From the NCBI GenBank assembly GCA_000372185.1, contig AQUA01000001.1, positions 1 through 64,000 on the forward strand: 64,000 nt of DNA, written 5' to 3'. Under the pieces are notes generated by a model that worked only from the letters and a program-made list of their open reading frames with translations, was not told the DNA's origin and did not search any database. The translations under genes and the position numbers were made by a program. Source of the DNA: an actinobacterium SCGC AAA278-O22 (GTDB taxonomy: Bacteria; Actinomycetota; Actinomycetes; Nanopelagicales; Nanopelagicaceae). This document shows, piece by piece, positions 1-64,000 of the stretch; position 1 is the first letter of the stretch, and the number at the start of each line of letters is the position of its first letter.

Positions 1-95
1 TTCCTTGTCATTAGCCCACAATTCTTTGCACGCTACAGCGCAGGTCTTGCGGTTCACCGCAACTATTTCCGCTGGGTTGAATATTCCATCTCTTC
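1..95 (+). repeat. 95-bp exact inverted repeat, left copy (pairs with 9644-9738)
   Basis: Bases 1-95 are the exact reverse complement of 9644-9738, checked base by base, and identity stops at base 96. The repeat is internal heliorhodopsin coding sequence. It begins exactly at the window edge, so whether identity continues to the left cannot be seen. An exact odd-length overlap at a sequence end is what a de Bruijn assembler leaves where a path ends on a shared k-mer. Confidence 0.95.
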
Positions 96-528
96 TTCAG
101 TAATGATTGTTCTGATTGCACAAATCTGCGGAATCTCTGATGTGGCGGCCATTGTTTCGATCTTTGGAGTTAACGCTTCGATGATTCTCTTCGGATGGTT
201 GCAGGAGAAGTATGAAGAACCAGGAAATGGCGGGTGGCTGCCATTTATTTTTGGGTGCATTGCTGGAATTGTTCCGTGGCTTGCACTTGTCTTCTACATC
301 TTTGCTATTGGCGGTCCAGGAGATACTAAGGCACCAGCCTTTGTCTACGGAATCGTGATTTCACTCTTCGTTCTCTTTAATACATTTGCCGTTGTTCAGT
401 ACCTGCAATACAAGAAGGTTGGTAAGTGGTCTGAATATCTACGCGGTGAGAAGACTTACATCACGCTCTCGTTAGTAGCTAAATCTGCCCTTGCGTGGCA
501 GATCTTTGCCTCCACCTTGATTCAATAA
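1..528 (+). CDS. Heliorhodopsin, C-terminal part (5' end missing)
   Basis: The reading frame is open from base 1, so the track start at base 103 is an internal Met. The product covers transmembrane helices 3 to 7 of a heliorhodopsin, a retinal-binding membrane photoreceptor with inverted topology and no proton-pump activity. Family signatures seen are FRWVEYSISSSVMI in helix 3, whose Glu is the Schiff-base counterion, FGVNASMILFGWLQEKY, and LSLVAKSALAWQIF in helix 7, whose Lys binds retinal. The N-terminal half lies on the minus strand at 9644-9972. Joining the two through the shared 95 bases gives a 253-residue protein with Glu105 and Lys239, the family's usual length. The gene is therefore probably intact in the organism and split here by a chimeric join. 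Confidence 0.93.
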   Translation, partial: FLVISPQFFARYSAGLAVHRNYFRWVEYSISSSVMIVLIAQICGISDVAAIVSIFGVNASMILFGWLQEKYEEPGNGGWLPFIFGCIAGIVPWLALVFYIFAIGGPGDTKAPAFVYGIVISLFVLFNTFAVVQYLQYKKVGKWSEYLRGEKTYITLSLVAKSALAWQIFASTLIQ

Positions 529-555
529 CCTTTTGCAGGTTATCCTTATCGCATC

Positions 556-600
556 ATGAAGCTCCGCGGACTCCTCCTTATCCGCCGTAGCGAGGCCTAG
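556..600 (+). CDS. leuL: leuA leader peptide (14 aa, Leu-rich)
   Basis: A 15-codon ORF reads MKLRGLLLIRRSEA and stops 110 bases before leuA. Four of 14 residues are Leu, three of them consecutive (CTC CTC CTT), the design of an attenuation leader in which ribosome stalling on Leu codons reports leucyl-tRNA supply. Short Leu-run leaders before leuA are known in actinobacteria. The ORF is too short for the supplied track. There is no good Shine-Dalgarno; a TTGATT / TATCCT pair 18 bases apart (517-522, 541-546) would put transcription only a few bases before this ATG, so the leader may be translated from a nearly leaderless transcript. The promoter is inference; the ORF and its Leu run are direct observations. 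Confidence 0.8.
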   Translation: MKLRGLLLIRRSEA

Positions 601-603
601 GGT

Positions 604-2426
<1,823 letters not shown>

Positions 2427-2440
2427 CTATCGTACGCAGT

Positions 2441-3187
2441 ATGTCTGCGCCTCACACAAAGCTCTACCGCGATGAGGCAATCATTCTGCGCACACAAAAA
2501 CTAGGTGAAGCAGATCGCATCATTACTTTGCTCACCAAAGAACATGGTCGCGTCCGAGGTGTGGCAAAAGGAGTTCGTCGCACCATGTCGAAATTTGGGG
2601 CCCGCCTCGAACCTGGAAGCCATGTCGATATTCAGATGCACTCTGGAAAAACATTTGACACGATCACACAAGTCGAAGCGATAATGAATTATGGCGAAGC
2701 GCTCACTGATGATTATCAGCGGTGGACAATTGCTCACGCAATTCTTGAAACCGCCGAACGTTTTACCCAGCAAGAAGAAGAGCCCGCTCCACAAGAGTTC
2801 CAATTAGTTATCGGTGGCATGAAGGCACTTGCTGATAATCGATATGACTCATCCCTCATACTGGATGCATTTTTACTTCGCTCACTTTCCATCGGCGGAT
2901 ATGAACCCTCGATGACTTTGTGTTCACGTTGCGAGAAACCTGGTCCACATCGCTACTTTTCATTAGTGGGCGGTGGATCAGTCTGCATGGATTGTCGACC
3001 ATCGGCATCTGCAACCGCATCTGCTGAAGCGCTCGATTTAATGCAAGCGCTATTAGTTGGCGATTGGAATACCGCCGAGAAAAGTGAACCTCGCCATCGC
3101 CGAGAGGCTAGTAGTTTGGTAATTGCTTATCTACACTGGCACCTTGAACGCGGTTTAAGAAGTCTGCCGATGGTCGAGAGGGCTTAG
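2441..3187 (+). CDS. recO: DNA repair protein RecO
   Basis: RecO works with RecF/RecR to load RecA on single-strand gaps coated by SSB. The N-terminal OB fold is visible in YRDEAIILRTQKLGEADRII and the following residues to about 80; a helical domain follows. The C-terminal zinc site is CSRCEKPG...CMDC (about residues 165-190). The length of 248 fits the family. It starts 14 bases after leuA and ends 10 bases before uppS, so the three are probably read together. recO next to uppS is a standard actinobacterial order. Confidence 0.93.
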   Translation: MSAPHTKLYRDEAIILRTQKLGEADRIITLLTKEHGRVRGVAKGVRRTMSKFGARLEPGSHVDIQMHSGKTFDTITQVEAIMNYGEALTDDYQRWTIAHAILETAERFTQQEEEPAPQEFQLVIGGMKALADNRYDSSLILDAFLLRSLSIGGYEPSMTLCSRCEKPGPHRYFSLVGGGSVCMDCRPSASATASAEALDLMQALLVGDWNTAEKSEPRHRREASSLVIAYLHWHLERGLRSLPMVERA

Positions 3188-3197
3188 CTAGATATCT

Positions 3198-3908
3198 ATG
3201 GCAAAGAAGATTGAGATTCCCCAACACATCGCAATCGTGATGGATGGAAATGGACGATGGGCAAAAGAACGTGGTTTGCCGCGCACAGCTGGTCATCAAG
3301 CGGGGGAAAAGGTTCTCTTCGATATCGTCGAAGCGTGTATTGAATTTGGAGTGAAGGAAGTCAGTGCATACGCATTTTCAACTGAGAATTGGAAACGTAG
3401 CCCCGAAGAAGTGAAGTTTTTAATGGGCTACAGCCGCGAAATGCTGCGCACTCGCCGCGATCGCCTCAACGAAATGGGCGTCAAAATCAATTGGCTAGGA
3501 CGTCCTCAACGCCTCTGGAAATCAGTCATTGCTGAACTTGAGGAAGCAGAAGAACTGACGAAGAAGAATAAGAAACTTACCCTCAATATGTGCGTGAATT
3601 ATGGGGGCCGTGCAGAGATTGTTGATGCTGCAGCCGATCTTGCTCGTGATGTGAAGAGAGGCAAAGTGAAAGCCGATGCCATCACTGAAAAGACTTTAGA
3701 GAAATATCTATATTCTCCAAAGATGCGCGATGTCGATATGTTCTTACGTTCTTCAGGCGAACAGCGCACCAGCAACTTTTTGCCTTGGCAATCGTCTTAT
3801 GCGGAGTTTGTCTTCATGGATGTCTTATGGCCCGATATGACCCCAAAGCTATTGTGGAAAGCAATCGAGATTTATTCAGAGCGCGATCGTAGATTTGGAA
3901 GCGCTTGA
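3198..3908 (+). CDS. uppS: Isoprenyl diphosphate synthase (UppS family, cis-prenyltransferase)
   Basis: It elongates an allylic diphosphate with isopentenyl diphosphate to make the C50-C55 lipid carrier for cell wall synthesis. The signature [21 protein letters not shown] near the N-terminus contains the catalytic Asp and the diphosphate-binding Arg and His residues. [13 protein letters not shown] and the C-terminal [15 protein letters not shown] with the following WPD are also typical. The length of 236 residues is normal. There is no Shine-Dalgarno; the start is 11 bases after the recO stop, so translation may be coupled. The last codons and the stop lie inside the first unit of a 35-bp tandem repeat, so the present C-terminal end (RRFGSA) was shaped by that repeat. 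Confidence 0.95.
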
Positions 3909-3976
3909 CGCTTCCAAATTGATTAGATTGCGGAAGCGCTTGACGCTTCCAAATTGATTAGATTGCGGAAGCGCTT
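3897..3976. repeat. 35-bp tandem repeat, 2.3 units, each with a hairpin
   Basis: Two identical 35-base units (3897-3931, 3932-3966) and the first 10 bases of a third lie between the convergent uppS and ZIP genes. Each unit holds the inverted repeat GGAAGCG-cttga-CGCTTCC followed by an AT-rich stretch. It contains the uppS stop and reaches the ZIP stop, so it probably acts as a duplicated bidirectional terminator. There are no spacers, so it is not a CRISPR array. Confidence 0.9.
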
Positions 3977-4709
3977 AAAGAGAGGCTACGACGCCCCACA
4001 TAATGAAGACGCCGACAATTGTTGCAAAGAAAGTCCAGCGTGATGAATGGCGCGAATGTGCTTCGGGCAAGATATGCGACGTTGCAAGGTAGATAACAAA
4101 GCCTGAGAAAAGTGCGAGATAAAGCGCAAGTAACGAATCATTGAGTACTAGGTATGTACCAACGCTGGCCCCACCAATTCGCGCAATCGCATCGACACCT
4201 AGCAACATGTAACTAGTCTTCGTCCAATGTCCGCTCTTGACCATCAGCGAAACAGTATTAAGCCCGTCGCTAAATGCGTGAATAATTAGCGCAAGGAAGA
4301 CTGCGTAACCAAGTGCATGACTTACTTTGAAGGCAACACCCAATCCGACGCCATCGAGAAAGACATGGCCACCCATCGCAAGTGCTCCCAGTGAACCTGC
4401 GATGTTGTGGTGTTCGTGATCATGTCCGTAATCAGATTCAGCAGGTTCGTGACCACCGAATACGCCTTCAAGAATGTGAAGAGCTAAGAAACCAACAAGG
4501 ATGGCAAGAGAGACGGTTCGAATTCCACCTATAGATTCTGTGTTCATAGAAAATACTTCTGGAAGCAGATCAAAGCCAACAAGTCCCAAAAGTAACCCAG
4601 CAGATAATCCAAGAACGAGATGGAAGCGATCTGAAGATTTGAGAGCTACATAGCCACCGAAAGTGGTCGCAAGCACCGTGATTGCTGCGAAGACAATGGC
4701 CAGGTTCAT
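3975..4709 (-). CDS. ZIP-family divalent metal transporter
   Basis: A 244-residue membrane protein with about eight predicted helices, probably importing Zn2+ or a similar divalent ion. The family marks are a His-rich cytoplasmic loop (GHDHEHHN, about residue 100), then GGHVFLDGVGLG and IHAFSDGLN, which supply the HxxxD/G metal-binding motifs of helices 4 and 5. Substrate specificity cannot be read from the sequence. It is divergent from the ABM-domain gene across a 31-base gap and convergent with uppS. Its stop lies in the third, partial copy of the 35-bp repeat. Confidence 0.88.
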   Translation of the reverse strand: MNLAIVFAAITVLATTFGGYVALKSSDRFHLVLGLSAGLLLGLVGFDLLPEVFSMNTESIGGIRTVSLAILVGFLALHILEGVFGGHEPAESDYGHDHEHHNIAGSLGALAMGGHVFLDGVGLGVAFKVSHALGYAVFLALIIHAFSDGLNTVSLMVKSGHWTKTSYMLLGVDAIARIGGASVGTYLVLNDSLLALYLALFSGFVIYLATSHILPEAHSRHSSRWTFFATIVGVFIMWGVVASL

Positions 4710-4740
4710 AGCGCAAGGATATCGGCATTAGAGTTGTCTC

Positions 4741-5016
4741 ATGATTGCCATCGCCCGCTTTGAAGTGCAATTAGCTGAGACTGCGGCCTTCGAAAAAGAT
4801 ATTAAGGCCGCTTATGAGGCACTCGCTTCGTGTGCCGGATTTATTGATGGCGAATATGGCCAGAATCTTGATGACACCAATCTCTGGGTTCTTGTCACTC
4901 GTTGGGAAAATGTCGGTTCATACCGTCGCGCCCTCAGTGCGATGCGAACCAAATTGGAAGCAATTCCTTTACTGGCACGAGCAATTGATGAACCAGGGGC
5001 TTACGAGATAAACTAG
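4741..5016 (+). CDS. Small ABM-like (dimeric alpha/beta barrel) protein
   Basis: A 91-residue protein with the pattern of the antibiotic-biosynthesis-monooxygenase / ferredoxin-like dimeric barrel: an N-terminal strand IAIARFEV, a helix with Phe-Glu-Lys, a Trp-Val-Leu-Val strand and a Trp-Glu turn. Members are heme-degrading, quinol monooxygenases or simple binding proteins, and nothing here picks one. TAGAGT ends six bases before the ATG with no ribosome site between, which suggests a leaderless transcript. glyS follows after 60 bases. Confidence 0.65.
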   Translation: MIAIARFEVQLAETAAFEKDIKAAYEALASCAGFIDGEYGQNLDDTNLWVLVTRWENVGSYRRALSAMRTKLEAIPLLARAIDEPGAYEIN

Positions 5017-5027
5017 CGCCATACGTG

Positions 5028-5046
5028 AGCAACGACCGTTGCTTTT
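5028..5046 (+). terminator. Weak hairpin with short T-run before glyS
   Basis: AGCAACG-ac-CGTTGCT followed by TTTT sits between the ABM gene and glyS. The stem is short and only four T follow, so it could be a weak terminator or part of the glyS leader. Confidence 0.3.
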
Positions 5047-5076
5047 CGCCGACAGCCAGCCGGATGGAGAAAAAAG

Positions 5077-6456
5077 ATGGCCGTAGACCGTTTAGAAAAT
5101 ATTGTTTCGCTCTCAAAGCGTCGTGGATTTGTATTTCCCTCATCAGAAATTTATGGAGGCCTGCGCGCTTCATGGGATTACGGCCCACTCGGAGTAGAAC
5201 TCAAAAACAACGTCAAGCGCCAATGGTGGAAATCCATGGTGATGGGTCGTGAAGATATTGTCGGTATTGATTCATCAGTTATTTTGGCGCGCGAAGTGTG
5301 GGAAGCATCAGGACACGTAGCTACATTTAGCGATCCGCTTACCGAATGTACGGCATGCCACAAGCGCTATCGCGCCGATCATCTTGAAGAAGCATATGAA
5401 GCAAAGCATGGAAAGAAGCTTGCATCTCTTGCAGAAATGAATTGCCCTGCGTGCGGCAATAAGGGTCAATTCACGACTCCCAAACAATTCTCTGGTCTGC
5501 TTAAGACTTTCCTTGGACCCGTCGAAGATGAATCAGGGCTTGCTTACCTGCGCCCCGAAACCGCGCAAGGAATCTTTATCAACTTCGATCAGGTGATGAC
5601 AACATCACGTAAGAAGCCACCATTTGGTATTGGCCAGATCGGAAAATCCTTCCGCAACGAAATCACACCAGGAAACTTCATTTTCCGTACTCGCGAATTC
5701 GAGCAGATGGAGATGGAATTCTTTGTGGTTCCAGGCACCGATGAAGAGTGGCACCAATACTGGATCGATACTCGACTAGCTTGGTATAAAGATCTTGGAA
5801 TCAATCCTGATCGCCTTCGTATTTATGATCATCCAAAAGAGAAGCTGTCGCACTATTCAAAGCGCACAGCCGATATTGAATACAAGTTTGAATTTAACGG
5901 AACTGAATGGGGCGAACTCGAAGGTATTGCAAACCGCACAGACTTTGACCTCAAAGCTCATTCGGCAGCTTCCGGTAAGGATCTTTCATACTTTGATCAA
6001 GAGAAGAATGAGCGCTGGACTCCTTACGTCATTGAACCTGCAGCAGGTGTAGATCGTTGCACCCTCACATTTATGATGGATGCATATTCCGAAGATGAAG
6101 CGCCAAACGCTAAGGGCGAAATGGAGAAGCGCGCAGTGATGAAATTTGATCATCGCTTGGCCCCTGTGAAGGCTGCAGTTCTTCCACTTTCACGTAACGC
6201 TGATCTTTCGCCAAAAGCGCGTGATCTTGCGGCGCAGTTACGCAAAAACTGGAATATCGATTTCGATGATTCAGGTGCGATCGGTCGTCGTTACCGCCGT
6301 CAAGATGAAATCGGTACTCCATATTGCATCACTATCGACTTCGAATCACTTGAAGATCAAGCAGTCACCATTCGTGACCGCGACACCATGGCGCAAGAAC
6401 GTATCGGAATCGATCAAGTAGAAGCATGGCTAGCACCACGTCTACTCGGCTGCTAG
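5077..6456 (+). CDS. glyS: Glycine-tRNA ligase (alpha2 type)
   Basis: It charges tRNA-Gly. The single-chain eukaryote-like form is the usual one in actinobacteria. Class II motifs are present: [16 protein letters not shown] early, motif 2 [21 protein letters not shown] (about residues 190-210) and a C-terminal anticodon-binding domain from about residue 360. A zinc-binding insertion carries two Cys pairs, CTACHKRY and CPACGNKG. The length of 459 is normal. GGAG lies nine bases before the ATG. Its end overlaps the dusB start by 31 bases, implying coupling. No T-box elements were recognised upstream. Confidence 0.97.
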
Positions 6457-7592
6457 CTCCACTGCAGCTTCCTCTTAAAGATGGAACCCATCTCGTAGAT
6501 CCACCCGTAGTTCTTGCACCGATGGCAGGAATTACCAATGCATCTTTTCGTATGCTCTGCCGCGAACAAGGAGCAGGTCTCTTTGTATCTGAGATGGTGA
6601 CGGCGCGCGCGCTGTTAGAACGAATTCCTGAAACGATGCGCATGATTGAACCTGGCGCAGGTGAGTGGCCACGATCTGTGCAGTTGTATAGCGTCGACCC
6701 GCACCACATGGGTGAAGCGGTCAAGATGATTGGTCGTGAAAATTTAGCCGATCACATCGATATGAACTTTGGTTGTCCAGTGCCGAAGGTAACGCGCAAA
6801 GGTGGGGGAGCAGCACTTCCCTTTAAACGAAATCTCTTCCGCGAAATAGTTAAAGCAGCCGTTGATAATGCCAAGCCTTATGGAATTCCTGTCACCGTAA
6901 AGATGCGTATTGGTATCGATACTGATCACCACACATATTTGGAAGCAGCCAAGTCAGCTGCAGATTTAGGAGTTGCTTGGGTCGCTCTCCATGCGCGCAC
7001 AGCGCAACAGATGTATGAAGGAAAAGCTGATTGGTCTGCAATTAAAAATTTAGTAGAACACCTCAAACCAACAGGCGTTCCAGTGTTAGGCAATGGCGAT
7101 ATTTGGTCTGGTGCAGACGGCGCCGAAATGGTGCGCCAAACAGGATGTGCTGGTGTGGTTGTTGGGCGCGGATGCCTTGGTCGCCCATGGCTCTTTGCTG
7201 ATTTAGTTGATGCATTTAACGGTGGAAATAATCGAGTGCTCCCAACTCTGCACGAAGTTCGCGAAGTGATGTTCCGTCATGGTGAATTAATCGTTGATTA
7301 CTTCGAATCTGAAGATCGCGGTTGCCGCGACCTACGCAAACATATGGCTTGGTATCTCAAAGGTTTCCGAGTCCACTCTGAATTACGTCGCCAATTCGGA
7401 ATGGTGGGATCTCTCAAGGAACTTCGTTCGCTATTAGATCAGCTCGATGATCAGCCTTATCCAATTGAAGTAGGCGAAAAACCTCGCGGTCGCACTAGTA
7501 GTGGCCGTCCACCAACCCTGCCAGATGGATGGCTCAATGATCCTGACGAGATGATTCACCTTGATGTGGAAGATATGTTCTCGGGTGGTTAA
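6426..7592 (+). CDS. dusB: tRNA-dihydrouridine synthase
   Basis: A flavoprotein that reduces specific uridines in tRNA D-loops. The TIM barrel begins with [20 protein letters not shown], contains [17 protein letters not shown] with the catalytic Cys, and ends with [15 protein letters not shown], a phosphate/FMN-binding loop. The C-terminal helical domain runs from about residue 275 and a Pro/Gly-rich tail follows. It overlaps glyS by 31 bases and shares TAATG with the next gene, so glyS-dusB-DUF218-dgt look like one operon. Confidence 0.95.
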
Positions 7593-8251
7593 TGTTTAAA
7601 TTAATTCGCCGAGTGATTTCTTTATTTGTTGCCATCATTATCATTATTCCAACATATGCGCTGTTTGTGACGTGGCACTCTGCCAAGAACCCAGGTTTTC
7701 GCACTTCTGCTGAAGTAATTGTGGTTCCGGGCGCTGCACAACTTAATGGCGCACCTGGTGATGTCTTACTCGCCCGTTTGGTTGAAGCAAAGCGAATTAA
7801 AGATAAAGGTTATGCACCTCTGATTATTACCGTTGGAGCTGGTGCCCCAGGAGATCGAACAACAGAAGCTGCTGCTGGCAAGTATTGGCTGACACATCAC
7901 GGTATTGCCAAAAGCAAAGTAGTTTCAATTCCCCAAGGTCGAGATACCTTGAGTCAGACTCAGGCATATATTAAAGAGATGCGCGCACGAAAGATTTACA
8001 ATGTCATCATCGCAACCGATGCATATCACTGTCAGCGCGCAATGACGATGGCAAATGATTTAGGTGCAGTCGCCACATGTTCACCTGTGCAGACTGGGCC
8101 AAATACTCTTCAAAATTCCCATCTGCGTTACTTAATTCGTGAAGCAGGTGCCTACTTGGCCTATATCTCACTCGGTCGCCGCGGGATTCATATCTCGGAC
8201 CATCTGACTAATAGTGGACTTGTAAGGTATGTACATGACTTCATCCAGTAA
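7592..8251 (+). CDS. DUF218 / YdcF-ElyC-SanA-like membrane protein
   Basis: 219 residues with one N-terminal transmembrane helix (VISLFVAIIIIIPTYALFV) followed by an extracytoplasmic DUF218 domain. Its conserved starts are IVVPGAAQLNGAPGDVLLARL and TTEAAAGKYWL, with IIATDAYHCQRAM later. ElyC and SanA of this fold affect cell envelope integrity, but the biochemical role is uncertain. The ATG overlaps the dusB stop (TAATG), and dgt begins before its end. Confidence 0.82.
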   Translation: MFKLIRRVISLFVAIIIIIPTYALFVTWHSAKNPGFRTSAEVIVVPGAAQLNGAPGDVLLARLVEAKRIKDKGYAPLIITVGAGAPGDRTTEAAAGKYWLTHHGIAKSKVVSIPQGRDTLSQTQAYIKEMRARKIYNVIIATDAYHCQRAMTMANDLGAVATCSPVQTGPNTLQNSHLRYLIREAGAYLAYISLGRRGIHISDHLTNSGLVRYVHDFIQ

Positions 8252-9464
8252 TTACAGCGCTTTTGATCAAGAGCGCTTTCTCGATGAACCAGCAAAGCGC
8301 CCAGGCCGCACCGAATTTATGCGCGATCGAGCACGCGTTATTCACTCAGCAGCGCTTCGCCGTTTAGCTGCGAAGACGCAAGTGGCAGTTCCTTGGGAGA
8401 ACGATTTCCAACGCACTCGCTTATCGCACTCACTTGAGTGTGCACAGATTGGTCGCGAACTTGGAGAATCACTTGGCGCAGATCCAGATCTGCTTGAAAC
8501 CGCATGTCTTTCACACGATATGGGTCATCCACCATTTGGTCACAATGGAGAGGAAGCTCTCGCTGAAGTAGCCGCGCCATGTGGTGGCTTTGAAGGTAAT
8601 GCACAATCATTTCGTTTACTTACTCGCATTGAAGCAAAGACAGTTGATGCACAAGGAAAGAGCTTAGGTCTTAATCTCACGCGTGCTTCTCTTGATGCAG
8701 CTACCAAGTATCCATGGGCTCGTGCAGAAAACCCTCGCAAGTTTGGTGTCTATGACGATGACACCGAAATTTTTCATTGGGTCCGCGAAGGTGCACCAGT
8801 TGGTCGAAAATGTCTTGAAGCGCAGATCATGGATTGGTCTGATGATTGTGCGTACTCAGTGCACGATTTAGAAGATGCCATCTTCGCTGGGCAGATTACG
8901 GTTAAGAACTTTGATAACGATTTCGACATTCTTTACAAAGAAATGGTCGAGGGTTATAAAAGTGATGCAACCAAGGAAGAAGCTGTTAGCGCTCTTACTC
9001 GCCTGCAATCTTTATCGTGCTGGCCGATTAATTTTGATCGTAGCCATCGCTCGCTCGCTCGCTTAAAAGATACGACATCACAATTAATTGGTCGATTTGT
9101 TCTGGCTGCCGAACTTGAAACTCGCAAAATCTACGGCGATGGTCCACTAACTCGCTATAACGCCAACCTAGAGATTCCACGCGATCAAAAGATCGAAGTA
9201 GATTTCCTCAAAGCAGTTGCAGGTCACTACTTAATTAATGCTGCTGCTTCACAAGAACGTTATGCAAAGCAGCAAGTGCTGATCCATGAATTGGTCGAGA
9301 TGCTCTTTGAAGCTGCTCCCAAGGAACTTGACCCGATCTTCGAAGATGATTGGAAGATGGCCACCAATGATTCAGAGCGCCTTCGCGTCGTTGTTGACCA
9401 GATTGCCAGCCTCACCGACCCCGGCGCATATGCGCTCCATGCGCACCTTTCAAAGCGTCGCTAA
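8235..9464 (+). CDS. dgt: dGTPase-like HD-domain nucleotide triphosphohydrolase
   Basis: It hydrolyses dNTPs to deoxynucleosides and triphosphate. The HD metal site is split between TRLSHSLECAQIGRELG and CLSHDMGHPPFGHNGEEAL, and a further Asp lies in QIMDWSDDCAYSVHDLED. The length is about 409. Two start codons six bases apart are possible; the second is chosen because TAAGG lies seven bases before it but only one base before the first. It overlaps the DUF218 gene by 17 bases. dgt before dnaG is the standard actinobacterial order. Confidence 0.93.
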   Translation: MTSSSNYSAFDQERFLDEPAKRPGRTEFMRDRARVIHSAALRRLAAKTQVAVPWENDFQRTRLSHSLECAQIGRELGESLGADPDLLETACLSHDMGHPPFGHNGEEALAEVAAPCGGFEGNAQSFRLLTRIEAKTVDAQGKSLGLNLTRASLDAATKYPWARAENPRKFGVYDDDTEIFHWVREGAPVGRKCLEAQIMDWSDDCAYSVHDLEDAIFAGQITVKNFDNDFDILYKEMVEGYKSDATKEEAVSALTRLQSLSCWPINFDRSHRSLARLKDTTSQLIGRFVLAAELETRKIYGDGPLTRYNANLEIPRDQKIEVDFLKAVAGHYLINAAASQERYAKQQVLIHELVEMLFEAAPKELDPIFEDDWKMATNDSERLRVVVDQIASLTDPGAYALHAHLSKRR

Positions 9465-9473
9465 GGTAGGAAC

Positions 9474-9728
9474 ATGAGCGGTCGCATCAAGGCAGATGAC
9501 ATTGTTTATGTGCGCGAACATGCACATATCGATGAAGTAGTTACTGCAGCTGGTGTTGCTCTCAAAAGCGCTGGTGGGGGACAGAAGAAGGGCCTATGTC
9601 CTTTCCACGATGAGAAATCACCGTCCTTCCACGTCACACCATCGAAGAGATGGAATATTCAACCCAGCGGAAATAGTTGCGGTGAACCGCAAGACCTGCG
9701 CTGTAGCGTGCAAAGAATTGTGGGCTAA
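9474..9728 (+). pseudogene. dnaG: DNA primase, 5' fragment fused out of frame to inverted heliorhodopsin DNA
   Basis: The first 57-58 codons are a normal DnaG start: an N-terminal helix and the first half of the CHC2 zinc finger (GLCPFHDEKSPSFHVTPSK). The expected continuation with the last two zinc Cys residues, the TOPRIM domain and the helicase-binding domain is missing. From 9644 the DNA is the reverse complement of heliorhodopsin, so the remaining 26 codons of the ORF are nonsense. The join carries short GAAG microhomology. DnaG is essential and no transposase or IS end is at the break, so the intact gene probably exists elsewhere and this is a chimeric join. Confidence 0.9.
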
Positions 9729-9972
9729 TGACAAGGAAATGGAAGAAGGCAGAAAGTCCCAAGAAGATTGCAACAGCTAATCCGACGGGAGTGTTGAGAA
9801 GAGTGATTGGTTCTGCAAATGTGCTTCCTGGAGGACCTGCCATATATCGGGCCACAATGGGAAGTGAGAAATCATTTGCAAGAATCAGAACAACCACCAT
9901 CTGTGCCAAGTGGAATAAGCCAGCAATGAGGTTGTAGCGACGAATACTGGATGCGTTTATCTCTTTAGCCAT
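9634..9972 (-). CDS. Heliorhodopsin, N-terminal part (truncated at a chimeric join)
   Basis: The first 109-110 residues are transmembrane helices 1 to 3 of the heliorhodopsin whose remainder opens the window. Family features include NLIAGLFHLAQM, LANDFSLPI, YMAGPPGSTF and TPVGLAVAIFLGLSAFFHF. Only the part down to 9644 is rhodopsin sequence; the last three codons to 9634 come from antisense dnaG. It starts 36 bases after glnA on the same strand with no intervening terminator. Heliorhodopsin next to glutamine synthetase is a known actinobacterial arrangement, and a physical and regulatory interaction between the two proteins has been reported (recollection). The start ATGGCTAAAG has no strong Shine-Dalgarno. 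Confidence 0.92.
   Translation of the reverse strand: MAKEINASSIRRYNLIAGLFHLAQMVVVLILANDFSLPIVARYMAGPPGSTFAEPITLLNTPVGLAVAIFLGLSAFFHFLVISPQFFARYSAGLAVHRNYFRWVEYSISSMV
9644..9738 (-). repeat. 95-bp exact inverted repeat, right copy (pairs with 1-95)
   Basis: This is the partner of the repeat at bases 1-95. Its left end is the exact boundary where dnaG sequence stops. Its right end is where the window's first base pairs; identity beyond that cannot be tested. Confidence 0.95.
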
Positions 9973-10008
9973 GGATAAAGGCTACAGAGCCACCTGTGAA
10001 ATATCCCG

Positions 10009-11328
10009 TTAGAGGACAGGCAAGTACTTATCTAATTCGTAGGCACTGACCTGACGACGATAGTCCTGCCACTCAGCGCGCTTATTACGTAGGAAGTAAT
10101 CAAATACATGCTCACCCAATGTCTCGCGGACTAGCTCGCTCTTTTCCATGACTTGGATTGCCTCTTCTAGATTTGATGGAAGCAATTGGTTATCCGTTGA
10201 TGGTTCAAGAACATATTTCTTCTCAATTCCCTTAAGTCCAGCTGCGACCATTACTGCGTAGGCAAGGTATGGATTGCAGGCAGAATCCGGAGAACGAAAT
10301 TCGATGCGCGTTGAATTCTCTTTATTGGGCTTATACATAGGAATACGCACAAGTGCGCCGCGATCATTGTGGCCCCAATTAATAATTGATGGAGCTTCTC
10401 CCCCACCTTGGAGGCGCTTATACGAATTAACCCACTGATTTGTAACTGCGGTGATTTCTGCAGCGTGCTTCAAGATTCCAGCAATAAATTGGCGACCCAC
10501 AGTTGAGAGATTGAGTTCGGCCTTATCGTCATAGAACGCATTCTTTTCGCCTTCAAAGAGTGAGACGTGAGTATGCATTCCAGAACCTGGGTGGTCGGTA
10601 AATGGCTTGGGCATAAAGGATGCATAGAAGCCTTGATTGAGAGCAACTTCCTTAATGACATGGCGGAAAGTCATGATGTTGTCTGCGGTGCTCAGCGCAT
10701 CTGCATAACGAAGATCAATCTCTTGCTGCCCAGGTGCACCTTCATGATGGCTAAATTCAACAGAGACGCCCATCGCTTCCAGCGAAGTAATCGCTTGGCG
10801 ACGGAAGTCATGGCCAACAACTGCTGGCGTGTGATCGAAGTAGCCACCTTGATCAACGGGAACTGGCGCGACACCTTTTTCAGGTTGTGATTTAAAGAGG
10901 AAGAATTCAATTTCCGGATGGGTGTAACAGGTGTAACCCATCTTGGCTGCCTTATCCAATGTACGGCGCAGAACATTGCGGGGATCGGCAGGAGATGCCT
11001 CACCGCTTGGCAGAGTAATGTCGCAAAACATGCGTGCAGCACCTTGTGCTTCAGCGCGCCACGGCAAGATAGTAAATGTTGCAGGATCTGGCTTAGCCAA
11101 CATATCGGATTCAAATTCGCGCGCAAATCCTTGAATCGCAGAACCATCGAAACCGATTCCTTCTTCAAAGGCGCTATCTAACTCAGCAGGTGCAATTGCT
11201 ACAGATTTCAGAGTTCCGAGAATGTCGGTAAACCATAAGCGGATAAACCGGATATCGCGTTCTTCAATCGTGCGAAGGACGAACTCTTGTTGCTTGCTGA
11301 TGTTCTCTGCTGGGGACATGCGCCCCAT
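10009..11328 (-). CDS. glnA: Glutamine synthetase, GlnA2-type
   Basis: It makes glutamine from glutamate, ammonia and ATP. The 439-residue length, the opening EFVLRTIEERDIRFIRLWFTD and the run SVEFSHHEGAPGQQEIDLRYAD match the actinobacterial GlnA2 form rather than the adenylylated GSI-beta GlnA1, and no NLYxLP adenylylation site is present. Active-site segments GSAIQGFAR, FMPKPFTDHPGSGMHTH and RIEFRSPDSACNPYLAYA are intact. The track start has an in-frame Met three codons in (MSPAEN), which could be the true start. It lies between nadE and heliorhodopsin in one orientation, suggesting nadE-glnA-heliorhodopsin co-expression. NadE also consumes glutamine. Confidence 0.95.
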   Translation of the reverse strand: MGRMSPAENISKQQEFVLRTIEERDIRFIRLWFTDILGTLKSVAIAPAELDSAFEEGIGFDGSAIQGFAREFESDMLAKPDPATFTILPWRAEAQGAARMFCDITLPSGEASPADPRNVLRRTLDKAAKMGYTCYTHPEIEFFLFKSQPEKGVAPVPVDQGGYFDHTPAVVGHDFRRQAITSLEAMGVSVEFSHHEGAPGQQEIDLRYADALSTADNIMTFRHVIKEVALNQGFYASFMPKPFTDHPGSGMHTHVSLFEGEKNAFYDDKAELNLSTVGRQFIAGILKHAAEITAVTNQWVNSYKRLQGGGEAPSIINWGHNDRGALVRIPMYKPNKENSTRIEFRSPDSACNPYLAYAVMVAAGLKGIEKKYVLEPSTDNQLLPSNLEEAIQVMEKSELVRETLGEHVFDYFLRNKRAEWQDYRRQVSAYELDKYLPVL

Positions 11329-11365
11329 CGTGCCAAAGTGAAGTTACGGCAGTGTTACAGAACTA

Positions 11366-11422
11366 GATTTCTCGCCACTTGGAAGTCAATATCTTCAGAC
11401 TTCTCGCCAGCTCGAAGTCATT
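11366..11422. repeat. 25-bp imperfect direct repeat at the nadE stop
   Basis: GATTTCTCGCCACTTGGAAGTCAAT (11366-11390) and GACTTCTCGCCAGCTCGAAGTCATT (11398-11422) are offset by 32 bases and differ at about five positions. The second copy encodes the NadE C-terminus (SSWREV); the first is a degenerate copy just past the stop, in the nadE-glnA gap. Confidence 0.7.
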
Positions 11423-13077
11423 GGCAGGCGGCGATCCTTACCGAATGCACGCTTAGAAACCTTCGTGCCAGGCGGGTATTGGCGCCGCTTATATTCTGCC
11501 TTGTCGACCATCGCAATAACGCGCATGACCAACTCTTTATCAAAGCCCGCTGCAATAAGTGCATCGCGCCCTAAATCGTCATCGACATAAGCCTTCAAAA
11601 CTTTATCGAGGATTTCATATTCAGGAAGTGAATCTGAATCTTTCTGATCAGGTCGTAATTCAGCAGATGGCTCTTTAGTGATCGAACGTTCAGGAATTGG
11701 CGGGACTTCACCAGCTTCTGCAGCTGCCCGATTGCGCCAACGTGCCAGCGCCCAGACATCGGTCTTATAAATATCTTTAATCGGCGCATATCCACCGACT
11801 GCATCTCCATATAAGGTCGAATATCCGCAGGCCAATTCAGATTTATTTCCGGTAGCAAGAACAAGATGGCCATGCTGGTTGGAAAGTCCCATCAAGGTAG
11901 TTCCACGAACACGCGCCTGCAGATTTTCCTCAGCCAGCCCCGTGAGCTCTACCTGAGTGCGGAAGGCATCGACCATCTTCTGAATTTCTACAATACGAAA
12001 ACCGAGGCCGGTGTTCTTCGCCATCAACTCAGCATCCTCAATGGAGTGGCCAGATGAATATTTACTTGGCATAGCAACGCCATGAACTCGATCCGGGCCA
12101 AGGGCATCAATGGCAAGGGCTGCTACAAGTGCAGAATCAATTCCGCCAGAAAGCCCAACAAGTACTGACTTAAATCCATTTTTGCCCACGTAATCGCGCA
12201 AGCCAACAACGATGGCGTTCCACATCTCTTCTTCATCGCCCAGACGGTGTGCAATGCCGGGAACGAGTGGCTTGGCGATGTCAACAGAATCTTCGGAAAT
12301 AATCACATCGGGCTTAGAAGTTCCTGTTGCAACATCAACATCAACAACCATGACGCCATCTTCAAATTGAGGAGCACGCGCAATGACGGCACCGTCGCTA
12401 TTGACCACGATGCTGTCGCCATCAAAGACCAAATCATCTTGGCCGCCTGTCATATTGACATATGCAAGTGGGGCTTTGGCTTCGCGAGCGCGTTTGGTAA
12501 CAAGAGCAAGGCGCACATCATCTTTAGCGCGTTCATATGGAGATCCATTGGGAACAATGACAAGCCCTGGATTGCGCGCTGCCAATTGAGAAGTAATTCC
12601 TCCATCAATCCAGAGGTCTTCGCAGATGGCGATACCCACATCAACTCCATGGATGCGAACTACCAATGTGGAATCGCCTGCCACAAAATTGCGGAACTCA
12701 TCGAAGACTCCGTAATTAGGTAGGTGGCATTTGGCATAGCGCGCTTTGACTTCGCCGCCTGCAATAACTGCGACCATATTCTGTGGCTTGACCACACCAT
12801 CATCAGAAACGACCTGATCGAGGTAGCCAACAATCGAAACAATCTTGCTATCTAATTCAGAGGCGAGCGCAGTTAAAGCGGATTTACTGGCCACCTGAAA
12901 AGAGGGGCGTAGCGCTAAATCTTCTACGGGATACCCGGTCAGAACCATCTCGGGGAAAATTGCGATATGCGCACCTGCGCCCACAGCCTGATCTACCGAT
13001 TGCTTAATCAGCGCTGCATTACCCGCTAGGTCGCCGACCGTAGGGTTGACCTGCGCAAGCGCCAATCGCAACTTCAT
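11395..13077 (-). CDS. nadE: Glutamine-dependent NAD+ synthetase
   Basis: It amidates deamido-NAD using glutamine. The N-terminal nitrilase-type glutaminase domain (about 1-260) has the Glu in AIFPEMVLTGYP, a Lys near residue 115 (AKCHLPNYGVFDE) and the Cys in GIAICEDLWIDGG. The C-terminal ATP-pyrophosphatase domain has the P-loop VGLSGGIDSALVAAL and GYAPIKDIYKTDVWAL. At 560 residues it is the two-domain form shorter than the mycobacterial type. It is upstream of glnA in the same direction, which links glutamine production and use. Confidence 0.96.
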   Translation of the reverse strand: MKLRLALAQVNPTVGDLAGNAALIKQSVDQAVGAGAHIAIFPEMVLTGYPVEDLALRPSFQVASKSALTALASELDSKIVSIVGYLDQVVSDDGVVKPQNMVAVIAGGEVKARYAKCHLPNYGVFDEFRNFVAGDSTLVVRIHGVDVGIAICEDLWIDGGITSQLAARNPGLVIVPNGSPYERAKDDVRLALVTKRAREAKAPLAYVNMTGGQDDLVFDGDSIVVNSDGAVIARAPQFEDGVMVVDVDVATGTSKPDVIISEDSVDIAKPLVPGIAHRLGDEEEMWNAIVVGLRDYVGKNGFKSVLVGLSGGIDSALVAALAIDALGPDRVHGVAMPSKYSSGHSIEDAELMAKNTGLGFRIVEIQKMVDAFRTQVELTGLAEENLQARVRGTTLMGLSNQHGHLVLATGNKSELACGYSTLYGDAVGGYAPIKDIYKTDVWALARWRNRAAAEAGEVPPIPERSITKEPSAELRPDQKDSDSLPEYEILDKVLKAYVDDDLGRDALIAAGFDKELVMRVIAMVDKAEYKRRQYPPGTKVSKRAFGKDRRLPMTSSWREV

Positions 13078-13099
13078 AGTTCAAGAGTATCGGGAGTAG

Positions 13100-13153
13100 C
13101 ATTAGCTGGAAGACCCGGGGACCTCGCACGAGGCTTCGAGGCAGGAGATAAAG
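13100..13153 (+). promoter_or_regulatory. GC-rich foldable leader of panB
   Basis: The 76 bases before panB hold CCTCG with two alternative CGAGG partners (in CCTCGCACGAGGCTTCGAGG), so two exclusive hairpins are possible, ahead of AGGAG. This is unlike the AT-rich gaps nearby. It could be a leader RNA or only promoter sequence; it was not matched to a known class. Confidence 0.3.
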
Positions 13154-13975
13154 ATGTCTACATCAACCACCCTTTATGGCGGTGCGTCCCACCGCCGCGT
13201 CACCATCCTCGATCTGCGCGCTGCCAAAGAGCGCGGCGAAAAATGGGCGATGCTCACGAGCTACGAACAGATGACTGCATCGATCTTCGATGAGGCGGGC
13301 ATCCCTGTCCTGCTCGTCGGCGATAGCGCTGGCAATAATTTCTTAGGAGAAGAGAACACCATCCCCGTCACCGTCGATGACCTGATTCCTCTTACCCGCG
13401 CAGTTGTGCGCGGATCCAAACGCGCACTTGTTATCGCCGACCTTCCCTTCGGTTCCTATGAATCATCTCCAGAACAAGCACTTGCTACATCAACTCGTTT
13501 CTTTAAAGAGGCAGGTGCGATGGGAGTTAAATTAGAAGGTGCCCACACTGCAACCATTGAAAAACTCACTTCGGTAGGTATTCCGGTCATGGGTCATCTA
13601 GGCCTTACTCCACAATCACTTCATCAACTCGGCGGCTATCGTGTGCAGGGTCGTACCGATGGAGATGCAATCTTTGAGGCGGCGCTCGCCCTCGAAAAAG
13701 CAGGTGCTTTTGCCATCGTTCTTGAACTTGTTCCAGCCGAGTTAGCTGCGCGAATTACAGCAGCGCTTTCAATTCCCACGATAGGAATCGGTGCAGGTTC
13801 TACCTGCGATGCCCAGGTGCTTGTCTGGACAGATATGGCTGGCTTTACCGCCAATCCCCCAAAACTTGCCAAGGCATATCGCAATCTGCGTCAGGAACTC
13901 TTCGACGCCACCCAAGAATTCGCGGAGGACGTTCGATCCGGAAAGTTTCCGTCAGCTGCGCAAACTTTCCACTAG
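13154..13975 (+). CDS. panB: 3-methyl-2-oxobutanoate hydroxymethyltransferase
   Basis: It transfers a hydroxymethyl group from methylene-tetrahydrofolate to 2-ketoisovalerate, giving ketopantoate for pantothenate and CoA synthesis. The TIM barrel shows MLTSYEQMTASIFDEAGIP, LLVGDSAGNNFLG with metal and substrate contacts, DLPFGSYE, GVKLEGA and TIGIGAGSTCDAQVLVWTD. The length of 273 is standard. AGGAG lies before the ATG. The MFS gene follows after nine bases. Confidence 0.96.
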   Translation: MSTSTTLYGGASHRRVTILDLRAAKERGEKWAMLTSYEQMTASIFDEAGIPVLLVGDSAGNNFLGEENTIPVTVDDLIPLTRAVVRGSKRALVIADLPFGSYESSPEQALATSTRFFKEAGAMGVKLEGAHTATIEKLTSVGIPVMGHLGLTPQSLHQLGGYRVQGRTDGDAIFEAALALEKAGAFAIVLELVPAELAARITAALSIPTIGIGAGSTCDAQVLVWTDMAGFTANPPKLAKAYRNLRQELFDATQEFAEDVRSGKFPSAAQTFH

Positions 13976-13984
13976 TTTGGTCTG

Positions 13985-15253
13985 GTGGCTAAATTCGCAA
14001 TCGACCTGACTCCGCTGAAGAAGTATCCAGATTTCCGAAATCTCTGGACTGCGGGGCTCGTTTCCTACTTCGGGTCGATGATCACCTACGTTGCAATGCC
14101 CTTTCAACTGAAAGAGTTGACCGGTTCATATATCGCAGTGGGCGCTTTAGGTGTTGTCGAAATCGTTCCACTCATCATCTTCGGCCTCTACGGAGGCGTG
14201 CTGGCTGACTCGGTCAACCGCAAGAAGATGGTCTGGGCAACTGAAGCTGGCGCACTCATCTTGGTGCTCGTGCTACTGGGCAATTCGCTGATGGGTAGCC
14301 CTACAACGTTAGCTATCTATCTGGTTGCAGCGCTCTTCGCCGTCGTCGATGGACTTCAACGCCCCAGCATGGATGCGATGTTGCCCAGACTAGTGAGCCA
14401 TGAAGATCTACCCGCCGCGAGTGCGCTCTTAAGTCTGCGTTGGCAAGTGGGAGTAATCGTTGGGCCAACAGTCGGTGGAATTATTTTTTCAACCATGTCA
14501 GTCAGCGCCGGGTTTATGGTTGATATCGCAACATACATTCTCTCTCTCATTTTTCTTTCGCGAGTTCGTTCTATCCCTCCTTCAAAAGAGGCTGAAAAGC
14601 CATCTCTGGCAGCGTTATTTGATGGTGTGAAATATGCGCTGAAGCGCCAAGATTTACTAGGCACCTACATTATTGATCTCGCTGCAATGACACTTGCTAT
14701 GCCGATGGCGCTCTATCCATTTTGGGCAGATCAATTAGATGCACCGTGGGCACTTGGATTTTTCTATGCCGCCATCACAGTCGGTTCAGTCTGCGTCACT
14801 CTGACTTCCGGATGGACGCGCACCTATCGCTATCACGGTCGAGCTGTAATTTTGGCGGCGATGGGTTGGGGTCTTGCCATCGCAGCAGCGGGGCTGAGCC
14901 ACTCACTGATTCTTGTCCTTCTCTTTCTGACAATCGCCGGGGCATCGGACATGGTCAGCGCCCTCTTCCGTGGAAATATTTGGAACCAGACCATCCCTGA
15001 TCACTTCCGCGGACGACTTGCTGGAATCGAATTACTTTCCTACTCAGTAGGTCCGTTAGCCGGACAACTTCGCGCAGCTTCGATGGCCGCTGCTACTACA
15101 TTGTCGATTTCGGTAACTTCTGGAGGGCTGATGTGCGTCCTAGTGGTCGCTTTTCTGGCGCTTTTCTTGCCGAAAATGTGGAAATACGACGTCCAAACCA
15201 ACGAATTTGCCGTTCGAGAGCGAGAAATTCGCAAAAATCGGGAAAATTCCTAA
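13985..15253 (+). CDS. MFS transporter (EntS-like exporter)
   Basis: A 422-residue, 12-helix major facilitator. The opening YPDFRNLWTAGLVSYFGSMITYVAMPFQ and the motif LYGGVLADSVNRKKM between helices 2 and 3 place it with EntS/MFS_3-type exporters of siderophores or drugs; the substrate is unknown. It begins at GTG nine bases after panB, probably by translational coupling. The C-terminal tail is basic and cytosolic. Confidence 0.85.
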   Translation: MAKFAIDLTPLKKYPDFRNLWTAGLVSYFGSMITYVAMPFQLKELTGSYIAVGALGVVEIVPLIIFGLYGGVLADSVNRKKMVWATEAGALILVLVLLGNSLMGSPTTLAIYLVAALFAVVDGLQRPSMDAMLPRLVSHEDLPAASALLSLRWQVGVIVGPTVGGIIFSTMSVSAGFMVDIATYILSLIFLSRVRSIPPSKEAEKPSLAALFDGVKYALKRQDLLGTYIIDLAAMTLAMPMALYPFWADQLDAPWALGFFYAAITVGSVCVTLTSGWTRTYRYHGRAVILAAMGWGLAIAAAGLSHSLILVLLFLTIAGASDMVSALFRGNIWNQTIPDHFRGRLAGIELLSYSVGPLAGQLRAASMAAATTLSISVTSGGLMCVLVVAFLALFLPKMWKYDVQTNEFAVREREIRKNRENS

Positions 15254-15478
15254 CTCTCAATCAAGAATTGAACTTTTTCGCCATGATTTCGGCGAGATGT
15301 GCCAGAAAAATAGTTATCGAAATTGCGAAACAGCACAAAAAAATATAAAAAATAATCTGCGACACGCACTGCAATTTTTCTCACAATGTAGTGGTAATTC
15401 TTTCAATATTCCGTCACACTTATCCACGAAACAGGTTTGGGTGACGGATCCGAACCCTTCCGATTAGGAGATAAACAC
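15254..15478 (+). promoter_or_regulatory. AT-rich upstream region of the histone-like gene
   Basis: The 225-bp gap is strongly A/T-rich in its first two thirds with runs of A and T. It ends with an inverted repeat CCGTCAC (15411-15417) / GTGACGG (15441-15447). Between the arms is TTATCCACG, one base from a DnaA box; a single site does not make an origin. No further gene is seen. Confidence 0.4.
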
Positions 15479-15781
15479 ATGGCTGCAGCTAAGAAATCTG
15501 CTCCAAAGAAGCGCCGTAAGAAGGCTGCTGCACCAGCAGCACCTAAGAAGCGTCGTAAGAAGGCAGCTGCAACAGCAGCTCCAAAGAAGCGCCGCAAGAA
15601 GGCAGCTGCTAAGAAGGCAGCTCCAAAGCGCCGTAAGAAGGCAGCTGCTAAGAAGGCAGCTCCAAAGCGTCGTAAGAAGGCAGCTGCTAAGAAGGCAGCT
15701 CCAAAGCGCCGTCGTAAGAAGGCAGCAGCTCCAGCAGCTGCTCCAAAGCGCCGCCGTCGTAAGAAGGCAGCAGCTAAGTAA
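15479..15781 (+). CDS. Histone H1-like Lys/Arg/Ala-repeat DNA-binding protein
   Basis: A 100-residue protein made almost only of Lys, Arg, Ala and Pro. Six to seven units of the type APKKRRKKAAA(K) are seen, with Arg count rising towards the C-terminus (KRRRRKK). It has no HU domain, so it resembles a free-standing version of the basic tail of mycobacterial HupB or histone H1. It should bind nucleic acid non-specifically and may compact the nucleoid. The track start 14 codons earlier lacks a ribosome site; TAGGAG lies eight bases before the ATG used here. A strong terminator follows. The DNA itself is a degenerate tandem repeat, so unit number may vary between strains. Confidence 0.85.
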   Translation: MAAAKKSAPKKRRKKAAAPAAPKKRRKKAAATAAPKKRRKKAAAKKAAPKRRKKAAAKKAAPKRRKKAAAKKAAPKRRRKKAAAPAAAPKRRRRKKAAAK

Positions 15782-15796
15782 TTCATTACTTATATA

Positions 15797-15827
15797 AAAC
15801 CCCGCCAGGAAACTGGCGGGGTTTTTT
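15797..15827 (+). terminator. Strong intrinsic terminator
   Basis: CCCCGCCA-ggaaac-TGGCGGGG followed by TTTTTT and preceded by AAAA. It ends the histone-like gene and, through the A-run, may also serve marR from the other strand. Confidence 0.95.
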
Positions 15828-15831
15828 ATGT

Positions 15832-15870
15832 AATCTTCTAGATCAATCTTCTAGATCAGTCTTCTAGTGG
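15832..15870. repeat. 13-bp tandem repeat at the marR stop (3 units)
   Basis: Two exact AATCTTCTAGATC units and a third with changes (AGTCTTCTAGTGG). The third encodes the last residues and stop of MarR (LED-stop), so the two others are downstream copies of the gene's end. Confidence 0.85.
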
Positions 15871-16338
15871 ATTCTCTTTCAATGAATCTGTCACACGTTC
15901 AAAAATTTCAGCAAGAACCTTCTGATCCTCTTTCGTCAGGTGATCGATAAATCGAGTGCGCACGCTATGAACATGATCTGGGGCAGCGGCCACAATCGCC
16001 TTCCATCCTTTAGCGGTCATCACCGCAAAGTAGCCTCGCTTATCAACGGGGCAGGCTTCGCGCTTTACCCAGCCAGCCTTCTCCATCACCTTAATTCTGT
16101 GCGAAAGCCGCGACCTTGAGAGCATGGACTGTTCAGCTAATTCACTCATTCGCATTCGACGTTCCGGGGCTTCGCTCAATTGAGCTAAGACTTCATAATC
16201 TGCCATCGAAAGTTCATGGTCATCGAGATCATAATCAAGGGCTTCCAGGAGACGTCGGCTAGCGATGATGTAGCGGCGCCAAGCCTTCATTTCGACAGGG
16301 TTTAACCAGCGTGGTGTTGTAGCGTTTTGCCCTGCCAT
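15856..16338 (-). CDS. MarR-family transcriptional regulator
   Basis: About 160 residues with the winged helix centred on MRMSELAEQSMLSRSRLSHRIKVMEKAGWVKRE and a wing at CPVDKRGYFAVMTAKG. Ligand unknown. ATG at 16338 is preferred over the track's GTG two codons earlier. It is divergent from the M13 peptidase, and a 14-bp palindrome in the gap is a likely autoregulatory site that could also control the peptidase. Confidence 0.9.
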   Translation of the reverse strand: MAGQNATTPRWLNPVEMKAWRRYIIASRRLLEALDYDLDDHELSMADYEVLAQLSEAPERRMRMSELAEQSMLSRSRLSHRIKVMEKAGWVKREACPVDKRGYFAVMTAKGWKAIVAAAPDHVHSVRTRFIDHLTKEDQKVLAEIFERVTDSLKENPLED

Positions 16339-16355
16339 GCGCACAAGTGTACGGC

Positions 16356-16389
16356 AGAAGTAGAATATGTTGAACTTTCAACTACTTCT
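16356..16389. promoter_or_regulatory. Nested palindromic operator between marR and M13 peptidase
   Basis: A perfect 14-bp palindrome GTTGAA-CT-TTCAAC (16369-16382) lies inside outer arms AGAAGTAG (16356-16363) / CTACTTCT (16382-16389). The inner element has the TTGAA-N2-TTCAA form common for MarR proteins. TAGAAT at 16361 could be a -10 box under the operator. Confidence 0.7.
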
Positions 16390-16409
16390 CTTTTAGCGAA
16401 TTGGATGAC

Positions 16410-18362
16410 ATGACTCTCACTTCAGGAATCGATAGCGCCTCACTTGACCCCCTCGTTCGCCCCCAGGATGACCTCTTTCGCCACTACAACGGCAAGTGGA
16501 TTCGCGAGTACGAGATGCCAGCTGATCGTTCCAGCGATGGAATCTTTCGCAAACTTCATGATGAGGCAGAAGAGCGAGTTCGCCAGATCATTGAGACCTC
16601 CTCGGGTACAGGTGAAGCCCAAAAAATCGGCGATCTCTACAAATCATTTATGGGTACCGATGCCATTAAGGCGCGTGGAATTTCTCCGATAGTCGATGAC
16701 TTAGCCGCTATTGATCGAATCACCAATCTCAACGAATTTATCTCTGTCATGGCGCGGCTAGAAATGCGCGGTATTGGCGGAATCTTTGGGGCAGCGATCT
16801 ACCCCGATGCGATGGATTCCAATACCAATATTCTCTATATCGGCCAGGGTGGGCTCTCCCTCCCTGATGAGTCCTATTACCGCGAAGAACAATTCGCCTC
16901 TATCCGCACTGCTTTTCTTGATCACGTTGCAAAGATGTGTGCACTCGTTGGAATCGACAATGGCGGCGATGTCGCCTCAATGATTCTCGCCCTTGAAACT
17001 GAAATCGCATCCCACCATTGGGATCAAGTCAATGACCGCGACGCCACCTTGACCTATAACAAGTACAGCCGGGCAGAGCTTGAAACCCTTGCCCCACACT
17101 TCTCATTTGATACCTGGGCTATACATGCAAAGGTGCCAGCCAAAGCCTTCGAATCGCTCGTCGTCTGCGAACCTTCTTTCTTCGAATCAGTCTCTGCGAT
17201 GTTCGCAAACTTTGAAGCCAACCGCGATTCATGGATTGCCTGGCTCAAACTCAATCTCGTATCGGCGAGCGCTGCATTTCTCACCGACGATATCGTTCAG
17301 CAGAACTTTGAGTTCTATGCCAAGACTCTCTCCGGTACTCCACAAATCCGCGATCGCTGGAAGCGCGGAGTTTCGGTGACCCAAGGCGCGCTCGGTGAAG
17401 CAATCGGCAAGGTCTATGTCGAAAAGTATTTCCCGGCTCGCGCCAAAGAAGAGATGAAGATTTTGGTGGATTACCTCCTTGAGGCATATCGCTTAAGCAT
17501 TCTCGAACTTCCCTGGATGTCTGATGCCACTAAAGAGAAGGCGCTGGAAAAGTTACAGAAGTTCACTCCCAAGATTGGTTATCCCGATAAGTGGCGTGAT
17601 TACTCCACACTAGAAATTTCTGCCGACGATCTGATTGGCAATCTCTGGCGCATTGCTGAATTCGATCATGCCTATGCCATCGCCAAGATTGGCGCTCCTG
17701 TCGATCGCGACGAGTGGCATATGACGCCGCAAACGGTCAATGCCTATTACAACCCACTTGCCAATGAAATCGTCTTCCCTGCAGCAATTTTGCAGCCACC
17801 ATTCTTTGATCTCGATGCCGAAATGGCTGCCAACTACGGCGGAATCGGAGCAACGATCGGCCATGAAATCGGCCATGGCTTTGATGACCAAGGTTCTAAA
17901 TATGATGGCGATGGAAATATGGTCGATTGGTGGACCAGCGAAGACCGTGCCAAGTTTGAAGAGCTCACAAGTGTCTTAGTTAAACAATTCGATGCGCTCT
18001 CGCCCGAGAGCACACCCGATATCCACGTCAACGGCGCCTTTACCTTGGGTGAGAACATCGGAGACTTAGGCGGCCTCGCCATCGCCTATAAGGCATACCA
18101 ATTAGCGCTTCAAGGCAAAGAGAGCCCTGTTATCGATGGTTTTACGGGTGATCAACGCTTCTTCCTTTCTTATGCACATTCTTGGCGCAATAAGAACCGC
18201 CCCGAAGAAGTGCGCCGTCGCATCGCTATCGACCCACACTCCCCTGATGAGTTCCGCTGTAACCAGATTGTCCGCAATGTCCAAGAGTTCTATGACGCCT
18301 TCGGTGTGACCGAAAAAGATCAGCTCTGGCTAGCGCCTACAGAGCGCGTCCGGATTTGGTGA
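16410..18362 (+). CDS. M13-family zinc metallopeptidase (neprilysin-like)
   Basis: About 650 residues with the zinc site TIGHEIGHGFDDQGSKYD, the downstream third ligand in LGENIGDLGGL, and the substrate-binding NAYYNPLANEIVFPA, all in the C-terminal third as in PepO/neprilysin. No signal peptide or transmembrane helix is seen, so the enzyme is probably cytoplasmic and degrades peptides. ATG is chosen over a TTG three codons upstream. It lies opposite marR across a palindrome. Confidence 0.93.
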   Translation: MTLTSGIDSASLDPLVRPQDDLFRHYNGKWIREYEMPADRSSDGIFRKLHDEAEERVRQIIETSSGTGEAQKIGDLYKSFMGTDAIKARGISPIVDDLAAIDRITNLNEFISVMARLEMRGIGGIFGAAIYPDAMDSNTNILYIGQGGLSLPDESYYREEQFASIRTAFLDHVAKMCALVGIDNGGDVASMILALETEIASHHWDQVNDRDATLTYNKYSRAELETLAPHFSFDTWAIHAKVPAKAFESLVVCEPSFFESVSAMFANFEANRDSWIAWLKLNLVSASAAFLTDDIVQQNFEFYAKTLSGTPQIRDRWKRGVSVTQGALGEAIGKVYVEKYFPARAKEEMKILVDYLLEAYRLSILELPWMSDATKEKALEKLQKFTPKIGYPDKWRDYSTLEISADDLIGNLWRIAEFDHAYAIAKIGAPVDRDEWHMTPQTVNAYYNPLANEIVFPAAILQPPFFDLDAEMAANYGGIGATIGHEIGHGFDDQGSKYDGDGNMVDWWTSEDRAKFEELTSVLVKQFDALSPESTPDIHVNGAFTLGENIGDLGGLAIAYKAYQLALQGKESPVIDGFTGDQRFFLSYAHSWRNKNRPEEVRRRIAIDPHSPDEFRCNQIVRNVQEFYDAFGVTEKDQLWLAPTERVRIW

Positions 18363-18378
18363 AGGTAGAATCCTGAGT

Positions 18379-18909
18379 ATGAAAAAACTTTCTCGTAAGC
18401 AGTGGATCATCGTCGCTGTCATCGTCCTTATTGGCGGAGCTATTCTTCGTTCGGCTACTAATGGCGGATCAGGACTTCCTGCAGATAAGACAGAACTTGT
18501 CACGGAAGAAGCACCAACTGCGACTATCGCATTTGATGCTCCACTTGATCTAGGTGGAGGCGTCTTTGTGACCGTCTCATCACCTTCACGCTTTACGCCA
18601 ACGACCTTTATGACAAATATCGACCAGAAGCCAAAGACTTCTAACGAATTTAATGTCATCATCAAAAATGGTGGAAAGACTCCGATCGATTTCACCACTG
18701 TCTCATTGCAGGCAGCCTCTGGTGCAAATGTCTGCTTCGATGTCTTGGGCGACCTTGATATCAACGGCGCACCTACTGAACCACTCAAAGCCGGAGCTGA
18801 AGTCAGCTACAAGTACGGTGTTGGTTGCCAAGCAGCCGCCGGAGACCCACTTACTCTGACAGTTCGCATCGGCGAATCAAAGGTTCAAGTAGATGGAAAG
18901 CTTGCATAA
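18379..18909 (+). CDS. Membrane-anchored extracellular protein with DUF4352-like fold
   Basis: A 176-residue protein with a positively charged start, one N-terminal helix (WIIVAVIVLIGGAIL), a Gly/Ser/Thr/Glu linker and a beta-rich domain. NEFNVIIKNGGKTPIDFTTVSLQ and the two Cys residues resemble DUF4352-type immunoglobulin-like domains. Function unknown. It starts 16 bases after the M13 peptidase and is followed by a strong terminator, so the two may share a transcript. Confidence 0.65.
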   Translation: MKKLSRKQWIIVAVIVLIGGAILRSATNGGSGLPADKTELVTEEAPTATIAFDAPLDLGGGVFVTVSSPSRFTPTTFMTNIDQKPKTSNEFNVIIKNGGKTPIDFTTVSLQAASGANVCFDVLGDLDINGAPTEPLKAGAEVSYKYGVGCQAAAGDPLTLTVRIGESKVQVDGKLA

Positions 18910-18930
18910 GTAAAGTTTCATAGTCAAAAA

Positions 18931-18956
18931 CCCCGGCCATATGGTCGGGGTTTTTT
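18931..18956 (+). terminator. Intrinsic terminator
   Basis: CCCCGGCCAT-ATGGTCGGGG (one G-U pair) then TTTTTT, with AAAAA before it. It separates the plus-strand genes from the convergent opp operon and may work in both directions. Confidence 0.92.
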
Positions 18957-18969
18957 ATTTAATCTTCTT

Positions 18970-19956
18970 TTATTCCTCAGGGAAATGGCAGGCAATACGA
19001 TGGCTTGGATCTTTACCGATCTGCATCAGCTCCGGAACTTGCGTGCGGCACTTATCTTGCGCCTTCCAGCAGCGGGTATTAAATACACAGCCAGCTGGTG
19101 GATTTACCGGGCTAGGAAGATCTCCCTGCAAAATAATTCGTTCGCGCTTGCGCCCCTTGATGGGATCTGCGACAGGAACTGCAGAAAGAAGCGCCTTTGT
19201 ATAAGGATGGCGTGGGTGGGTAAAGAGATCGACCTTGTCGGCTTCTTCCATCACCTTGCCGAGATACATCACGATCACGCGATCAGAAATGTGCTGAACT
19301 ACCGAGAGGTCGTGGGCGACAAAGATATAAGCCATATTAAATTCATCTTGTAGGTCCTCAAGAAGATTGACGACCTGCGCCTGAATCGAAACATCGAGCG
19401 CTGATACTGGCTCGTCGGCAACGATCAGCTTCGGCTTGAGCGCGATGGCGCGAGCAACACCAATACGCTGACGTTGTCCGCCAGAGAATTCGTGTGGGTA
19501 GCGATTGATGTGTTCAGGGTTGAGCCCAACGCGCGCCATCAGACGTTGCACCTCTGCCTCAATACCGCCTTCAGGAGTAATTCCCTGAATTTCAAAAGCT
19601 GCACCGATCAACGTACCGACAGTGTGGCGCGGATTGAGAGATGCGAATGGATCTTGGAAGATCATCTGCATCTGTGAACGAAGTGGCTTCATTTGCTTTG
19701 GCTTCAGGTGTGTGATGTCTTGACCTTCGAAGGTGATTTTTCCGCCAGTTGGTTCGTATAACTTCAAGATGGTGCGGCCAGCTGTGGTCTTGCCGCAGCC
19801 CGATTCACCGACAAGGCCAATCGTCTGTCCTGGATAGATATCAAGATCAATTCCATCGACTGCTTTAACAGTCCCTTTTACCTTCGAGAAGGCACCTCCC
19901 GTTGTCGTGGCGAAGTGCTTCTGAAGACCTTCAATTCTAAGAAGAGGCTCGGTCAT
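18970..19956 (-). CDS. oppF: Peptide ABC transporter ATP-binding protein OppF
   Basis: One of two ATPases driving di/oligopeptide import. Walker [16 protein letters not shown], the signature [16 protein letters not shown] and Walker [13 protein letters not shown] are intact. The C-terminal oligopeptide domain has the four-Cys cluster motif with [14 protein letters not shown]. The length is 328. Its start shares one base with the oppD stop (TGATG type), so it is the last gene of the opp operon. Confidence 0.94.
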
Positions 19957-20990
19957 CAGTTGCCACCAATTTCTTTTCGAGCTTTCAGGAGTTCTGCCTC
20001 GGGAAGATGACAGCGTGAGAAGTGTTCATTTGTCTTTGTATCGAGCGTCGGCGCAGTTGTTGCACAGAGATTGCCAGATACGCGATCAGAAAACGCACAA
20101 CGAGCGCGGAATGAACATCCTCGTGGCAAGTTGATCAGCGATGGTGGTTGTCCTGGAATTGCGACCAAACGCTTTGATTCGAGTTCGCCAATCTTGGGAA
20201 TTGAGTGAAGTAGACCGATTGTGTATGGGTGGTCAGGTCGATAATAAATATCTTCGGCCCCGCCGCTTTCGACGATCTTGCCTGCATACATCACATTAAC
20301 GCGATCTGCGACTTCGGCGACCACACCTAAGTCGTGAGTGATCAAGATAAGAGCCATATTGAACTCTTTCTGCATATCGCGAATCAATTGTAGAATCTGA
20401 GATTGCACAGTCACATCAAGAGCAGTGGTTGGCTCATCGGCAATCAGAAGTGATGGGTTATTAATCAGCGCCATTGCAATCATGACGCGTTGGCGCATTC
20501 CACCTGAGAATTGGTGTGGGAATTCATCGACGCGCTTTGCAGCATCAGGAATGCCCACCAGGTCCAACATCTCGATGGCGCGCTTCTTACCTGCAGCCTT
20601 ATCGCCTTCGTTATAGAGAGACCACGCTTCAATGAGTTGGTTTCCGATGGAGTAATACGGATGGAGGGCTGACATCGGATCTTGGAAGATCATCGACATC
20701 GCTTTTCCGCGCAGCTTACGCACGACTTCATCATCAGCTGAGATCACATCGACTGGACCAGAATCAAGGTTGAGAATTGCCTGCCCAGATATCTGAGTGC
20801 GCTTGCGATCGTGCAAGCCCATCACTGCAAGTGAGGTTACAGATTTACCAGATCCAGATTCACCAACAACAGCAAGGGTTTCCCCACGTGCCACAGTAAA
20901 TGAAATTTCATTCGATGCCTGAACAAGTCCATCTTCGGTAGGAAAGGCAACGTTGAGGTTCTTTACCTCAAGAAATGGCTTTAACGTCAT
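19956..20990 (-). CDS. oppD: Peptide ABC transporter ATP-binding protein OppD
   Basis: The partner ATPase of OppF. Walker A AVVGESGSGKSVTS, signature FSGGMRQRVMIAMAL and Walker B LLIADEPTTALD are present, and the C-terminal part has GCSFRARCAFSDR. The length of 344 is typical. It overlaps oppB by four bases and oppF by one, showing tight coupling. Confidence 0.94.
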   Translation of the reverse strand: MTLKPFLEVKNLNVAFPTEDGLVQASNEISFTVARGETLAVVGESGSGKSVTSLAVMGLHDRKRTQISGQAILNLDSGPVDVISADDEVVRKLRGKAMSMIFQDPMSALHPYYSIGNQLIEAWSLYNEGDKAAGKKRAIEMLDLVGIPDAAKRVDEFPHQFSGGMRQRVMIAMALINNPSLLIADEPTTALDVTVQSQILQLIRDMQKEFNMALILITHDLGVVAEVADRVNVMYAGKIVESGGAEDIYYRPDHPYTIGLLHSIPKIGELESKRLVAIPGQPPSLINLPRGCSFRARCAFSDRVSGNLCATTAPTLDTKTNEHFSRCHLPEAELLKARKEIGGN

Positions 20991-21991
20991 GATGCCACTC
21001 GTACCCGTGGATCGATATAGGCATACAAAATATCGACCAATAAGTTAGCAACGACTACAAAGACCGCAGCCAAAATGGTAGTTGCCAAGATTGTTGGTAA
21101 GTCATAGTCGCGCAGCACTGCTCGAATAGAAAGTCTGCCGAGTCCTGGCAAATTGAAGATACCTTCGGTGATAATCGCTCCGCCGAGCAATCCCGCAAAA
21201 TCAAGACCAGCCAGGGTAATAATCGGAGCAAGAGCAGCGCGCAGTGTGTGCTTACGCAAAATATCTCGCTCGTTGAGCCCCTTGGCACGTGCTGTTCGAA
21301 TGTAATCTTCCATCGAAGTCTCGATTACGTTTGAGCGAGTAAATCGCGTATAGGTTGCTGCATAGAGCAGAGCCAAGACAATCCACGGGAAGATAAATGT
21401 TCTAAACCAAGCAACTGGGTCTTCCAGTGGTGAGACCCAACGCCCCATTTCGATGGGGTTGATTAAATTAAATTTAAGAGCTACGAAGAGCAAGATCAAA
21501 ATACCCGAAATAAATGTCGGCAATGAAGTTCCGACGAGTACAAAGGCCGTTGCTGCTCGATCTTGCCACTGATTCTTTCTTCGGGCGGCCAAGATTCCTA
21601 ACGAGACACCGACTGAGAGCCAGAGAACAAATGCTCCGATTGCGAGTGACAGTGTGACTGGGAATGCTTCTGCAATAAGTGTTGTCACACATTCGTGGCG
21701 GTTAAATGAATATCCAAATGCTGGTGCTGGACAATGAAAAGCCGCTGCACCTTCACCAAAGTCGCGTCCTACAAAAAGCCCTTTAACGAAACGTCCGTAC
21801 TGAACCTGCACTGGCACATCAAGGCCCAGACGGTGGCGATTAGCTTCGATAACTGGCGCAGAACATGCCTTTCCGCAGGTGAGCGCTGCTGGGTCCATAG
21901 GAAGTACTGCAAAGATGCCAAAGACAGACATGCTCACGAGAGTGATGACCAAGAAGGTCGCACTCAATCGACGAGCTAAGTACTTCAGCAT
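20987..21991 (-). CDS. oppB: Peptide ABC transporter permease OppB
   Basis: The first membrane subunit, with an N-terminal helix MLKYLARRLSATFLVITLVSMSVF, five further helices and the ATPase-contact EAA loop around YIRTARAKGLNERDILRKHTLRAALAPI. Between helices 1 and 2 is a Cys-containing extracytoplasmic loop (LTCGKACSA and HCPAPAFGYSFNRHECV) that is longer than usual for OppB. The length is 334. It is separated from oppA by 136 bases holding a strong hairpin, so it should be made at a lower level than the binding protein. Confidence 0.93.
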   Translation of the reverse strand: MLKYLARRLSATFLVITLVSMSVFGIFAVLPMDPAALTCGKACSAPVIEANRHRLGLDVPVQVQYGRFVKGLFVGRDFGEGAAAFHCPAPAFGYSFNRHECVTTLIAEAFPVTLSLAIGAFVLWLSVGVSLGILAARRKNQWQDRAATAFVLVGTSLPTFISGILILLFVALKFNLINPIEMGRWVSPLEDPVAWFRTFIFPWIVLALLYAATYTRFTRSNVIETSMEDYIRTARAKGLNERDILRKHTLRAALAPIITLAGLDFAGLLGGAIITEGIFNLPGLGRLSIRAVLRDYDLPTILATTILAAVFVVVANLLVDILYAYIDPRVRVAS

Positions 21992-22047
21992 CTGAAATCT
22001 CCTTTAAAAATTATTGATAAATCTCACATAAATTCTGAATTCGTGCA

Positions 22048-22083
22048 GTTGCGGGCGGCTTAATTTCTTAAACCGCCCGCAAC
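22048..22083 (-). promoter_or_regulatory. Hairpin between oppA and oppB
   Basis: A perfect 11-bp stem GTTGCGGGCGG / CCGCCCGCAAC with an AT-rich 14-base loop and no U-tract on the minus strand. It more likely stabilises the oppA mRNA 3' end or partly attenuates read-through than terminates. The same design follows the second binding-protein gene in the window. Confidence 0.75.
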
Positions 22084-22110
22084 CATTACGAATTGCTAAC
22101 TAACTCTAGA

Positions 22111-22134
22111 TTTAACTAGTTCGTTAATTAGTTC
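22111..22134. repeat. 12-bp tandem repeat at the oppA stop
   Basis: On the coding strand GAACTAATTAAC is followed at once by GAACTAGTTAAA. The first copy includes the last Asn codon's end and the stop TAA; the second repeats a stop (TAG) in frame. Confidence 0.65.
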
Positions 22135-23882
22135 TTTACGTACATACCACCGAAGCCGAAGTTACCTTGTGGCTCCCAGTAGTAAACGCCGCCGACCTTA
22201 GAGCCCCAAACTTCCTGGCCCTTAGAGAAGACAGGACGGATGATCCAGTACTGATCCATAACGTACTGGCTCAGTTCTTGCCATCCCTTTGCCTGCTTAG
22301 CGCGGTTTGTTTCAACCTTAGTTGCATCAGACTTCTTCTTGAATGCTGCGTATGCAGGATCATCCCAGTTCTGTGACAAGTTAAATCCGCCCTCTTTAGT
22401 AAAGAGTTCAGGAATAACTGTTGATGCATTTGCCCAGTCAGCTCCCCAACCAGCAGATGAAATGTCATTCTGCTTGTCGCGGTTCTGAACTGTTGAGTAG
22501 TACTGACCTGAAGGAATGAAGTTGAACTTGATATTGATTCCAGCTGCCTTGAGAGCATCGCCGATCAAGACCGCAGCCTTCTGGTTAGTTGCTGTGTTAG
22601 AGATATCCCAAACGATTCCCTTATCTGCAGCTGTCGCACGTGAGTAAGCATCTGGACATGAAGTCTTTGCCTTCTCAAGTAGTGATGCTGAATATGTTGG
22701 GTTACCGGTGATCTTCCAGTTTGGATCGTGGATATTTCCAGTTGTCTTCTTGTAGTCAAGACCAAGAACTGGCTTTACAGGGTTATCTCCTGGGTCGCCG
22801 TAGAACTCACGTCCACCTGAAAGGTCGATGAGAGCCTGGGTATTGATTGCAAAGAAGACAGCCTTACGAACATCGAGGCAGTCCATGTGACCCTTCTTGA
22901 CGTTCATTGCTGCATAGCGAACGTATGGATCGTAGACGTTAAAGCGCTGGTCCTTCTTTGTTGGATCTGCGAAGAATGCGCGGAGGTTTGCTGGCTGGAG
23001 AGCATCAAGTGATGCAGTGTTAGGGATCTGATCTTCAAGCATGATCTGATCGCGAACATCTTCAGCTAGACCGAAACGTACAACGATGTTATCTGGGTAT
23101 GGAGTACGGACTGTATCTGATGACTTCTTCCAAGCAGCGTTGCGCTCGAGTTCGAGCTGATCACCAATCTTGTATGAAGCAATTTTGTATGGACCGTTTG
23201 AGAATGGACGAAGGTCGTACTTATCGCCTGTGTCCTTAGAAGCCTTCACTGGAGCACCTGCTGGGTAAGTAAGTGCATAGTTGAAGTCTGCGAATGAGCG
23301 GTTCAAGTTAAAGGTAATTGTGTTACCTGAACATGTAACAGCCTTATCGAATGCAGCCTGACCAGTCTTCTTGTATGGACCCTTGTAGACAGATGATCCA
23401 TCCGCTTCGGTTGGAATATCAAGTGCCTGAACGAGGTACTGAGGACCGTCTGTGATGACATCAGATGCGAATGGACGTGAAACGCCGTACTTCACATCAG
23501 CACAGGTGACAGGTGAACCGTCTTCCCATGTGACGCCAGCACGAAGTGTGAACTTCCATGTCTTAGCAGCATTTGATGGCACACCGGTGTTTGTTGCAAG
23601 GTCTGCAACAAGTGATGAGCCTGCTGAACCTGCTACTGGCTTGTATGAAACAAGGTTGCGATAGAGGTATGAGTTCAAGAACGCAATGTCGCGACCTGTG
23701 TAAACACGGGCTGGGTCAATGTGATCGAACTGCTCAGCATTGGTAATAAAGTACAAAGTGCCGCCAGTAACTGGCTTTTCAGCAGCGTTTGCACTTGAGC
23801 CTGATGCAACTGTTACTCCAACAGCAAGTGCGATTGCAGCTGTTGAGGCAAGGATGCGTCGGCTAGTTTTCAAACCGGACAT
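22128..23882 (-). CDS. oppA: Peptide ABC transporter substrate-binding protein OppA
   Basis: A family-5 solute-binding protein of about 584 residues that captures peptides outside the membrane. The track start is 20 codons too long: AAGGAGG lies just before the internal ATG used here. A Sec signal follows (TSRRILASTAAIALAVGVTVAS, then SANAAEK), ending in an Ala-X-Ala site and lacking a lipobox Cys. The mature part has GGTLYFITNAEQFDHIDPARVY and WKFTLRAGVTWEDGSPVTCADV. A duplicated palindrome precedes it, a hairpin follows it, and it sits unusually between oppC and oppB. Confidence 0.94.
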   Translation of the reverse strand: MSGLKTSRRILASTAAIALAVGVTVASGSSANAAEKPVTGGTLYFITNAEQFDHIDPARVYTGRDIAFLNSYLYRNLVSYKPVAGSAGSSLVADLATNTGVPSNAAKTWKFTLRAGVTWEDGSPVTCADVKYGVSRPFASDVITDGPQYLVQALDIPTEADGSSVYKGPYKKTGQAAFDKAVTCSGNTITFNLNRSFADFNYALTYPAGAPVKASKDTGDKYDLRPFSNGPYKIASYKIGDQLELERNAAWKKSSDTVRTPYPDNIVVRFGLAEDVRDQIMLEDQIPNTASLDALQPANLRAFFADPTKKDQRFNVYDPYVRYAAMNVKKGHMDCLDVRKAVFFAINTQALIDLSGGREFYGDPGDNPVKPVLGLDYKKTTGNIHDPNWKITGNPTYSASLLEKAKTSCPDAYSRATAADKGIVWDISNTATNQKAAVLIGDALKAAGINIKFNFIPSGQYYSTVQNRDKQNDISSAGWGADWANASTVIPELFTKEGGFNLSQNWDDPAYAAFKKKSDATKVETNRAKQAKGWQELSQYVMDQYWIIRPVFSKGQEVWGSKVGGVYYWEPQGNFGFGGMYVKN

Positions 23883-23983
23883 ATGTCCTCCTTGTAGAAG
23901 CGTTTCTGAATCACGGGTCGTGAACCAGAGCTGAAACTTCATTAAGAGAAACTCGCGAGATATCTCTTCACTGAAGCTTCTTC

Positions 23984-24017
23984 CCGTATTGCTACGGAAA
24001 ATCCCATATTTCTATGG
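23984..24017. promoter_or_regulatory. Two 14-bp palindromes with 20-bp period upstream of oppA
   Basis: CCGTA-ttgc-TACGG (23984-23997) and CCATA-tttc-TATGG (24004-24017) lie exactly 20 bases apart, each flanked by TCC/GAAA. Two helical turns would place them on one DNA face, which fits a cooperative operator; as RNA they form two successive hairpins. They are in the 160-bp gap between the oppC stop and the oppA start. Confidence 0.6.
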
Positions 24018-24042
24018 AAATCTAGGGTCTATCTACCTGCCA

Positions 24043-25020
24043 TCATCGGCCGGCTTTAGGGTCAAGCGCATCGCGAATCGCATCACCCAATAGGTTGAGC
24101 GCCAAAACAATGGCGATCAAAATGGCGCAAGGAATAAGCAGGTATGCAGGATCATCGCGCCAATATCCGACTGCATCTGAGAGCACCAGACCGAAGGTCG
24201 ATGCGGGAGCTTGAACACCAACACCTAAGAAGGAGAAGGTCGCCTCTGCAGCGATATATCCAGGTAGTGAAAGTGAGATAAAGACAATCGCGGTTGGCCA
24301 CAAATTAGGAAGTAGCTCTTTGACAATGATGCGCCAGCTGGATGCACCCATCGCTTGTGCAGCCATCACAAAATCGCGTTCGCGCAGCGACATAGTTTGT
24401 GAACGAATCAGTCGATAGAAACCGGTCCAGCCAAAGAAGACGAGAAAGATAACGAGCACCAAGATTCGAGCGGCATTCTCATGTGCGAGTCCAATAGCCT
24501 CAACGCGCTGCACTAAAGGAAGTGAGAGAGCGATGATCATAAATGTGCCGGGAAAAGAGAGGAGAAAATCTGCAAAACGTCCAATTGTTGAATCGATTTT
24601 TCCCTTGAAATAACCAGTTGCGATACCGATCAACATTCCAATCGTGATCGATGCAAAGGTTGAAATAAATGCGACAAGGAAAGAGAGCTGAGAACCGTAG
24701 AGAAGAAGTGCAAAGACATCTCGGCCAACTCCGGGTTCAAGTCCCAGCGGATGCGACCATGAAATTCCGCCGAGCGGTCCGATGGGCATTGCAAATTCAT
24801 TGAGGACACCTTCATACACAGTGTGGTTATCAACGCCAAAGGCTCGTGTAATCAATGGAGCAAAGATTGAACATGCTAAGAAGAATATTGTTGCGCCACC
24901 GGCGTAGATTCCAACTTTGTTACGCTTAAATCGTCCCCATGCAATCTCTTTTGGGGTGCGCTGAACGATCTCTTGTGACTCTGTAGAGTTCAACTCATCA
25001 TTGAGTACAACCGCCGCCAA
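24043..25020 (-). CDS. oppC: Peptide ABC transporter permease OppC
   Basis: The second permease subunit, 325 residues. An N-terminal cytosolic stretch (QRTPKEIAWGRFKRNKVG) and helix 1 precede a large extracytoplasmic loop, the core helices with GMLIGIATGYFKG, and the EAA loop around RERDFVMAAQAMGASSWRIIVKELLPN. It is the first gene of the operon, 160 bases before oppA. The order C-A-B-D-F differs from the classic A-B-C-D-F. Confidence 0.92.
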   Translation of the reverse strand: MAAVVLNDELNSTESQEIVQRTPKEIAWGRFKRNKVGIYAGGATIFFLACSIFAPLITRAFGVDNHTVYEGVLNEFAMPIGPLGGISWSHPLGLEPGVGRDVFALLLYGSQLSFLVAFISTFASITIGMLIGIATGYFKGKIDSTIGRFADFLLSFPGTFMIIALSLPLVQRVEAIGLAHENAARILVLVIFLVFFGWTGFYRLIRSQTMSLRERDFVMAAQAMGASSWRIIVKELLPNLWPTAIVFISLSLPGYIAAEATFSFLGVGVQAPASTFGLVLSDAVGYWRDDPAYLLIPCAILIAIVLALNLLGDAIRDALDPKAGR

Positions 25021-25154
25021 TTAGTGGACCCCTTAAGAAACCGATTCCAATCACGGGTTTACCCGCGAGTACTGCAAGGTAATCGCATTTAGGCGAAAAA
25101 GAAACCCCAAATGTCCTAATTCACCCCATTTATCGGGCGTCTGTTACCGAGTTG

Positions 25155-26378
25155 TTATGCCTGCGCAGTCGCCAAAGCCCTCATTTTGAGAAAGAGCGGG
25201 ATCGATACGAAGCAGCCGATAAACATCACCAGCACCCATGCATTCGACAGATCGGCACCGAGCATCAATCCGGTAATTGCAGGGCCAAGGACTCCAGAGA
25301 CAGACCATTGCAAACTTATCCATGCATTAGCGCGACCACGAATATGTTCAGGGGCCAGTTCGTTGGCAAGAGTTGGAATCGTCGGAGCTTGAATCATTTC
25401 TCCAACAGCAAAGACCAATTGGCTTAAAGAGAGTGCAATACCTGATGCAAAGAGTGGAAGGAATGGAGCAGCTCCTACAAAGAGCCACGAAAGCGCCCAG
25501 ACAAGTCCTACTGCAATCAGTGCTGCGTACTTTGAATATTTCTCGATAATTCGCATTACCAATGGCTGAAATACCACAATCGAAATTGTATTGACCCCAA
25601 AGATGATACCGAGCCACTTGGGTGATAGCCCTAAGAATTGAGTTGCAAAGACTGGGATACCAGCTTGAATCGTTCCATACCCGAATGTAAAGAGCGTGAT
25701 GCCTCCGATGCCTAAGAGCATCAAAGGCTTTATCGCAAAGAGATCTCGATACGAACCTTGCTTAGGTTCATCGTCCTTTGGAATGTATCTATTCACATTT
25801 TCTCCATGTAAAGAAAGCACAATCAGCAGATACAACAAGAAAGTTGAACCATCTACCCAATACATAATTTGAAACGAGAGTAAGTCTCCTCGCTGAATAA
25901 TGAGTGAGGAAAGTAAGCCACCAAGTCCAAGTCCTAAATTGAGCAACATAAAGTTGAATCCAAAGATTTTCTGTCGATCCTTGACCGGAGTAACGCGAGT
26001 AAGGATGACGCTCTGGCTTGGCCAAATTGCCTGACCGGCAATATTGATAAGGGTGATGACACAAGTTGCTTGAAGATGAGTGTGTACAAGTGAAAGCGAG
26101 AAGGCGGCTCCTGAGTTCAATAAAAGCCCGCCAATCATTACCTTTTTAGGACCGATGCGATCAACGAGTGCGCCCATGGGCGTGCTTGCGATGATGCTGA
26201 CAATGGATCCATAGGCGAGCAAGAGTCCACCAAAAGTATTGGTGAAGCCACGCATATCGTGAAGATAAACCAGCAGAAGCGACAAGGTCATCCCGCCACC
26301 GATGGCATTGAGGCTGATTCCAAAGATTATTTTCCGTGACTGCGCATTGAGCAGAACGGTGAACTCCTTGAAAAGCAT
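25155..26378 (-). CDS. MFS transporter
   Basis: A 407-residue, 12-helix major facilitator. The helix 2-3 loop motif is MGALVDRIGPKKVMIGG and the mid-protein cytosolic loop has KDDEPKQGSYRDLFA. The C-half has LANELAPEHIRGRANAWISLQWS, typical of drug-efflux-like MFS. Substrate unknown. Its ATG follows the hydrolase stop directly (TAAATG), so the two are co-translated. The 134 bases separating it from oppC carry only a short CGGGT/ACCCG inverted repeat. Confidence 0.82.
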   Translation of the reverse strand: MLFKEFTVLLNAQSRKIIFGISLNAIGGGMTLSLLLVYLHDMRGFTNTFGGLLLAYGSIVSIIASTPMGALVDRIGPKKVMIGGLLLNSGAAFSLSLVHTHLQATCVITLINIAGQAIWPSQSVILTRVTPVKDRQKIFGFNFMLLNLGLGLGGLLSSLIIQRGDLLSFQIMYWVDGSTFLLYLLIVLSLHGENVNRYIPKDDEPKQGSYRDLFAIKPLMLLGIGGITLFTFGYGTIQAGIPVFATQFLGLSPKWLGIIFGVNTISIVVFQPLVMRIIEKYSKYAALIAVGLVWALSWLFVGAAPFLPLFASGIALSLSQLVFAVGEMIQAPTIPTLANELAPEHIRGRANAWISLQWSVSGVLGPAITGLMLGADLSNAWVLVMFIGCFVSIPLFLKMRALATAQA

Positions 26379-28536
<2,158 letters not shown>

Positions 28537-28537
28537 C

Positions 28538-29926
28538 TCAGTGATGACCTTTCTGAATTTCATCTGCTTCAGTACCAACCTTTGTCCAACCACCTGGCAC
28601 TAATTCCTCAGCTTCTGTTGGGCCCCATGTTCCACCTTCATATTGAATGACTGGATGTGGATTCTTTAGAATGTCTTCAAGAATTTGCCATGACTGCAGT
28701 ACGGCATCGATACGGGTAAAGCGGAAGTGATCTCCCAAAATTGCTGCACGTAAAAGTCTTTCATAAGGCCCTTGTCGATCGCCAAATTCAGCAACGAATT
28801 CAACCGATAAATCAACAGTCTCAGTAATCAACTTTGTTCCCGGACGCTTTGCTTGCAGTGCAATATCTACACCATCTTTAGCGCCTAATCTAAAGCGAAC
28901 GTGATTTGAACTTGCCTTACCAAAGAGTGCGCGTGGTGGCTGCTTAAATTCGACGATTACTTCAAGAACTGTCTCAGGCATCTTCTTACCTGTACGTAGG
29001 TAAATCGGAACGCCCGCCCAGCGCCAATTATCGATGAATATTTTCATAGCGACGAAGGTTTCTGTATCAGAATTTTCATCGACGCCGTCTTCATCAAGAT
29101 AGCCTTCAAATTGGCCACGAACCACTTCGTTCTTATTGATATCGCGGATTGCTGAGAGCACTTTAATCTTCTCGTTCTGCATTGCCTCAGAGCTCATCTC
29201 AATCGGAGGCTCCATCGTCAACATTGTGAGAACTTGCAACAAGTGGTTCTGCAGCACGTCTCGAGTCGCTCCTACGCCGTCATAGAACTTTCCGCGGCCA
29301 TCAATGCCAAAATTTTCTGCCATGGTCATCTGAATATTCGAAACGTAATTTCGATTCCATACAGGCTCAAAGAGTGTGTTCGCGAAGCGGAAGACCAATA
29401 GGTCTTCAACCGCTTCTTTACCAAGATAGTGATCGATACGGTAAATCTGCTCTTCTGGAAGAATCTTCTTAAGTTCTAAATCGAGTGCACGGGCGCTCTC
29501 GAAATCGCGTCCAAAAGGCTTCTCGACTACTACACGAGCGCGCTTAGTGATACCAACTTTCTCAAGCTGTTCAGCAATTTTTGCAAAGTACTCAGGTGGA
29601 ATAGCTAAATAAATGACCGGAAGTTTGAAATGTTCAAGAACCTTTGCGAGTTGGATAAACGTATTTGCATCTTCATAGTCGCCAACAATTAACTTCATTT
29701 CGTGAAGTAGCTTTTCTAGAATCTTTTCATCAACCTCAGGTTTGCGAGCACGAATAGACTTCTCAGCATTCTCGCGGAATACCTTCTGCGACCACTTAGA
29801 AGATGCAACTCCAATAATCGGTACATCGAGTTCGCCAAGATCCTCTAGGTCATAGAGCGCTGGAAAGAGTTTCTTACGCGCTAAATCTCCGGTTGCGCCA
29901 AATAAAACTAATGCATCTGCCTTCAT
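28538..29926 (-). CDS. zwf: Glucose-6-phosphate 1-dehydrogenase
   Basis: The entry enzyme of the oxidative pentose phosphate pathway, producing NADPH. The coenzyme site is LFGATGDLARKKLFPALY and the active site is YRIDHYLGKEAVEDLLVFRFAN. KKMPETVLEVIVEF is also typical. At 462 residues it is slightly shorter than the usual ~490-510. It overlaps gnd by one base and faces tgt tail to tail with a single base between the stops. No opcA is found beside it. Confidence 0.95.
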   Translation of the reverse strand: MKADALVLFGATGDLARKKLFPALYDLEDLGELDVPIIGVASSKWSQKVFRENAEKSIRARKPEVDEKILEKLLHEMKLIVGDYEDANTFIQLAKVLEHFKLPVIYLAIPPEYFAKIAEQLEKVGITKRARVVVEKPFGRDFESARALDLELKKILPEEQIYRIDHYLGKEAVEDLLVFRFANTLFEPVWNRNYVSNIQMTMAENFGIDGRGKFYDGVGATRDVLQNHLLQVLTMLTMEPPIEMSSEAMQNEKIKVLSAIRDINKNEVVRGQFEGYLDEDGVDENSDTETFVAMKIFIDNWRWAGVPIYLRTGKKMPETVLEVIVEFKQPPRALFGKASSNHVRFRLGAKDGVDIALQAKRPGTKLITETVDLSVEFVAEFGDRQGPYERLLRAAILGDHFRFTRIDAVLQSWQILEDILKNPHPVIQYEGGTWGPTEAEELVPGGWTKVGTEADEIQKGHH

Positions 29927-30918
29927 TACTTTGCCTTATCTGATGATGACTGGGGCTTCTCGTTATGACCACCAAACTTGTAACGCATTGCGCTCAAAAC
30001 TCGGTTAGCGAATTCGTCGTTATTGCGTGAAGCAAAGCGTGAATACAGTGAAGCGCTCAGGACATGAGCAGGAATTCCCGCTTCGATAGCTGCTTGTACA
30101 GTCCAACGACCCTCACCACTGTCACTTACCTGAGTTGAGTATTCAGTGAGTTCAGAAGATTCCACGAGTGCTTGTGCAGTGAGATCTAGAAGCCATGAAG
30201 CAACAACGCTTCCGCGGCGCCAGACTTCGGTGATTGCTGGAATATCTAGGTTGTATGCAGGAGTCATCTCATCTGCTGCTTCGAAGATTGCTAAACCTTC
30301 AGCGAAGGCTGCCATCATTCCGTATTCAATTCCGTTGTGAATCATCTTTACGAAGTGACCTGAACCGACTGGGCCACAATGGAGATATCCGTATTCAGCC
30401 TGTGTAGGTTCGCCGGTACGTCCTGGTGTGCGCTCTGCTGATTCAACACCTGGGCAGAGCGCCTTAAAGATTGGATCGAGTGACTCAACAACTGCGTCAT
30501 CTCCACCAATCATCAATGAATATCCGCGTTCTAGACCGTAGACACCGCCTGAAGTTCCGACATCAACAAAGTTGATTCCTTTAGCTTTCAAGAGTTCAGC
30601 GTTCTTCAAGTCATTCTTGTAATAACTATTTCCACCATCAATGATGGTGTCACCTGCAGATAAATGTTCTGCCATCGCTGCAATAGTTGAATCTGTTACT
30701 GAAGCAGGGACCATGATCCAGACTGTGCGAGGTGTTGAAAGCTTCGCCGCTAGATCTGCCATATCGGATGCGCCGATTGAGCCTTCCTTAGCGAGTGCTG
30801 CGACTGCATCTGGGCTAACGTCATAAACAGCTGATGTGATGTTGTGACGATGAAGCCGGCGCACAATATTTGCACCCATACGGCCAAGTCCGACCATACC
30901 GAAATTTGTTGTAGTCAT
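29926..30918 (-). CDS. gnd: 6-phosphogluconate dehydrogenase, short form
   Basis: It oxidatively decarboxylates 6-phosphogluconate to ribulose 5-phosphate. The Rossmann start FGMVGLGRMGANIVRRLHRHN, the substrate loop NFVDVGTSGGVYGLERGYSLMIGG and the catalytic HFVKMIHNGIEYGMM are present. At 330 residues it is the decarboxylating GndA-like short form, which lacks the long C-terminal repeat of enterobacterial Gnd and is often NAD-linked. It is the first gene of the gnd-zwf pair. A 12-bp palindrome lies in its promoter. Confidence 0.94.
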   Translation of the reverse strand: MTTTNFGMVGLGRMGANIVRRLHRHNITSAVYDVSPDAVAALAKEGSIGASDMADLAAKLSTPRTVWIMVPASVTDSTIAAMAEHLSAGDTIIDGGNSYYKNDLKNAELLKAKGINFVDVGTSGGVYGLERGYSLMIGGDDAVVESLDPIFKALCPGVESAERTPGRTGEPTQAEYGYLHCGPVGSGHFVKMIHNGIEYGMMAAFAEGLAIFEAADEMTPAYNLDIPAITEVWRRGSVVASWLLDLTAQALVESSELTEYSTQVSDSGEGRWTVQAAIEAGIPAHVLSASLYSRFASRNNDEFANRVLSAMRYKFGGHNEKPQSSSDKAK

Positions 30919-30945
30919 GATGTGCCTATTCGCTAAAAGAAAACG

Positions 30946-30957
30946 CTCAACGTTGAG
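30946..30957. promoter_or_regulatory. 12-bp palindrome upstream of gnd
   Basis: CTCAACGTTGAG is perfectly palindromic and lies 28 bases before the gnd ATG, just downstream of a TAGACT -10 candidate on the minus strand. Position fits a repressor operator; the regulator is unknown. Confidence 0.5.
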
Positions 30958-31016
30958 GATGTAAGTCTATCGCGAGTTACTAACTGCTCACGAATTCAGG
31001 CAAACTTTACGTGAAT

Positions 31017-31748
31017 TTATTCGGAAAAAAAGGCCTCGGTATCAACAATTAAACGAGTGTGTGAATTTCCTCGCACATAACTCGCGGGTATCGAAAGATC
31101 TCCCTCGATTACCTTCGTTACTGCATCCGCTTTACTTTCACCCGCAGCCACAATCCATACTTCTTCAGCGCTATTAATTGCTTTCATTGTGAATGAAATT
31201 CGCGAGGCCGGAGGTTTTGGAGAATCAGTAATCGCAAAAATAGTTCTGGTGTCATCGATATCTGCAAGCCCTGGAAATAGTGAAGCAACGTGTCCATCAG
31301 GACCAAGACCTAAGATATTGAGATCGATATCTACATTTTCGAGTGCCAACGAATAATCCGCCACTGCCTCATCAATATTTTGAGCAACATCACTAGCTAA
31401 GCCTTCGTGAATAATGATGTTCTTATTTTTCACGGTGTTATGGAATGGAAAAGCATTACGTTCAACGCTGTTGGCTTCGACAAAACGTTCGTCACTCCAC
31501 CAGATATGTAGTCCATTAAATACATCTACGTCCGCATTGAATTCATTGACGAGTGCTTCGGAAATCTGAACACCCAGTGTCCCGCCCGTCAGGACTAAGT
31601 GGAATTGGCTCTTGAGTTTTAAGCCTTTCTCAATCGCCGCAAGAATTTGAACTGTAACTTCATCCGCAAGTTCTGCGCCATCTGCATACAAGGTCAGGTC
31701 GAGCTCGTCACCGATATCGCCAATGAGTTCATCAAAGTTATCGGTCAT
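31017..31748 (-). CDS. pgl: 6-phosphogluconolactonase
   Basis: It hydrolyses 6-phosphogluconolactone, the step between Zwf and Gnd. The track start is 32 codons too long; the ATG used here (MTDNFDEL) has GGGGGA before it and overlaps the acetyltransferase stop by 11 bases. Family segments are FHLVLTGGTLG, HIWWSDERFV and NILGLGPDGHVASLFPG. About 243 residues. pgl, gnd and zwf in one stretch complete the oxidative pentose phosphate branch. Confidence 0.94.
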   Translation of the reverse strand: MTDNFDELIGDIGDELDLTLYADGAELADEVTVQILAAIEKGLKLKSQFHLVLTGGTLGVQISEALVNEFNADVDVFNGLHIWWSDERFVEANSVERNAFPFHNTVKNKNIIIHEGLASDVAQNIDEAVADYSLALENVDIDLNILGLGPDGHVASLFPGLADIDDTRTIFAITDSPKPPASRISFTMKAINSAEEVWIVAAGESKADAVTKVIEGDLSIPASYVRGNSHTRLIVDTEAFFSE

Positions 31749-32304
31749 TGTTGTTCCCCCACTTGGATAAAAAGTCTGCTGTAGACATCTCATAAATATT
31801 TTCTGGGCCATCGATGTCATCCATCTGTTGGCCCTTGTAATCAAATCCGAAGTAGTTGATTACTGCGATTGAAGGAAGGTTATCGGGGCTAACTGTGTAT
31901 CTCAAAGTCTTTACGCCTGGCTGGGCTGAAACCCAACTCCACATTCCAGCGAGGGCTTCTCGCGCATAACCTTGATTTCGGAATTCTTCCTCAACTCCAA
32001 GACCAATTTCAATCATTCCATTTTCATCCGGAACCCCATGAAAGCTGGTACTACCAATAATTTCACGCGAACTCTTGAGAACTATGAACCGCACGAACCA
32101 CTTGTTTACTTCAGGATTCTTCTTTACTTGAGGAACTCTCCAGCCAAGTGGTCCCGGTTCTTTAACTAAGACCTTGAAGGAATTTTCTATATCTCGACCA
32201 GCAATTGCAGCGGTGTCATCTTTCGAATCCAAAAGATCAATAATGCCCTGTGCGGGAATGTGATGAAGTTCTAATCTACTGGTGATGATTACAGGTTCGA
32301 ACAT
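31738..32304 (-). CDS. GNAT acetyltransferase (RimJ/RimL type)
   Basis: 188 residues. It starts with SRLELHHIPAQGII, a RimJ-like pattern, and carries the acetyl-CoA loop GLGVEEEFRNQGYAREALAG, with TVSPDNLPSIAVINYFGFDY following. It may acetylate a protein N-terminus or small amine; target unknown. Its end overlaps the pgl start, and it lies 9 bases from gabT. Confidence 0.85.
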   Translation of the reverse strand: MFEPVIITSRLELHHIPAQGIIDLLDSKDDTAAIAGRDIENSFKVLVKEPGPLGWRVPQVKKNPEVNKWFVRFIVLKSSREIIGSTSFHGVPDENGMIEIGLGVEEEFRNQGYAREALAGMWSWVSAQPGVKTLRYTVSPDNLPSIAVINYFGFDYKGQQMDDIDGPENIYEMSTADFLSKWGNNNDR

Positions 32305-32313
32305 AATGAAGCT

Positions 32314-33660
32314 TTACAGAGTTGCAAAACCTTCTGCAAGTACGCCAAGCGCATCCTTGAGAAGCTCATCTGAAATCACGAGCGGAGGTAAGAAACGGAT
32401 GACGTTTCCATATGTTCCCGCTGTAAGAATCAATACGCCCTTGCTCTGGCAGTACTTAATAACCTTTGCCATCGCTTCTGGATTTGGATTCTTAGTTCCT
32501 TCGTGAACCAATTCAATCGCAACCATGGCACCGCGACCACGAACTTCACCGATGATTGGATATTTCGCTTTCAAGGCGTTCAGCGAATCGACAAGAATTG
32601 TGCCGATATGAGCTGCGCGGTCAACAAGCTTCTCTTCTTCAATTGTTTGGATGACAGCCAGGGCTGCAGCGCAGACAACTGGGTTTCCGCCGTAGGTTCC
32701 GCCCAATCCTCCGACATGTGATGAATCCATAATTTCGGCGCGAGCCGTCACTGCTGCAAGTGGCATACCACCAGCAATTCCCTTGGCAGAGATGATCATG
32801 TCTGGCTCCATATTTTCATGCTCGACAGCAAACATCTTGCCTGTGCGAGCAAAGCCCGACTGCACCTCATCAGCGATAAATACGATTTTATTTTCAGTAG
32901 CAAATTTCTGAAGTCCTGGCATAAATCCAACTGGTGGAACGATAAATCCACCTTCGCCAATAACTGGTTCGATCAAAATTGCTGCAACATTATGTGCACC
33001 AATCTCTTTCTCAATCTTATGAATCACCATATCCAGCGCATCTTCTGCAATGGTGTCAGGGTTTCCAATCCAGCGGAATGAATAAGGCATTGGCATGCGA
33101 TAGATCTCGTTGGCAAATGGTCCAAAACCTTCCTTATATGGAATGTTCTTAGCGGTGAGCGCCATCGTTAAGTTTGTGCGACCGTGATACGCATGTTCAA
33201 AGACAACTACAGCGGGGCGCTTTGTGTAATGGCGTGCAATCTTGATGGCATTTTCTACTGCTTCTGCACCTGAATTTTGCAAGATTGACTTCTTCTTAAA
33301 CTTGCCGGGTGTAAGGCGATTAAGCGCTTCGCATACTTCGATATAACCCATGTAAGGAACTGTGGTGAAGTTGGTATGGGTGAAGTTTGCAACAGCTTCT
33401 TGCACTGCCTTAATGACGCGCGGCGCTGCATTTCCCACGTTGACAACACCGATTCCTGCACCAAGGTCAATGATTCGGTTGCCGTCGATATCTTCAATAA
33501 TCGCATCATGTGCACGGTTAACAATCACCGGCATCGCAGTTCCTAGTCCCCCAGATACAGCCTCTTTACGTCGCTGCATTGCAGCAGTTGAAAGCGGCCC
33601 TGGAATATCAGTGGCCAAGTGGCGTGATTGCGGGAGGCGATCCTGTGATGTCATGGCCAA
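32314..33660 (-). CDS. gabT: 4-aminobutyrate aminotransferase
   Basis: A class III PLP transaminase, 448 residues. Signatures are LGAGIGVVNVGNAAPRVI, LQNSGAEAVENAIKIARHYT, FEHAYHGRTNLTMALT, FIADEVQSGFARTGKMFAVEH and the PLP Lys in MIISAKGIAGGMPLAA. The long N-terminus and RMPMPYSFRW fit GabT from actinobacteria: GABA plus 2-oxoglutarate to succinate semialdehyde plus glutamate. No gabD is adjacent. It is divergent from a PLP amino-acid decarboxylase, and the 64-base gap holds an operator-like repeat set. Confidence 0.92.
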   Translation of the reverse strand: MAMTSQDRLPQSRHLATDIPGPLSTAAMQRRKEAVSGGLGTAMPVIVNRAHDAIIEDIDGNRIIDLGAGIGVVNVGNAAPRVIKAVQEAVANFTHTNFTTVPYMGYIEVCEALNRLTPGKFKKKSILQNSGAEAVENAIKIARHYTKRPAVVVFEHAYHGRTNLTMALTAKNIPYKEGFGPFANEIYRMPMPYSFRWIGNPDTIAEDALDMVIHKIEKEIGAHNVAAILIEPVIGEGGFIVPPVGFMPGLQKFATENKIVFIADEVQSGFARTGKMFAVEHENMEPDMIISAKGIAGGMPLAAVTARAEIMDSSHVGGLGGTYGGNPVVCAAALAVIQTIEEEKLVDRAAHIGTILVDSLNALKAKYPIIGEVRGRGAMVAIELVHEGTKNPNPEAMAKVIKYCQSKGVLILTAGTYGNVIRFLPPLVISDELLKDALGVLAEGFATL

Positions 33661-33668
33661 AGTCTAAG

Positions 33669-33711
33669 GCCCTTGTATTGCTGACAGAGCCCTTGTACTC
33701 CTTGGTACAAG
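33669..33711. promoter_or_regulatory. Three-half-site operator between gabT and decarboxylase
   Basis: GCCCTTGTA occurs twice, 20 bases apart (33669, 33689). The second forms a perfect inverted repeat CTTGTAC-tccttg-GTACAAG (33692-33711). Two direct sites plus one inverted site are reminiscent of MocR/GabR-type operators, but no MocR gene is in the window. Confidence 0.55.
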
Positions 33712-33724
33712 TTAGGCTTGCCAC

Positions 33725-35161
33725 ATGAGCAACCTCAGAGAGAGCGCACCACTTCTCGATGCATATCTCTCTTACTTTGAGAAAGCTCGCACGCCTTTCA
33801 CAATCCCAGGCCACAAGCAGAAGACGAGCGCACTCGACGCTGGATTAGGCGCAGTCGTTGATGCTGATACTCCGCTCTACGGTGGTCTTGATGAAATTAA
33901 ATTAACCAACCAAACGTTAAAGCAGGCTGAGAACCTTGCAGCATCACTATGGGGCGCTGATTTTGCGCGCTTCTCAACCGGTGGATCAACTCATGCCAAC
34001 CAGGCAGTCATCTTTGCTCTCGGAAAACCTGGTGACAAGGTTGCAGTTTCTCGTACTGCGCACAGATCGGTATTAAGTGCGCTCGTGCTTGCTGGACTTG
34101 AACCGATCTGGATGTCACCTGAAATCGATGCACCAACTGGAGTGCCTATAGGAATTGGAATTTCCGAACTCAAGCGCGCGCTGTCGGAAAAGCCGATTGC
34201 AGTACTTCTTACTGAACCCGGATATCTCGGAACTATTTCAGATCTGCCAACTCTGATTGAAGCTGCACATACAGTTAAAGTTCCGGTTATTCTCGATGCA
34301 GCATGGGGAGGCCATTTTGGTTTTCACTCCAGCCTTCCGCCACATGCTTTTCAAGTGGGTGCAGATGCACTTATTACAAGCACACATAAGGCTCTTCCTG
34401 GCTACAGCGCATCAGCGCTTCTACTTGCGCGAACCCAATTACTCAGTGCCGAACGACTCGAACAAAGCTTTGAAACAACTCACACCACATCTCCTGCAGG
34501 AGCGCCGCTTGCTTCAATCGACGGAGTGCGCGCACTCCTTGAAACTAGAGGCGAAGAACTTATTGGAAAACTTCTCGACAATATTCATCGCTTTAAAGAG
34601 ATGGTGCAGGCAGAGTTTGCGCTTCCGATCTTTCTCTACCCATCAGATTTTCCTGCAGGGCGTTTTGATCCATCCAAAATTGTCCTTCGCGTGCAGCAAT
34701 TAGGTGCATCAGGAGTCGATATTGAGCTCGATCTGCAAGCGAAAGGTATCCGCGTTGAAATGGCAGATCGCGACACCATCGTTTTTCTTGCAACTATTGC
34801 AGATACTCAAGCCGATTTTGATTACTTGGCAGATGCGCTTATTCCGATTTTGAAAAAGCGCCAGGAACAGCGCCGTGAAAGCGCCACTGCTCTGAGTTGG
34901 TCTGTCGTACCTCAAAGAGCAACATCGATGCGCGATGCCTACTTTGCTGAGACAGAATTAATTCCGGCCTCCCTCGCTATTGGCCGAATCTCTGCTGATC
35001 TGATTGCGCCATATCCACCAGGAGTTGCTGTTGTTGCTCCAGGTGAAGTCCTTACAAAAGAAATTGTTGAAGGCCTCAGCGCATCTCGTGCCGCTGGAGT
35101 TCGAATTGCTTACGCAACTGATTTAACACTTTCTAACTATCGCGTCGTTATTCGCTCGTAA
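33725..35161 (+). CDS. Orn/Lys/Arg decarboxylase-family PLP enzyme
   Basis: 478 residues with the fold-type I PLP domain of the major Orn/Lys/Arg decarboxylase family: FTIPGHKQKTS at the start, FSTGGSTHANQAVIF, DAAWGGHFGFHSSLP with the PLP Asp, and the Schiff-base Lys in ALITSTHKALPGYSAS. The smaller C-terminal domain follows from about residue 370. The length matches the short Gram-positive SpeA/YaaO-like forms. It should make a polyamine precursor (cadaverine, agmatine or putrescine); which one cannot be read. Divergent from gabT, so amine or GABA metabolism may be co-regulated. Confidence 0.9.
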   Translation: MSNLRESAPLLDAYLSYFEKARTPFTIPGHKQKTSALDAGLGAVVDADTPLYGGLDEIKLTNQTLKQAENLAASLWGADFARFSTGGSTHANQAVIFALGKPGDKVAVSRTAHRSVLSALVLAGLEPIWMSPEIDAPTGVPIGIGISELKRALSEKPIAVLLTEPGYLGTISDLPTLIEAAHTVKVPVILDAAWGGHFGFHSSLPPHAFQVGADALITSTHKALPGYSASALLLARTQLLSAERLEQSFETTHTTSPAGAPLASIDGVRALLETRGEELIGKLLDNIHRFKEMVQAEFALPIFLYPSDFPAGRFDPSKIVLRVQQLGASGVDIELDLQAKGIRVEMADRDTIVFLATIADTQADFDYLADALIPILKKRQEQRRESATALSWSVVPQRATSMRDAYFAETELIPASLAIGRISADLIAPYPPGVAVVAPGEVLTKEIVEGLSASRAAGVRIAYATDLTLSNYRVVIRS

Positions 35162-36320
35162 AGATTCTTGAGCTTGCCGAAATAATGATGGCAAGAACTG
35201 CCGGAACCAACATCGCCCACCTCAAAGTGATTGCATCGGCAAGAAATCCCATCAATGGTGGTCCGACGATAAATCCGAAGTAAGAAATTCCAGAAATCAT
35301 CGCAACTGCTTCGGCTGGGGAAATTGATCCAGCAAATCTCTTATTTGCCATGGAACCTGCTGCGCTAAAGAGAAGTGGGATCACAGCAGATAGCGCAGTT
35401 CCGAAGAGGAACCAGCCAAAGATAACTCCCCCAACTCCTCCAACTAATAGCCCAACAGCAAGGCCAAAGCCGCCAATGAATCCTCCAACTTTGAGTATTC
35501 GATTGGGACCAAATTTGGTAGCAAGTTGATCGCCAAAGAATCTGCCAACCACCATCGTGAACGAAAATGCAACGTAGGGAAGTGTGCTGACAAAGTGTGA
35601 AGCACCAAAAGTTTCCCGTGAAAGTACGCCGCCCCAATCGCCGGCTGAACCTTCACCGATTGATGCAGCTAATCCGAGTAATCCCATAATTAAAATGAGT
35701 GGTGGTTTCTTCTTCTTTGCCGCATTTTCTTCTGAGTATTCATGCCGATCTGAAGTTGCAGGTAGCAATCTCTGAGCTGCCACTATTGCAGCTATACCCA
35801 TTGCGATTGAGACAATGACGAAATGGTGGAAGACGCTGATCTCAGCTTGAGCAAATGCTCCGCCAATAAAGCTGCCCAGAAGTGCTCCGACTGACCAGAA
35901 AGCATGGAAGCGACTCATAAATCGGAGTCCAGATTTTTCTTCCAACGTAACGCCGTGCGTATTCATCGAAACATCTTGTGATGCAATCACTGAGCCGTAA
36001 AAGAAGAGAGCTACTGCAAAGGTTATTGAGGAATTGGCTAAACCAATAAAAGGGGCGACCAGAATCACGCCCACGGAGGCAATCTTGAGAGTGAATGCGC
36101 TGCCAAATCTTGCTGCTGATTTACCCACGGGACCGAGTGCAACTAACACGCCAAGTGACATCAGAAGCAGGCAAATACCAAGAAGAGAATTGGTGAGATG
36201 GAGAGATCTTTTCAGGTCTGGAATTCGTGAAACGAAATTTCCCTGTGTAAAGCCGAGGGTGAGAAATGAGAGCGTCACACCTAAATGAGCACGCTTTATC
36301 TGACTCTCTGAAACATCCAC
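35148..36320 (-). CDS. MFS transporter
   Basis: A 390-residue major facilitator. The opening LGVTLSFLTLGFTQGNFVSRIPDLKRSLHL and the motif DVSMNTHGVTLEE resemble the YbjJ/FucP-like branch, whose substrates are often sugars or unknown. Twelve hydrophobic segments are visible. It converges on the decarboxylase with 14 bases of overlap. The short gap to the SDR gene suggests a shared region but no promoter was identified. Confidence 0.82.
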   Translation of the reverse strand: MDVSESQIKRAHLGVTLSFLTLGFTQGNFVSRIPDLKRSLHLTNSLLGICLLLMSLGVLVALGPVGKSAARFGSAFTLKIASVGVILVAPFIGLANSSITFAVALFFYGSVIASQDVSMNTHGVTLEEKSGLRFMSRFHAFWSVGALLGSFIGGAFAQAEISVFHHFVIVSIAMGIAAIVAAQRLLPATSDRHEYSEENAAKKKKPPLILIMGLLGLAASIGEGSAGDWGGVLSRETFGASHFVSTLPYVAFSFTMVVGRFFGDQLATKFGPNRILKVGGFIGGFGLAVGLLVGGVGGVIFGWFLFGTALSAVIPLLFSAAGSMANKRFAGSISPAEAVAMISGISYFGFIVGPPLMGFLADAITLRWAMLVPAVLAIIISASSRIFTSE

Positions 36321-36333
36321 TACTTGGTAAGTC

Positions 36334-37092
36334 CTAGCGAATTGGTTTGCGATAGATCTTGTGTGAAACAGCCTGCGCCAATGGCTTGATCATCATGGAA
36401 TCAACATTGAAATGATCAGGAAGCATGACCACCCAGCGAATAGCTTCAGCAACATCTTCGGCTACCAATGGTTTTTCGACACCTTCATAAATTTTTGCCG
36501 CAGCATCGACATTGCCCTTGTAGCGAACCTTCGCAAATTCCTCTGTCTTCACCATTCCCGGCGCGATTTCAGAAATGCGAATGGGTTCTCCATTGAGTTC
36601 TAATCTCAAAGTATCTACCAGTGAAGCTTCGCCAAATTTTGCGGCTGCATAACTTCCACCATTTTCGTAAGTGCGGTGTGCTGCAGTTGAGGTGATGAGA
36701 ACGATGTGTCCTTTGCGATGTTCGCGGAACAGTGGTGTGAGCGCCTTCACCATACGGACTGCGCCAACAACATTGATATCAAAAGTTTTCTGCCAAATCG
36801 CGGGGTCTGAATCCATCACTGAATCTGCATCAAAAGCACCGCCCGCGCTATGGACAAGCACTGATGCCTTCGCGTTTCCGAGATGGGCAACAAGTGAATC
36901 CACACTTGCTTGATCAGTCACATCGAGTTCAATAGCCTCAATGTTGGGCGAACTTGCTGCGAGCTCTTTTAGCTTGTCGATACGTCGCGCTGCTGCAATG
37001 ACATGAAATCCGTTATCTGCCAATGCGCGTGCTGTTGCAGCACCGATTCCACTACTTGCTCCAGTAATAACTGCATATTCGCGTGTGCTCAT
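36334..37092 (-). CDS. Short-chain dehydrogenase/reductase
   Basis: Classical SDR of about 252 residues. The track start is 19 codons too long; the ATG used here gives MSTREYAVITGASSGIGAATAR. Cofactor motif TGASSGIG, NxAG-equivalent HSAGG, and catalytic Ser...YAAAK (GGSYAAAKFGEA) are present. VITGASSGIG, RRIDKLKEL and the serine-dehydrogenase-like end resemble YdfG (3-hydroxy acid dehydrogenase), but the substrate is not certain. TATACC lies a few bases upstream and there is no ribosome site, suggesting leaderless expression. Confidence 0.9.
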   Translation of the reverse strand: MSTREYAVITGASSGIGAATARALADNGFHVIAAARRIDKLKELAASSPNIEAIELDVTDQASVDSLVAHLGNAKASVLVHSAGGAFDADSVMDSDPAIWQKTFDINVVGAVRMVKALTPLFREHRKGHIVLITSTAAHRTYENGGSYAAAKFGEASLVDTLRLELNGEPIRISEIAPGMVKTEEFAKVRYKGNVDAAAKIYEGVEKPLVAEDVAEAIRWVVMLPDHFNVDSMMIKPLAQAVSHKIYRKPIR

Positions 37093-37127
37093 TAGGTAAG
37101 GGTATATGCGAGGGCTAGGATTTAGCC

Positions 37128-37712
37128 ATGAGCAATCAAGTAGAAACAATTATCAGCGTCCAACTCGAAAATCGCGATAAGAAGACTGTTTTCTGGCGTG
37201 GATTTCTTTCATTCCCAGTAACGATTTTCCTCACTTCATTTGTGCAAGGAATGCATTGGGGCTGGTCAACTGGGCTAGTAGTTGTCCCTACAGTTCTTGC
37301 GCTCGTTGTTCGTGGCGTGTATCCAAGTTATGTATTGACCTTCAACCATTCGCTCATGGAGCTTCAAACCCGAGTAATCGCATACACACTGTTGCTCACA
37401 GATGACTATCCCTCAATCGAGAGAAATCCCAACATCGCAGTACTCCTGCCCGATGTCGGCGGAGGGAAGAAACTCAACCGCGGGCTACCACTGATCAAAT
37501 GGTTCCTCGCAATTCCACTTGTCATCGTAGGTTTGATCTACTCACTTGTTGCGCTCATCGCCACATTCTTCGCTTGGATAATTACCTGGTCATCAGGTAC
37601 CTATCCAAAATGGGCGCTCGATATTGTTCTTGGAACTATCAAGTTTTGGAACCGCGTTTACGGCTATGCAATCATTCTCGTTACCGATGAATACCCTTCA
37701 TTTGCGCTCTAA
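37128..37712 (+). CDS. DUF4389 membrane protein
   Basis: 194 residues with four hydrophobic segments: a pair near residues 25-60, then LIKWFLAIPLVIVGLIYSLVALIATFFAW at about 125-155. FNRVYGYAIILVTDEYPSF-like endings (FWNRVYGYAIILVTDEYPSF) and RVIAYTLLLTDDYPS are the repeated family motifs. Function unknown. TAGGAT stands six bases before the ATG without a ribosome site, divergent from the SDR start; a leaderless pair is likely. The stop overlaps the next ATG (TAATG). Confidence 0.82.
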   Translation: MSNQVETIISVQLENRDKKTVFWRGFLSFPVTIFLTSFVQGMHWGWSTGLVVVPTVLALVVRGVYPSYVLTFNHSLMELQTRVIAYTLLLTDDYPSIERNPNIAVLLPDVGGGKKLNRGLPLIKWFLAIPLVIVGLIYSLVALIATFFAWIITWSSGTYPKWALDIVLGTIKFWNRVYGYAIILVTDEYPSFAL

Positions 37713-38158
37713 TGTCTACCTTCGTTCGACCTATTCAAGTTAGCGATAAAGCACAATGGCTGGTGCTCTGGCAGGGATATCTCGACTTCTATAAGACATC
37801 TGTCGCTGCAGAACAGACCGAACGTACCTGGACCCGCATCATGGATCCAGATTTCAATATGAAATGTGCAGTTGCAGAACGAGATGGAAAAGTCATCGGA
37901 TTTACAACGTACAACCTTCAAAACTCCACGTGGTCTCCTAATGGCCATTGTTATCTTGAAGATCTCTTTGTAGATCCTGCCGCTCGCGGAACAGGCGCAG
38001 GTCGTGCTCTCATCGATTACGTGAAGGCATTTGCCCTTGAAATGAAGTGCTCGCGCTTGTATTGGAATACTGATGCTGACAATGACACTGCACGCAAGCT
38101 ATACGACACGTACGTACTTGAATCCGGAAAGCGTCAGTATCGAGTTCAACTTCCATAA
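37712..38158 (+). CDS. GNAT acetyltransferase
   Basis: 148 residues. The opening FVRPIQVSDKAQWLVLWQGYLDFY is typical of small GNATs acting on amines or aminoglycoside-like substrates; the acetyl-CoA loop is LFVDPAARGTGAGRALIDY, with YWNTDADNDTARKLYD after it. Target unknown. It is joined by one-base overlaps to both neighbours. Confidence 0.9.
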   Translation: MSTFVRPIQVSDKAQWLVLWQGYLDFYKTSVAAEQTERTWTRIMDPDFNMKCAVAERDGKVIGFTTYNLQNSTWSPNGHCYLEDLFVDPAARGTGAGRALIDYVKAFALEMKCSRLYWNTDADNDTARKLYDTYVLESGKRQYRVQLP

Positions 38159-38697
38159 TGTTGAAAAAGTTTGCAATCTGTGTACTTGCTTTAGCTGTGT
38201 TGGCTGGATGCGGCTCAAGTACTAAACAGGTATCAGAAATTACATACTTGCCACCACTCGATTGCAACGAAACCAACGTGTTAGCAGCTCTGCCAACTGA
38301 ACTGACCAATGCCATGTATATACCCACTGAGTGGCAGCCAGCAGAAGGTACAGATCTCAAAGTGATTCTTGATGGTGGTGGGATTGCATGTACATATGGT
38401 GTTCAGCAAGCAGAAATTGGCGCCACCGTTTCTTGGGTAGAAGATAAAGATGGCCTCTTTAATTCACGGATTGCCAATTGGAAGAGCCAAGGTTTTGAAG
38501 AAGTAGCTATTCCTGGAGTCACAGCAGAACGAATCTTTGTCATCTCAGAAAAATCGATGAACGCACGCGAAATTCACAGCTGGAACGCACATGTATTGGT
38601 GCACGGCAATTGGATCGGAGTTTCCGCCTCGTATATCTATAAAAACGATGAGGCCACAAAGCTTGTTAACGCTGCTATTACTTCGCTGCGTTCCTAA
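38158..38697 (+). CDS. Putative lipoprotein
   Basis: 179 residues with a lipoprotein signal: KKFAICVLALAVLAGCGSS, where LAGC is the lipobox. The mature part is beta-rich with three further Cys residues; no family recognised. It starts on the acetyltransferase stop (ATAATG) and overlaps the convergent GNAT gene at its end. It proves that this organism makes lipobox lipoproteins, which matters for the two ABC binding proteins that lack one. Confidence 0.75.
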   Translation: MLKKFAICVLALAVLAGCGSSTKQVSEITYLPPLDCNETNVLAALPTELTNAMYIPTEWQPAEGTDLKVILDGGGIACTYGVQQAEIGATVSWVEDKDGLFNSRIANWKSQGFEEVAIPGVTAERIFVISEKSMNAREIHSWNAHVLVHGNWIGVSASYIYKNDEATKLVNAAITSLRS

Positions 38698-39175
38698 TCA
38701 TTCGCTGATAAAACATTCCAGGCTTTCGTGTGCTCTCTTGTTTTTCGCCCATCTTTGCAAAGCCCAGTTTTTCATATGCAGTAATTGCAATCTGGTTATC
38801 GACCCACACGCCCAATCCCTGCACTAACCAATCGCGTGCTGTCGCTTGTAAATCGACGTATTCAAAGAGCGCGCGAAGTGCGCCATGTTGACGAAATTCA
38901 GGATCCACCCAACAGCTGCCAATCCAACAGGTTGCGCCAAAATCTCCTGATAAATTTTCAATTGTCATCATCGCGATATCTTCATCATTGACAACTGCTA
39001 CAACCGCTACGTACTGACGCGCCTTTTCTCTCCACTGACTTTCAGTAAACAATCGTTCTGACTCTAAATTTCCGCCGAATGCATGTCCGTCGCTTTCAAG
39101 CGCAGCAAGGCGAATATCGCGATATCGAGTCCAGGAATCCTCACCTAACTCTTTAACGGTGATGGCTGGATTCAT
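38678..39175 (-). CDS. GNAT acetyltransferase
   Basis: 165 residues. Motif A is SCWVDPEFRQHGALRALFEYV, followed by LGVWVDNQIAITAYEKLGF, a normal GNAT core. Target unknown. It overlaps the lipoprotein gene by 20 bases tail to tail and has 28 bases to the PGPGW gene behind it. Confidence 0.88.
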   Translation of the reverse strand: MNPAITVKELGEDSWTRYRDIRLAALESDGHAFGGNLESERLFTESQWREKARQYVAVVAVVNDEDIAMMTIENLSGDFGATCWIGSCWVDPEFRQHGALRALFEYVDLQATARDWLVQGLGVWVDNQIAITAYEKLGFAKMGEKQESTRKPGMFYQRMIRNAAK

Positions 39176-39203
39176 GACCGAAATAATAGGCTAAGTAAAT
39201 TGC

Positions 39204-39455
39204 CTACCTCTTAAATAGCTTCTTGGGATTGAGTTTTGCACCATGTTGGCGCACTCGAATCAGCATCGCTTCTGCCCATGCAAATTCAAGGGCAAGAACT
39301 ACAAGCCCCAAGATGAGAAGTGGCATCGTAAAAGGACCAGGAAGAATGATGAGCAAAAGTCCAGTCACAATCAGTGTGGAACCAATGACGAGTGCAATCG
39401 TTTTCCGTAACGCAGCTGGAAGAGATCTCCATGCCTTTGCAATCCTATTCTTCAA
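39204..39455 (-). CDS. PGPGW-type small transmembrane protein
   Basis: 83 residues with a basic start, two hydrophobic segments and the motif LPGPFTMPLLILGLVVLALEFAWAEAML, which corresponds to the PGPGW transmembrane family. Function unknown. It starts inside the end of the terC gene (11-base overlap), so it belongs to the same Mn-responsive transcript. Confidence 0.8.
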   Translation of the reverse strand: MKNRIAKAWRSLPAALRKTIALVIGSTLIVTGLLLIILPGPFTMPLLILGLVVLALEFAWAEAMLIRVRQHGAKLNPKKLFKR

Positions 39456-40434
39456 TGCTTGTCCCTCCAGTGATGCGACCGGCGTGAGCCCGCGCAGAAG
39501 GATCGGACTTGGTCTTTATCAAACTCGCAATTGTTGAAATCGCCAGAATCGCTCCAATAACTAAGAGTCCAACATTTGTAGGAATTTTAGGAATTGAATG
39601 GAACTGTTCGTGGAAATAAGTAATAACCAGCTTGGCGCCGATGAAAATCAAGATAAACGATAGGCCAAGAGAAAGGTAGACAAGTCGGTCGAGTAGGCCC
39701 TTCACGAGGAAGTAGAGGGCGCGAAGTCCAAGCAAAGCAAATGCATTTGCGGCAAATACGAGGAAGGTCTCTGAAGTAACGCCGAATGTTGCAGGAATGG
39801 AATCCAGCGCAAATAAGAGATCGGTTGAACCGATTGCAATCATGACCAAGAACATGGGAGTTGCATAGCGTTTTCTATCACGGCGAATAAACATCTTGGA
39901 ACCGTGGAATTCATTGACCATAGTCAGACGCTTTCGAATGCGACGCACGATGACGTTGTCGCCAGGTTCAGGATCTTCATCCCAGTGCTTGAAAAGCCCG
40001 ATACCTGTCCAGATCAGAATTGCTCCGAAGATAACGAAGGTGAATGAAAAGGCAGCGAGCGCTGCAGCGCCAACCGAGATGAAAATTCCACGAAGAACGA
40101 GAGCCAACGCGACTCCAATAAGGAGTACGCGTTGGTGATAGATGCTTGGTACAGCAAATTGAGCGAGGATGATGACAAAGACAAAGAGGTTATCTACTGA
40201 GAGAGATTTCTCTACGAGATAGGCTGCAAAGAATTGGGTTCCCATATCTGAGCCAAATCGTTGGTAGACCCACACACCAAAAATGACTGCTATACCAATA
40301 TAAAAAATCGACCAACTTGCAGCTTCTTTAAACTTTACTTCGTGGGGTTTTGAACTGACCGTAAACAAATCGATAAGTAATAGAAGTGCAATAAGCCCGA
40401 TTGTTACGGACCACACTGTGATTGATACGCTCAT
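39445..40434 (-). CDS. TerC/Alx-family membrane protein (probable Mn2+ exporter)
   Basis: 329 residues with about nine helices. TerC signatures are YLVEKSLSVDNLFVFVIIL near residue 75 and IGSTDLLFALDSIPATFGVT near 200, each with conserved acidic residues in membrane segments. Alx-type members export manganese. A yybP-ykoY-type riboswitch directly upstream supports a manganese role here rather than tellurite resistance. AGGGAGAG precedes the ATG. Confidence 0.93.
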   Translation of the reverse strand: MSVSITVWSVTIGLIALLLLIDLFTVSSKPHEVKFKEAASWSIFYIGIAVIFGVWVYQRFGSDMGTQFFAAYLVEKSLSVDNLFVFVIILAQFAVPSIYHQRVLLIGVALALVLRGIFISVGAAALAAFSFTFVIFGAILIWTGIGLFKHWDEDPEPGDNVIVRRIRKRLTMVNEFHGSKMFIRRDRKRYATPMFLVMIAIGSTDLLFALDSIPATFGVTSETFLVFAANAFALLGLRALYFLVKGLLDRLVYLSLGLSFILIFIGAKLVITYFHEQFHSIPKIPTNVGLLVIGAILAISTIASLIKTKSDPSARAHAGRITGGTSIEE

Positions 40435-40445
40435 ATATTTCTCTC

Positions 40446-40560
40446 CCTGACTCGCGTGGCTATGACGTGGTCAAGGTCTTCCTAACCGAATTTCTCGGCC
40501 AGCGCCCCGGGTTTTTACACCGTAATGACGAGGTAGCTGTATCTAGGTACTCCCCTTAAT
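40446..40560 (-). ncRNA. yybP-ykoY manganese riboswitch
   Basis: On the minus strand the terC leader reads AAGGGGAGTA, then CGTCATTACG, then CGGGGCGCTGGCCGAGA, a small hairpin CCGAGAAATTCGG and AGGAAGACCTTGACC. These blocks and their order match the yybP-ykoY element, whose two docked loops bind Mn2+. The element ends about a dozen bases before the start, and it precedes a TerC-family gene, its classic partner. Boundaries are approximate; covariance-model scoring was not possible. Confidence 0.85.
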
Positions 40561-40660
40561 TGGTGCCTATCGTAAACAGTCCTTGATAAAACTGCAATTT
40601 ATACTCGACCTGAAGAGAAATCTTCGAATGTTATGAAATTCCCTCGGCTACGATGACTTG

Positions 40661-41401
40661 ATGTCTCACTTAGTTTTGCTAGAGATGATGGGCGTCGGAC
40701 TCTTGGTTGGGCTGGCGAAAACCTCAATCGGGGGGCTTGGACTTCTGTGCGCCGCACTTCTCACACAAATTCTTCCTGCCAAAGAATCCACGGGTGTATT
40801 GCTCATCTTATTAATAATTGGCGACCTATTTGCTATTACAGCGTATAGAAAATATGTTGATTGGAAATTTCTCAGAACACTATTCATGCCAGTATTTGTA
40901 GGCTTAGTTTTTGGTGCGATTTTTCTTTCTCAATCTACTGATGAATCTTTAAAGAAGTTCATCGGGTGGGTAGTTGTGATATTGGTGATTCTCTATCCAT
41001 TAAGTCAGTATTGGCAGAAAAAAAATTCAGATCTGAACTCTCGATTTCCCCGGTTTCTTCGCCTGACTCTCGGGTCGACAGCTGGATTCATGAGCATGGT
41101 TGCCAATTCTGGTGGTACACCAATGAGTATCTATTTATTTCTTCGTCGCGAATCAGTAATGAACTTCTTAGCAAATTCGGCTTGGTTTTTCTTTATTGTT
41201 AACTTGATAAAGCTCCCCTTCACTATAGGTCTGGGAATTCTTGAGGTAACTTCATTTAAGTTTATTTTGCCTGCAATACCAGCGATAGCTGTAGGAGCAC
41301 TTATTGGAAAGAAAATCGTTTCACAAATCAATCAGAAAATATTTCAAAATTTGACTCTTATTTCAGCAGGTCTCGTAGGAATAAAATTGATACTCTCTTG
41401 A
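40661..41401 (+). CDS. TauE/SafE-family membrane transporter
   Basis: About 246 residues, seven to eight helices. GLLVGLAKTSIGGLGLLCAALL near the start and GFMSMVANSGGTPMSIYLFLR in the second half are the paired TauE/SafE (DUF81) motifs of putative sulfite or organo-anion exporters. ATG is taken one codon after the track's TTG. TACGAT ends six bases upstream with no ribosome site, suggesting leaderless expression. It lies at the left border of the inositol island; a functional link is not evident. Confidence 0.82.
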   Translation: MSHLVLLEMMGVGLLVGLAKTSIGGLGLLCAALLTQILPAKESTGVLLILLIIGDLFAITAYRKYVDWKFLRTLFMPVFVGLVFGAIFLSQSTDESLKKFIGWVVVILVILYPLSQYWQKKNSDLNSRFPRFLRLTLGSTAGFMSMVANSGGTPMSIYLFLRRESVMNFLANSAWFFFIVNLIKLPFTIGLGILEVTSFKFILPAIPAIAVGALIGKKIVSQINQKIFQNLTLISAGLVGIKLILS

Positions 41402-41411
41402 TGAAAGCCCG

Positions 41412-41441
41412 TGTAAGCCCCTAACTATCGCTTACATGTAA
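41412..41441. promoter_or_regulatory. Operator-like repeats upstream of iolA
   Basis: TGTAAGC (41412) and its exact reverse complement GCTTACA (41430) lie 11 bases apart, and the second overlaps the palindrome TTACATGTAA (41432-41441). The arms share the TTACA core seen in other promoters of the island; fused arms would give TGTAAGCGCTTACA, a LacI-type operator form. A LacI gene is in the cluster. Confidence 0.55.
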
Positions 41442-41514
41442 TCTACTTAAACTGTCCAATGTGAAAATTCCATATTTAGCTCTAGAATCTCTCATCATCT
41501 ACCAGGGGGAATAA

Positions 41515-43005
41515 ATGAGCAACGTAGTAAATCATTGGATAAATGGTGCAGAATTTGTAAGTAAATCGGGTCGAACATCACCAGTTTATGATCCTGCACT
41601 TGGCACTGAAACAAAAAGAGTTGCTCTAGCCAATCAAACCGAGATAGATGCGGCCATCAAGGCGGCAAAAGATGCGTTCCCAGCTTGGAGAGACGCTTCA
41701 CTAGCCAAGCGTCAACAAGTTGTCTTTGCTTTCAGAGAATTGTTAAATTCCCGCAAAGGTGAACTTGCAGAAATCATTACGAGTGAACATGGGAAAGTAC
41801 TCTCTGATGCCCTTGGTGAGATTACACGTGGCCAGGAAGTAGTGGAATTCGCAACAGGTATCCCTCACTTGCTCAAAGGATTTTATTCAGAAAATGTTTC
41901 AACTGGTGTAGATGTCTACTCAACACGTCAACCACTTGGTGTTGTAGGAATCATTAGTCCATTTAACTTCCCAGCGATGGTACCTATGTGGTTCTTCCCC
42001 ATTGCAATTGCGGCAGGAAATACTGTAGTAATAAAGCCTTCTGAGAAAGATCCTTCAGCGTCAATATGGATTGCAAAGCTTTGGAAAGAAGCCGGCCTAC
42101 CTGATGGTGTTTTTAATGTACTTAATGGTGATAAAGAATCCGTAGATGGTTTACTCAATAGCCCAGATGTTGAGTCAATCTCATTCGTTGGTTCTACTCC
42201 GATTGCACAATATATTTATGAGGGAGCCTCTCGAACAGGCAAACGTGTCCAAGCTCTTGGTGGCGCTAAAAATCATATGTTGGTTTTACCTGATGCAGAT
42301 CTTGAGTTAGTTGCTGACTCTGCGATTAATGCTGGATTTGGTAGCGCTGGCGAACGTTGTATGGCAATTTCTGTAGTTGTAGCAGTTGAACCGGTAGCTG
42401 ATCAATTGATTTCCAAAATAGTAGATCGCATGAGCAAGCTACGCACCGGCGATGGTCGTCGTGGCTGTGATATGGGTCCACTTGTCACTAAAGAACATCG
42501 TGACAAAGTTGCGTCATATATTGAAGTTGCTGAAAAAGATGGTGCGACGGTAGTTGTCGATGGTCGAAACCCGAAAGTTGATGGCGAACCTAATGGCTTC
42601 TGGCTGGGACCAACACTTATCGACAAAGTTCCAACAACTTCTAAGGTCTACACAGAAGAAATTTTTGGTCCAGTACTCTCGATTGTTCGCGTCAAGAGCT
42701 ACGACGAAGGTGTTTCTCTGATTAATAGTGGTGCATTTGGAAATGGAACAGCAATCTTTACCAATGATGGTGGTGCTGCTCGTAGATTCCAAAATGAGAT
42801 TCAGGTAGGAATGGTTGGGATTAACGTTCCAATCCCTGTGCCTGTTGCATACTACTCATTTGGAGGCTGGAAGCAATCACTCTTCGGTGACACAAAAGCT
42901 CACGGTGTTGAAGGTGTTCACTTCTTCACCCGCGGCAAAGCAATTACTTCGCGTTGGCTTGATCCAAGCCACGGTGGAATTAACCTCGGTTTCCCACAGA
43001 ACTAA
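41515..43005 (+). CDS. iolA: Methylmalonate/malonate-semialdehyde dehydrogenase (CoA-acylating)
   Basis: It converts malonate semialdehyde to acetyl-CoA and CO2, the last step of inositol breakdown. The 496-residue ALDH fold has ISPFNFPAMVPMWFFPIAIAAGNTVV, ALGGAKNHMLVLPDAD and the catalytic Cys in GSAGERCMAIS. The MW-FFPIA and GAKNH forms distinguish CoA-acylating MMSDH from ordinary ALDHs. GGGGGA precedes the ATG. It heads the run iolA-iolB-TIM barrel-iolH-oxidoreductase with gaps of 2-33 bases. Confidence 0.95.
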   Translation: MSNVVNHWINGAEFVSKSGRTSPVYDPALGTETKRVALANQTEIDAAIKAAKDAFPAWRDASLAKRQQVVFAFRELLNSRKGELAEIITSEHGKVLSDALGEITRGQEVVEFATGIPHLLKGFYSENVSTGVDVYSTRQPLGVVGIISPFNFPAMVPMWFFPIAIAAGNTVVIKPSEKDPSASIWIAKLWKEAGLPDGVFNVLNGDKESVDGLLNSPDVESISFVGSTPIAQYIYEGASRTGKRVQALGGAKNHMLVLPDADLELVADSAINAGFGSAGERCMAISVVVAVEPVADQLISKIVDRMSKLRTGDGRRGCDMGPLVTKEHRDKVASYIEVAEKDGATVVVDGRNPKVDGEPNGFWLGPTLIDKVPTTSKVYTEEIFGPVLSIVRVKSYDEGVSLINSGAFGNGTAIFTNDGGAARRFQNEIQVGMVGINVPIPVPVAYYSFGGWKQSLFGDTKAHGVEGVHFFTRGKAITSRWLDPSHGGINLGFPQN

Positions 43006-43013
43006 TTACTTCC

Positions 43014-43928
43014 ATGTCCTCTCCTAACAAGTGGTACTTCCGTAAAGGTGAGTTGAAATCTGCTGTTTGGGAAGTCCATGTGGACGCAAATAATCCGCCG
43101 GCAAAACCTTGGGCCTCAACGGGCATTCGCGTGGGAAAACTCTCTTCAGGCGTATTCCTTGAATTACCGGCTGACAACAATGAGAGACTTATTTTTCCTC
43201 TTGAAGGTGAAAAAATATCAGTTCAATATCTTCTATCCAATTCAGATGAAATTCACACCCAAGTTCTAAGAGGTCGTAAGTCAGTCTTTCATGGTCCTTC
43301 TGATCTGCTATACCTTCCGATTAATACTCGAGCTTCCGTTTCGGGTCTCGGTCGTGTTCTTGTTAGTGAGTCACCTGCGAAAAACTCTAAGCCAGTGAAA
43401 TACATGCCAAAGGAAGATGTTCCTGTTGAGCTTCGAGGGGCTGGTCGTGAAACGAGACAGGTACATAACTTTGGATTGCCAGATGTTCTTGATGCGGATC
43501 GAATGATTGCAGTAGAAGTTATCGTTCCGGCAGGTAACTGGTCAGGTTCACCGGCTCATAAGCACGATACATATGTGCCGGGAAAAGAATCAAATCTGGA
43601 AGAAATATATTATTTTGAATCAGCGGTGTCACGAGGTTTAGAGACTCCAGTCTCCTCCAATCCATTTGGTATTTTCAGAGGTATTTCAGCTGATAATCGG
43701 CCGTACGATATAAATGAAGAAATACATTCTGGAGATGTCGTATTAGTGCCATATGGATGGCACGGCCCAGCAGCAGCAGGACCTGGATATGACTTGTACT
43801 TCTTTAATGTAATGGCTGGCCCTGACCCAGATCGTGAATGGAATCTCACTGACCACCCAGATCAAGCTTGGATCCGCAAATCGTGGGAAACGCAAAAAAC
43901 GGACTCTCGACTACCTTACAAAGCATAA
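43014..43928 (+). CDS. iolB: 5-deoxy-glucuronate isomerase
   Basis: It isomerises 5-deoxy-D-glucuronate to 2-deoxy-5-keto-D-gluconate. 304 residues of bicupin fold with family motifs GRETRQVHNFGL, VPAGNWSGSPAHKHD (metal His) and NLEEIYYFE, and VPYGWHGPAAAGPGYDLYFFNVMAGP near the end. It lies eight bases after iolA. Its product is the substrate of the kinase IolC in the classical pathway, which is not in the window. Confidence 0.95.
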   Translation: MSSPNKWYFRKGELKSAVWEVHVDANNPPAKPWASTGIRVGKLSSGVFLELPADNNERLIFPLEGEKISVQYLLSNSDEIHTQVLRGRKSVFHGPSDLLYLPINTRASVSGLGRVLVSESPAKNSKPVKYMPKEDVPVELRGAGRETRQVHNFGLPDVLDADRMIAVEVIVPAGNWSGSPAHKHDTYVPGKESNLEEIYYFESAVSRGLETPVSSNPFGIFRGISADNRPYDINEEIHSGDVVLVPYGWHGPAAAGPGYDLYFFNVMAGPDPDREWNLTDHPDQAWIRKSWETQKTDSRLPYKA

Positions 43929-43940
43929 AAGGAGCAAAGA

Positions 43941-44855
43941 ATGACTCAGCAAATTCGCGTAGGAACTGCACCAGATTCGTGGGGCGTTTGGTTTCCAAGC
44001 GAGCCGACACAAGTTCCATGGGATCGCTTCCTTGATGAAGTTGAGGCTTCCGGATATCACTGGATTGAATTAGGACCATTTGGATATCTTCCTACAGATC
44101 CAAAAAGGCTTGAAGATGAACTGGGTAAGAGAAATCTCAAACTTACGGCAGGAACTGTCTTTACAGGATTTCACAAACTGGATGAGAGTCAATGGCAACG
44201 AGCTTGGGATCAAGCACTAGCTGTTGCAAATCTTGTTTCTAAACTTGATGTTAAGCATCTAGTAGTGATCCCAGATTTGTGGCGAGATCCACAAACTGGT
44301 GACGCACAGGAATCTCGAACATTATCTAATGAACAATGGAAGAGACTTGCCGCTGGGCATGACAAACTCGGGAAAGCACTACTGGAAGAATTTGATATTC
44401 GCCAGCAATTCCACTCTCACGCAGATAGTCATATTGGAACTTATCAAGAAGTAGAGAGATTTTTAGAAGAAACGAATAAGGATTACACCAATCTATGTCT
44501 CGATACTGGTCATTTTGCCTATTACCTTGGTGATAACGTCAAGTTGATGAACGCCTACCCTGAGCGGATTGGATACCTACATCTTAAGCAAGTGCATCCA
44601 GATATTTTGGCTAATGCACTTAAGAATGACCTTCCATTCGTTGAGGCTGTAGCTCAAGGTGTTATGACTGAACCCGGCTTCGAAGGTGTTCCAAAATTTG
44701 CACCTATTATCGAAAAAGCACTAGAAATCAATCCTGAGATTTTCGCAATTATTGAGCAGGATATGTATGGCTGCTCGATGGATATGCCATTCCCAATTGC
44801 ACAACGTACCCGTGAACATATTTTGGCAACTACCCGAGCTGCCCGAGTCAAGTAA
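43941..44855 (+). CDS. Sugar phosphate isomerase/epimerase (IolE-like TIM barrel)
   Basis: 304 residues of the xylose-isomerase-like (AP-endonuclease 2) fold. The opening RVGTAPDSWGVWFP and WIELGPFGYLPTDP resemble IolE but differ from the clear IolE later in the cluster. Metal-ligand candidates are QQFHSHADSHIGT, CLDTGHFAYYLGD, GYLHLKQVHPD and IEQDMYG. It may be a dehydratase or epimerase for another inosose or keto-inositol. AAAGGAG lies before the start. Confidence 0.8.
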   Translation: MTQQIRVGTAPDSWGVWFPSEPTQVPWDRFLDEVEASGYHWIELGPFGYLPTDPKRLEDELGKRNLKLTAGTVFTGFHKLDESQWQRAWDQALAVANLVSKLDVKHLVVIPDLWRDPQTGDAQESRTLSNEQWKRLAAGHDKLGKALLEEFDIRQQFHSHADSHIGTYQEVERFLEETNKDYTNLCLDTGHFAYYLGDNVKLMNAYPERIGYLHLKQVHPDILANALKNDLPFVEAVAQGVMTEPGFEGVPKFAPIIEKALEINPEIFAIIEQDMYGCSMDMPFPIAQRTREHILATTRAARVK

Positions 44856-44888
44856 TTCTGCTAAAAAGACTATCGACTGGAGAAAAAG

Positions 44889-45758
44889 ATGAAAATCGCA
44901 TTAGACCCAACACCTTTCCACCACACTCATAAGCTTTTGGAATTTCCTGCTGTAGCTGCAGAATTAGGGTTCAAATACCTTCAGATGACTCCACATCCTG
45001 ATTTCATTCCATTTTTTAATCATCCGAAAGCGGATGACAGCCTGGTCAAAAAAATGAAGCAAGCATGTAAGGACTCAGGGGTGGAAATTGCATCCGTGCT
45101 TCCCGTATTGCGATGGTCTGGTCCTGATGAAGATGCGAGAGAAGCGGCTATCCGTTACTGGAAGCGCGCAATTCAAATTACCGTAGATCTAGGTGTGAAA
45201 ACTATGAATACCGAATTCTCGGGTCGGCCCGAAAGAGCGGAAGAATCAGAACGTGCCTTCTATAGATCAATGGAAGAGTTGTTGCCCATCATTGAACGCG
45301 AAGGTCTAGATGTATTAATTGACCCACATCCAGATGATTTTGTGGAAGATGGGTTACAAGCAATTCGTACTATCCGCGGAGTAAACTCTAAAAATATTGG
45401 ACTAGTTTATGTCGCGTCTCACACCTTCCACATGAATCAACCTCCATTGACGATCATGCGTGAGGCGGGTGAAATGCTCCGATTGGTGCATGTATCTGAC
45501 ACAATGGACCATAAACGTTCACATGGGCTTCGCTACATTACGAACCCTCCCGGAAACTCTGTGAGAGTACATCAGCATCTTAAAATTGGGGATGGCGATG
45601 TGAATTGGCCAGAATTCTTTGGCGGCCTCAAAGAGATAGGGTTCCTAGATAATCCAAATAGCGTGATGTGTTCATCCATCTTTGCTGAAAATGAAAAAAA
45701 TAAAGAAACTGCAAAATACCAACTCGCAAAAATTCAAGAAATGATTGAGGTCAATTAG
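44889..45758 (+). CDS. iolH: IolH-like sugar phosphate isomerase/epimerase
   Basis: 289 residues of the same TIM-barrel superfamily. KIALDPTPFHHTHKLLEFPAVAAELGF, TPHPDFIPFFNHPKAD and IASVLPVLRWSGPDEDAREAAIRYWKRAIQ match the actinobacterial IolH group. Metal-binding residues are in NTEFSGRPE, LIDPHPDDFVEDG and LVHVSDTMDHKRSHG. IolH's exact reaction is not firmly established. It is two bases from the next oxidoreductase. Confidence 0.82.
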   Translation: MKIALDPTPFHHTHKLLEFPAVAAELGFKYLQMTPHPDFIPFFNHPKADDSLVKKMKQACKDSGVEIASVLPVLRWSGPDEDAREAAIRYWKRAIQITVDLGVKTMNTEFSGRPERAEESERAFYRSMEELLPIIEREGLDVLIDPHPDDFVEDGLQAIRTIRGVNSKNIGLVYVASHTFHMNQPPLTIMREAGEMLRLVHVSDTMDHKRSHGLRYITNPPGNSVRVHQHLKIGDGDVNWPEFFGGLKEIGFLDNPNSVMCSSIFAENEKNKETAKYQLAKIQEMIEVN

Positions 45759-45760
45759 TT

Positions 45761-46936
45761 ATGTCAAAGATTGGAGTAGCAGTAATTGGGGCTGGAATGG
45801 TTGGGAGGGCCCATGCTGCTGGATTTCGTGCCGCAAGCACAGTATACGGTCCCGGTTTACCAGAAATTGATTTGGTCACAATCGCAGACCTCAATGCTGA
45901 GTTTGCGCAAGATTCTGCGAGACGATTTGGTTATCGCAACTCTGAAACTGATTGGAGGACAATACTTTCCGATTCCAGCATTCAAGTGGTGAGTGTTGCT
46001 GTTGCCAACTCGCTACATCGGGAAATATCAGAAGCACTTCTGAAAGCAGGAAAACATGTTCTTTGTGAAAAACCATTAGCTCCATCAACTGCGGATGCCC
46101 GAGCGATGGTTGAGACCGCTAAAAAGGCAAAAGATTTGCATGCAGGGACTGGATTCACTTTCCGAAGATCCCCTGCGATAGGCGCAATCAAAAACGAATT
46201 AGAAAATGGCAACCTTGGGAAACCGTACTTTTTTAACGGTCATTATTGGTGTGATTATGCGGCTGATTCGTCTCGGCCAATGTCATGGAGGTATAAAGGC
46301 GGTCCTGGTTCTGGCGCGCTAGCTGACATTGGCTCACACGTTGTAGATCTAGCGGAATTTATGTTTGGGGAGATTGAATCAGTCTCTGGTGCTGTATTAA
46401 CCACTTTTACTCAAAGGCGGGCTCTACCATCTGGTACTGCTATGGGTCATGCAGCGACTTCTCTCTCAGATGTTTACGAAGATGTTGAAAACGAAGATCT
46501 TGTTACCTTTATTGCAAAATTTAAAAGTGGTGCAACCGGAACTTTTAGTTCCTCACGAGTGGCCCACGGTCTAGCAAATGGACTTGGATTTGAAATTCAC
46601 ACGGAAAAAGGTGCTGCAACTTTTGATCTAGGTCGCATGGGAGAATTCGGATACTTCGATAGTACGACACCACATCAAACTTCGGGATATCGTCAAGCAT
46701 TTATTGGGCCGGATCACCCATATATAGCTGGAGGTATGGCGATGGATTTCCCAACCGTTAATTACGGTCAAAATGACCTGTTTGTCTGGCAAGCACGAGC
46801 TTTTCTAGAGCAAGTTGCTGGATTAAGCAGACTACCTAAAGTAGCTACCTTTGAAGAAGGTCTTCGTAATTTAATAATCTTGGATTCAATTGTTGAATCG
46901 GCGCTCCACAATGGAATTGAAGTTAAAATCAAGTAG
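45761..46936 (+). CDS. Gfo/Idh/MocA oxidoreductase (inositol dehydrogenase-like)
   Basis: 391 residues. Rossmann start GVAVIGAGMVGRAHAAGFRAA, catalytic EKP loop in HVLCEKPLAPSTADA, and C-domain DIGSHVVDLAEFMFG. The ~390-residue length and GHYWCDYAADSS...MSWRYKGG block are shared with the homologue at 59563 and typical of scyllo-inositol or other inositol dehydrogenases. It ends the iolA operon and overlaps lacI tail to tail by eight bases. Confidence 0.85.
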   Translation: MSKIGVAVIGAGMVGRAHAAGFRAASTVYGPGLPEIDLVTIADLNAEFAQDSARRFGYRNSETDWRTILSDSSIQVVSVAVANSLHREISEALLKAGKHVLCEKPLAPSTADARAMVETAKKAKDLHAGTGFTFRRSPAIGAIKNELENGNLGKPYFFNGHYWCDYAADSSRPMSWRYKGGPGSGALADIGSHVVDLAEFMFGEIESVSGAVLTTFTQRRALPSGTAMGHAATSLSDVYEDVENEDLVTFIAKFKSGATGTFSSSRVAHGLANGLGFEIHTEKGAATFDLGRMGEFGYFDSTTPHQTSGYRQAFIGPDHPYIAGGMAMDFPTVNYGQNDLFVWQARAFLEQVAGLSRLPKVATFEEGLRNLIILDSIVESALHNGIEVKIK

Positions 46937-47939
46937 ATCTACGAATAATCAACTCCAGTGGTAAAAATATTTCACGTGGTTCCGACATAAGTGGATCTTT
47001 AATAAGTTTGTTCACAAGCAACGCCGCTTCTTTCCCTGAACCGTGAAGTTGTTGTTTTACAGTGGTAAGCCCCATGTAATCAGCGATATCGATATCATCA
47101 AAGCCCACTACACCCAAATCTCCTGGTACCTTGATTCCCAATTCCTCGGCGGCTCTCAGGACTCCAAGTGCGTTAATGTCTACTCCACAAAATAAAGCAT
47201 CTGGCCGGTTTGAACTCTTGAGTAACTCAGTTGCCTTAATTCTCGAGTCTTCAATACTGTAATCGGGAGTAATAATTAATTCAGGATTTACCTTTCTCCC
47301 ATTTTCAAGAAGTGTATTGATATATCCCTGTTCTCTTTCTTTAGAAGGATTTGAAGAATAACTAGGAAGAGGATTAAAGCCGACATATCCAATATTTTTA
47401 TAGCCTCTGTCAATCAGATGCTGGACTCCTAGTCGCGCACCCTCAGAATTATCTACTTTGAAAGATGTGAAACGGGTGTCTGAAGTCTCAATAAGTGTAG
47501 TTGGAAATTTAGTGGAAGAAATGCGAGTCAAATCTTGTCCATTTACTGGAAGCGACATGATAATCAAACCGTCATATCTACCAGAAGATGCTAAAGAATC
47601 GAGAAATTTATTGTTCTGCGGATTTAAAATCTTTTGAGCATCGATCTGAAAAATAATTAACTCAGATTGTAACTCGTCAAGAGCAGAGGAAATTCCCTGC
47701 AGCCTTTGCGTAAAACCAGGATAGGTATTAAGTGGAGCAACTACTGCAATTCGATCATTATGATGTCTCGCTCGTGCCGCCGCTTCAAGATCTGGTGTGT
47801 ATGACAATTTGTGAACAGCTTCCATGACTCGCGAACGTGTCGCTTCAGAAACTCGGTGAGGCTTATTTAATGTTCGACTCACAGTGGCAATTGACACTCC
47901 TGCCAAGGCAGCTACTTCATAAATCGAGGATTTGGGCAC
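46929..47939 (-). CDS. LacI-family transcriptional regulator
   Basis: 336 residues: helix-turn-helix SSIYEVAALAGVSIATVSRTLNKPHRVSEAT at the N-terminus and a periplasmic-binding-like effector domain (RIAVVAPLN, GVDINALGVLRAAEELGIKVPGDLGVVGFDD). Its location between two inositol operons makes it the likely local regulator, with an inositol-type ligand. The divergent region holds TTACA repeats that recur at other island promoters. Confidence 0.93.
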   Translation of the reverse strand: MPKSSIYEVAALAGVSIATVSRTLNKPHRVSEATRSRVMEAVHKLSYTPDLEAAARARHHNDRIAVVAPLNTYPGFTQRLQGISSALDELQSELIIFQIDAQKILNPQNNKFLDSLASSGRYDGLIIMSLPVNGQDLTRISSTKFPTTLIETSDTRFTSFKVDNSEGARLGVQHLIDRGYKNIGYVGFNPLPSYSSNPSKEREQGYINTLLENGRKVNPELIITPDYSIEDSRIKATELLKSSNRPDALFCGVDINALGVLRAAEELGIKVPGDLGVVGFDDIDIADYMGLTTVKQQLHGSGKEAALLVNKLIKDPLMSEPREIFLPLELIIRRST

Positions 47940-48015
47940 ACACCTATCATCGGCCTAATCTCAAGGTGAGTCAAAAATGGGCTTTTTGGAGCGCGAATCG
48001 GGCCGAACTATTGAA

Positions 48016-48087
48016 TGTAAGCCATTGAAATTCATGAATTTTTATACGGTTGGAAAGCGACATCGTGCTGTTTACATTTGTTTACAA
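48016..48087 (+). promoter_or_regulatory. Direct-repeat operator in the lacI/isomerase divergent region
   Basis: TGTTTACA occurs at 48069 and again at 48079, a 10-bp period, giving TTACATTTGTTTACAA (48072-48087). This 16-mer recurs exactly, in reverse, upstream of the ABC binding protein at 55421. A single TGTAAGC half-site is at 48016. The gap of 225 bp between the two genes contains no ORF. Confidence 0.65.
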
Positions 48088-48164
48088 AAGACTTTCATAC
48101 TTAACACTTTCATTTTTTTTAACTAGAGTTAGAGTCCTACATTGTACAGAAAGTTGGAATTGTA

Positions 48165-49163
48165 ATGCATATCGGAGTTTATACAGCAGTCTTGCATGAT
48201 CGTGATATTGATTCTGCCCTAGATGTAATCAAAGGATTGGGACTTAATGGAGCAGAAATCAATTCTGGCGGCTTTCTTCCTCCGGTGCATTTACCAATTG
48301 ATGACATTATGAACTCTGATGTCAAACGAGATGAATACTTGGACAAGTTTTCTTCTCGTGGAATTAAGTTGACTGCCCTTAATTGTAACGGAAATCCTTT
48401 GAGTCCAAATAAAGCAGTTGGACAACGTCAATCACAAGATGTAATAGATGCAGTCAAGATTGCAAATCGTCTCGGAGTTGATCGCGTTATTACGATGTCA
48501 GGTTTACCAGCTGCAGAATCAACAGGTTCTCGAGCTGCTTGGTATGTAAATCCTTGGAGTTCTGAACACATGGATGCCCTTGACTACCAATGGAATGAAG
48601 TAGCGATTCCATTTTGGCAGAAGGTTGATAAAGTTGCCGAAGAGAACGGTGTAAAAGTTGGTCTTGAAATGCATCCTCAGAATGTTGTATTCAACCCTTC
48701 TACGATGCTTCGCTTGGTAGAAAAGGGAAATCTTAGAAATATTGGCGCCGAAATGGATCCTTCTCATTTATTTTGGCAGCAAATTGATCCAATACATGCA
48801 CTAGAGGTACTCGGGGAATTGGTTTATTGCGCAGCGGCGAAAGATGTTCGAATTAATCCTGGAGTAAAGATTCATGGCGTATTAGACGATCGATTTACAA
48901 GAATCCCGCGCGAGCAAAATCCACTTCCACTTTCTCACGATGGTCAATTCGTCGTAAATCAATGGCCAAAAGACTCTGCTTGGGATTTCGTGGCTCTTGG
49001 AGAGGGTCACGATCAGGCATTCTGGACTAAGTTTCTGCAAACTCTTGCAAAGACTAGCCCTAAGACTGACATCGCGATTGAACATGAAGATGCATCATTC
49101 AGTCGGGAAGAAGGTTTGAGAATCGCGGCAAATGTTCTGAAGACTGCATATGCTGCTCTCTAA
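48165..49163 (+). CDS. Sugar phosphate isomerase/epimerase (TIM barrel)
   Basis: 332 residues. HIGVYTAVLHDRDIDSALDVIKGLGLNGAEINSGG opens the barrel; VGLEMHPQNVVFNPSTMLRLVE, GAEMDPSHLFWQQ, CAAAKDVRIN and DIAIEHEDASF carry the metal Glu, Asp and His residues. It belongs to a group found with inositol/sugar Gfo-Idh enzymes and may be an isomerase or epimerase of a keto-cyclitol. First gene of a plus-strand run with the transaldolase-like gene and two oxidoreductases. Confidence 0.83.
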   Translation: MHIGVYTAVLHDRDIDSALDVIKGLGLNGAEINSGGFLPPVHLPIDDIMNSDVKRDEYLDKFSSRGIKLTALNCNGNPLSPNKAVGQRQSQDVIDAVKIANRLGVDRVITMSGLPAAESTGSRAAWYVNPWSSEHMDALDYQWNEVAIPFWQKVDKVAEENGVKVGLEMHPQNVVFNPSTMLRLVEKGNLRNIGAEMDPSHLFWQQIDPIHALEVLGELVYCAAAKDVRINPGVKIHGVLDDRFTRIPREQNPLPLSHDGQFVVNQWPKDSAWDFVALGEGHDQAFWTKFLQTLAKTSPKTDIAIEHEDASFSREEGLRIAANVLKTAYAAL

Positions 49164-49233
49164 GAGGGTATTAGCCTTTACTCAATTCAATTTAATTTTC
49201 ACCGGCAGCTTAAACATTCAATAAGGAGATTAA

Positions 49234-50310
49234 ATGTCAGATTCGCCATTCATCTACATGAAAGAGCATTCAAAAACAGTTCTCTGGAACGATTCAGCTG
49301 ATCCCAAGGAAATTAAGGATGCTCTCACATGGGGGATTGTAGGAGCAACATGTAATCCTGTGATTGCATTGACGGCACTGAAAGCCGATAAAGAGTATTG
49401 GGTGGCCAGAATCAAGGAATTTGCGAAAGCAAATCCTCAGACAACAGACGATCAAATTGGATGGGCTATGGTCAAGGAGCTTTCATCCAATGCGGCCAAG
49501 TTATTTGAACCAGAGTTCGAAAAGCAGAATGGACGAAATGGCAGGCTTTCAATTCAGACGGACCCTCGAAACTTTCGAGATGCAAATCTTCTTGCGTCGC
49601 AGGCAGTTGAATTTTCAAAAATTGCAAAAAATATGATTGTAAAAATTCCAGTCACTTCAGAAGCAATTGCGGCTTTTGAAGAAGCGACCTATCAGGGCGT
49701 AAGCATCAATGCAACGGTTTCCTTTTCAGTCGCCCAAACTGTTGCTGTTGCCGAAGCCGTCGAACGAGGACTTAAGCGTCGTGAAGCTGAGGGCTTAGAT
49801 ATTTCCCAGATGGGACCCGTCTGTACAATCATGGTGGGACGCGTTGATGACTGGGTAAAGGTTTCAGCTGAAAAAGCAGGAGCAGTGATAGATCCAGGAA
49901 TCATGGAGTGGGCAGGTGTTGCCGTCTTTAGAAATGCGCACAAAGTATATGAGCAACGTGGATATCGCACACGATTACTTTCCGCGGCATTCCGCAATCA
50001 CATGCATTGGTCAGGAATCCTTGGGGGGGACTCTGTTATTTCTCCACCTTACTCTTGGCAGGTAAAAATCAACAAATCTGGAATTATCCCGAATTTAAAC
50101 AGCGTCGAAGAACCAATTGAAAATCGAATTCTTGAGCCTATGTTAGAGAAACTTCCTGAATTTAGAAAGATGTACGACGTAGACGGACTAAAAGCCGAAG
50201 AGTTTACAAATTTTGGTGCAACTCAACGAACGTTGCGCGGCTTCTTGCAATCGGTAAATGATCTCGAGTCGTTTGTGAGAGATGTGACTGTCCCGAATCC
50301 CGATAAATAG
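49234..50310 (+). CDS. Transaldolase-family protein with aldolase-like active site
   Basis: 358 residues. The class I barrel shows the N-terminal Asp (WNDSADPKEI, Asp20), GATCNPVIALT, the Schiff-base Lys137 in NMIVKIPVTSEA, Asn159 in SINATVSFSVAQ, and phosphate-binding Arg203 (MVGRVDDW) and Arg254 (AAFRNHMHW). The catalytic Glu of transaldolases is replaced by Gln108 (GRLSIQTDP). Fructose-6-phosphate aldolase also has Gln here (GRLFAQV), and this position separates aldolase from transferase chemistry. The enzyme should cleave or transfer a dihydroxyacetone unit. In this cluster the fitting substrate is 2-deoxy-5-ketogluconate or its phosphate. AAGGAG precedes the start. Confidence 0.85.
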   Translation: MSDSPFIYMKEHSKTVLWNDSADPKEIKDALTWGIVGATCNPVIALTALKADKEYWVARIKEFAKANPQTTDDQIGWAMVKELSSNAAKLFEPEFEKQNGRNGRLSIQTDPRNFRDANLLASQAVEFSKIAKNMIVKIPVTSEAIAAFEEATYQGVSINATVSFSVAQTVAVAEAVERGLKRREAEGLDISQMGPVCTIMVGRVDDWVKVSAEKAGAVIDPGIMEWAGVAVFRNAHKVYEQRGYRTRLLSAAFRNHMHWSGILGGDSVISPPYSWQVKINKSGIIPNLNSVEEPIENRILEPMLEKLPEFRKMYDVDGLKAEEFTNFGATQRTLRGFLQSVNDLESFVRDVTVPNPDK

Positions 50311-50320
50311 GCGTTTTGAG

Positions 50321-51343
50321 ATGCATCAGTTACCTCAACCCCATATTTTTCATGATTCAGAATCTAGGCCGCTTCGTTGGGGAATTTTTGGAGCGGGATG
50401 GATTTCAGATGCCATGGTTAAAACTGCAAAGAAAAATTCGCATCAGGACTTTGTAGCGGTTGCTTCGCGAACTCCAAATAAGGCAGAAGTCTTTGCACAT
50501 AAATGGAACTTGCCATCTTTTTACACATCATACGAAGAGTTAGTAAATCGTGATGACATTGATGCGATTTACATAGGAACATTGCCATCTGATCGACTTG
50601 AAGTTGCATTAATTGCTATCAATGCAGGTAAGCACGTTCTGATTGAAAAGCCAATTACTATGGATCTCGCTGCGGCCGAAGAAATATACAGAGCTTCAAA
50701 GGCTAAAAAAGTACTAGCTGTTGAAGCTATGTGGACCAGGTTTCTTCCTCAGATGGATATAGCTAGACAATTGCTTTCCAATGGAGATCTCGGTGAAATT
50801 GAATTAGTAATTTCAAATTTCTGCCAAGCGAATTTGGAGGTTCCTCGATTATTCACTCCAGGTGGCGGGAACCCGATAATCGATATGGGAATCTACCCAA
50901 TTGCCTTTTCTCAGCAATTCCTGGGTGAACCTGAAGAGATACATGCATTTGGTCAACTTCATCAGAACCAAATAGATGAGGAAACACATGCGTTTATGCG
51001 ATATTCAAATGGAGCCCGTTCCAATTTCGTTCTTTCAGCACGAACCGGTTTACCCCACTGGGCAGGAGTTTCAGGAACAAAAGGAGCGCTTACCTTTGGT
51101 ACTCCCTTCTTCACTCCCACATCCATAACTTTTCACGAACCTGGATTTAACGGCACACAAACTTCTTGGATTGATAATTTGGACATTCCAGAGCATGAAG
51201 GTCTGATACATCAGGTGCATGCATTTGCTCAATACGTTGAACAGGGATTTTTTGAAGCACCTCTCTATACCCATGAAGAGTCTCTTTCCAATATTAAAAC
51301 TGCAATCACTATAGGAGAACTAATAGGAACAAGCTTTAAGTGA
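50321..51343 (+). CDS. Gfo/Idh/MocA oxidoreductase (dihydrodiol dehydrogenase-like)
   Basis: 340 residues. LRWGIFGAGWISDAMVKTAKK is the NAD(P) site, HVLIEKPITMDLAAA the catalytic loop, and VEAMWTRFLPQM and IIDMGIYPIAFSQQFLG are typical of the dimeric dihydrodiol/xylose dehydrogenase subgroup. It is a paralogue of the next gene (shared EAMWTRFLP and DLGIYP/DMGIYP). Ten bases after the transaldolase-like gene. Confidence 0.85.
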   Translation: MHQLPQPHIFHDSESRPLRWGIFGAGWISDAMVKTAKKNSHQDFVAVASRTPNKAEVFAHKWNLPSFYTSYEELVNRDDIDAIYIGTLPSDRLEVALIAINAGKHVLIEKPITMDLAAAEEIYRASKAKKVLAVEAMWTRFLPQMDIARQLLSNGDLGEIELVISNFCQANLEVPRLFTPGGGNPIIDMGIYPIAFSQQFLGEPEEIHAFGQLHQNQIDEETHAFMRYSNGARSNFVLSARTGLPHWAGVSGTKGALTFGTPFFTPTSITFHEPGFNGTQTSWIDNLDIPEHEGLIHQVHAFAQYVEQGFFEAPLYTHEESLSNIKTAITIGELIGTSFK

Positions 51344-51346
51344 GAC

Positions 51347-51352
51347 TATAAT
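51347..51352 (+). promoter_or_regulatory. Consensus -10 box directly before an ATG
   Basis: TATAAT stands five bases before the ATG of the second paralogue, with no ribosome site between. This is the clearest leaderless-promoter candidate in the window and would let the gene be expressed apart from its upstream neighbour. The -35 region is weak. Confidence 0.55.
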
Positions 51353-51357
51353 TAACC

Positions 51358-52338
51358 ATGACAAATTTGCGATGGGGCTTTCTTGGTAATGGTTGGATTG
51401 CAACGGTCTTGGCAAAAGATTTTGCACATGCAGGTTTGACTATTCAAAGTGTAGGTGCCCGGACTCAAGAGAAAGCTGAAGACTTCGGAAATCAGTTTTC
51501 TATTCCAAATCGCCACCCTAGCTACGAAGCGCTTGTAAACGATGATGAAGTAGACATTGTTTATATCGCCACGCCTCATACGCGTCATCATCAAGATGCC
51601 CTTTTAGCTATCAAAGCTGGAAAGCATGTATTGCTTGAAAAACCATTTACCGTAAATGCTCGGGAAGCCAAAGAAGTAATTGATGCAGCAAAGTCAATGA
51701 ATGTATTCATTATGGAAGCTATGTGGACTCGGTTCTTGCCGGTTCAATCTGCAATTCAAGAGGTTATAAAAAAGGGATTGATTGGCCGACCTCGTTACAT
51801 CGTGGCAGAACATAGCCAAGAGTTAACGTCTAAGCCTCGGCTTTGGGATCCTGAATTGGGCGGAGGAACACTACTAGATCTTGGAATATATCCTTTAAAC
51901 TTCATTGTCAGAATCTTAGGGGTGCCAAGTAAGGTGACTGCCAAAGCGCATCTCACTACCGATAAGGTTGATGAATCACTTTCTGCGATACTGGAATATC
52001 CTTCAGATGCAATGGCGACATTTTTCTCTAGTATGTCTGCGACTGGTCCGGCAAATGCCTCTATCATGGGAAGTAAGGGTCGAATTGACCTCGATTATCG
52101 CCTGCTCGAACAGACTACTTTCAGGGTATATAACAATGAGGCAGAAATAATTCATTCCTACTCTGAAGAAATATTAGGGACAGGTCGCCAATATCAGGCT
52201 CTAGAAGTCGAGCGGTGCATCAAGGCGGGTCAAAATGAATCACCTACAATGAGTCACAAGGACACAATCGATATTCTTAAGCTTACAGACGAAATGCGAT
52301 CTCAAGTAGGTGTTACCTACAAGAATGATCGCATTTAA
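51358..52338 (+). CDS. Gfo/Idh/MocA oxidoreductase (paralogue of upstream gene)
   Basis: 326 residues. LRWGFLGNGWIATVLAKDFAHAG, HVLLEKPFTVNAREA, MEAMWTRFLPVQS and LLDLGIYPLNFIVRILG repeat the layout of the preceding gene, so the pair arose by duplication. Substrate unknown; a sugar or cyclitol is likely from context. It has its own TATAAT and converges on the ABC ATPase with a 24-base gap. Confidence 0.85.
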   Translation: MTNLRWGFLGNGWIATVLAKDFAHAGLTIQSVGARTQEKAEDFGNQFSIPNRHPSYEALVNDDEVDIVYIATPHTRHHQDALLAIKAGKHVLLEKPFTVNAREAKEVIDAAKSMNVFIMEAMWTRFLPVQSAIQEVIKKGLIGRPRYIVAEHSQELTSKPRLWDPELGGGTLLDLGIYPLNFIVRILGVPSKVTAKAHLTTDKVDESLSAILEYPSDAMATFFSSMSATGPANASIMGSKGRIDLDYRLLEQTTFRVYNNEAEIIHSYSEEILGTGRQYQALEVERCIKAGQNESPTMSHKDTIDILKLTDEMRSQVGVTYKNDRI

Positions 52339-52362
52339 TCTGCATAGTCCGAATATTGAATC

Positions 52363-53181
52363 TTAATTACTAGAACTTCCAGTCAACTCTTCGATTTCCT
52401 TTTCAAGATCTGCCATAGCTTCGCCACCAGCCATAAGATCGATGATCTGCTCGCGGGTACGTTCACCTTTGCGGAAATCATCTGCCTTCTCGCCATGGAT
52501 GAGGACCGCAAAGTGATCACCCACTGCTAAGGCATGCGTAACATTGTGAGTAATTAGAATTACCGCAATGCCCTTCTGGCGTGCTTGCATAATGATTCTG
52601 AGGACGTGAGACGACTCCTTCACTCCAAGCGCCGCAGTTGGCTCATCTAGAATTAGAACTTTTGCGCCAAAATGTACAGCACGCGCAATCGCAGACACTT
52701 GACGCTCACCACCGGACAGCGAACCAATAAGACGTTCACCATCAGTAACACGAGTGATTCCCATTGCCTGCATTTCACGCACAACAACTTCATTTGAATA
52801 TTTCCGATCAATGCGCTTAAAAGGTCCCCATCCTTTCGTTGGTTCGAGCCCAACAAAGAACGAGCGACCTAATGACATCAATGGGAATGTTCCACCAAAT
52901 TGGTGAACAGTTGCAATTCCTAATTCATTAGCATCACGTGGTGATTTGAAGGCTATCTTTTCACCTTGCCACTCAAGTGTTCCTGAAGTAGGTTCGTGAA
53001 ATCCAGAAATCACTTTGATCGCAGTCGATTTTCCAGCCCCATTATCTCCGAGTAGGCAGAGAACCTCACCTGGAAATACATCGATTGACACTTTATGAAG
53101 AGCTCGATATCCAGAGAAATTTTTTGAGATGTCTGTCAGCCTCATTATTGGCCGAACATTATTTTTTGAATTCGTTGACAT
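52363..53181 (-). CDS. Sugar ABC transporter ATP-binding protein (CUT2, single domain)
   Basis: 272 residues with Walker A LLGDNGAGKSTAIKVI, signature LSGGERQVSAIARAV and Walker B VLILDEPTAALG. CUT2 ATPases such as RbsA usually have two fused domains (~500 residues); this is the single-domain FrcA-like form, which would work as a homodimer. FGGTFPLMSLGRSFFVG replaces the usual Q-loop region text. It lies five bases after the permease. Confidence 0.92.
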   Translation of the reverse strand: MSTNSKNNVRPIMRLTDISKNFSGYRALHKVSIDVFPGEVLCLLGDNGAGKSTAIKVISGFHEPTSGTLEWQGEKIAFKSPRDANELGIATVHQFGGTFPLMSLGRSFFVGLEPTKGWGPFKRIDRKYSNEVVVREMQAMGITRVTDGERLIGSLSGGERQVSAIARAVHFGAKVLILDEPTAALGVKESSHVLRIIMQARQKGIAVILITHNVTHALAVGDHFAVLIHGEKADDFRKGERTREQIIDLMAGGEAMADLEKEIEELTGSSSN

Positions 53182-53186
53182 GATTT

Positions 53187-54200
53187 CTATGCACCTTTCT
53201 TGCTCTTGCCAGAGATGGCCAATCTACGGAAAGTATTGTTTGTGAGAACAGCAATCAACAAGAGAACTCCAAGAATTAATGAAGCCCAATCCGATTCCCA
53301 ACCTGTGTAATAGATGCCTTGGTTCACAATAGCGAATGTCATGGCTCCAAGAATTACGCCCACGGTTGATCCATAACCACCTGTGAGTAGCACCCCGCCA
53401 ACTACAACTGCGATGATTGAGTTGAAGACGAAAGATTGACCCGCATTTACTTGTGCGCTCTCATAAAGAATTGTCTGCATAACACCTACAAGTGATGCCG
53501 CAAAACCTGAGGCTGTAAAGAGAGATATCCGAACTTTATCCACGGGAATACCTGTCAGGCGTGCAGAAATAGCATCACCGCCAATTGCATAGATCCAGTT
53601 TCCCCACGGGCTCTTATAGAGAATCCATGAAACGATTCCTGCCACAACTAACCAAATAATAATTGCAGTTTCGAATTGTTCAAATAGATAAGTACCTAGG
53701 ATTGTCTTAGATAAATGATCAGGTTTAATACTTACTGCGACTGTGCCCGTTATGAGCTTACAAAGTCCGAGCATTAATCCGAAAACAGCAAAATTAGTTG
53801 CAAGCGTAACCACAAATGAAGGTAGGTTAGTACGTACAACAATTAAGCCATTTAAAAAACCAATAAAGGTACCTAGCGCTAATCCAGAAAAAATTCCCAC
53901 TGCGGTCGGAAGATTGAAGTAGCCAGAGAGAACTGCAGTAGTTACGCCTCCAGCAGCGAGAGTCGATCCCACAGAGAGGTCCAGATCACCAGCAATCATT
54001 ACCAGCGCGACCGGTAGTGCAATAATGCCAAGCTCTGCGGCGATATTTAGCCAACTGGCCGTTCCAGCAAGTGCAATGAAGTTCTCGCCTCCGAAAATAG
54101 CAAAGAAAATGTATATGACAACGAGCCCAATCAAGGCTCCAAACTCGGGACGACGAATAAATGAACTTAAATTGTACTTCGACCGAAAATTTCCAGCCAT
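53187..54200 (-). CDS. Sugar ABC transporter permease (CUT2)
   Basis: About 337 residues, eight to ten helices. The track start is 15 codons too long; GGAG lies eight bases before the ATG used here. IALPVALVMIAGDLDLSVGSTLAAGG is the hallmark CUT2 permease segment, with GLVNGLIVVRTNLPSFVVTLAT-like text (GFLNGLIVVRTNLPSFVVTL) and GGDAISARLTGIPVDKVRI, the ATPase-contact loop. Context suggests an inositol substrate. Confidence 0.92.
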   Translation of the reverse strand: MAGNFRSKYNLSSFIRRPEFGALIGLVVIYIFFAIFGGENFIALAGTASWLNIAAELGIIALPVALVMIAGDLDLSVGSTLAAGGVTTAVLSGYFNLPTAVGIFSGLALGTFIGFLNGLIVVRTNLPSFVVTLATNFAVFGLMLGLCKLITGTVAVSIKPDHLSKTILGTYLFEQFETAIIIWLVVAGIVSWILYKSPWGNWIYAIGGDAISARLTGIPVDKVRISLFTASGFAASLVGVMQTILYESAQVNAGQSFVFNSIIAVVVGGVLLTGGYGSTVGVILGAMTFAIVNQGIYYTGWESDWASLILGVLLLIAVLTNNTFRRLAISGKSKKGA

Positions 54201-54236
54201 TCTATGAACTCCAATTTTACTCGTTAAGAAGATATT

Positions 54237-54270
54237 AGGTTGCACCGGCTCGGGCGAGCCGGTGCAACCT
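54237..54270 (-). promoter_or_regulatory. 16-bp perfect hairpin after the binding-protein gene
   Basis: AGGTTGCACCGGCTCG / CGAGCCGGTGCAACCT with a two-base centre, between binding protein and permease, and no U-tract on the minus strand. Probably an mRNA-stabilising or partial-attenuation stem that raises binding protein over permease, as in the opp operon. Confidence 0.78.
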
Positions 54271-54297
54271 AAATCTTAGGCCACTACTTCCAGTAAA

Positions 54298-55278
54298 TTA
54301 GCGCTGACCACTCTTTGCCGCACCAATAATCACCGCTGCATTTTCCTTGGTAACCAATGAAGGTCCCGTTAGGAATTCAGTGGTGCCTGGGAGCATTCCA
54401 AATGCCACCCATGTAAATGCATAGTTGACTACCTGGTAGCCCTGCAACCAGCCAAGCTGATCTACAGCTGCTGTTGACTTTCCATCACGGATACGCTCCA
54501 AAATATTTGGAGAAACGTCCCATGAACCAAGTTGAGCCTTGCTCTTTGCAGCTTCGATTCCTGCATTCGCAGCATCTGTATCAACAGAAGCAATTGTAAA
54601 TACAGCATCGATTGTTGCATCAGTGGTCAAAGCACCCTTTACAGCGTTTGAAATTGCAGTTGCATCGCCAAACTTTGTCGCAGGAAGTTCGAGAGTTTCG
54701 CCCTTACCGCCACCTGACTTCATGCCTTCTGCCATACCATCGCAGCGCTGCTTAATGTTTGCAGATCCTGGTGATGTATTAATGCAAAGACCATGCTTTG
54801 CGCCCTTGCTTGCCAAGTACTTTCCTAGAGTAATTCCGGCTTGGTACTCATTTGTTCCGATGTATGCCTTTGCACCTGTCGCTTCAAGTTGTTCCTGCCC
54901 AGCGTTATAAAGAAAGACAGGAATCCCTGCAGCGATTGCCTTCTTAATTTCTGGATTCTGTGCGGATGAAACCCAGTTAGGTAGCGCTAGCGCATCTGGC
55001 TTTTGTGAAACGGCTGTGCGGATTAGCTTTACCATATCTGGTCCTACGTTGTCGTAATTCTTCAAGCCGACATACTTAACTGACACTCCAGCCTGTAATG
55101 CAGGACCAGAAGCAGCCTTAACGCCATTCTTCACAATAGCGAAGAATGCATCTCCACCACCAAGAACAATGACTGTTTTCTTTGCTGCTGCATGTGATGC
55201 AGGTGCACTAAGACCTGTCAGTGCAAGTGCAGCAGCAGAAAATGCGACTGCAATTTTTAGAGAACGTGAAATCTTCAC
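54298..55278 (-). CDS. Sugar ABC transporter substrate-binding protein (CUT2)
   Basis: 326 residues, periplasmic-binding-protein type 1 fold. A Sec signal KISRSLKIAVAFSAAALALTGLSAPASHAAAKK ends at Ala-X-Ala and has no lipobox Cys. The mature protein shows VIVLGGGDAFFAIVKNGVKAA, KPDALALPNWV, IPVFLYNAGQEQ and YIGTNEYQAG. Together with the permease and ATPase it forms a complete importer; inositol or a related cyclitol is inferred from the cluster. Confidence 0.9.
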   Translation of the reverse strand: MKISRSLKIAVAFSAAALALTGLSAPASHAAAKKTVIVLGGGDAFFAIVKNGVKAASGPALQAGVSVKYVGLKNYDNVGPDMVKLIRTAVSQKPDALALPNWVSSAQNPEIKKAIAAGIPVFLYNAGQEQLEATGAKAYIGTNEYQAGITLGKYLASKGAKHGLCINTSPGSANIKQRCDGMAEGMKSGGGKGETLELPATKFGDATAISNAVKGALTTDATIDAVFTIASVDTDAANAGIEAAKSKAQLGSWDVSPNILERIRDGKSTAAVDQLGWLQGYQVVNYAFTWVAFGMLPGTTEFLTGPSLVTKENAAVIIGAAKSGQR

Positions 55279-55582
55279 TATTCATACCTTTCGTAAGATC
55301 TACTAGTTTAATTTCGAATTAAACTATTTCGACTCAGAAATTTTCTGGCCGAGCCATCCCCGCACTTTGCACTTGTAATTTCATTTACAAAGCGTTGGTT
55401 AAGTTGTGCAAAATTAACACTTGTAAACAAATGTAAGAACTTTACTTGGCATCGTTATCAGAATGTTATGACATTAATGAGCGCAATTTTGGAATGTCCA
55501 AGCACAAAATTTGGCAAATGTAATCAAATAAAAAAACTTGGCTCTAACTTAGAGAGCCTAGGTAGCGCAGAATCTAAAAGAT
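55279..55582 (-). promoter_or_regulatory. Promoter region of the ABC importer with TTACA repeats
   Basis: The 304-bp gap has no ORF. It holds TTGTAA-tttcat-TTACAA (55373-55390) and TTGTAAACAAATGTAA (55421-55436). The latter is the exact reverse complement of the 16-mer at 48072. On the minus strand it reads as TTACA at a 10-bp period. The left part just before the binding-protein start is AT-rich. Confidence 0.6.
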
Positions 55583-56593
55583 TTAAAGGTAGAAACTTGG
55601 TTTCTGCTCATACTTCACCGAACAAATCGCTCCACTCTTAAGTGCTTCTAGTCCTGCGGCAACTGCAGCGGCCGCGAGATAACCATCCCAGGCACTTGGA
55701 CCATCGAATTTCCTTGTTCTAATCGAATTAATCCATTGCTGTAATTCAAAATTAAATGCATCGGCGAATCGAGACTTGAATGAAACATGCTCCGGCGTTG
55801 AAATTGCTCCCTCGAAAAATTGTGTCATTCCAGAAGTTCGACCAATTTCTGCTATTCCCTTTTCGAAAACAGCCTCTGTCTTAACTTGATACCCAAATTG
55901 AACAGAGACATTCATTTCGACGCTAGCTAATACACCGGAATCAGTTTCAAGTAGGACAAGAATTGGTTCTTGAAGTCGTTCTGGTGAAAGTGAATTTCGT
56001 TTCAAATGACGTACTTGAACAGTTTTTATTGGGGAATCTGTTAGGAAGCGCACCACATCTATTTCATGGACTACAGAATCAAAAATCAACATCTCATTGT
56101 GATATGAATCTGGAACACTCGGATTTCGGTGTGCGCAATGTAATCCCAATAACTCGCCTTGTTTTTTGCTAGCTATCAGACTCTTGAGTTCCATGTAGCC
56201 AACGTCATATCTACGCATGAACCCTACTTGAATTAGTTTTCTTCCTTTGGCAATTTCTGCATTGACTATTCTGAGTGAGGAATCAGGATCAGGGGTTAAT
56301 GGTTTTTCACAGAGGATCGGTAATCCGTATTCAAGAACTGGGAGAATAACCGGTTCATGAAATTGTCCAGGCGTTGCAATAAGAACCGCATCCATGGCCT
56401 TGGACTCTAGGGCCGACTCAATAGTAGGAAACCATTGAGCGTTTGGCGAAATTTGAAGTGCAGTTCTAGCACGAGATTCATCTGGCTCCACAATGGCAGA
56501 AACAGAAGCCCCGGTTATACTATTTTCAAATCTCGCTACATGCTCAAGACCAATAAAACCAGTCCCCACAACTCCAACTCTTACATCACTCAT
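55583..56593 (-). CDS. Gfo/Idh/MocA oxidoreductase (IolG-like)
   Basis: 336 residues. VRVGVVGTGFIGLEHVARFENS, LPILCEKPLTPDPDS and QVGFMRRYDVGYMELKSLI match inositol 2-dehydrogenase-type enzymes; HNEMLIFDSVVHEIDVVRFL holds the catalytic Asp-x-x-x-His pair. Likely oxidises an inositol isomer. Divergent from a second IolG across a 143-bp region with a TTACA direct repeat. Confidence 0.87.
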   Translation of the reverse strand: MSDVRVGVVGTGFIGLEHVARFENSITGASVSAIVEPDESRARTALQISPNAQWFPTIESALESKAMDAVLIATPGQFHEPVILPVLEYGLPILCEKPLTPDPDSSLRIVNAEIAKGRKLIQVGFMRRYDVGYMELKSLIASKKQGELLGLHCAHRNPSVPDSYHNEMLIFDSVVHEIDVVRFLTDSPIKTVQVRHLKRNSLSPERLQEPILVLLETDSGVLASVEMNVSVQFGYQVKTEAVFEKGIAEIGRTSGMTQFFEGAISTPEHVSFKSRFADAFNFELQQWINSIRTRKFDGPSAWDGYLAAAAVAAGLEALKSGAICSVKYEQKPSFYL

Positions 56594-56663
56594 AACTTAT
56601 TCCCTCATCTTGGGTTGTTCAAAATATGCAGTAGGGTAGCAAGAAATTTCTGACGAAAACTGA

Positions 56664-56680
56664 TGTAAGAGAATGTAAGA
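56664..56680. promoter_or_regulatory. TGTAAGA direct repeat between the two iolG-like genes
   Basis: TGTAAGA at 56664 and 56674, a 10-bp period; on the minus strand TTACATTCTCTTACA. It matches the TTACA-N5-TTACA pattern of the sites at 48072 and 55421 and can serve both divergent genes. Confidence 0.6.
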
Positions 56681-56736
56681 AGATGAAAGCGGAATCTTTA
56701 ATTGATTAGTTGAATTCTGGTGAGTAGAGTCTGCAC

Positions 56737-57744
56737 ATGTCTAATTCAATTAAATTCGCAGTCATTGGCGCTGGTCGCATTGGGGTAGTCCATGCTTCAT
56801 CCGTTTCTAAGATTCCGGGCGCAACTCTTGAGTACGTTGTAGATCCCATCAAAGAAAGTGCAGATAAGCTAGCGTCGCAATTTGGATGCAAGGCTGCCTA
56901 CGATGCCGAGGCAATAATCAAGTCAGGTGAAGTGGACGCCGTCATTATCGGTTCTCCGACTCCCACACATGTGCCCCTTTTGAGTACCGCAATCGATCAA
57001 GGAATACATGCGCTGTGTGAAAAGCCAATTGATCTTGATATTAAGAATGTTGATGAGCTTCGCCAGAAGGCTAATTCTGCGAAAACCCACATTTCAATCG
57101 GATTCAATCGCCGCTTTGACCCTGAGTACAACACTGCAAAAAAGAAGGTATCTGAGGGAGTGATTGGCGAAATTGAACAGGTGATTATCATCAGCCGAGA
57201 CCCTGCGCCAGCTCCCCAGGCATATATACATGTATCCGGCGGTATTTTTAGAGATATGACTATTCACGATTTCGATATGGCGCGCTATTTCGTGCCGGAT
57301 ATCGTTGAAGTATCAGCTCTAGGTACAAACTCCTTCTGTGACTACATCAAGGAAGAAAATGACTTTGACAATGTGACTGTTACCATGCGAGGGGCAAAAA
57401 ATGAATTAATTACAATCGTAAATTCTCGCCATGCTTCCTTTGGATACGACCAACGCATAGAGGTTTTTGGCGAAAAAGGAATGCTACAGACTGACAATAT
57501 AACTCCGTCAACTGTGAAATTATCAAACGGTGAAGTCACAAGCTCTACTGATGCTTACCTCCAATTTTTCATCGAGAGATACTCGCTTGCGTACCAATAT
57601 GAATTAGAAGCCTTTATTCGAGGCATACAGGACGGAAAACAGTATGGGTCAACGTATGATGATGGAAGAGCAGCCTTAATCCTTGCAGATGCGGCAGTTG
57701 AATCAAGCCGCACCGGCAAGGCAGTCAAGGTCAATTTAAATTAA
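56737..57744 (+). CDS. iolG: Inositol 2-dehydrogenase
   Basis: It oxidises myo-inositol to 2-keto-myo-inositol (scyllo-inosose) with NAD+. 335 residues. KFAVIGAGRIGVVHASSVSK, HALCEKPIDLDIKNV with the catalytic Lys, ISIGFNRRFDPEYN and VSGGIFRDMTIHDFDMARYF with the Asp-His pair are the clearest IolG signatures in the window. It converges on iolE with one base between stops. Confidence 0.92.
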   Translation: MSNSIKFAVIGAGRIGVVHASSVSKIPGATLEYVVDPIKESADKLASQFGCKAAYDAEAIIKSGEVDAVIIGSPTPTHVPLLSTAIDQGIHALCEKPIDLDIKNVDELRQKANSAKTHISIGFNRRFDPEYNTAKKKVSEGVIGEIEQVIIISRDPAPAPQAYIHVSGGIFRDMTIHDFDMARYFVPDIVEVSALGTNSFCDYIKEENDFDNVTVTMRGAKNELITIVNSRHASFGYDQRIEVFGEKGMLQTDNITPSTVKLSNGEVTSSTDAYLQFFIERYSLAYQYELEAFIRGIQDGKQYGSTYDDGRAALILADAAVESSRTGKAVKVNLN

Positions 57745-57745
57745 T

Positions 57746-58633
57746 TTAGAGCTCGGCCTCAATCGCGCGTAGGAAAGCTACGCTCTGTCGGGCTGACTCT
57801 ATTGGTCCTGTACCAGGTGCAGGTTCAGATTGAATTGTTAGATCTTGTTCAAGTACAAACCATCCGTCATACCCGGCCTTCACGACAAGGTTGATCACAA
57901 TTTGCTTCATATCGATATCGCCTTGACCCAAGGGCATGTACAAACTATTGCAGACGCCTTCGTAATAAGTAATTTGCCCGCTACGAACCTTCTCAGCTTG
58001 CTTTGCATTGACATCTTTCATGTGTACATGCGCAACTCTGTCAGAATGCCTCTCTGAGAATTCAACAGGATCAGTTCCACCAATAAACATATGTCCTGTA
58101 TCAAGGCAAAACTTAATATTTGAACCTTTTACGACGCGCATTACATCATCGAGAGTCTCAACCATTGTCCCTACATGCGGATGAAGTACCGCATCTACAC
58201 CTTGTGCGTCACACGCTTCTCGAATGCGATTGAGATTGGTAAACATTCGTTGCCAACCAGCGTCATCCAACTCAGGTCTCTTTGTGTCATAGCCGTCTAG
58301 ACCAGTATTTGCGGCAAGCACTAATTCATAGGCTCCGGTCGCCTTGTAGCTTTTGAGTTCCTCGCGAACTTCAGGGAGCGGGTCATGATCCTCACGATGT
58401 ATTACGATGGGGAAGAAACCTCCTATGGCTTCCATATGTAAGGCTTTAAGAACTTTTGCTCTTTCTTCCGCGGCCGCAGGTAAGAAACCAGCCGGTCCAA
58501 ACTCTGTGGCACCAAGCCCAAGCTCAGACATTTCTTTAAGAACTCGATCCGGACCCATCTGATGCCCCCAACCGGGTGCTTCACACACACCCCAAGAGAT
58601 TGGAGCGCCTGCGATTTTTAGTTTCTTTCCCAT
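57746..58633 (-). CDS. iolE: Myo-inosose-2 dehydratase
   Basis: It dehydrates 2-keto-myo-inositol to the trihydroxycyclohexadione that IolD hydrolyses. 295 residues, TIM barrel. IAGAPISWGVCEAPGWGHQM at the start is the actinobacterial IolE signature; AVLHPHVGTMVE, FCLDTGHMFIGGTDP, AHVHMKDVN and FVLEQDLT carry the metal ligands. Last gene of the minus-strand operon ALDH-iolD-aldolase-oxidoreductase-dehydrogenase-iolE. Confidence 0.94.
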   Translation of the reverse strand: MGKKLKIAGAPISWGVCEAPGWGHQMGPDRVLKEMSELGLGATEFGPAGFLPAAAEERAKVLKALHMEAIGGFFPIVIHREDHDPLPEVREELKSYKATGAYELVLAANTGLDGYDTKRPELDDAGWQRMFTNLNRIREACDAQGVDAVLHPHVGTMVETLDDVMRVVKGSNIKFCLDTGHMFIGGTDPVEFSERHSDRVAHVHMKDVNAKQAEKVRSGQITYYEGVCNSLYMPLGQGDIDMKQIVINLVVKAGYDGWFVLEQDLTIQSEPAPGTGPIESARQSVAFLRAIEAEL

Positions 58634-58636
58634 TCT

Positions 58637-59560
58637 TCACCCATTTCTTAAGTTAGCTATTGCCTTTGGAACGTTTCCCTCGAGTACATCTCTTACTCCA
58701 CGTGCAGCATCTTGATATGTCATTATCGTTGAATTGATACTGAGACCCATTACGTGAGGAGTAAGAATTACATTTTCATGATCAAATATGGGGTGATGCT
58801 TTGGAGGTTCAAAGTCGAATGAATCTAGCCCCAGACCCGAAATCTTTCCAGAATTGAGTGCTTCTAAGGCATCATCGAGTTGAACCAGCCCTCCCCTACT
58901 ACAGTTAATTATAACTACCCCGTCAGTCATCAAACTTATACTATTTGCATTTATGATGTTCGAATTTTCGTTAGTTAGCGGAATGTGCAAAGTAAGAAAA
59001 TGTGAATTTTTTAAAACCGTTTCGAAGTTTGAAGAAAATTTGGATGGAACTTCAGTAAATGGATCATATGCAAGGACTTTCATTCCAAATACCTGTGCAT
59101 ACTCGGCGACTTTTTTTCCGATTCGACCATAACCAATAATCCCCAGTGTTGATCCCTGTAGGTCCCCAACAGGATATTTTGAACGCTCATCCCACTTACC
59201 AGTTTGAACGACCTTGGTGAGGGGTTTTAATCTCTTGCAGAGGGCTAAGAGGTGGGAGAAAGTGCCCTCAGCTACGGCGATTGAATTACTCCCTGGAGTG
59301 ATCACTACAGGAATTCTTCTCTTGTCAGCTTCTTCGATATCAACTAATTCAACACCAACTCCTGTTCTAGCAATTACCTTAAGGCTTTTCATTTTCTCAA
59401 AAATTAATTTATCAAATTTGAAGTTCGCGCGAACTATCGCGCCACTTGCATGCTCTAAATCTTCCGAACTCGGATCTTGAATATATGTAATGTCAGCACC
59501 AAGAATTGGTTGAACAATTTCTGATTCAACCAATCCAAGTCCCACCACTAATTGGTTCAT
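58637..59560 (-). CDS. D-2-hydroxyacid dehydrogenase (phosphoglycerate dehydrogenase-like)
   Basis: About 307 residues. The track start is 17 codons too long; MNQLVVGLGL starts two bases after the preceding stop. NAD site LGIIGYGRIGKKVAEYAQVFG, substrate Arg in INCSRGGLVQLDDALEAL, and catalytic Glu/His towards the end (FEPPKHHPIF, LTPHVMG). SerA-like catalytic part without the ACT domain. Its place between iolE and an inositol dehydrogenase suggests reduction of a 2-keto acid made in the cluster, not serine synthesis. Confidence 0.87.
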   Translation of the reverse strand: MNQLVVGLGLVESEIVQPILGADITYIQDPSSEDLEHASGAIVRANFKFDKLIFEKMKSLKVIARTGVGVELVDIEEADKRRIPVVITPGSNSIAVAEGTFSHLLALCKRLKPLTKVVQTGKWDERSKYPVGDLQGSTLGIIGYGRIGKKVAEYAQVFGMKVLAYDPFTEVPSKFSSNFETVLKNSHFLTLHIPLTNENSNIINANSISLMTDGVVIINCSRGGLVQLDDALEALNSGKISGLGLDSFDFEPPKHHPIFDHENVILTPHVMGLSINSTIMTYQDAARGVRDVLEGNVPKAIANLRNG

Positions 59561-59562
59561 TT

Positions 59563-60768
59563 TTACCGAATTGCCGAAGTCGTTCCCGCAGTTGGTGTGA
59601 TTTTCACCCATTGACCACTTGCAGCAGATTCTTCGGCACCAGTCACTACCTTTGCTGCTGCCACAGCATCATGGATATTTGAATTCAGACGTGGCCCGCC
59701 AAGATAAGCCTCAATAAATTTGCGAGCTTCAATTACTTTTAAGTCGTCATAACCCATTGATGTACCTGATCCAGGTTGAAATTTTCCGAAATCTCCCATT
59801 AAGTTATTTGCCATTATGCGCTGATAACCAACATGGGCACCTTTTCGACCAATTGCAAGTTCGAGTTCATTCAATCGCTCGAAATCCCATTTTAGTGAGC
59901 CATTTGTTCCATATATTTCAAAGTTATAGGAAGCACGTGGACCGACAGATACTCGAGAAGCTTCAAGTGTTCCCACTGCGCCTGTGGCAACCGCATTATC
60001 TGCGAAACGAATCAACATTCCGCCATAATCTTCATTTTCAACAGGTTTCTTTTCACCACCTTCAATCACATCAAAGTGTGTTCCAGAACCCATTTGTAAT
60101 ACTGGTCTTTCTGTAACAACAGTTTTAGTGATTCCAGAAACCTCAGAAATTGGCCCAAGAATGTATTGAATCTGGTCAGCTAAATGACCCATCAAATCTC
60201 CGAGGACTCCGCTTCCAGCATATTCACGAATAAATCTCCATGAGAGAGCTCCATTGGGATCTGCAGAATAATCAGCAAAATACGAACCTCTTACATTTGT
60301 AATAGTTCCAATTTGACCTTCTGCAATTAATTTCTTTGCATATTCAACTGCCGGCGGGTGACGATAATTGAAGCCAATTGAAGTTTCGACTTGTGCTTTG
60401 TTTGCAGCAGCTTCAACTTTTATTGTTTCATGAGCGCCACGCCCAACAGGTTTTTCAATCCAAAAAGCCTTCCCTGCTTCAGCTGCAGCGATACCCATTT
60501 CCATATGCAGAAAATTAGGGGAACAAATAGAAACCACATCCACATCAGGATGCCTTAGAACTTCAAGGTAATCTGTAGTAAATTCACGATACCCAAGCAC
60601 TTCATGAGCATACTTAGCACGATCAGGTGCTGTGTCTGCGGCGATAATCAACTTGCACTCAACTTCAAGCTCAGGGTAAATGTGACTTAGTGCCTGGTAT
60701 GCGCGTGTATGTAGATTTCCCATCCAACCAACACTTATTAATCCTACACCAATCGTTTTCTTGCTCAT
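59563..60768 (-). CDS. Gfo/Idh/MocA oxidoreductase (inositol dehydrogenase-like)
   Basis: 401 residues. GVGLISVGWMGNLHTRAYQAL, FWIEKPVGRGAHETIK, GFNYRHPPAVEYAKKLI and GDLMGHLADQIQYILG. The layout (LSWRFIREYAGSGVLGDLMGH against MSWRYKGGPGSGALADIGSH at 45761) marks the two as distant paralogues of the long ~390-400 residue type. Probably acts on another inositol isomer or keto-inositol. Overlaps the aldolase gene by four bases. Confidence 0.86.
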   Translation of the reverse strand: MSKKTIGVGLISVGWMGNLHTRAYQALSHIYPELEVECKLIIAADTAPDRAKYAHEVLGYREFTTDYLEVLRHPDVDVVSICSPNFLHMEMGIAAAEAGKAFWIEKPVGRGAHETIKVEAAANKAQVETSIGFNYRHPPAVEYAKKLIAEGQIGTITNVRGSYFADYSADPNGALSWRFIREYAGSGVLGDLMGHLADQIQYILGPISEVSGITKTVVTERPVLQMGSGTHFDVIEGGEKKPVENEDYGGMLIRFADNAVATGAVGTLEASRVSVGPRASYNFEIYGTNGSLKWDFERLNELELAIGRKGAHVGYQRIMANNLMGDFGKFQPGSGTSMGYDDLKVIEARKFIEAYLGGPRLNSNIHDAVAAAKVVTGAEESAASGQWVKITPTAGTTSAIR

Positions 60769-61538
60769 ATTTCTCCCTTTGCTTCTTCTAGTACTTTGGT
60801 AAATGCATTTGCAAGCAGCGTTGAATCACTTCCGATTGCTATAAAGGTAAAACCTAATTTGCGATACTCAACAGCCCCTGCTGAATCAAAAGCCAGAATG
60901 CCAGGCTGCTTTCCTTGATTCTTGCAAGCCAGAACGACTTTGGTGAGAGCTTCAAGATACTTTGGGTTCTTAAAATCTCTCGGTATACCAAGGGCAAAAC
61001 TTAAATCAGCTGGTCCAACAAATAAAATGTCGACACCTTCAACACTTGCAATTTCTTCAACCTTTTCAAGTGCGCCTAAAGTCTCTATTTGAACTATGCA
61101 TGTCGCTTTCGATGGAGCATTGAGGAACTCGAGATCTCTTCCCCATCGTGCACCTCGGTTGTAGGTAGCAACACCTCGATCTCCATAGGGTGGAGTACTG
61201 AAGTGCTTGACTACTTCATGGACTTGCTCAACGTTTTCAATTCGGGGAATCATCACTCCTGCGACTCCAGCATCAAGAACTCTGCCAATTCGAATCCTTT
61301 CTGCTGATTCGACTCGCACGAGAGGTGTTATTCCATATGCACCAGCAGCGAGAACTGTTGGGCCAACTTGATCTTCGCCCCCTGCACCATGCTCGAGATC
61401 TAATAGAACCCAGTCCATGCCTCCAACAGCAGCGATTTCAACCGCAACCGAAGAGGCTAGTCCTACAAAAGTGCCATACGTTATTTCGCCTGTTCTTATG
61501 CGCGTCTTAAATGCGCCTCTATCTAAAGGTGACTTCAC
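60765..61538 (-). CDS. HpcH/HpaI-family aldolase
   Basis: 257 residues of the class II pyruvate aldolase family. GMDWVLLDLEHGAGGEDQV holds the catalytic His region, GVMIPRIENVEQVHEVV and RGARWG are family marks, IQIE/IVQIETLGALEKVEEI and LFVGPADLSFALG carry the metal Glu and Asp. The family cleaves 2-keto-4-hydroxy acids to pyruvate and an aldehyde. In this operon the substrate is unknown; a keto acid from a side branch of cyclitol breakdown is possible. It directly follows iolD. Confidence 0.88.
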   Translation of the reverse strand: MKSPLDRGAFKTRIRTGEITYGTFVGLASSVAVEIAAVGGMDWVLLDLEHGAGGEDQVGPTVLAAGAYGITPLVRVESAERIRIGRVLDAGVAGVMIPRIENVEQVHEVVKHFSTPPYGDRGVATYNRGARWGRDLEFLNAPSKATCIVQIETLGALEKVEEIASVEGVDILFVGPADLSFALGIPRDFKNPKYLEALTKVVLACKNQGKQPGILAFDSAGAVEYRKLGFTFIAIGSDSTLLANAFTKVLEEAKGEI

Positions 61539-63506
61539 TTACGCATGCCACCTTTGAGTTTTGAGTCCCTCGTTGTAATCATTACGGGGAACTTCAAGCC
61601 AAGGCTGATCACCAGAATCTACTTCAGCAGGAGCAACGTCCCACCAAACTTCCGAAGGTGGTAGTAACTCGTGCTGAATAGTGGGAACAACGATAACAAT
61701 TGGGCCTTTCTCAGTTCTTGTCTTTGCTAACACATCACGTACCTCAGAGTTGGTTACAGGGCGGTAAGTTTTCGCTCCCATGCCTTCAGCCATCTTTACT
61801 AAATCTATCTTGAGATAATCACCCTCAAGTCGTGGCGCTTTTCCAGGAGCTGTTGCTGATTGTGAAACGGATGGTCCATCCTCGCGGTATCTAAATTCGT
61901 TACCGAAATGATGTCCGACTCGCCACATCTGAAGTCGGCGAATAACCTGATAACCATGATTCTCAGATACAACGAAAGTGACATCAAGCCTTTCTTGTGC
62001 GGCAGTCACGATTTCAGTTGGAGCCATAACAAAAGTTCCGTCACCGATAAAAGTGATAATTCGCTTTTTTGTATCTGGATTTGCTAGCCGAACTCCAATT
62101 GCAGCCGGAATCTCATAACCCATGCATGAAAAGCCAAATTCGGTATGCGCGATTCTTCCATTTGTAGCATCCCACACCTTCAGAATGTCTCCAGGAGGAC
62201 CTCCAGCAGCAGTGATAATTACATCTCCAGATTGAGATGCTTCTTGCATGAGACCAATAAGTTGCCCTTGAGTGAGCACAGCATCAGTGGCAGGAGAATC
62301 TAGATTTGATTTATCGAATGGAACATCTGGATTTATAGAATCCCATCGAACTTTATTCCAAATGTTCATCTCCTTTATAACTTCATCACTCCAGTTTTTT
62401 GGGACTCGGTAGCTTCCCAAGGCCTTGAGCAGTGCTGTCATTGAAATTTTTGCATCACCTAGAATTGGTGCCGCACCTTGTTTAAATGCATCTAACTCAG
62501 CAACGTTAATCGAAACGAATTTAACTTCAGGATTGTGGAAAATTGATTGAGAAGCAGTTGCAAAATCCGTAAGTCTTGTTCCTATGCTTATTACAACATC
62601 AGCTTTACCTACAATATGATTAGCAGCCGGAGATCCTTCAAGGCCAATTCCTTGCATAAACCAATCACCTGGGTTTTGTACAGCACTCTTTCCGCCGAAG
62701 GTTTCACAGACTGGAATTCCTGTCGCATTAGCTAAGGCCTCCAGCTCGACAGTTGCTTCAGAATAAGTAATTCCACCACCTGCAATAATTACAGGCGCTT
62801 TTGCATTGGAAATAATCTTTGCCACTGCCTCCACATCATCCTGTGAAGGTACGGGGCGACGAATTTTCCACTCACGTTCTTTGAAGAACTCAACAGGCCA
62901 ATCAAACGCGTGCGATTGGACGTCCTGTGGAAGAGCAAGAACAACCGCACCAGTGTCGACAGTGCTTGAAAGAACTCGAAAAGCTTGAGGCAATGAATAC
63001 AACAATTGTTCAGGGCGTGAAATGCGATCGAAAAATCGTGAGACTGGCCTGAAGGCATCATTGACCGTCAAGTCAGGTTGATTTGGATTTTCGAGCTGTT
63101 GCAAAACAGGGCCTTGACGTCGAGTCGCGTACGCATCACCTGGTAATAGCAATAGTGGAACACGGTTTACTGTTGCAAGAGCAGCCGCCGTAACCATATT
63201 CATCGCTCCTGGTCCAATTGAAGCAGTAACTGCAATTACTTGTTTGCGATTGGTTGCTTTGGCAAATGCGGTTGCTGCGTGAGCCAGACCTTGTTCATTT
63301 CTTCCTTGGACGAAAGGGAGAATGTCACTGTATTGATCAAGCGCCTGACCAAGTCCAGCAACGTTCCCATGACCGAAAATTCCCATTGCTGCAGGGACGA
63401 ATCTCCTACGAACCCCATCTGAAACAGAGTATTGCGCCGCGAGAAACTTGAGAACCGCCTGAGCAACAGTTAGACGTACAGTTTCACCATAATTTGGCTT
63501 TGTCAT
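61539..63506 (-). CDS. iolD: 3D-(3,5/4)-trihydroxycyclohexane-1,2-dione hydrolase
   Basis: A ThDP enzyme that opens the ring to 5-deoxy-D-glucuronate. About 655 residues; the track start is nine codons too long and GGGG precedes the ATG used here (MTKPNYGETVRLT). The Pyr domain has FGHGNVAGLGQAL and QGRNEQGLAHAATAFAK with the cofactor Glu nearby; the PP domain has ITFIGDGTFVMAPTE ending 26 residues later in SENHGYQ, the ThDP-Mg motif. It is 10 bases behind the ALDH gene and leads the aldolase. Confidence 0.96.
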   Translation of the reverse strand: MTKPNYGETVRLTVAQAVLKFLAAQYSVSDGVRRRFVPAAMGIFGHGNVAGLGQALDQYSDILPFVQGRNEQGLAHAATAFAKATNRKQVIAVTASIGPGAMNMVTAAALATVNRVPLLLLPGDAYATRRQGPVLQQLENPNQPDLTVNDAFRPVSRFFDRISRPEQLLYSLPQAFRVLSSTVDTGAVVLALPQDVQSHAFDWPVEFFKEREWKIRRPVPSQDDVEAVAKIISNAKAPVIIAGGGITYSEATVELEALANATGIPVCETFGGKSAVQNPGDWFMQGIGLEGSPAANHIVGKADVVISIGTRLTDFATASQSIFHNPEVKFVSINVAELDAFKQGAAPILGDAKISMTALLKALGSYRVPKNWSDEVIKEMNIWNKVRWDSINPDVPFDKSNLDSPATDAVLTQGQLIGLMQEASQSGDVIITAAGGPPGDILKVWDATNGRIAHTEFGFSCMGYEIPAAIGVRLANPDTKKRIITFIGDGTFVMAPTEIVTAAQERLDVTFVVSENHGYQVIRRLQMWRVGHHFGNEFRYREDGPSVSQSATAPGKAPRLEGDYLKIDLVKMAEGMGAKTYRPVTNSEVRDVLAKTRTEKGPIVIVVPTIQHELLPPSEVWWDVAPAEVDSGDQPWLEVPRNDYNEGLKTQRWHA

Positions 63507-63516
63507 TTTTTCCCCT

Positions 63517-64000
63517 TTACCAGTTTCTTCCATGCAGGATGATTGTTTTAACTTCTGTCATTTCTTCGATTGCGGATTTAACGCCTTCTTTTCCAATTCC
63601 ACTTGCCTTTAAACCTCCATATGGCATCAAATCTGCACGCCACAGTGGAGTCCAATTGATATGAACAATTCCCGAATCAATCTCTCGCGCTGCTCGAATT
63701 GCAGAGTCAACATCTCGCGTGAATACACCCGACCCCAATCCATAGGGGGTGCTGTTGGCGAAATCGAGAGCCTCTTCAACAGAGGTAGCCGTTGAGACTG
63801 CAACAGCAGGTCCAAATAATTCATCTTGAGCAATAGAAGCACTTGGATTGACATCAGCAACAATTGCTGGGGAAACGATAGATCCATCGAGCTCACCACC
63901 GGTTATCAAGGTGGCACCTTCAGAAATTGCAACACGAATCGATGTAGCGACTCTTTCGGCTTCTTTTGCATTAATCAGAGTGCCGACTTCGATACCGTCT
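63517..64000 (-). CDS. Aldehyde dehydrogenase, C-terminal part (cut by window end)
   Basis: The frame is open to the window's last base; the track's first residue is an internal TTG. The visible ~160 residues are an ALDH C-terminus: DELFGPAVAVSTATSVEEALDFAN, PYGLGSGVFTRDVDSAI, VHINWTPLWRADLMPYGGLKASG and the final EMTEVKTIILHGRNW. The catalytic Cys lies outside. It resembles succinate/glyceraldehyde-type NAD ALDHs rather than IolA. First visible gene of the iolD operon, which therefore begins beyond the window. Confidence 0.92.
   Translation of the reverse strand, partial: DGIEVGTLINAKEAERVATSIRVAISEGATLITGGELDGSIVSPAIVADVNPSASIAQDELFGPAVAVSTATSVEEALDFANSTPYGLGSGVFTRDVDSAIRAAREIDSGIVHINWTPLWRADLMPYGGLKASGIGKEGVKSAIEEMTEVKTIILHGRNW

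Follow-up and report, generated by a model that had tools for sequence, protein, structure and literature searches.

Gene fragments and the inverted overlap at the locus

The window, a 64,000-base stretch of DNA, comprises positions 1–64000 of contig C1 (179,113 bases) from the single-cell genome SCGC AAA278-O22, and base 1 of the window is therefore the physical 5′ end of the contig. The assembly consists of 1,138,490 bases in 43 contigs, with an estimated completeness of 75%. The cell belongs to tribe acI-A1 and originates from Lake Damariscotta; its genome was described as 1.14 Mb in 43 contigs and 74.4% complete (PMC5962901, Table 1).

The forward strand at positions 9474–9648 encodes a 5′ fragment of dnaG, which is 58 codons long and includes part of a CHC2 zinc finger. 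The chimeric frame that begins with this fragment contains 84 codons and ends at position 9728. The reverse strand at positions 9644–9972 encodes the N-terminal part of a heliorhodopsin (residues 1 to about 110, matching positions 1–103 of the PF18761 profile), and the C-terminal part of the protein (residues 79–253, PF18761 positions 73–242) is encoded by the forward strand at positions 1–528. Positions 1–95 of the window are exactly identical to the reverse complement of positions 9644–9738, and the identity extends past neither end. An exact identity of this length is impossible by chance. The 64-kb window contains no other long exact inverted repeat.

The two arms of the repeat are separated by 9,548 bases. 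The copy at positions 1–95 contains heliorhodopsin codons that run on into positions 96–528, and the second copy, on the reverse strand at positions 9644–9738, is reached through a false join. The segment between the copies (96–9643) contains the rest of the heliorhodopsin gene, leuA, recO, uppS, zip, glyS, dusB, ydcF, dgt, and the start of dnaG. The chimeric junction is formed by the motif GAAGA (9644–9648), five bases that are common to dnaG and the antisense strand of heliorhodopsin; the match of dnaG to its continuation on contig C5 ends at position 9648, and the heliorhodopsin match begins at position 9644. We recognised no IS element or recombinase beside the join, where the genes are dgt, dnaG, heliorhodopsin, and glnA.

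An earlier note on this DNA, made from the letters alone, had described the exact 95-base inverted repeat, the end of dnaG after about 58 codons at the left end of the repeat, and the lack of an IS element, and had suggested that base 1 is probably the end of a contig. All of these descriptions agree with the results above. The note had also reported GAAG as microhomology at the join. Shared bases are indeed present, but their number is five and not four.

Native continuations in the assembly and gene order in relatives

The joining of the reverse complement of positions 9644–9972 to positions 96–528 produces a heliorhodopsin of 253 residues, which covers all 242 positions of the PF18761 profile, as the earlier note had predicted for the removal of the join. 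Both copies of the 95 bases are native to the heliorhodopsin gene, since positions 1–95 lead into positions 96–528, and the native start of the gene precedes the reverse complement of positions 9644–9738. The sole match to the DNAG_N profile in the genome is located at the end of contig C5. Positions 9607–9648 on the forward strand, 42 bases in total, are 100% identical to positions 116211–116252 of C5 on the reverse strand. Beyond this overlap, C5 reads NYYHCFGCGVGG..., which continues the CHC2 zinc finger in the normal way within an open frame of 566 codons, and the dnaG of the window joined to that of C5 encodes 611 residues. The rest of dnaG, which the earlier note had expected on another contig, thus opens C5 after the 42 identical bases. 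Because heliorhodopsin is native on both sides and dnaG continues on C5, every native adjacency is present in the assembly, together with one chimeric adjacency of dnaG to the antisense strand of heliorhodopsin. In the organism itself, neither gene is broken.

The sequence across the join is clean, and inversions mediated by microhomology are known in cells; both points would be compatible with a true 9.6-kb chromosomal inversion disrupting dnaG and heliorhodopsin in the cell or its population. However, a real inversion requires two new junctions, and only one is present here; on the other side of the segment is the first base of the contig. Furthermore, the native continuation of dnaG and both native adjacencies of heliorhodopsin are kept in the same assembly, and the inversion would affect the DnaG primase, which is essential. 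We consider a true inversion extremely improbable. It is also exceedingly doubtful that a true inversion, or a partial duplication, existed at the locus in the cell next to an unbroken copy, in which case the join would predate the amplification.

The gene order of the window was compared to those of six closed genomes of the genus (G014, G039, G051, G064, G067, and G097), of which G051 corresponds to CP015603 (IMCC25003) and G064 to NZ_CP016774 (Ca. Planktophila versatilis). Among the closed genomes tested, the closest is that of IMCC25003, also a member of acI-A1, whose 16S sequence is more than 99.5% similar to that of AAA278-O22 (PMC5301498). Heliorhodopsin and dnaG are intact in all six genomes and belong to one colinear block with the order panB/nadE/glnA-heliorhodopsin-leuA-recO-uppS-zip-glyS-dusB-ydcF-dgt-dnaG. 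In the alignment to G051, positions 539–9648 of the window match one strand and positions 9649–32154 the other, both with 82–83% identity. The alignment to G039 likewise switches strand at 9648/9649, and the segment 96–9643 is misoriented relative to positions 9739–64000. The comparison with closed acI genomes that the earlier note had proposed thus gives the native block in these six genomes. The note had also named a relative with the same junction as a sign of a real inversion. A search with a 261-base query in 135 genomes, including that of the window itself, found no junction-spanning match in the 134 congeners among the matches listed; these matches either stop at or before position 9648, with a few 3-base overruns, or begin at about position 9643 or later. 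A 50-mer across the junction had no match in a collection of genome contigs, from which the record of the window itself was possibly excluded.

The inverted repeat flanks a segment of the window, as it would in a phase-variable switch based on programmed inversion. However, the second copy of the repeat is a duplicated end of one native site, and the corresponding stretches of the closed relatives contain no inverted exact repeat of at least 40 bases there. No gene in the vicinity was recognised as encoding a recombinase, and housekeeping genes flank the segment. The native sequence, on C5 as well as in the relatives, already refutes the switch, whose probability is negligible.

Other features of the region were observed in the course of these comparisons. 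Heliorhodopsin lies directly behind glnA (9634–11328, reverse strand), in the same arrangement as in IMCC26103, whose heliorhodopsin reportedly binds the adjoining glutamine synthetase and regulates it (PMC9529153). In the closed genome G015, heliorhodopsin is located away from these genes. At and behind the end of uppS, positions 3897–3966 contain two perfect 35-base tandem copies with a GGAAGCG...CGCTTCC hairpin. The end of uppS and a zip-like gene are partly duplicated in tandem in one closed relative (L060 from G097, positions 8653–11600). Repeats of 39 bases at positions 15481–15754 encode a small K/R-rich histone-like protein with KKRRKKAAA... units. Over the stretches that were compared, positions 44855–64000 are mostly non-colinear with G051 and G039 and constitute a variable region with genes for xylose-isomerase-like barrels, Gfo/Idh/MocA oxidoreductases, a LacI regulator, ABC-transporter parts, and a TPP enzyme. 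Eight acI-like metagenome-assembled records (L151, L153, L162, L170, L191, L196, L208, and L209) have titles naming Bifidobacterium breve or Streptomyces griseus and are apparently misnamed.

Recurrent overlap lengths and the origin of the join

The assembly was compared with itself using BLAST over 450 of its 1,138 kb, mostly the outer 18–20 kb of the large contigs. Inverted self-matches of exactly 95 bases are present at the 5′ end of C1 (1–95 with 9644–9738), the 5′ end of C3 (1–95 with 12916–13010), the 5′ end of C4 (partner at 810–904), and the 3′ end of C4 (117617–117711 with 114846–114940). The 5′ end of C2 (1–94 with about 12441–12540) has an inverted match of 94 exact bases. At least five contig ends in the assembly carry the same inverted fault. 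Native continuations were found for three of them, namely C5 for C1, C11 for the 5′ end of C4, and C10 for the 3′ end of C4, and each shares exactly 42 bases with its chimeric contig. According to the coordinates, the three joins have microhomologies of five, six, and seven bases, respectively. The alignments to G051 and G039 also switch strand at the joins of C3, the 3′ end of C4, and C2.

The identical overlap lengths at unrelated loci can only be assembler constants and not biology. Their repetition is the decisive new evidence that the feature is an artefact. Inverted exact repeats of at least 40 bases were absent from 80 control loci of other genomes (1.04 Mb) and from the stretches of the closed genomes. 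The recurrence also speaks against a true inversion, since four other ends have the same overlap lengths, and one of them breaks dnaA, which is essential. The join in question, at the 5′ end of C4 (L011, contig C4, 1–904; L018, contig C11, 1–42), lies in the replication-origin region. When it is undone, dnaA forms a single open frame of 472 codons with a dnaN-like ORF just downstream; both genes were named by sequence recognition and not by profile search.

The earlier note had connected the length of 95 bases to a k-mer size; the overlaps of 95 bases at further contig ends of the assembly are what a k-mer length would produce. Exact overlaps of this one length at several unrelated contig ends resemble those left at the forks of a de Bruijn graph. 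In contrast to such overlaps, the native side has a second constant of 42 bases, which goes beyond one k value and is not accounted for by a simple graph with k = 95, and the 94 bases at the 5′ end of C2 also deviate from this length. A K of 96 in Allpaths-LG would leave neighbouring pieces sharing 95 bases, and SPAdes may run k up to 95. The assembler that produced the contigs may be one of these. A related set of freshwater single-cell genomes was assembled with Velvet and Allpaths-LG (PMC4053759).

The fixed lengths of 95 and 42 are set by software and would also fit a purely computational misassembly that occurred without any chimeric molecule. However, the assembler needs at least one read that crosses from dnaG to heliorhodopsin, and GAAGA, the only sequence common to both places, is far too short for a false overlap. 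Moreover, the inverted orientation and short microhomology recur at several ends. A misassembly of this kind is very unlikely.

The DNA of single cells is amplified by the phi29 polymerase. Among 475 characterised chimeras formed by multiple displacement amplification (MDA), 85% were inverted, and 83% of the inversions joined sequences less than 10 kb apart; 93.5% of these close inversions had complementarity at the junction, ranging from 2 to 21 nt (PMC1855051, Lasken and Stockwell 2007). The join in C1 corresponds to these products in its inversion, spacing of about 9.5 kb, five complementary junction bases, and probable origin from an amplified single cell, which supports the attribution to MDA in the earlier note. 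Unlike those chimeras, the join persisted into a consensus contig and ended it, and two sister joins, those of C3 and C2, span 12–13 kb, slightly over the usual 10 kb. We conclude that the feature is almost certainly an artefact, an inverted chimera made in vitro by MDA and then fixed by assembly.

Based on the positions of the overlaps, the sequence of events leading to the artefact can be proposed. During the MDA of one acI cell, a strand growing rightward through dnaG may have been displaced at GAAGA (window position 9648). The displaced strand would have re-annealed by five bases to a single strand about 9.5 kb upstream, within heliorhodopsin, and its extension would then have run the other way, toward glnA. 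The assembler, upon reaching the fork formed by the 95-base word at positions 9644–9738, probably took the chimeric edge from dnaG to glnA, and the native edge would have been left ending at base 1. With the fork at this word and the native edge ended at base 1, both edges would keep the 95 bases. The native continuation of dnaG ended up in the separate contig C5. The native order is the reverse complement of C1 from position 9644 onward, followed by C1 positions 96–9648 and the reverse complement of C5.

Consequences for genome users and further self-matches

With this analysis, the claim that dnaG and heliorhodopsin are broken proves false. The finding has low value as biology and moderate value as a warning to those who work with single-cell genomes. 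In this public single-cell assembly, the same fault has inverted five or more contig ends and, at one of them, gives dnaA the appearance of a broken gene. Studies of gene loss, synteny, or replication origins that draw on this assembly, or on comparable ones from single cells, could reach wrong conclusions. A fixed-length exact inverted self-match at a contig end may serve as a warning cue.

The assembly contains further self-matches of other lengths. The start of C8 (1–36) has a shorter inverted match of 36 exact bases at about 10252–10287, which is possibly another such chimera. Positions 117894–119754 and 127554–129414 of C3 form a 1,861-base inverted near-identical duplication, one copy of which ends at a single-N gap (C3 119755). 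Contig C8 contains a 3,146-base direct near-identical duplication (72391–75536 and 79067–82212), one copy of which ends at a single-N gap at C8 75537. Both duplications are probably scaffolding artefacts. Positions 133713–133802 of C2 and 17494–17583 of C12 share 90 identical bases in dovetailed contig ends, and the two contigs can probably be joined.

Follow-up and report, generated by a model that had tools for sequence, protein, structure and literature searches.

A divergent transaldolase proposed to cleave 2-deoxy-5-keto-D-gluconate in inositol breakdown without IolC and IolJ

Our analysis suggests that a divergent transaldolase breaks the carbon-carbon bond in an inositol pathway that runs independently of IolC and IolJ. 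By TAL we mean the protein of the open reading frame at 49234-50310 (+) of the window, the whole 64-kb stretch of DNA that was analysed, together with its subfamily orthologues; DKG stands for 2-deoxy-5-keto-D-gluconate, GAP for glyceraldehyde-3-phosphate and F6P for fructose-6-phosphate. On comparative grounds we consider it fairly probable that TAL passes the dihydroxyacetone unit of DKG to GAP, thereby taking the place of IolC as well as IolJ. A broader statement strikes us as evenly balanced, namely that Actinobacteria, Acidobacteria and Chloroflexi have a widespread second inositol route via TAL acting on unphosphorylated DKG, and that in streamlined freshwater actinobacteria TAL serves as the transaldolase of the pentose phosphate pathway too. 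Labels beginning with G denote genomes (G000 being the window's assembly), L loci, C contigs, and g1 and g25 genera.

The gene, its neighbours and its active site

IolG, IolE, IolD, IolB and IolA are encoded within 22 kb of the window, and the DKG kinase and DKG-6-P aldolase alone are wanting. The features are as follows.

40658-41401, + strand: TauE/SafE-type permease upstream of iolA
41515-43005, + strand: IolA, CoA-acylating (methyl)malonate-semialdehyde dehydrogenase (TIGR01722, 676 bits)
43014-43928, + strand: IolB, 5-deoxy-glucuronate isomerase (TIGR04378, 201 bits, cut-off 205)
43941-44855, + strand: IolE-type inosose dehydratase (the Clavibacter iol operon encodes an IolE-type protein 70% identical to its 88% orthologues)
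44889-45758, + strand: TIM-barrel isomerase in the iolA-iolB-iolE operon
45761-46936, + strand: Gfo/Idh dehydrogenase that closes the iolA operon
46929-47939, - strand: LacI-type regulator, divergent from the TAL operon
48165-49163, + strand: TIM-barrel isomerase/epimerase (PF01261) that opens the TAL operon, with a 70-bp gap before TAL
49234-50310, + strand: TAL, divergent transaldolase of 358 aa, Gln108/Thr198/Met200 subfamily (start ATG, PF00923)
50321-51343, + strand: Gfo/Idh/MocA dehydrogenase, 10 bp downstream of TAL
51358-52338, + strand: second Gfo/Idh dehydrogenase of the TAL operon
55583-56593, - strand: IolG-like inositol dehydrogenase
56737-57744, + strand: IolG, inositol 2-dehydrogenase (TIGR04380, 366 bits, above cut-off)
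57746-58633, - strand: second IolE-like dehydratase
61539-63533, - strand: IolD, trihydroxycyclohexane-dione hydrolase (TIGR04377, 751 bits, above cut-off)

TAL comes second in the gene run TIM barrel-TAL-Gfo-Gfo, which spans 48165-52338. On its 5' side lies iolA-iolB-iolE-TIM-Gfo (41515-46936), so that the IolA which a preliminary description of this DNA had placed in the same island is indeed there; on its 3' side, with strands mixed, lie a sugar ABC transporter, two iolG genes, the second iolE and iolD. Two of these neighbours recur beside TAL elsewhere, the Gfo/Idh/MocA gene in G002, G018, G183, G188, G231, G232, G257 and G278, and a homologue of the LacI-type regulator (65-71%) in G087 and G169. 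A homologue of the TauE/SafE permease stands immediately upstream of TAL in G001, G029, G012, G189 and G200 (e.g. L069 13390-14130), and permease and TAL may perhaps be linked through a common metabolite. Separately, a second inositol-type block occupies 52363-63999 and continues into L066 1-2937 (C1:64001-66937), in the order IolG, IolG, IolE, 2-hydroxyacid dehydrogenase, Gfo, HpaI-type aldolase, IolD, aldehyde dehydrogenase, LacI; this order is kept in genus g25 and, for the most part, in G295. The block may be an oxidative route, in which the aldehyde dehydrogenase would act on 5-deoxyglucuronate and HpaI would then give hydroxypyruvate and malonate semialdehyde.

A profile search places TAL in the transaldolase/FSA superfamily (PF00923, 128 bits, cut-off 27), and under all NCBIfam transaldolase and FSA equivalog cut-offs, both those for canonical transaldolase, EC 2.2.1.2 (PRK03343, the top match, 123 of 367 bits; TIGR00876, 80 of 234; TIGR00874, 57 of 396), and that for FSA (TIGR00875, 43.5 of 246). 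The solved folds nearest to the AlphaFold2 model of TAL (pLDDT 94.3) are full-length transaldolases, from Neisseria (Z 39.8) and C. glutamicum (Z 38.7); structures of BmSF-TAL and FSA rank behind with Z 21-22, over the barrel. In the tree that the preliminary description called for, a branch supported at 100% separates the TAL subfamily from canonical transaldolases. Relatives of TAL number at least 500 in GTDB contigs and, as judged by sequence, the subfamily is large and separate from the canonical enzymes.

The active-site set of the superfamily (D20, N41, K137, N159, T161) is present in TAL. Lys137, Asn41, Thr161, Asn159, Arg203, Arg254 and Gln108 are unchanged in 83 of 83 subfamily members and Asp20 in 80 of 83, which bears out the earlier claim that Lys137, Asp20, Asn159, Arg203 and Arg254 are retained. 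Gln108 was also correctly placed at the site of the catalytic Glu: alignment with the C. glutamicum transaldolase 3r5e sets GRLSIQTDPR of TAL against GRVSIEVDPR, a true Glu-to-Gln change. What that reading had overlooked are two further changes, Thr198 and Met200, likewise invariant in the 83 members and equivalent to Ser176 to Thr and Phe178 to Met in TalB numbering; all 44 canonical transaldolases compared have Glu, Ser and Phe at TAL positions 108, 198 and 200.

Distribution of TAL, IolC and the partner aldolases

The gap in the cluster, already noted in the preliminary description as the lack of iolC and iolJ, holds up. No tblastn match to IolC or to Cgl0159, the actinobacterial partner aldolase, was found within the 64-kb window, and the full-genome search that had been suggested found no true iolC and no PF22649 (Cgl0159) in the window's whole assembly (G000, 1.14 Mb, 75% complete). 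The top iolC_N match there, 109 bits against a cut-off of 300, is a PfkB protein on contig C2, which we discarded as iolC, being KDG-kinase-like (NF041633, 283 bits); a class II aldolase 11 kb from it, away from iol genes, was discarded as iolJ, being GatY/FBA-like. Since G000 is 75% complete, we judged the absence of iolC and Cgl0159 on near-complete relatives: G183, G188 and G278 (single contig, 99% complete) and G002 and G257 (97-98%). The aldolase search covered IolJ-type proteins and Cgl0159; DUF2090 is known only as a fusion to IolC.

Among relatives in the order Nanopelagicales, G183, G188 and G278 carry an iolA-iolB-iolD-iolE-TAL-gfo-iolG operon whose genes lie a few to about 40 bp apart, and G002, G231, G232 and G257 have the same gene set with small insertions, with pieces of it in G018. 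Other arrangements are iolA-iolB-iolD-TAL (G167), iolA-iolB-iolD-iolE2-TAL (G156, G169) and iolA-iolB-iolD-lacI-TAL (G087). None of these genomes has a true iolC anywhere, and in those searched there is no Cgl0159 (PF22649) either, so that the classical combination of iolC with an IolJ-type or Cgl0159 aldolase was not found in the TAL-operon genomes searched. Genes of 297-302 aa beside TAL operons or iolB were considered as hidden kinases and rejected, being EamA transporters, an arginase-family protein and TrhO.

The exchange can be followed site by site. The sister genomes G168, G243 and G282 have iolC with homologous iolA-iolB-iolD and no TAL, and in genus g25 the iolC-Cgl0159-iolB of G078 corresponds to iolB alone at the same place in TAL-bearing G068, G070 and G075. 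PF22649 (Cgl0159) occurs only in genomes that also carry iolC. In actinobacterial iol clusters a Cgl0159-like PF22649 protein directly follows iolC (L229 15255-16130, L078 10052-10942); this protein probably serves Actinobacteria as DKG-6-P aldolase. The iolC-iolA-iolB-iolD operons of G282 (L231) and G168 (L230) lie in genomes with neither Cgl0159 nor TAL.

Could the classical route persist with enzymes that escape recognition, another PfkB kinase and a class II FBA, while TAL acts on a different step or on a cyclitol-derived ketose? Other PfkB kinases are present in all genomes examined and a class II FBA in most, an FBA may serve where iolC occurs without Cgl0159 (G168, G282), and TAL and iolC stand together in some clusters. 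Against this, iolC or iolC-Cgl0159 is exchanged for TAL at one site after another, no kinase gene was found in the compact TAL-iol operons searched, and IolB and IolA are kept, framing DKG and malonate semialdehyde. We regard this explanation as very improbable.

The survey of the order covered 296 genomes, those more than 90% complete being taken as good. TAL occurs in 51, iolD in 74 and true iolC in 36. TAL is accompanied by iolD in 45 of 51 genomes (Fisher p 7e-27, shared ancestry ignored), and in 26 of the 26 good ones. The iolD-bearing genomes divide into 36 with TAL only, 23 with iolC only, 9 with both and 6 with neither (p 7e-7, again ignoring shared ancestry), G061, G082 and G100 being examples of the last; within them TAL and iolC tend to be mutually exclusive. 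On the IolD tree the iolC state changes at least 12 times, and a sign test of TAL against iolC gives 4.8 independent opposite-direction pairs to 1.0 same (p about 0.2, few pairs), so that with ancestry controlled the exclusion goes in the right direction and is suggestive only. The expected co-occurrence of TAL with iol genes in genomes lacking iolC and iolJ is thus seen in the TAL-operon genomes and fails in the 9 of 45 genomes with TAL and iolD that also have iolC.

Perhaps TAL is simply an ordinary transaldolase of the pentose phosphate pathway that has taken over from the canonical gene, and lies among iol genes only incidentally. Canonical Tal is found in no TAL-bearing genome of genera g1 and g25 (e.g. 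G183-G186, G188, G189, G278, G001, G002). Moreover, TAL lies away from iol genes in genus g25 and in the G001/G184-G186/G189/G200 clade, whose genomes, like some others, combine TAL with iolC and have TAL beside non-iol genes, often a TauE-type permease. We nevertheless find an incidental neighbourhood unlikely, in view of the operon linkage of TAL to iol genes across several genera and phyla, the iolD found in every good TAL-bearing genome, the three active-site positions altered together, and the canonical Tal that coexists with TAL in G087, G156, G169, G289, G291-G293, G296, G298 and G299. In the TAL tree, iol-unlinked copies are nested within iol-linked ones, and for this reason the inositol linkage looks older than the unlinked state. 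Several TAL-free genomes of g1 and g25 (G005, G035) lack PF00923 proteins altogether.

TAL is linked to iolA, iolB, iolD, iolE and iolG in unrelated lineages as well. In Acidobacteria it lies in or beside iolG-iolE-iolD-iolB clusters (L290, L294, L295, L303, L306, L309, L310, L313, L315, L316), with iolA also present in L294, L295 and L303, and it accompanies iol genes in a Chloroflexi MAG (L311) and two Actinomycetes (L298, L318). Of the genomes with such clusters, iolC_N at E 1e-35 finds nothing in G325, G328, G329, G333, G334, G336, G340 or G341, and in G331, G335, G337, G338 and G342 no more than weak PfkB matches of 132-186 bits against the cut-off of 300. These genomes, most of them MAGs without a completeness figure, measure 3-11 Mb, so the absence of iolC is not a matter of streamlining. 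TAL and iolC do share a cluster in L284 (iolD-iolA-TAL-iolC-iolB), L288 (iolC-Cgl0159-iolB-iolD-TAL), L317 and Clavibacter pCI3; the absence of iolC where TAL is present therefore stands for the TAL-operon genomes and breaks down in some relatives. Two Shinella plasmids (L129, L130, 11812-13032 in each) encode a transaldolase with the Gln/Thr/Met signature, about 31% identical to TAL, in an operon of E1 alpha, E1 beta, TAL, E2, E3, phosphatase and triose-phosphate isomerase; these relatives were discarded as inositol genes, the operon being acetoin-dehydrogenase-like with no iol genes around.

The proposed reaction

How could a transaldolase take the place of a kinase and an aldolase? IolB produces DKG and IolA consumes malonate semialdehyde, and these two enzymes, both retained, flank precisely the missing step. 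Written from C6, DKG is CH2OH-CO-CHOH-CHOH-CH2-COOH, with both carbinol carbons configured as C3 and C4 of fructose; being a 2-ketose of this configuration, it should be cleavable by a transaldolase unmodified. Transaldolases need the hydroxyl at the dihydroxyacetone end unphosphorylated, as it is in DKG, and it is just this hydroxyl that IolC phosphorylates. Since IolC would block the group that is needed, a transaldolase fits only without IolC, which agrees with iolC and its aldolase having been lost together.

What our data show are the gene, its fold and residues, its neighbourhoods and the pattern of presence and absence; the substrate, acceptor and products that we assign to TAL are inferred. 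IolG, IolE, IolD and IolB would yield DKG, whose keto carbon would form a Schiff base with Lys137 of TAL. Malonate semialdehyde would be released from this Schiff base and converted to acetyl-CoA by IolA, and the dihydroxyacetone left on TAL would be handed to GAP, giving F6P. TAL alone would thus cover the work of the kinase IolC and the aldolase IolJ. The comparative data favour the core idea of the preliminary description, that a transaldolase fold fills the iolC/iolJ gap. Of its two versions, replacement of both enzymes via the unphosphorylated acid is the preferred one, and replacement of IolJ only is disfavoured, since iolC is lacking as well and a transaldolase acts on a dihydroxyacetone end that carries no phosphate.

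Alternatively, TAL could be an FSA-like free aldolase that splits DKG into malonate semialdehyde and free dihydroxyacetone, which would then be phosphorylated or reduced. All 83 members have the FSA-type Gln at the Glu96 position; Gln59, Thr109 and Tyr131 organise the water of FSA, and residue swaps interconvert aldolase and transaldolase, for which Stellmacher et al. are cited (PMC13259622). Structures of engineered TalB E96Q and E96Q/F178Y are also on record. Yet the position of FSA Tyr131 is Met200 in TAL, and the DHA kinase Dak1 is missing from 31 of 38 TAL-bearing genomes searched (absent, for instance, from G183, G278, G002, G231, G257, G167 and nine genomes outside the order; present in G188, G232, G156 and four others). 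Free cleavage would, besides, leave the loss of canonical Tal in TAL-bearing g1 and g25 genomes unexplained. We therefore think it rather unlikely, and Gln108 by itself is not enough to make TAL a free aldolase; transfer to a sugar phosphate, which had been offered as an option, appears the likelier course on account of Met200, the missing Dak1 and the TAL-bearing g1 and g25 genomes without canonical transaldolase.

The same absence of canonical Tal from g1 and g25, with canonical Tal found order-wide in 12 of the 51 genomes with TAL and in 196 of the 245 without it (p 2e-14, shared ancestry ignored), suggests that TAL has real transferase activity, and TAL may be dual-purpose, acting also as an ordinary transaldolase where the canonical one is missing (two genera). 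The coexistence of both in G087, G156 and G169 speaks for a special role of TAL. We count against the proposed transfer from DKG that some clusters and genomes contain TAL together with iolC, that TAL lies off iol genes in g25 and the G001/G184 clade, and that DKG has a carboxylate where F6P has a longer phosphate arm.

Phytate, the chief phosphorus reserve of plants, is the source of inositol, and the scoring of genomes for inositol breakdown relies on iolC among its core genes. If our proposal is right, lake actinobacteria and soil Acidobacteria of this kind would be scored as inositol-negative or gapped, and TAL would be a second natural example, after sulfoglycolysis, of a transaldolase employed in catabolic carbon-carbon cleavage. 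As a natural Glu-to-Gln transaldolase, TAL should moreover be useful for studying how aldolases and transaldolases diverged.

Comparison with known systems

We found no description of a transaldolase in inositol breakdown in the open-access literature, the scope of our search (subscription papers fell outside it). A large iol survey treats iolC as a core gene, and a term search of its text yields no transaldolase; a TAL form would be missed by it (PMC9430895). IolJ is the only DKG-6-P aldolase listed by Price et al. (2022), who put forward DUF2090 as a further one; among the 15 inositol users that they checked, IolJ was found in none and DUF2090 in no more than 7 (PMC9007349). For part of these users, the TAL route would offer a testable answer to the question of the cleaving enzyme. 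TAL would stand at the same place between IolB and IolA as IolC with IolJ, IolC-DUF2090 or IolC with Cgl0159, and it replaces iolC among the same neighbours; it differs from the classical enzymes in being unrelated in sequence and, as we infer, in dispensing with the kinase step and taking unphosphorylated DKG.

Within its own superfamily, TAL shares with FSA the Gln at the acid-base position and a common fold core (Z 21 to the TAL model), but has Met in place of Tyr131 and 358 aa rather than 220. With the canonical actinobacterial transaldolase (TIGR00876 tal_mycobact, 3r5e) it shares the full-length fold and the Lys, Asp, Asn, Thr and first Arg, though only about 25-33% identity, the changes Glu to Gln, Ser to Thr and Phe to Met holding throughout TAL.

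The parallel to the transaldolase of sulfoglycolysis, drawn in the preliminary description, seems apt as an analogy. SftT/BmSF-TAL removes the dihydroxyacetone portion, which bears no phosphate, from a non-standard ketose and joins it to GAP; the products are F6P and an aldehyde with an acid group (PMC11659671). With about 220 aa, SftT is short, of the FSA type and decameric, and its substrate is a sulfonate sugar, while TAL has 358 aa, lies in inositol clusters, is nearest to the C. glutamicum and Neisseria transaldolases and would give a carboxylate product. TAL falls outside the BmSF-TAL family (phmmer 28.8 bits over 75 residues), and none of its neighbours was recognised as sulfoglycolytic; the TAL model nevertheless aligns with BmSF-TAL over 198 residues (Z 22). 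Thus, with a transaldolase fold and the same type of transfer as we propose for TAL, SftT of the sulfo-TAL pathway would be the known system closest to it in its way of working.
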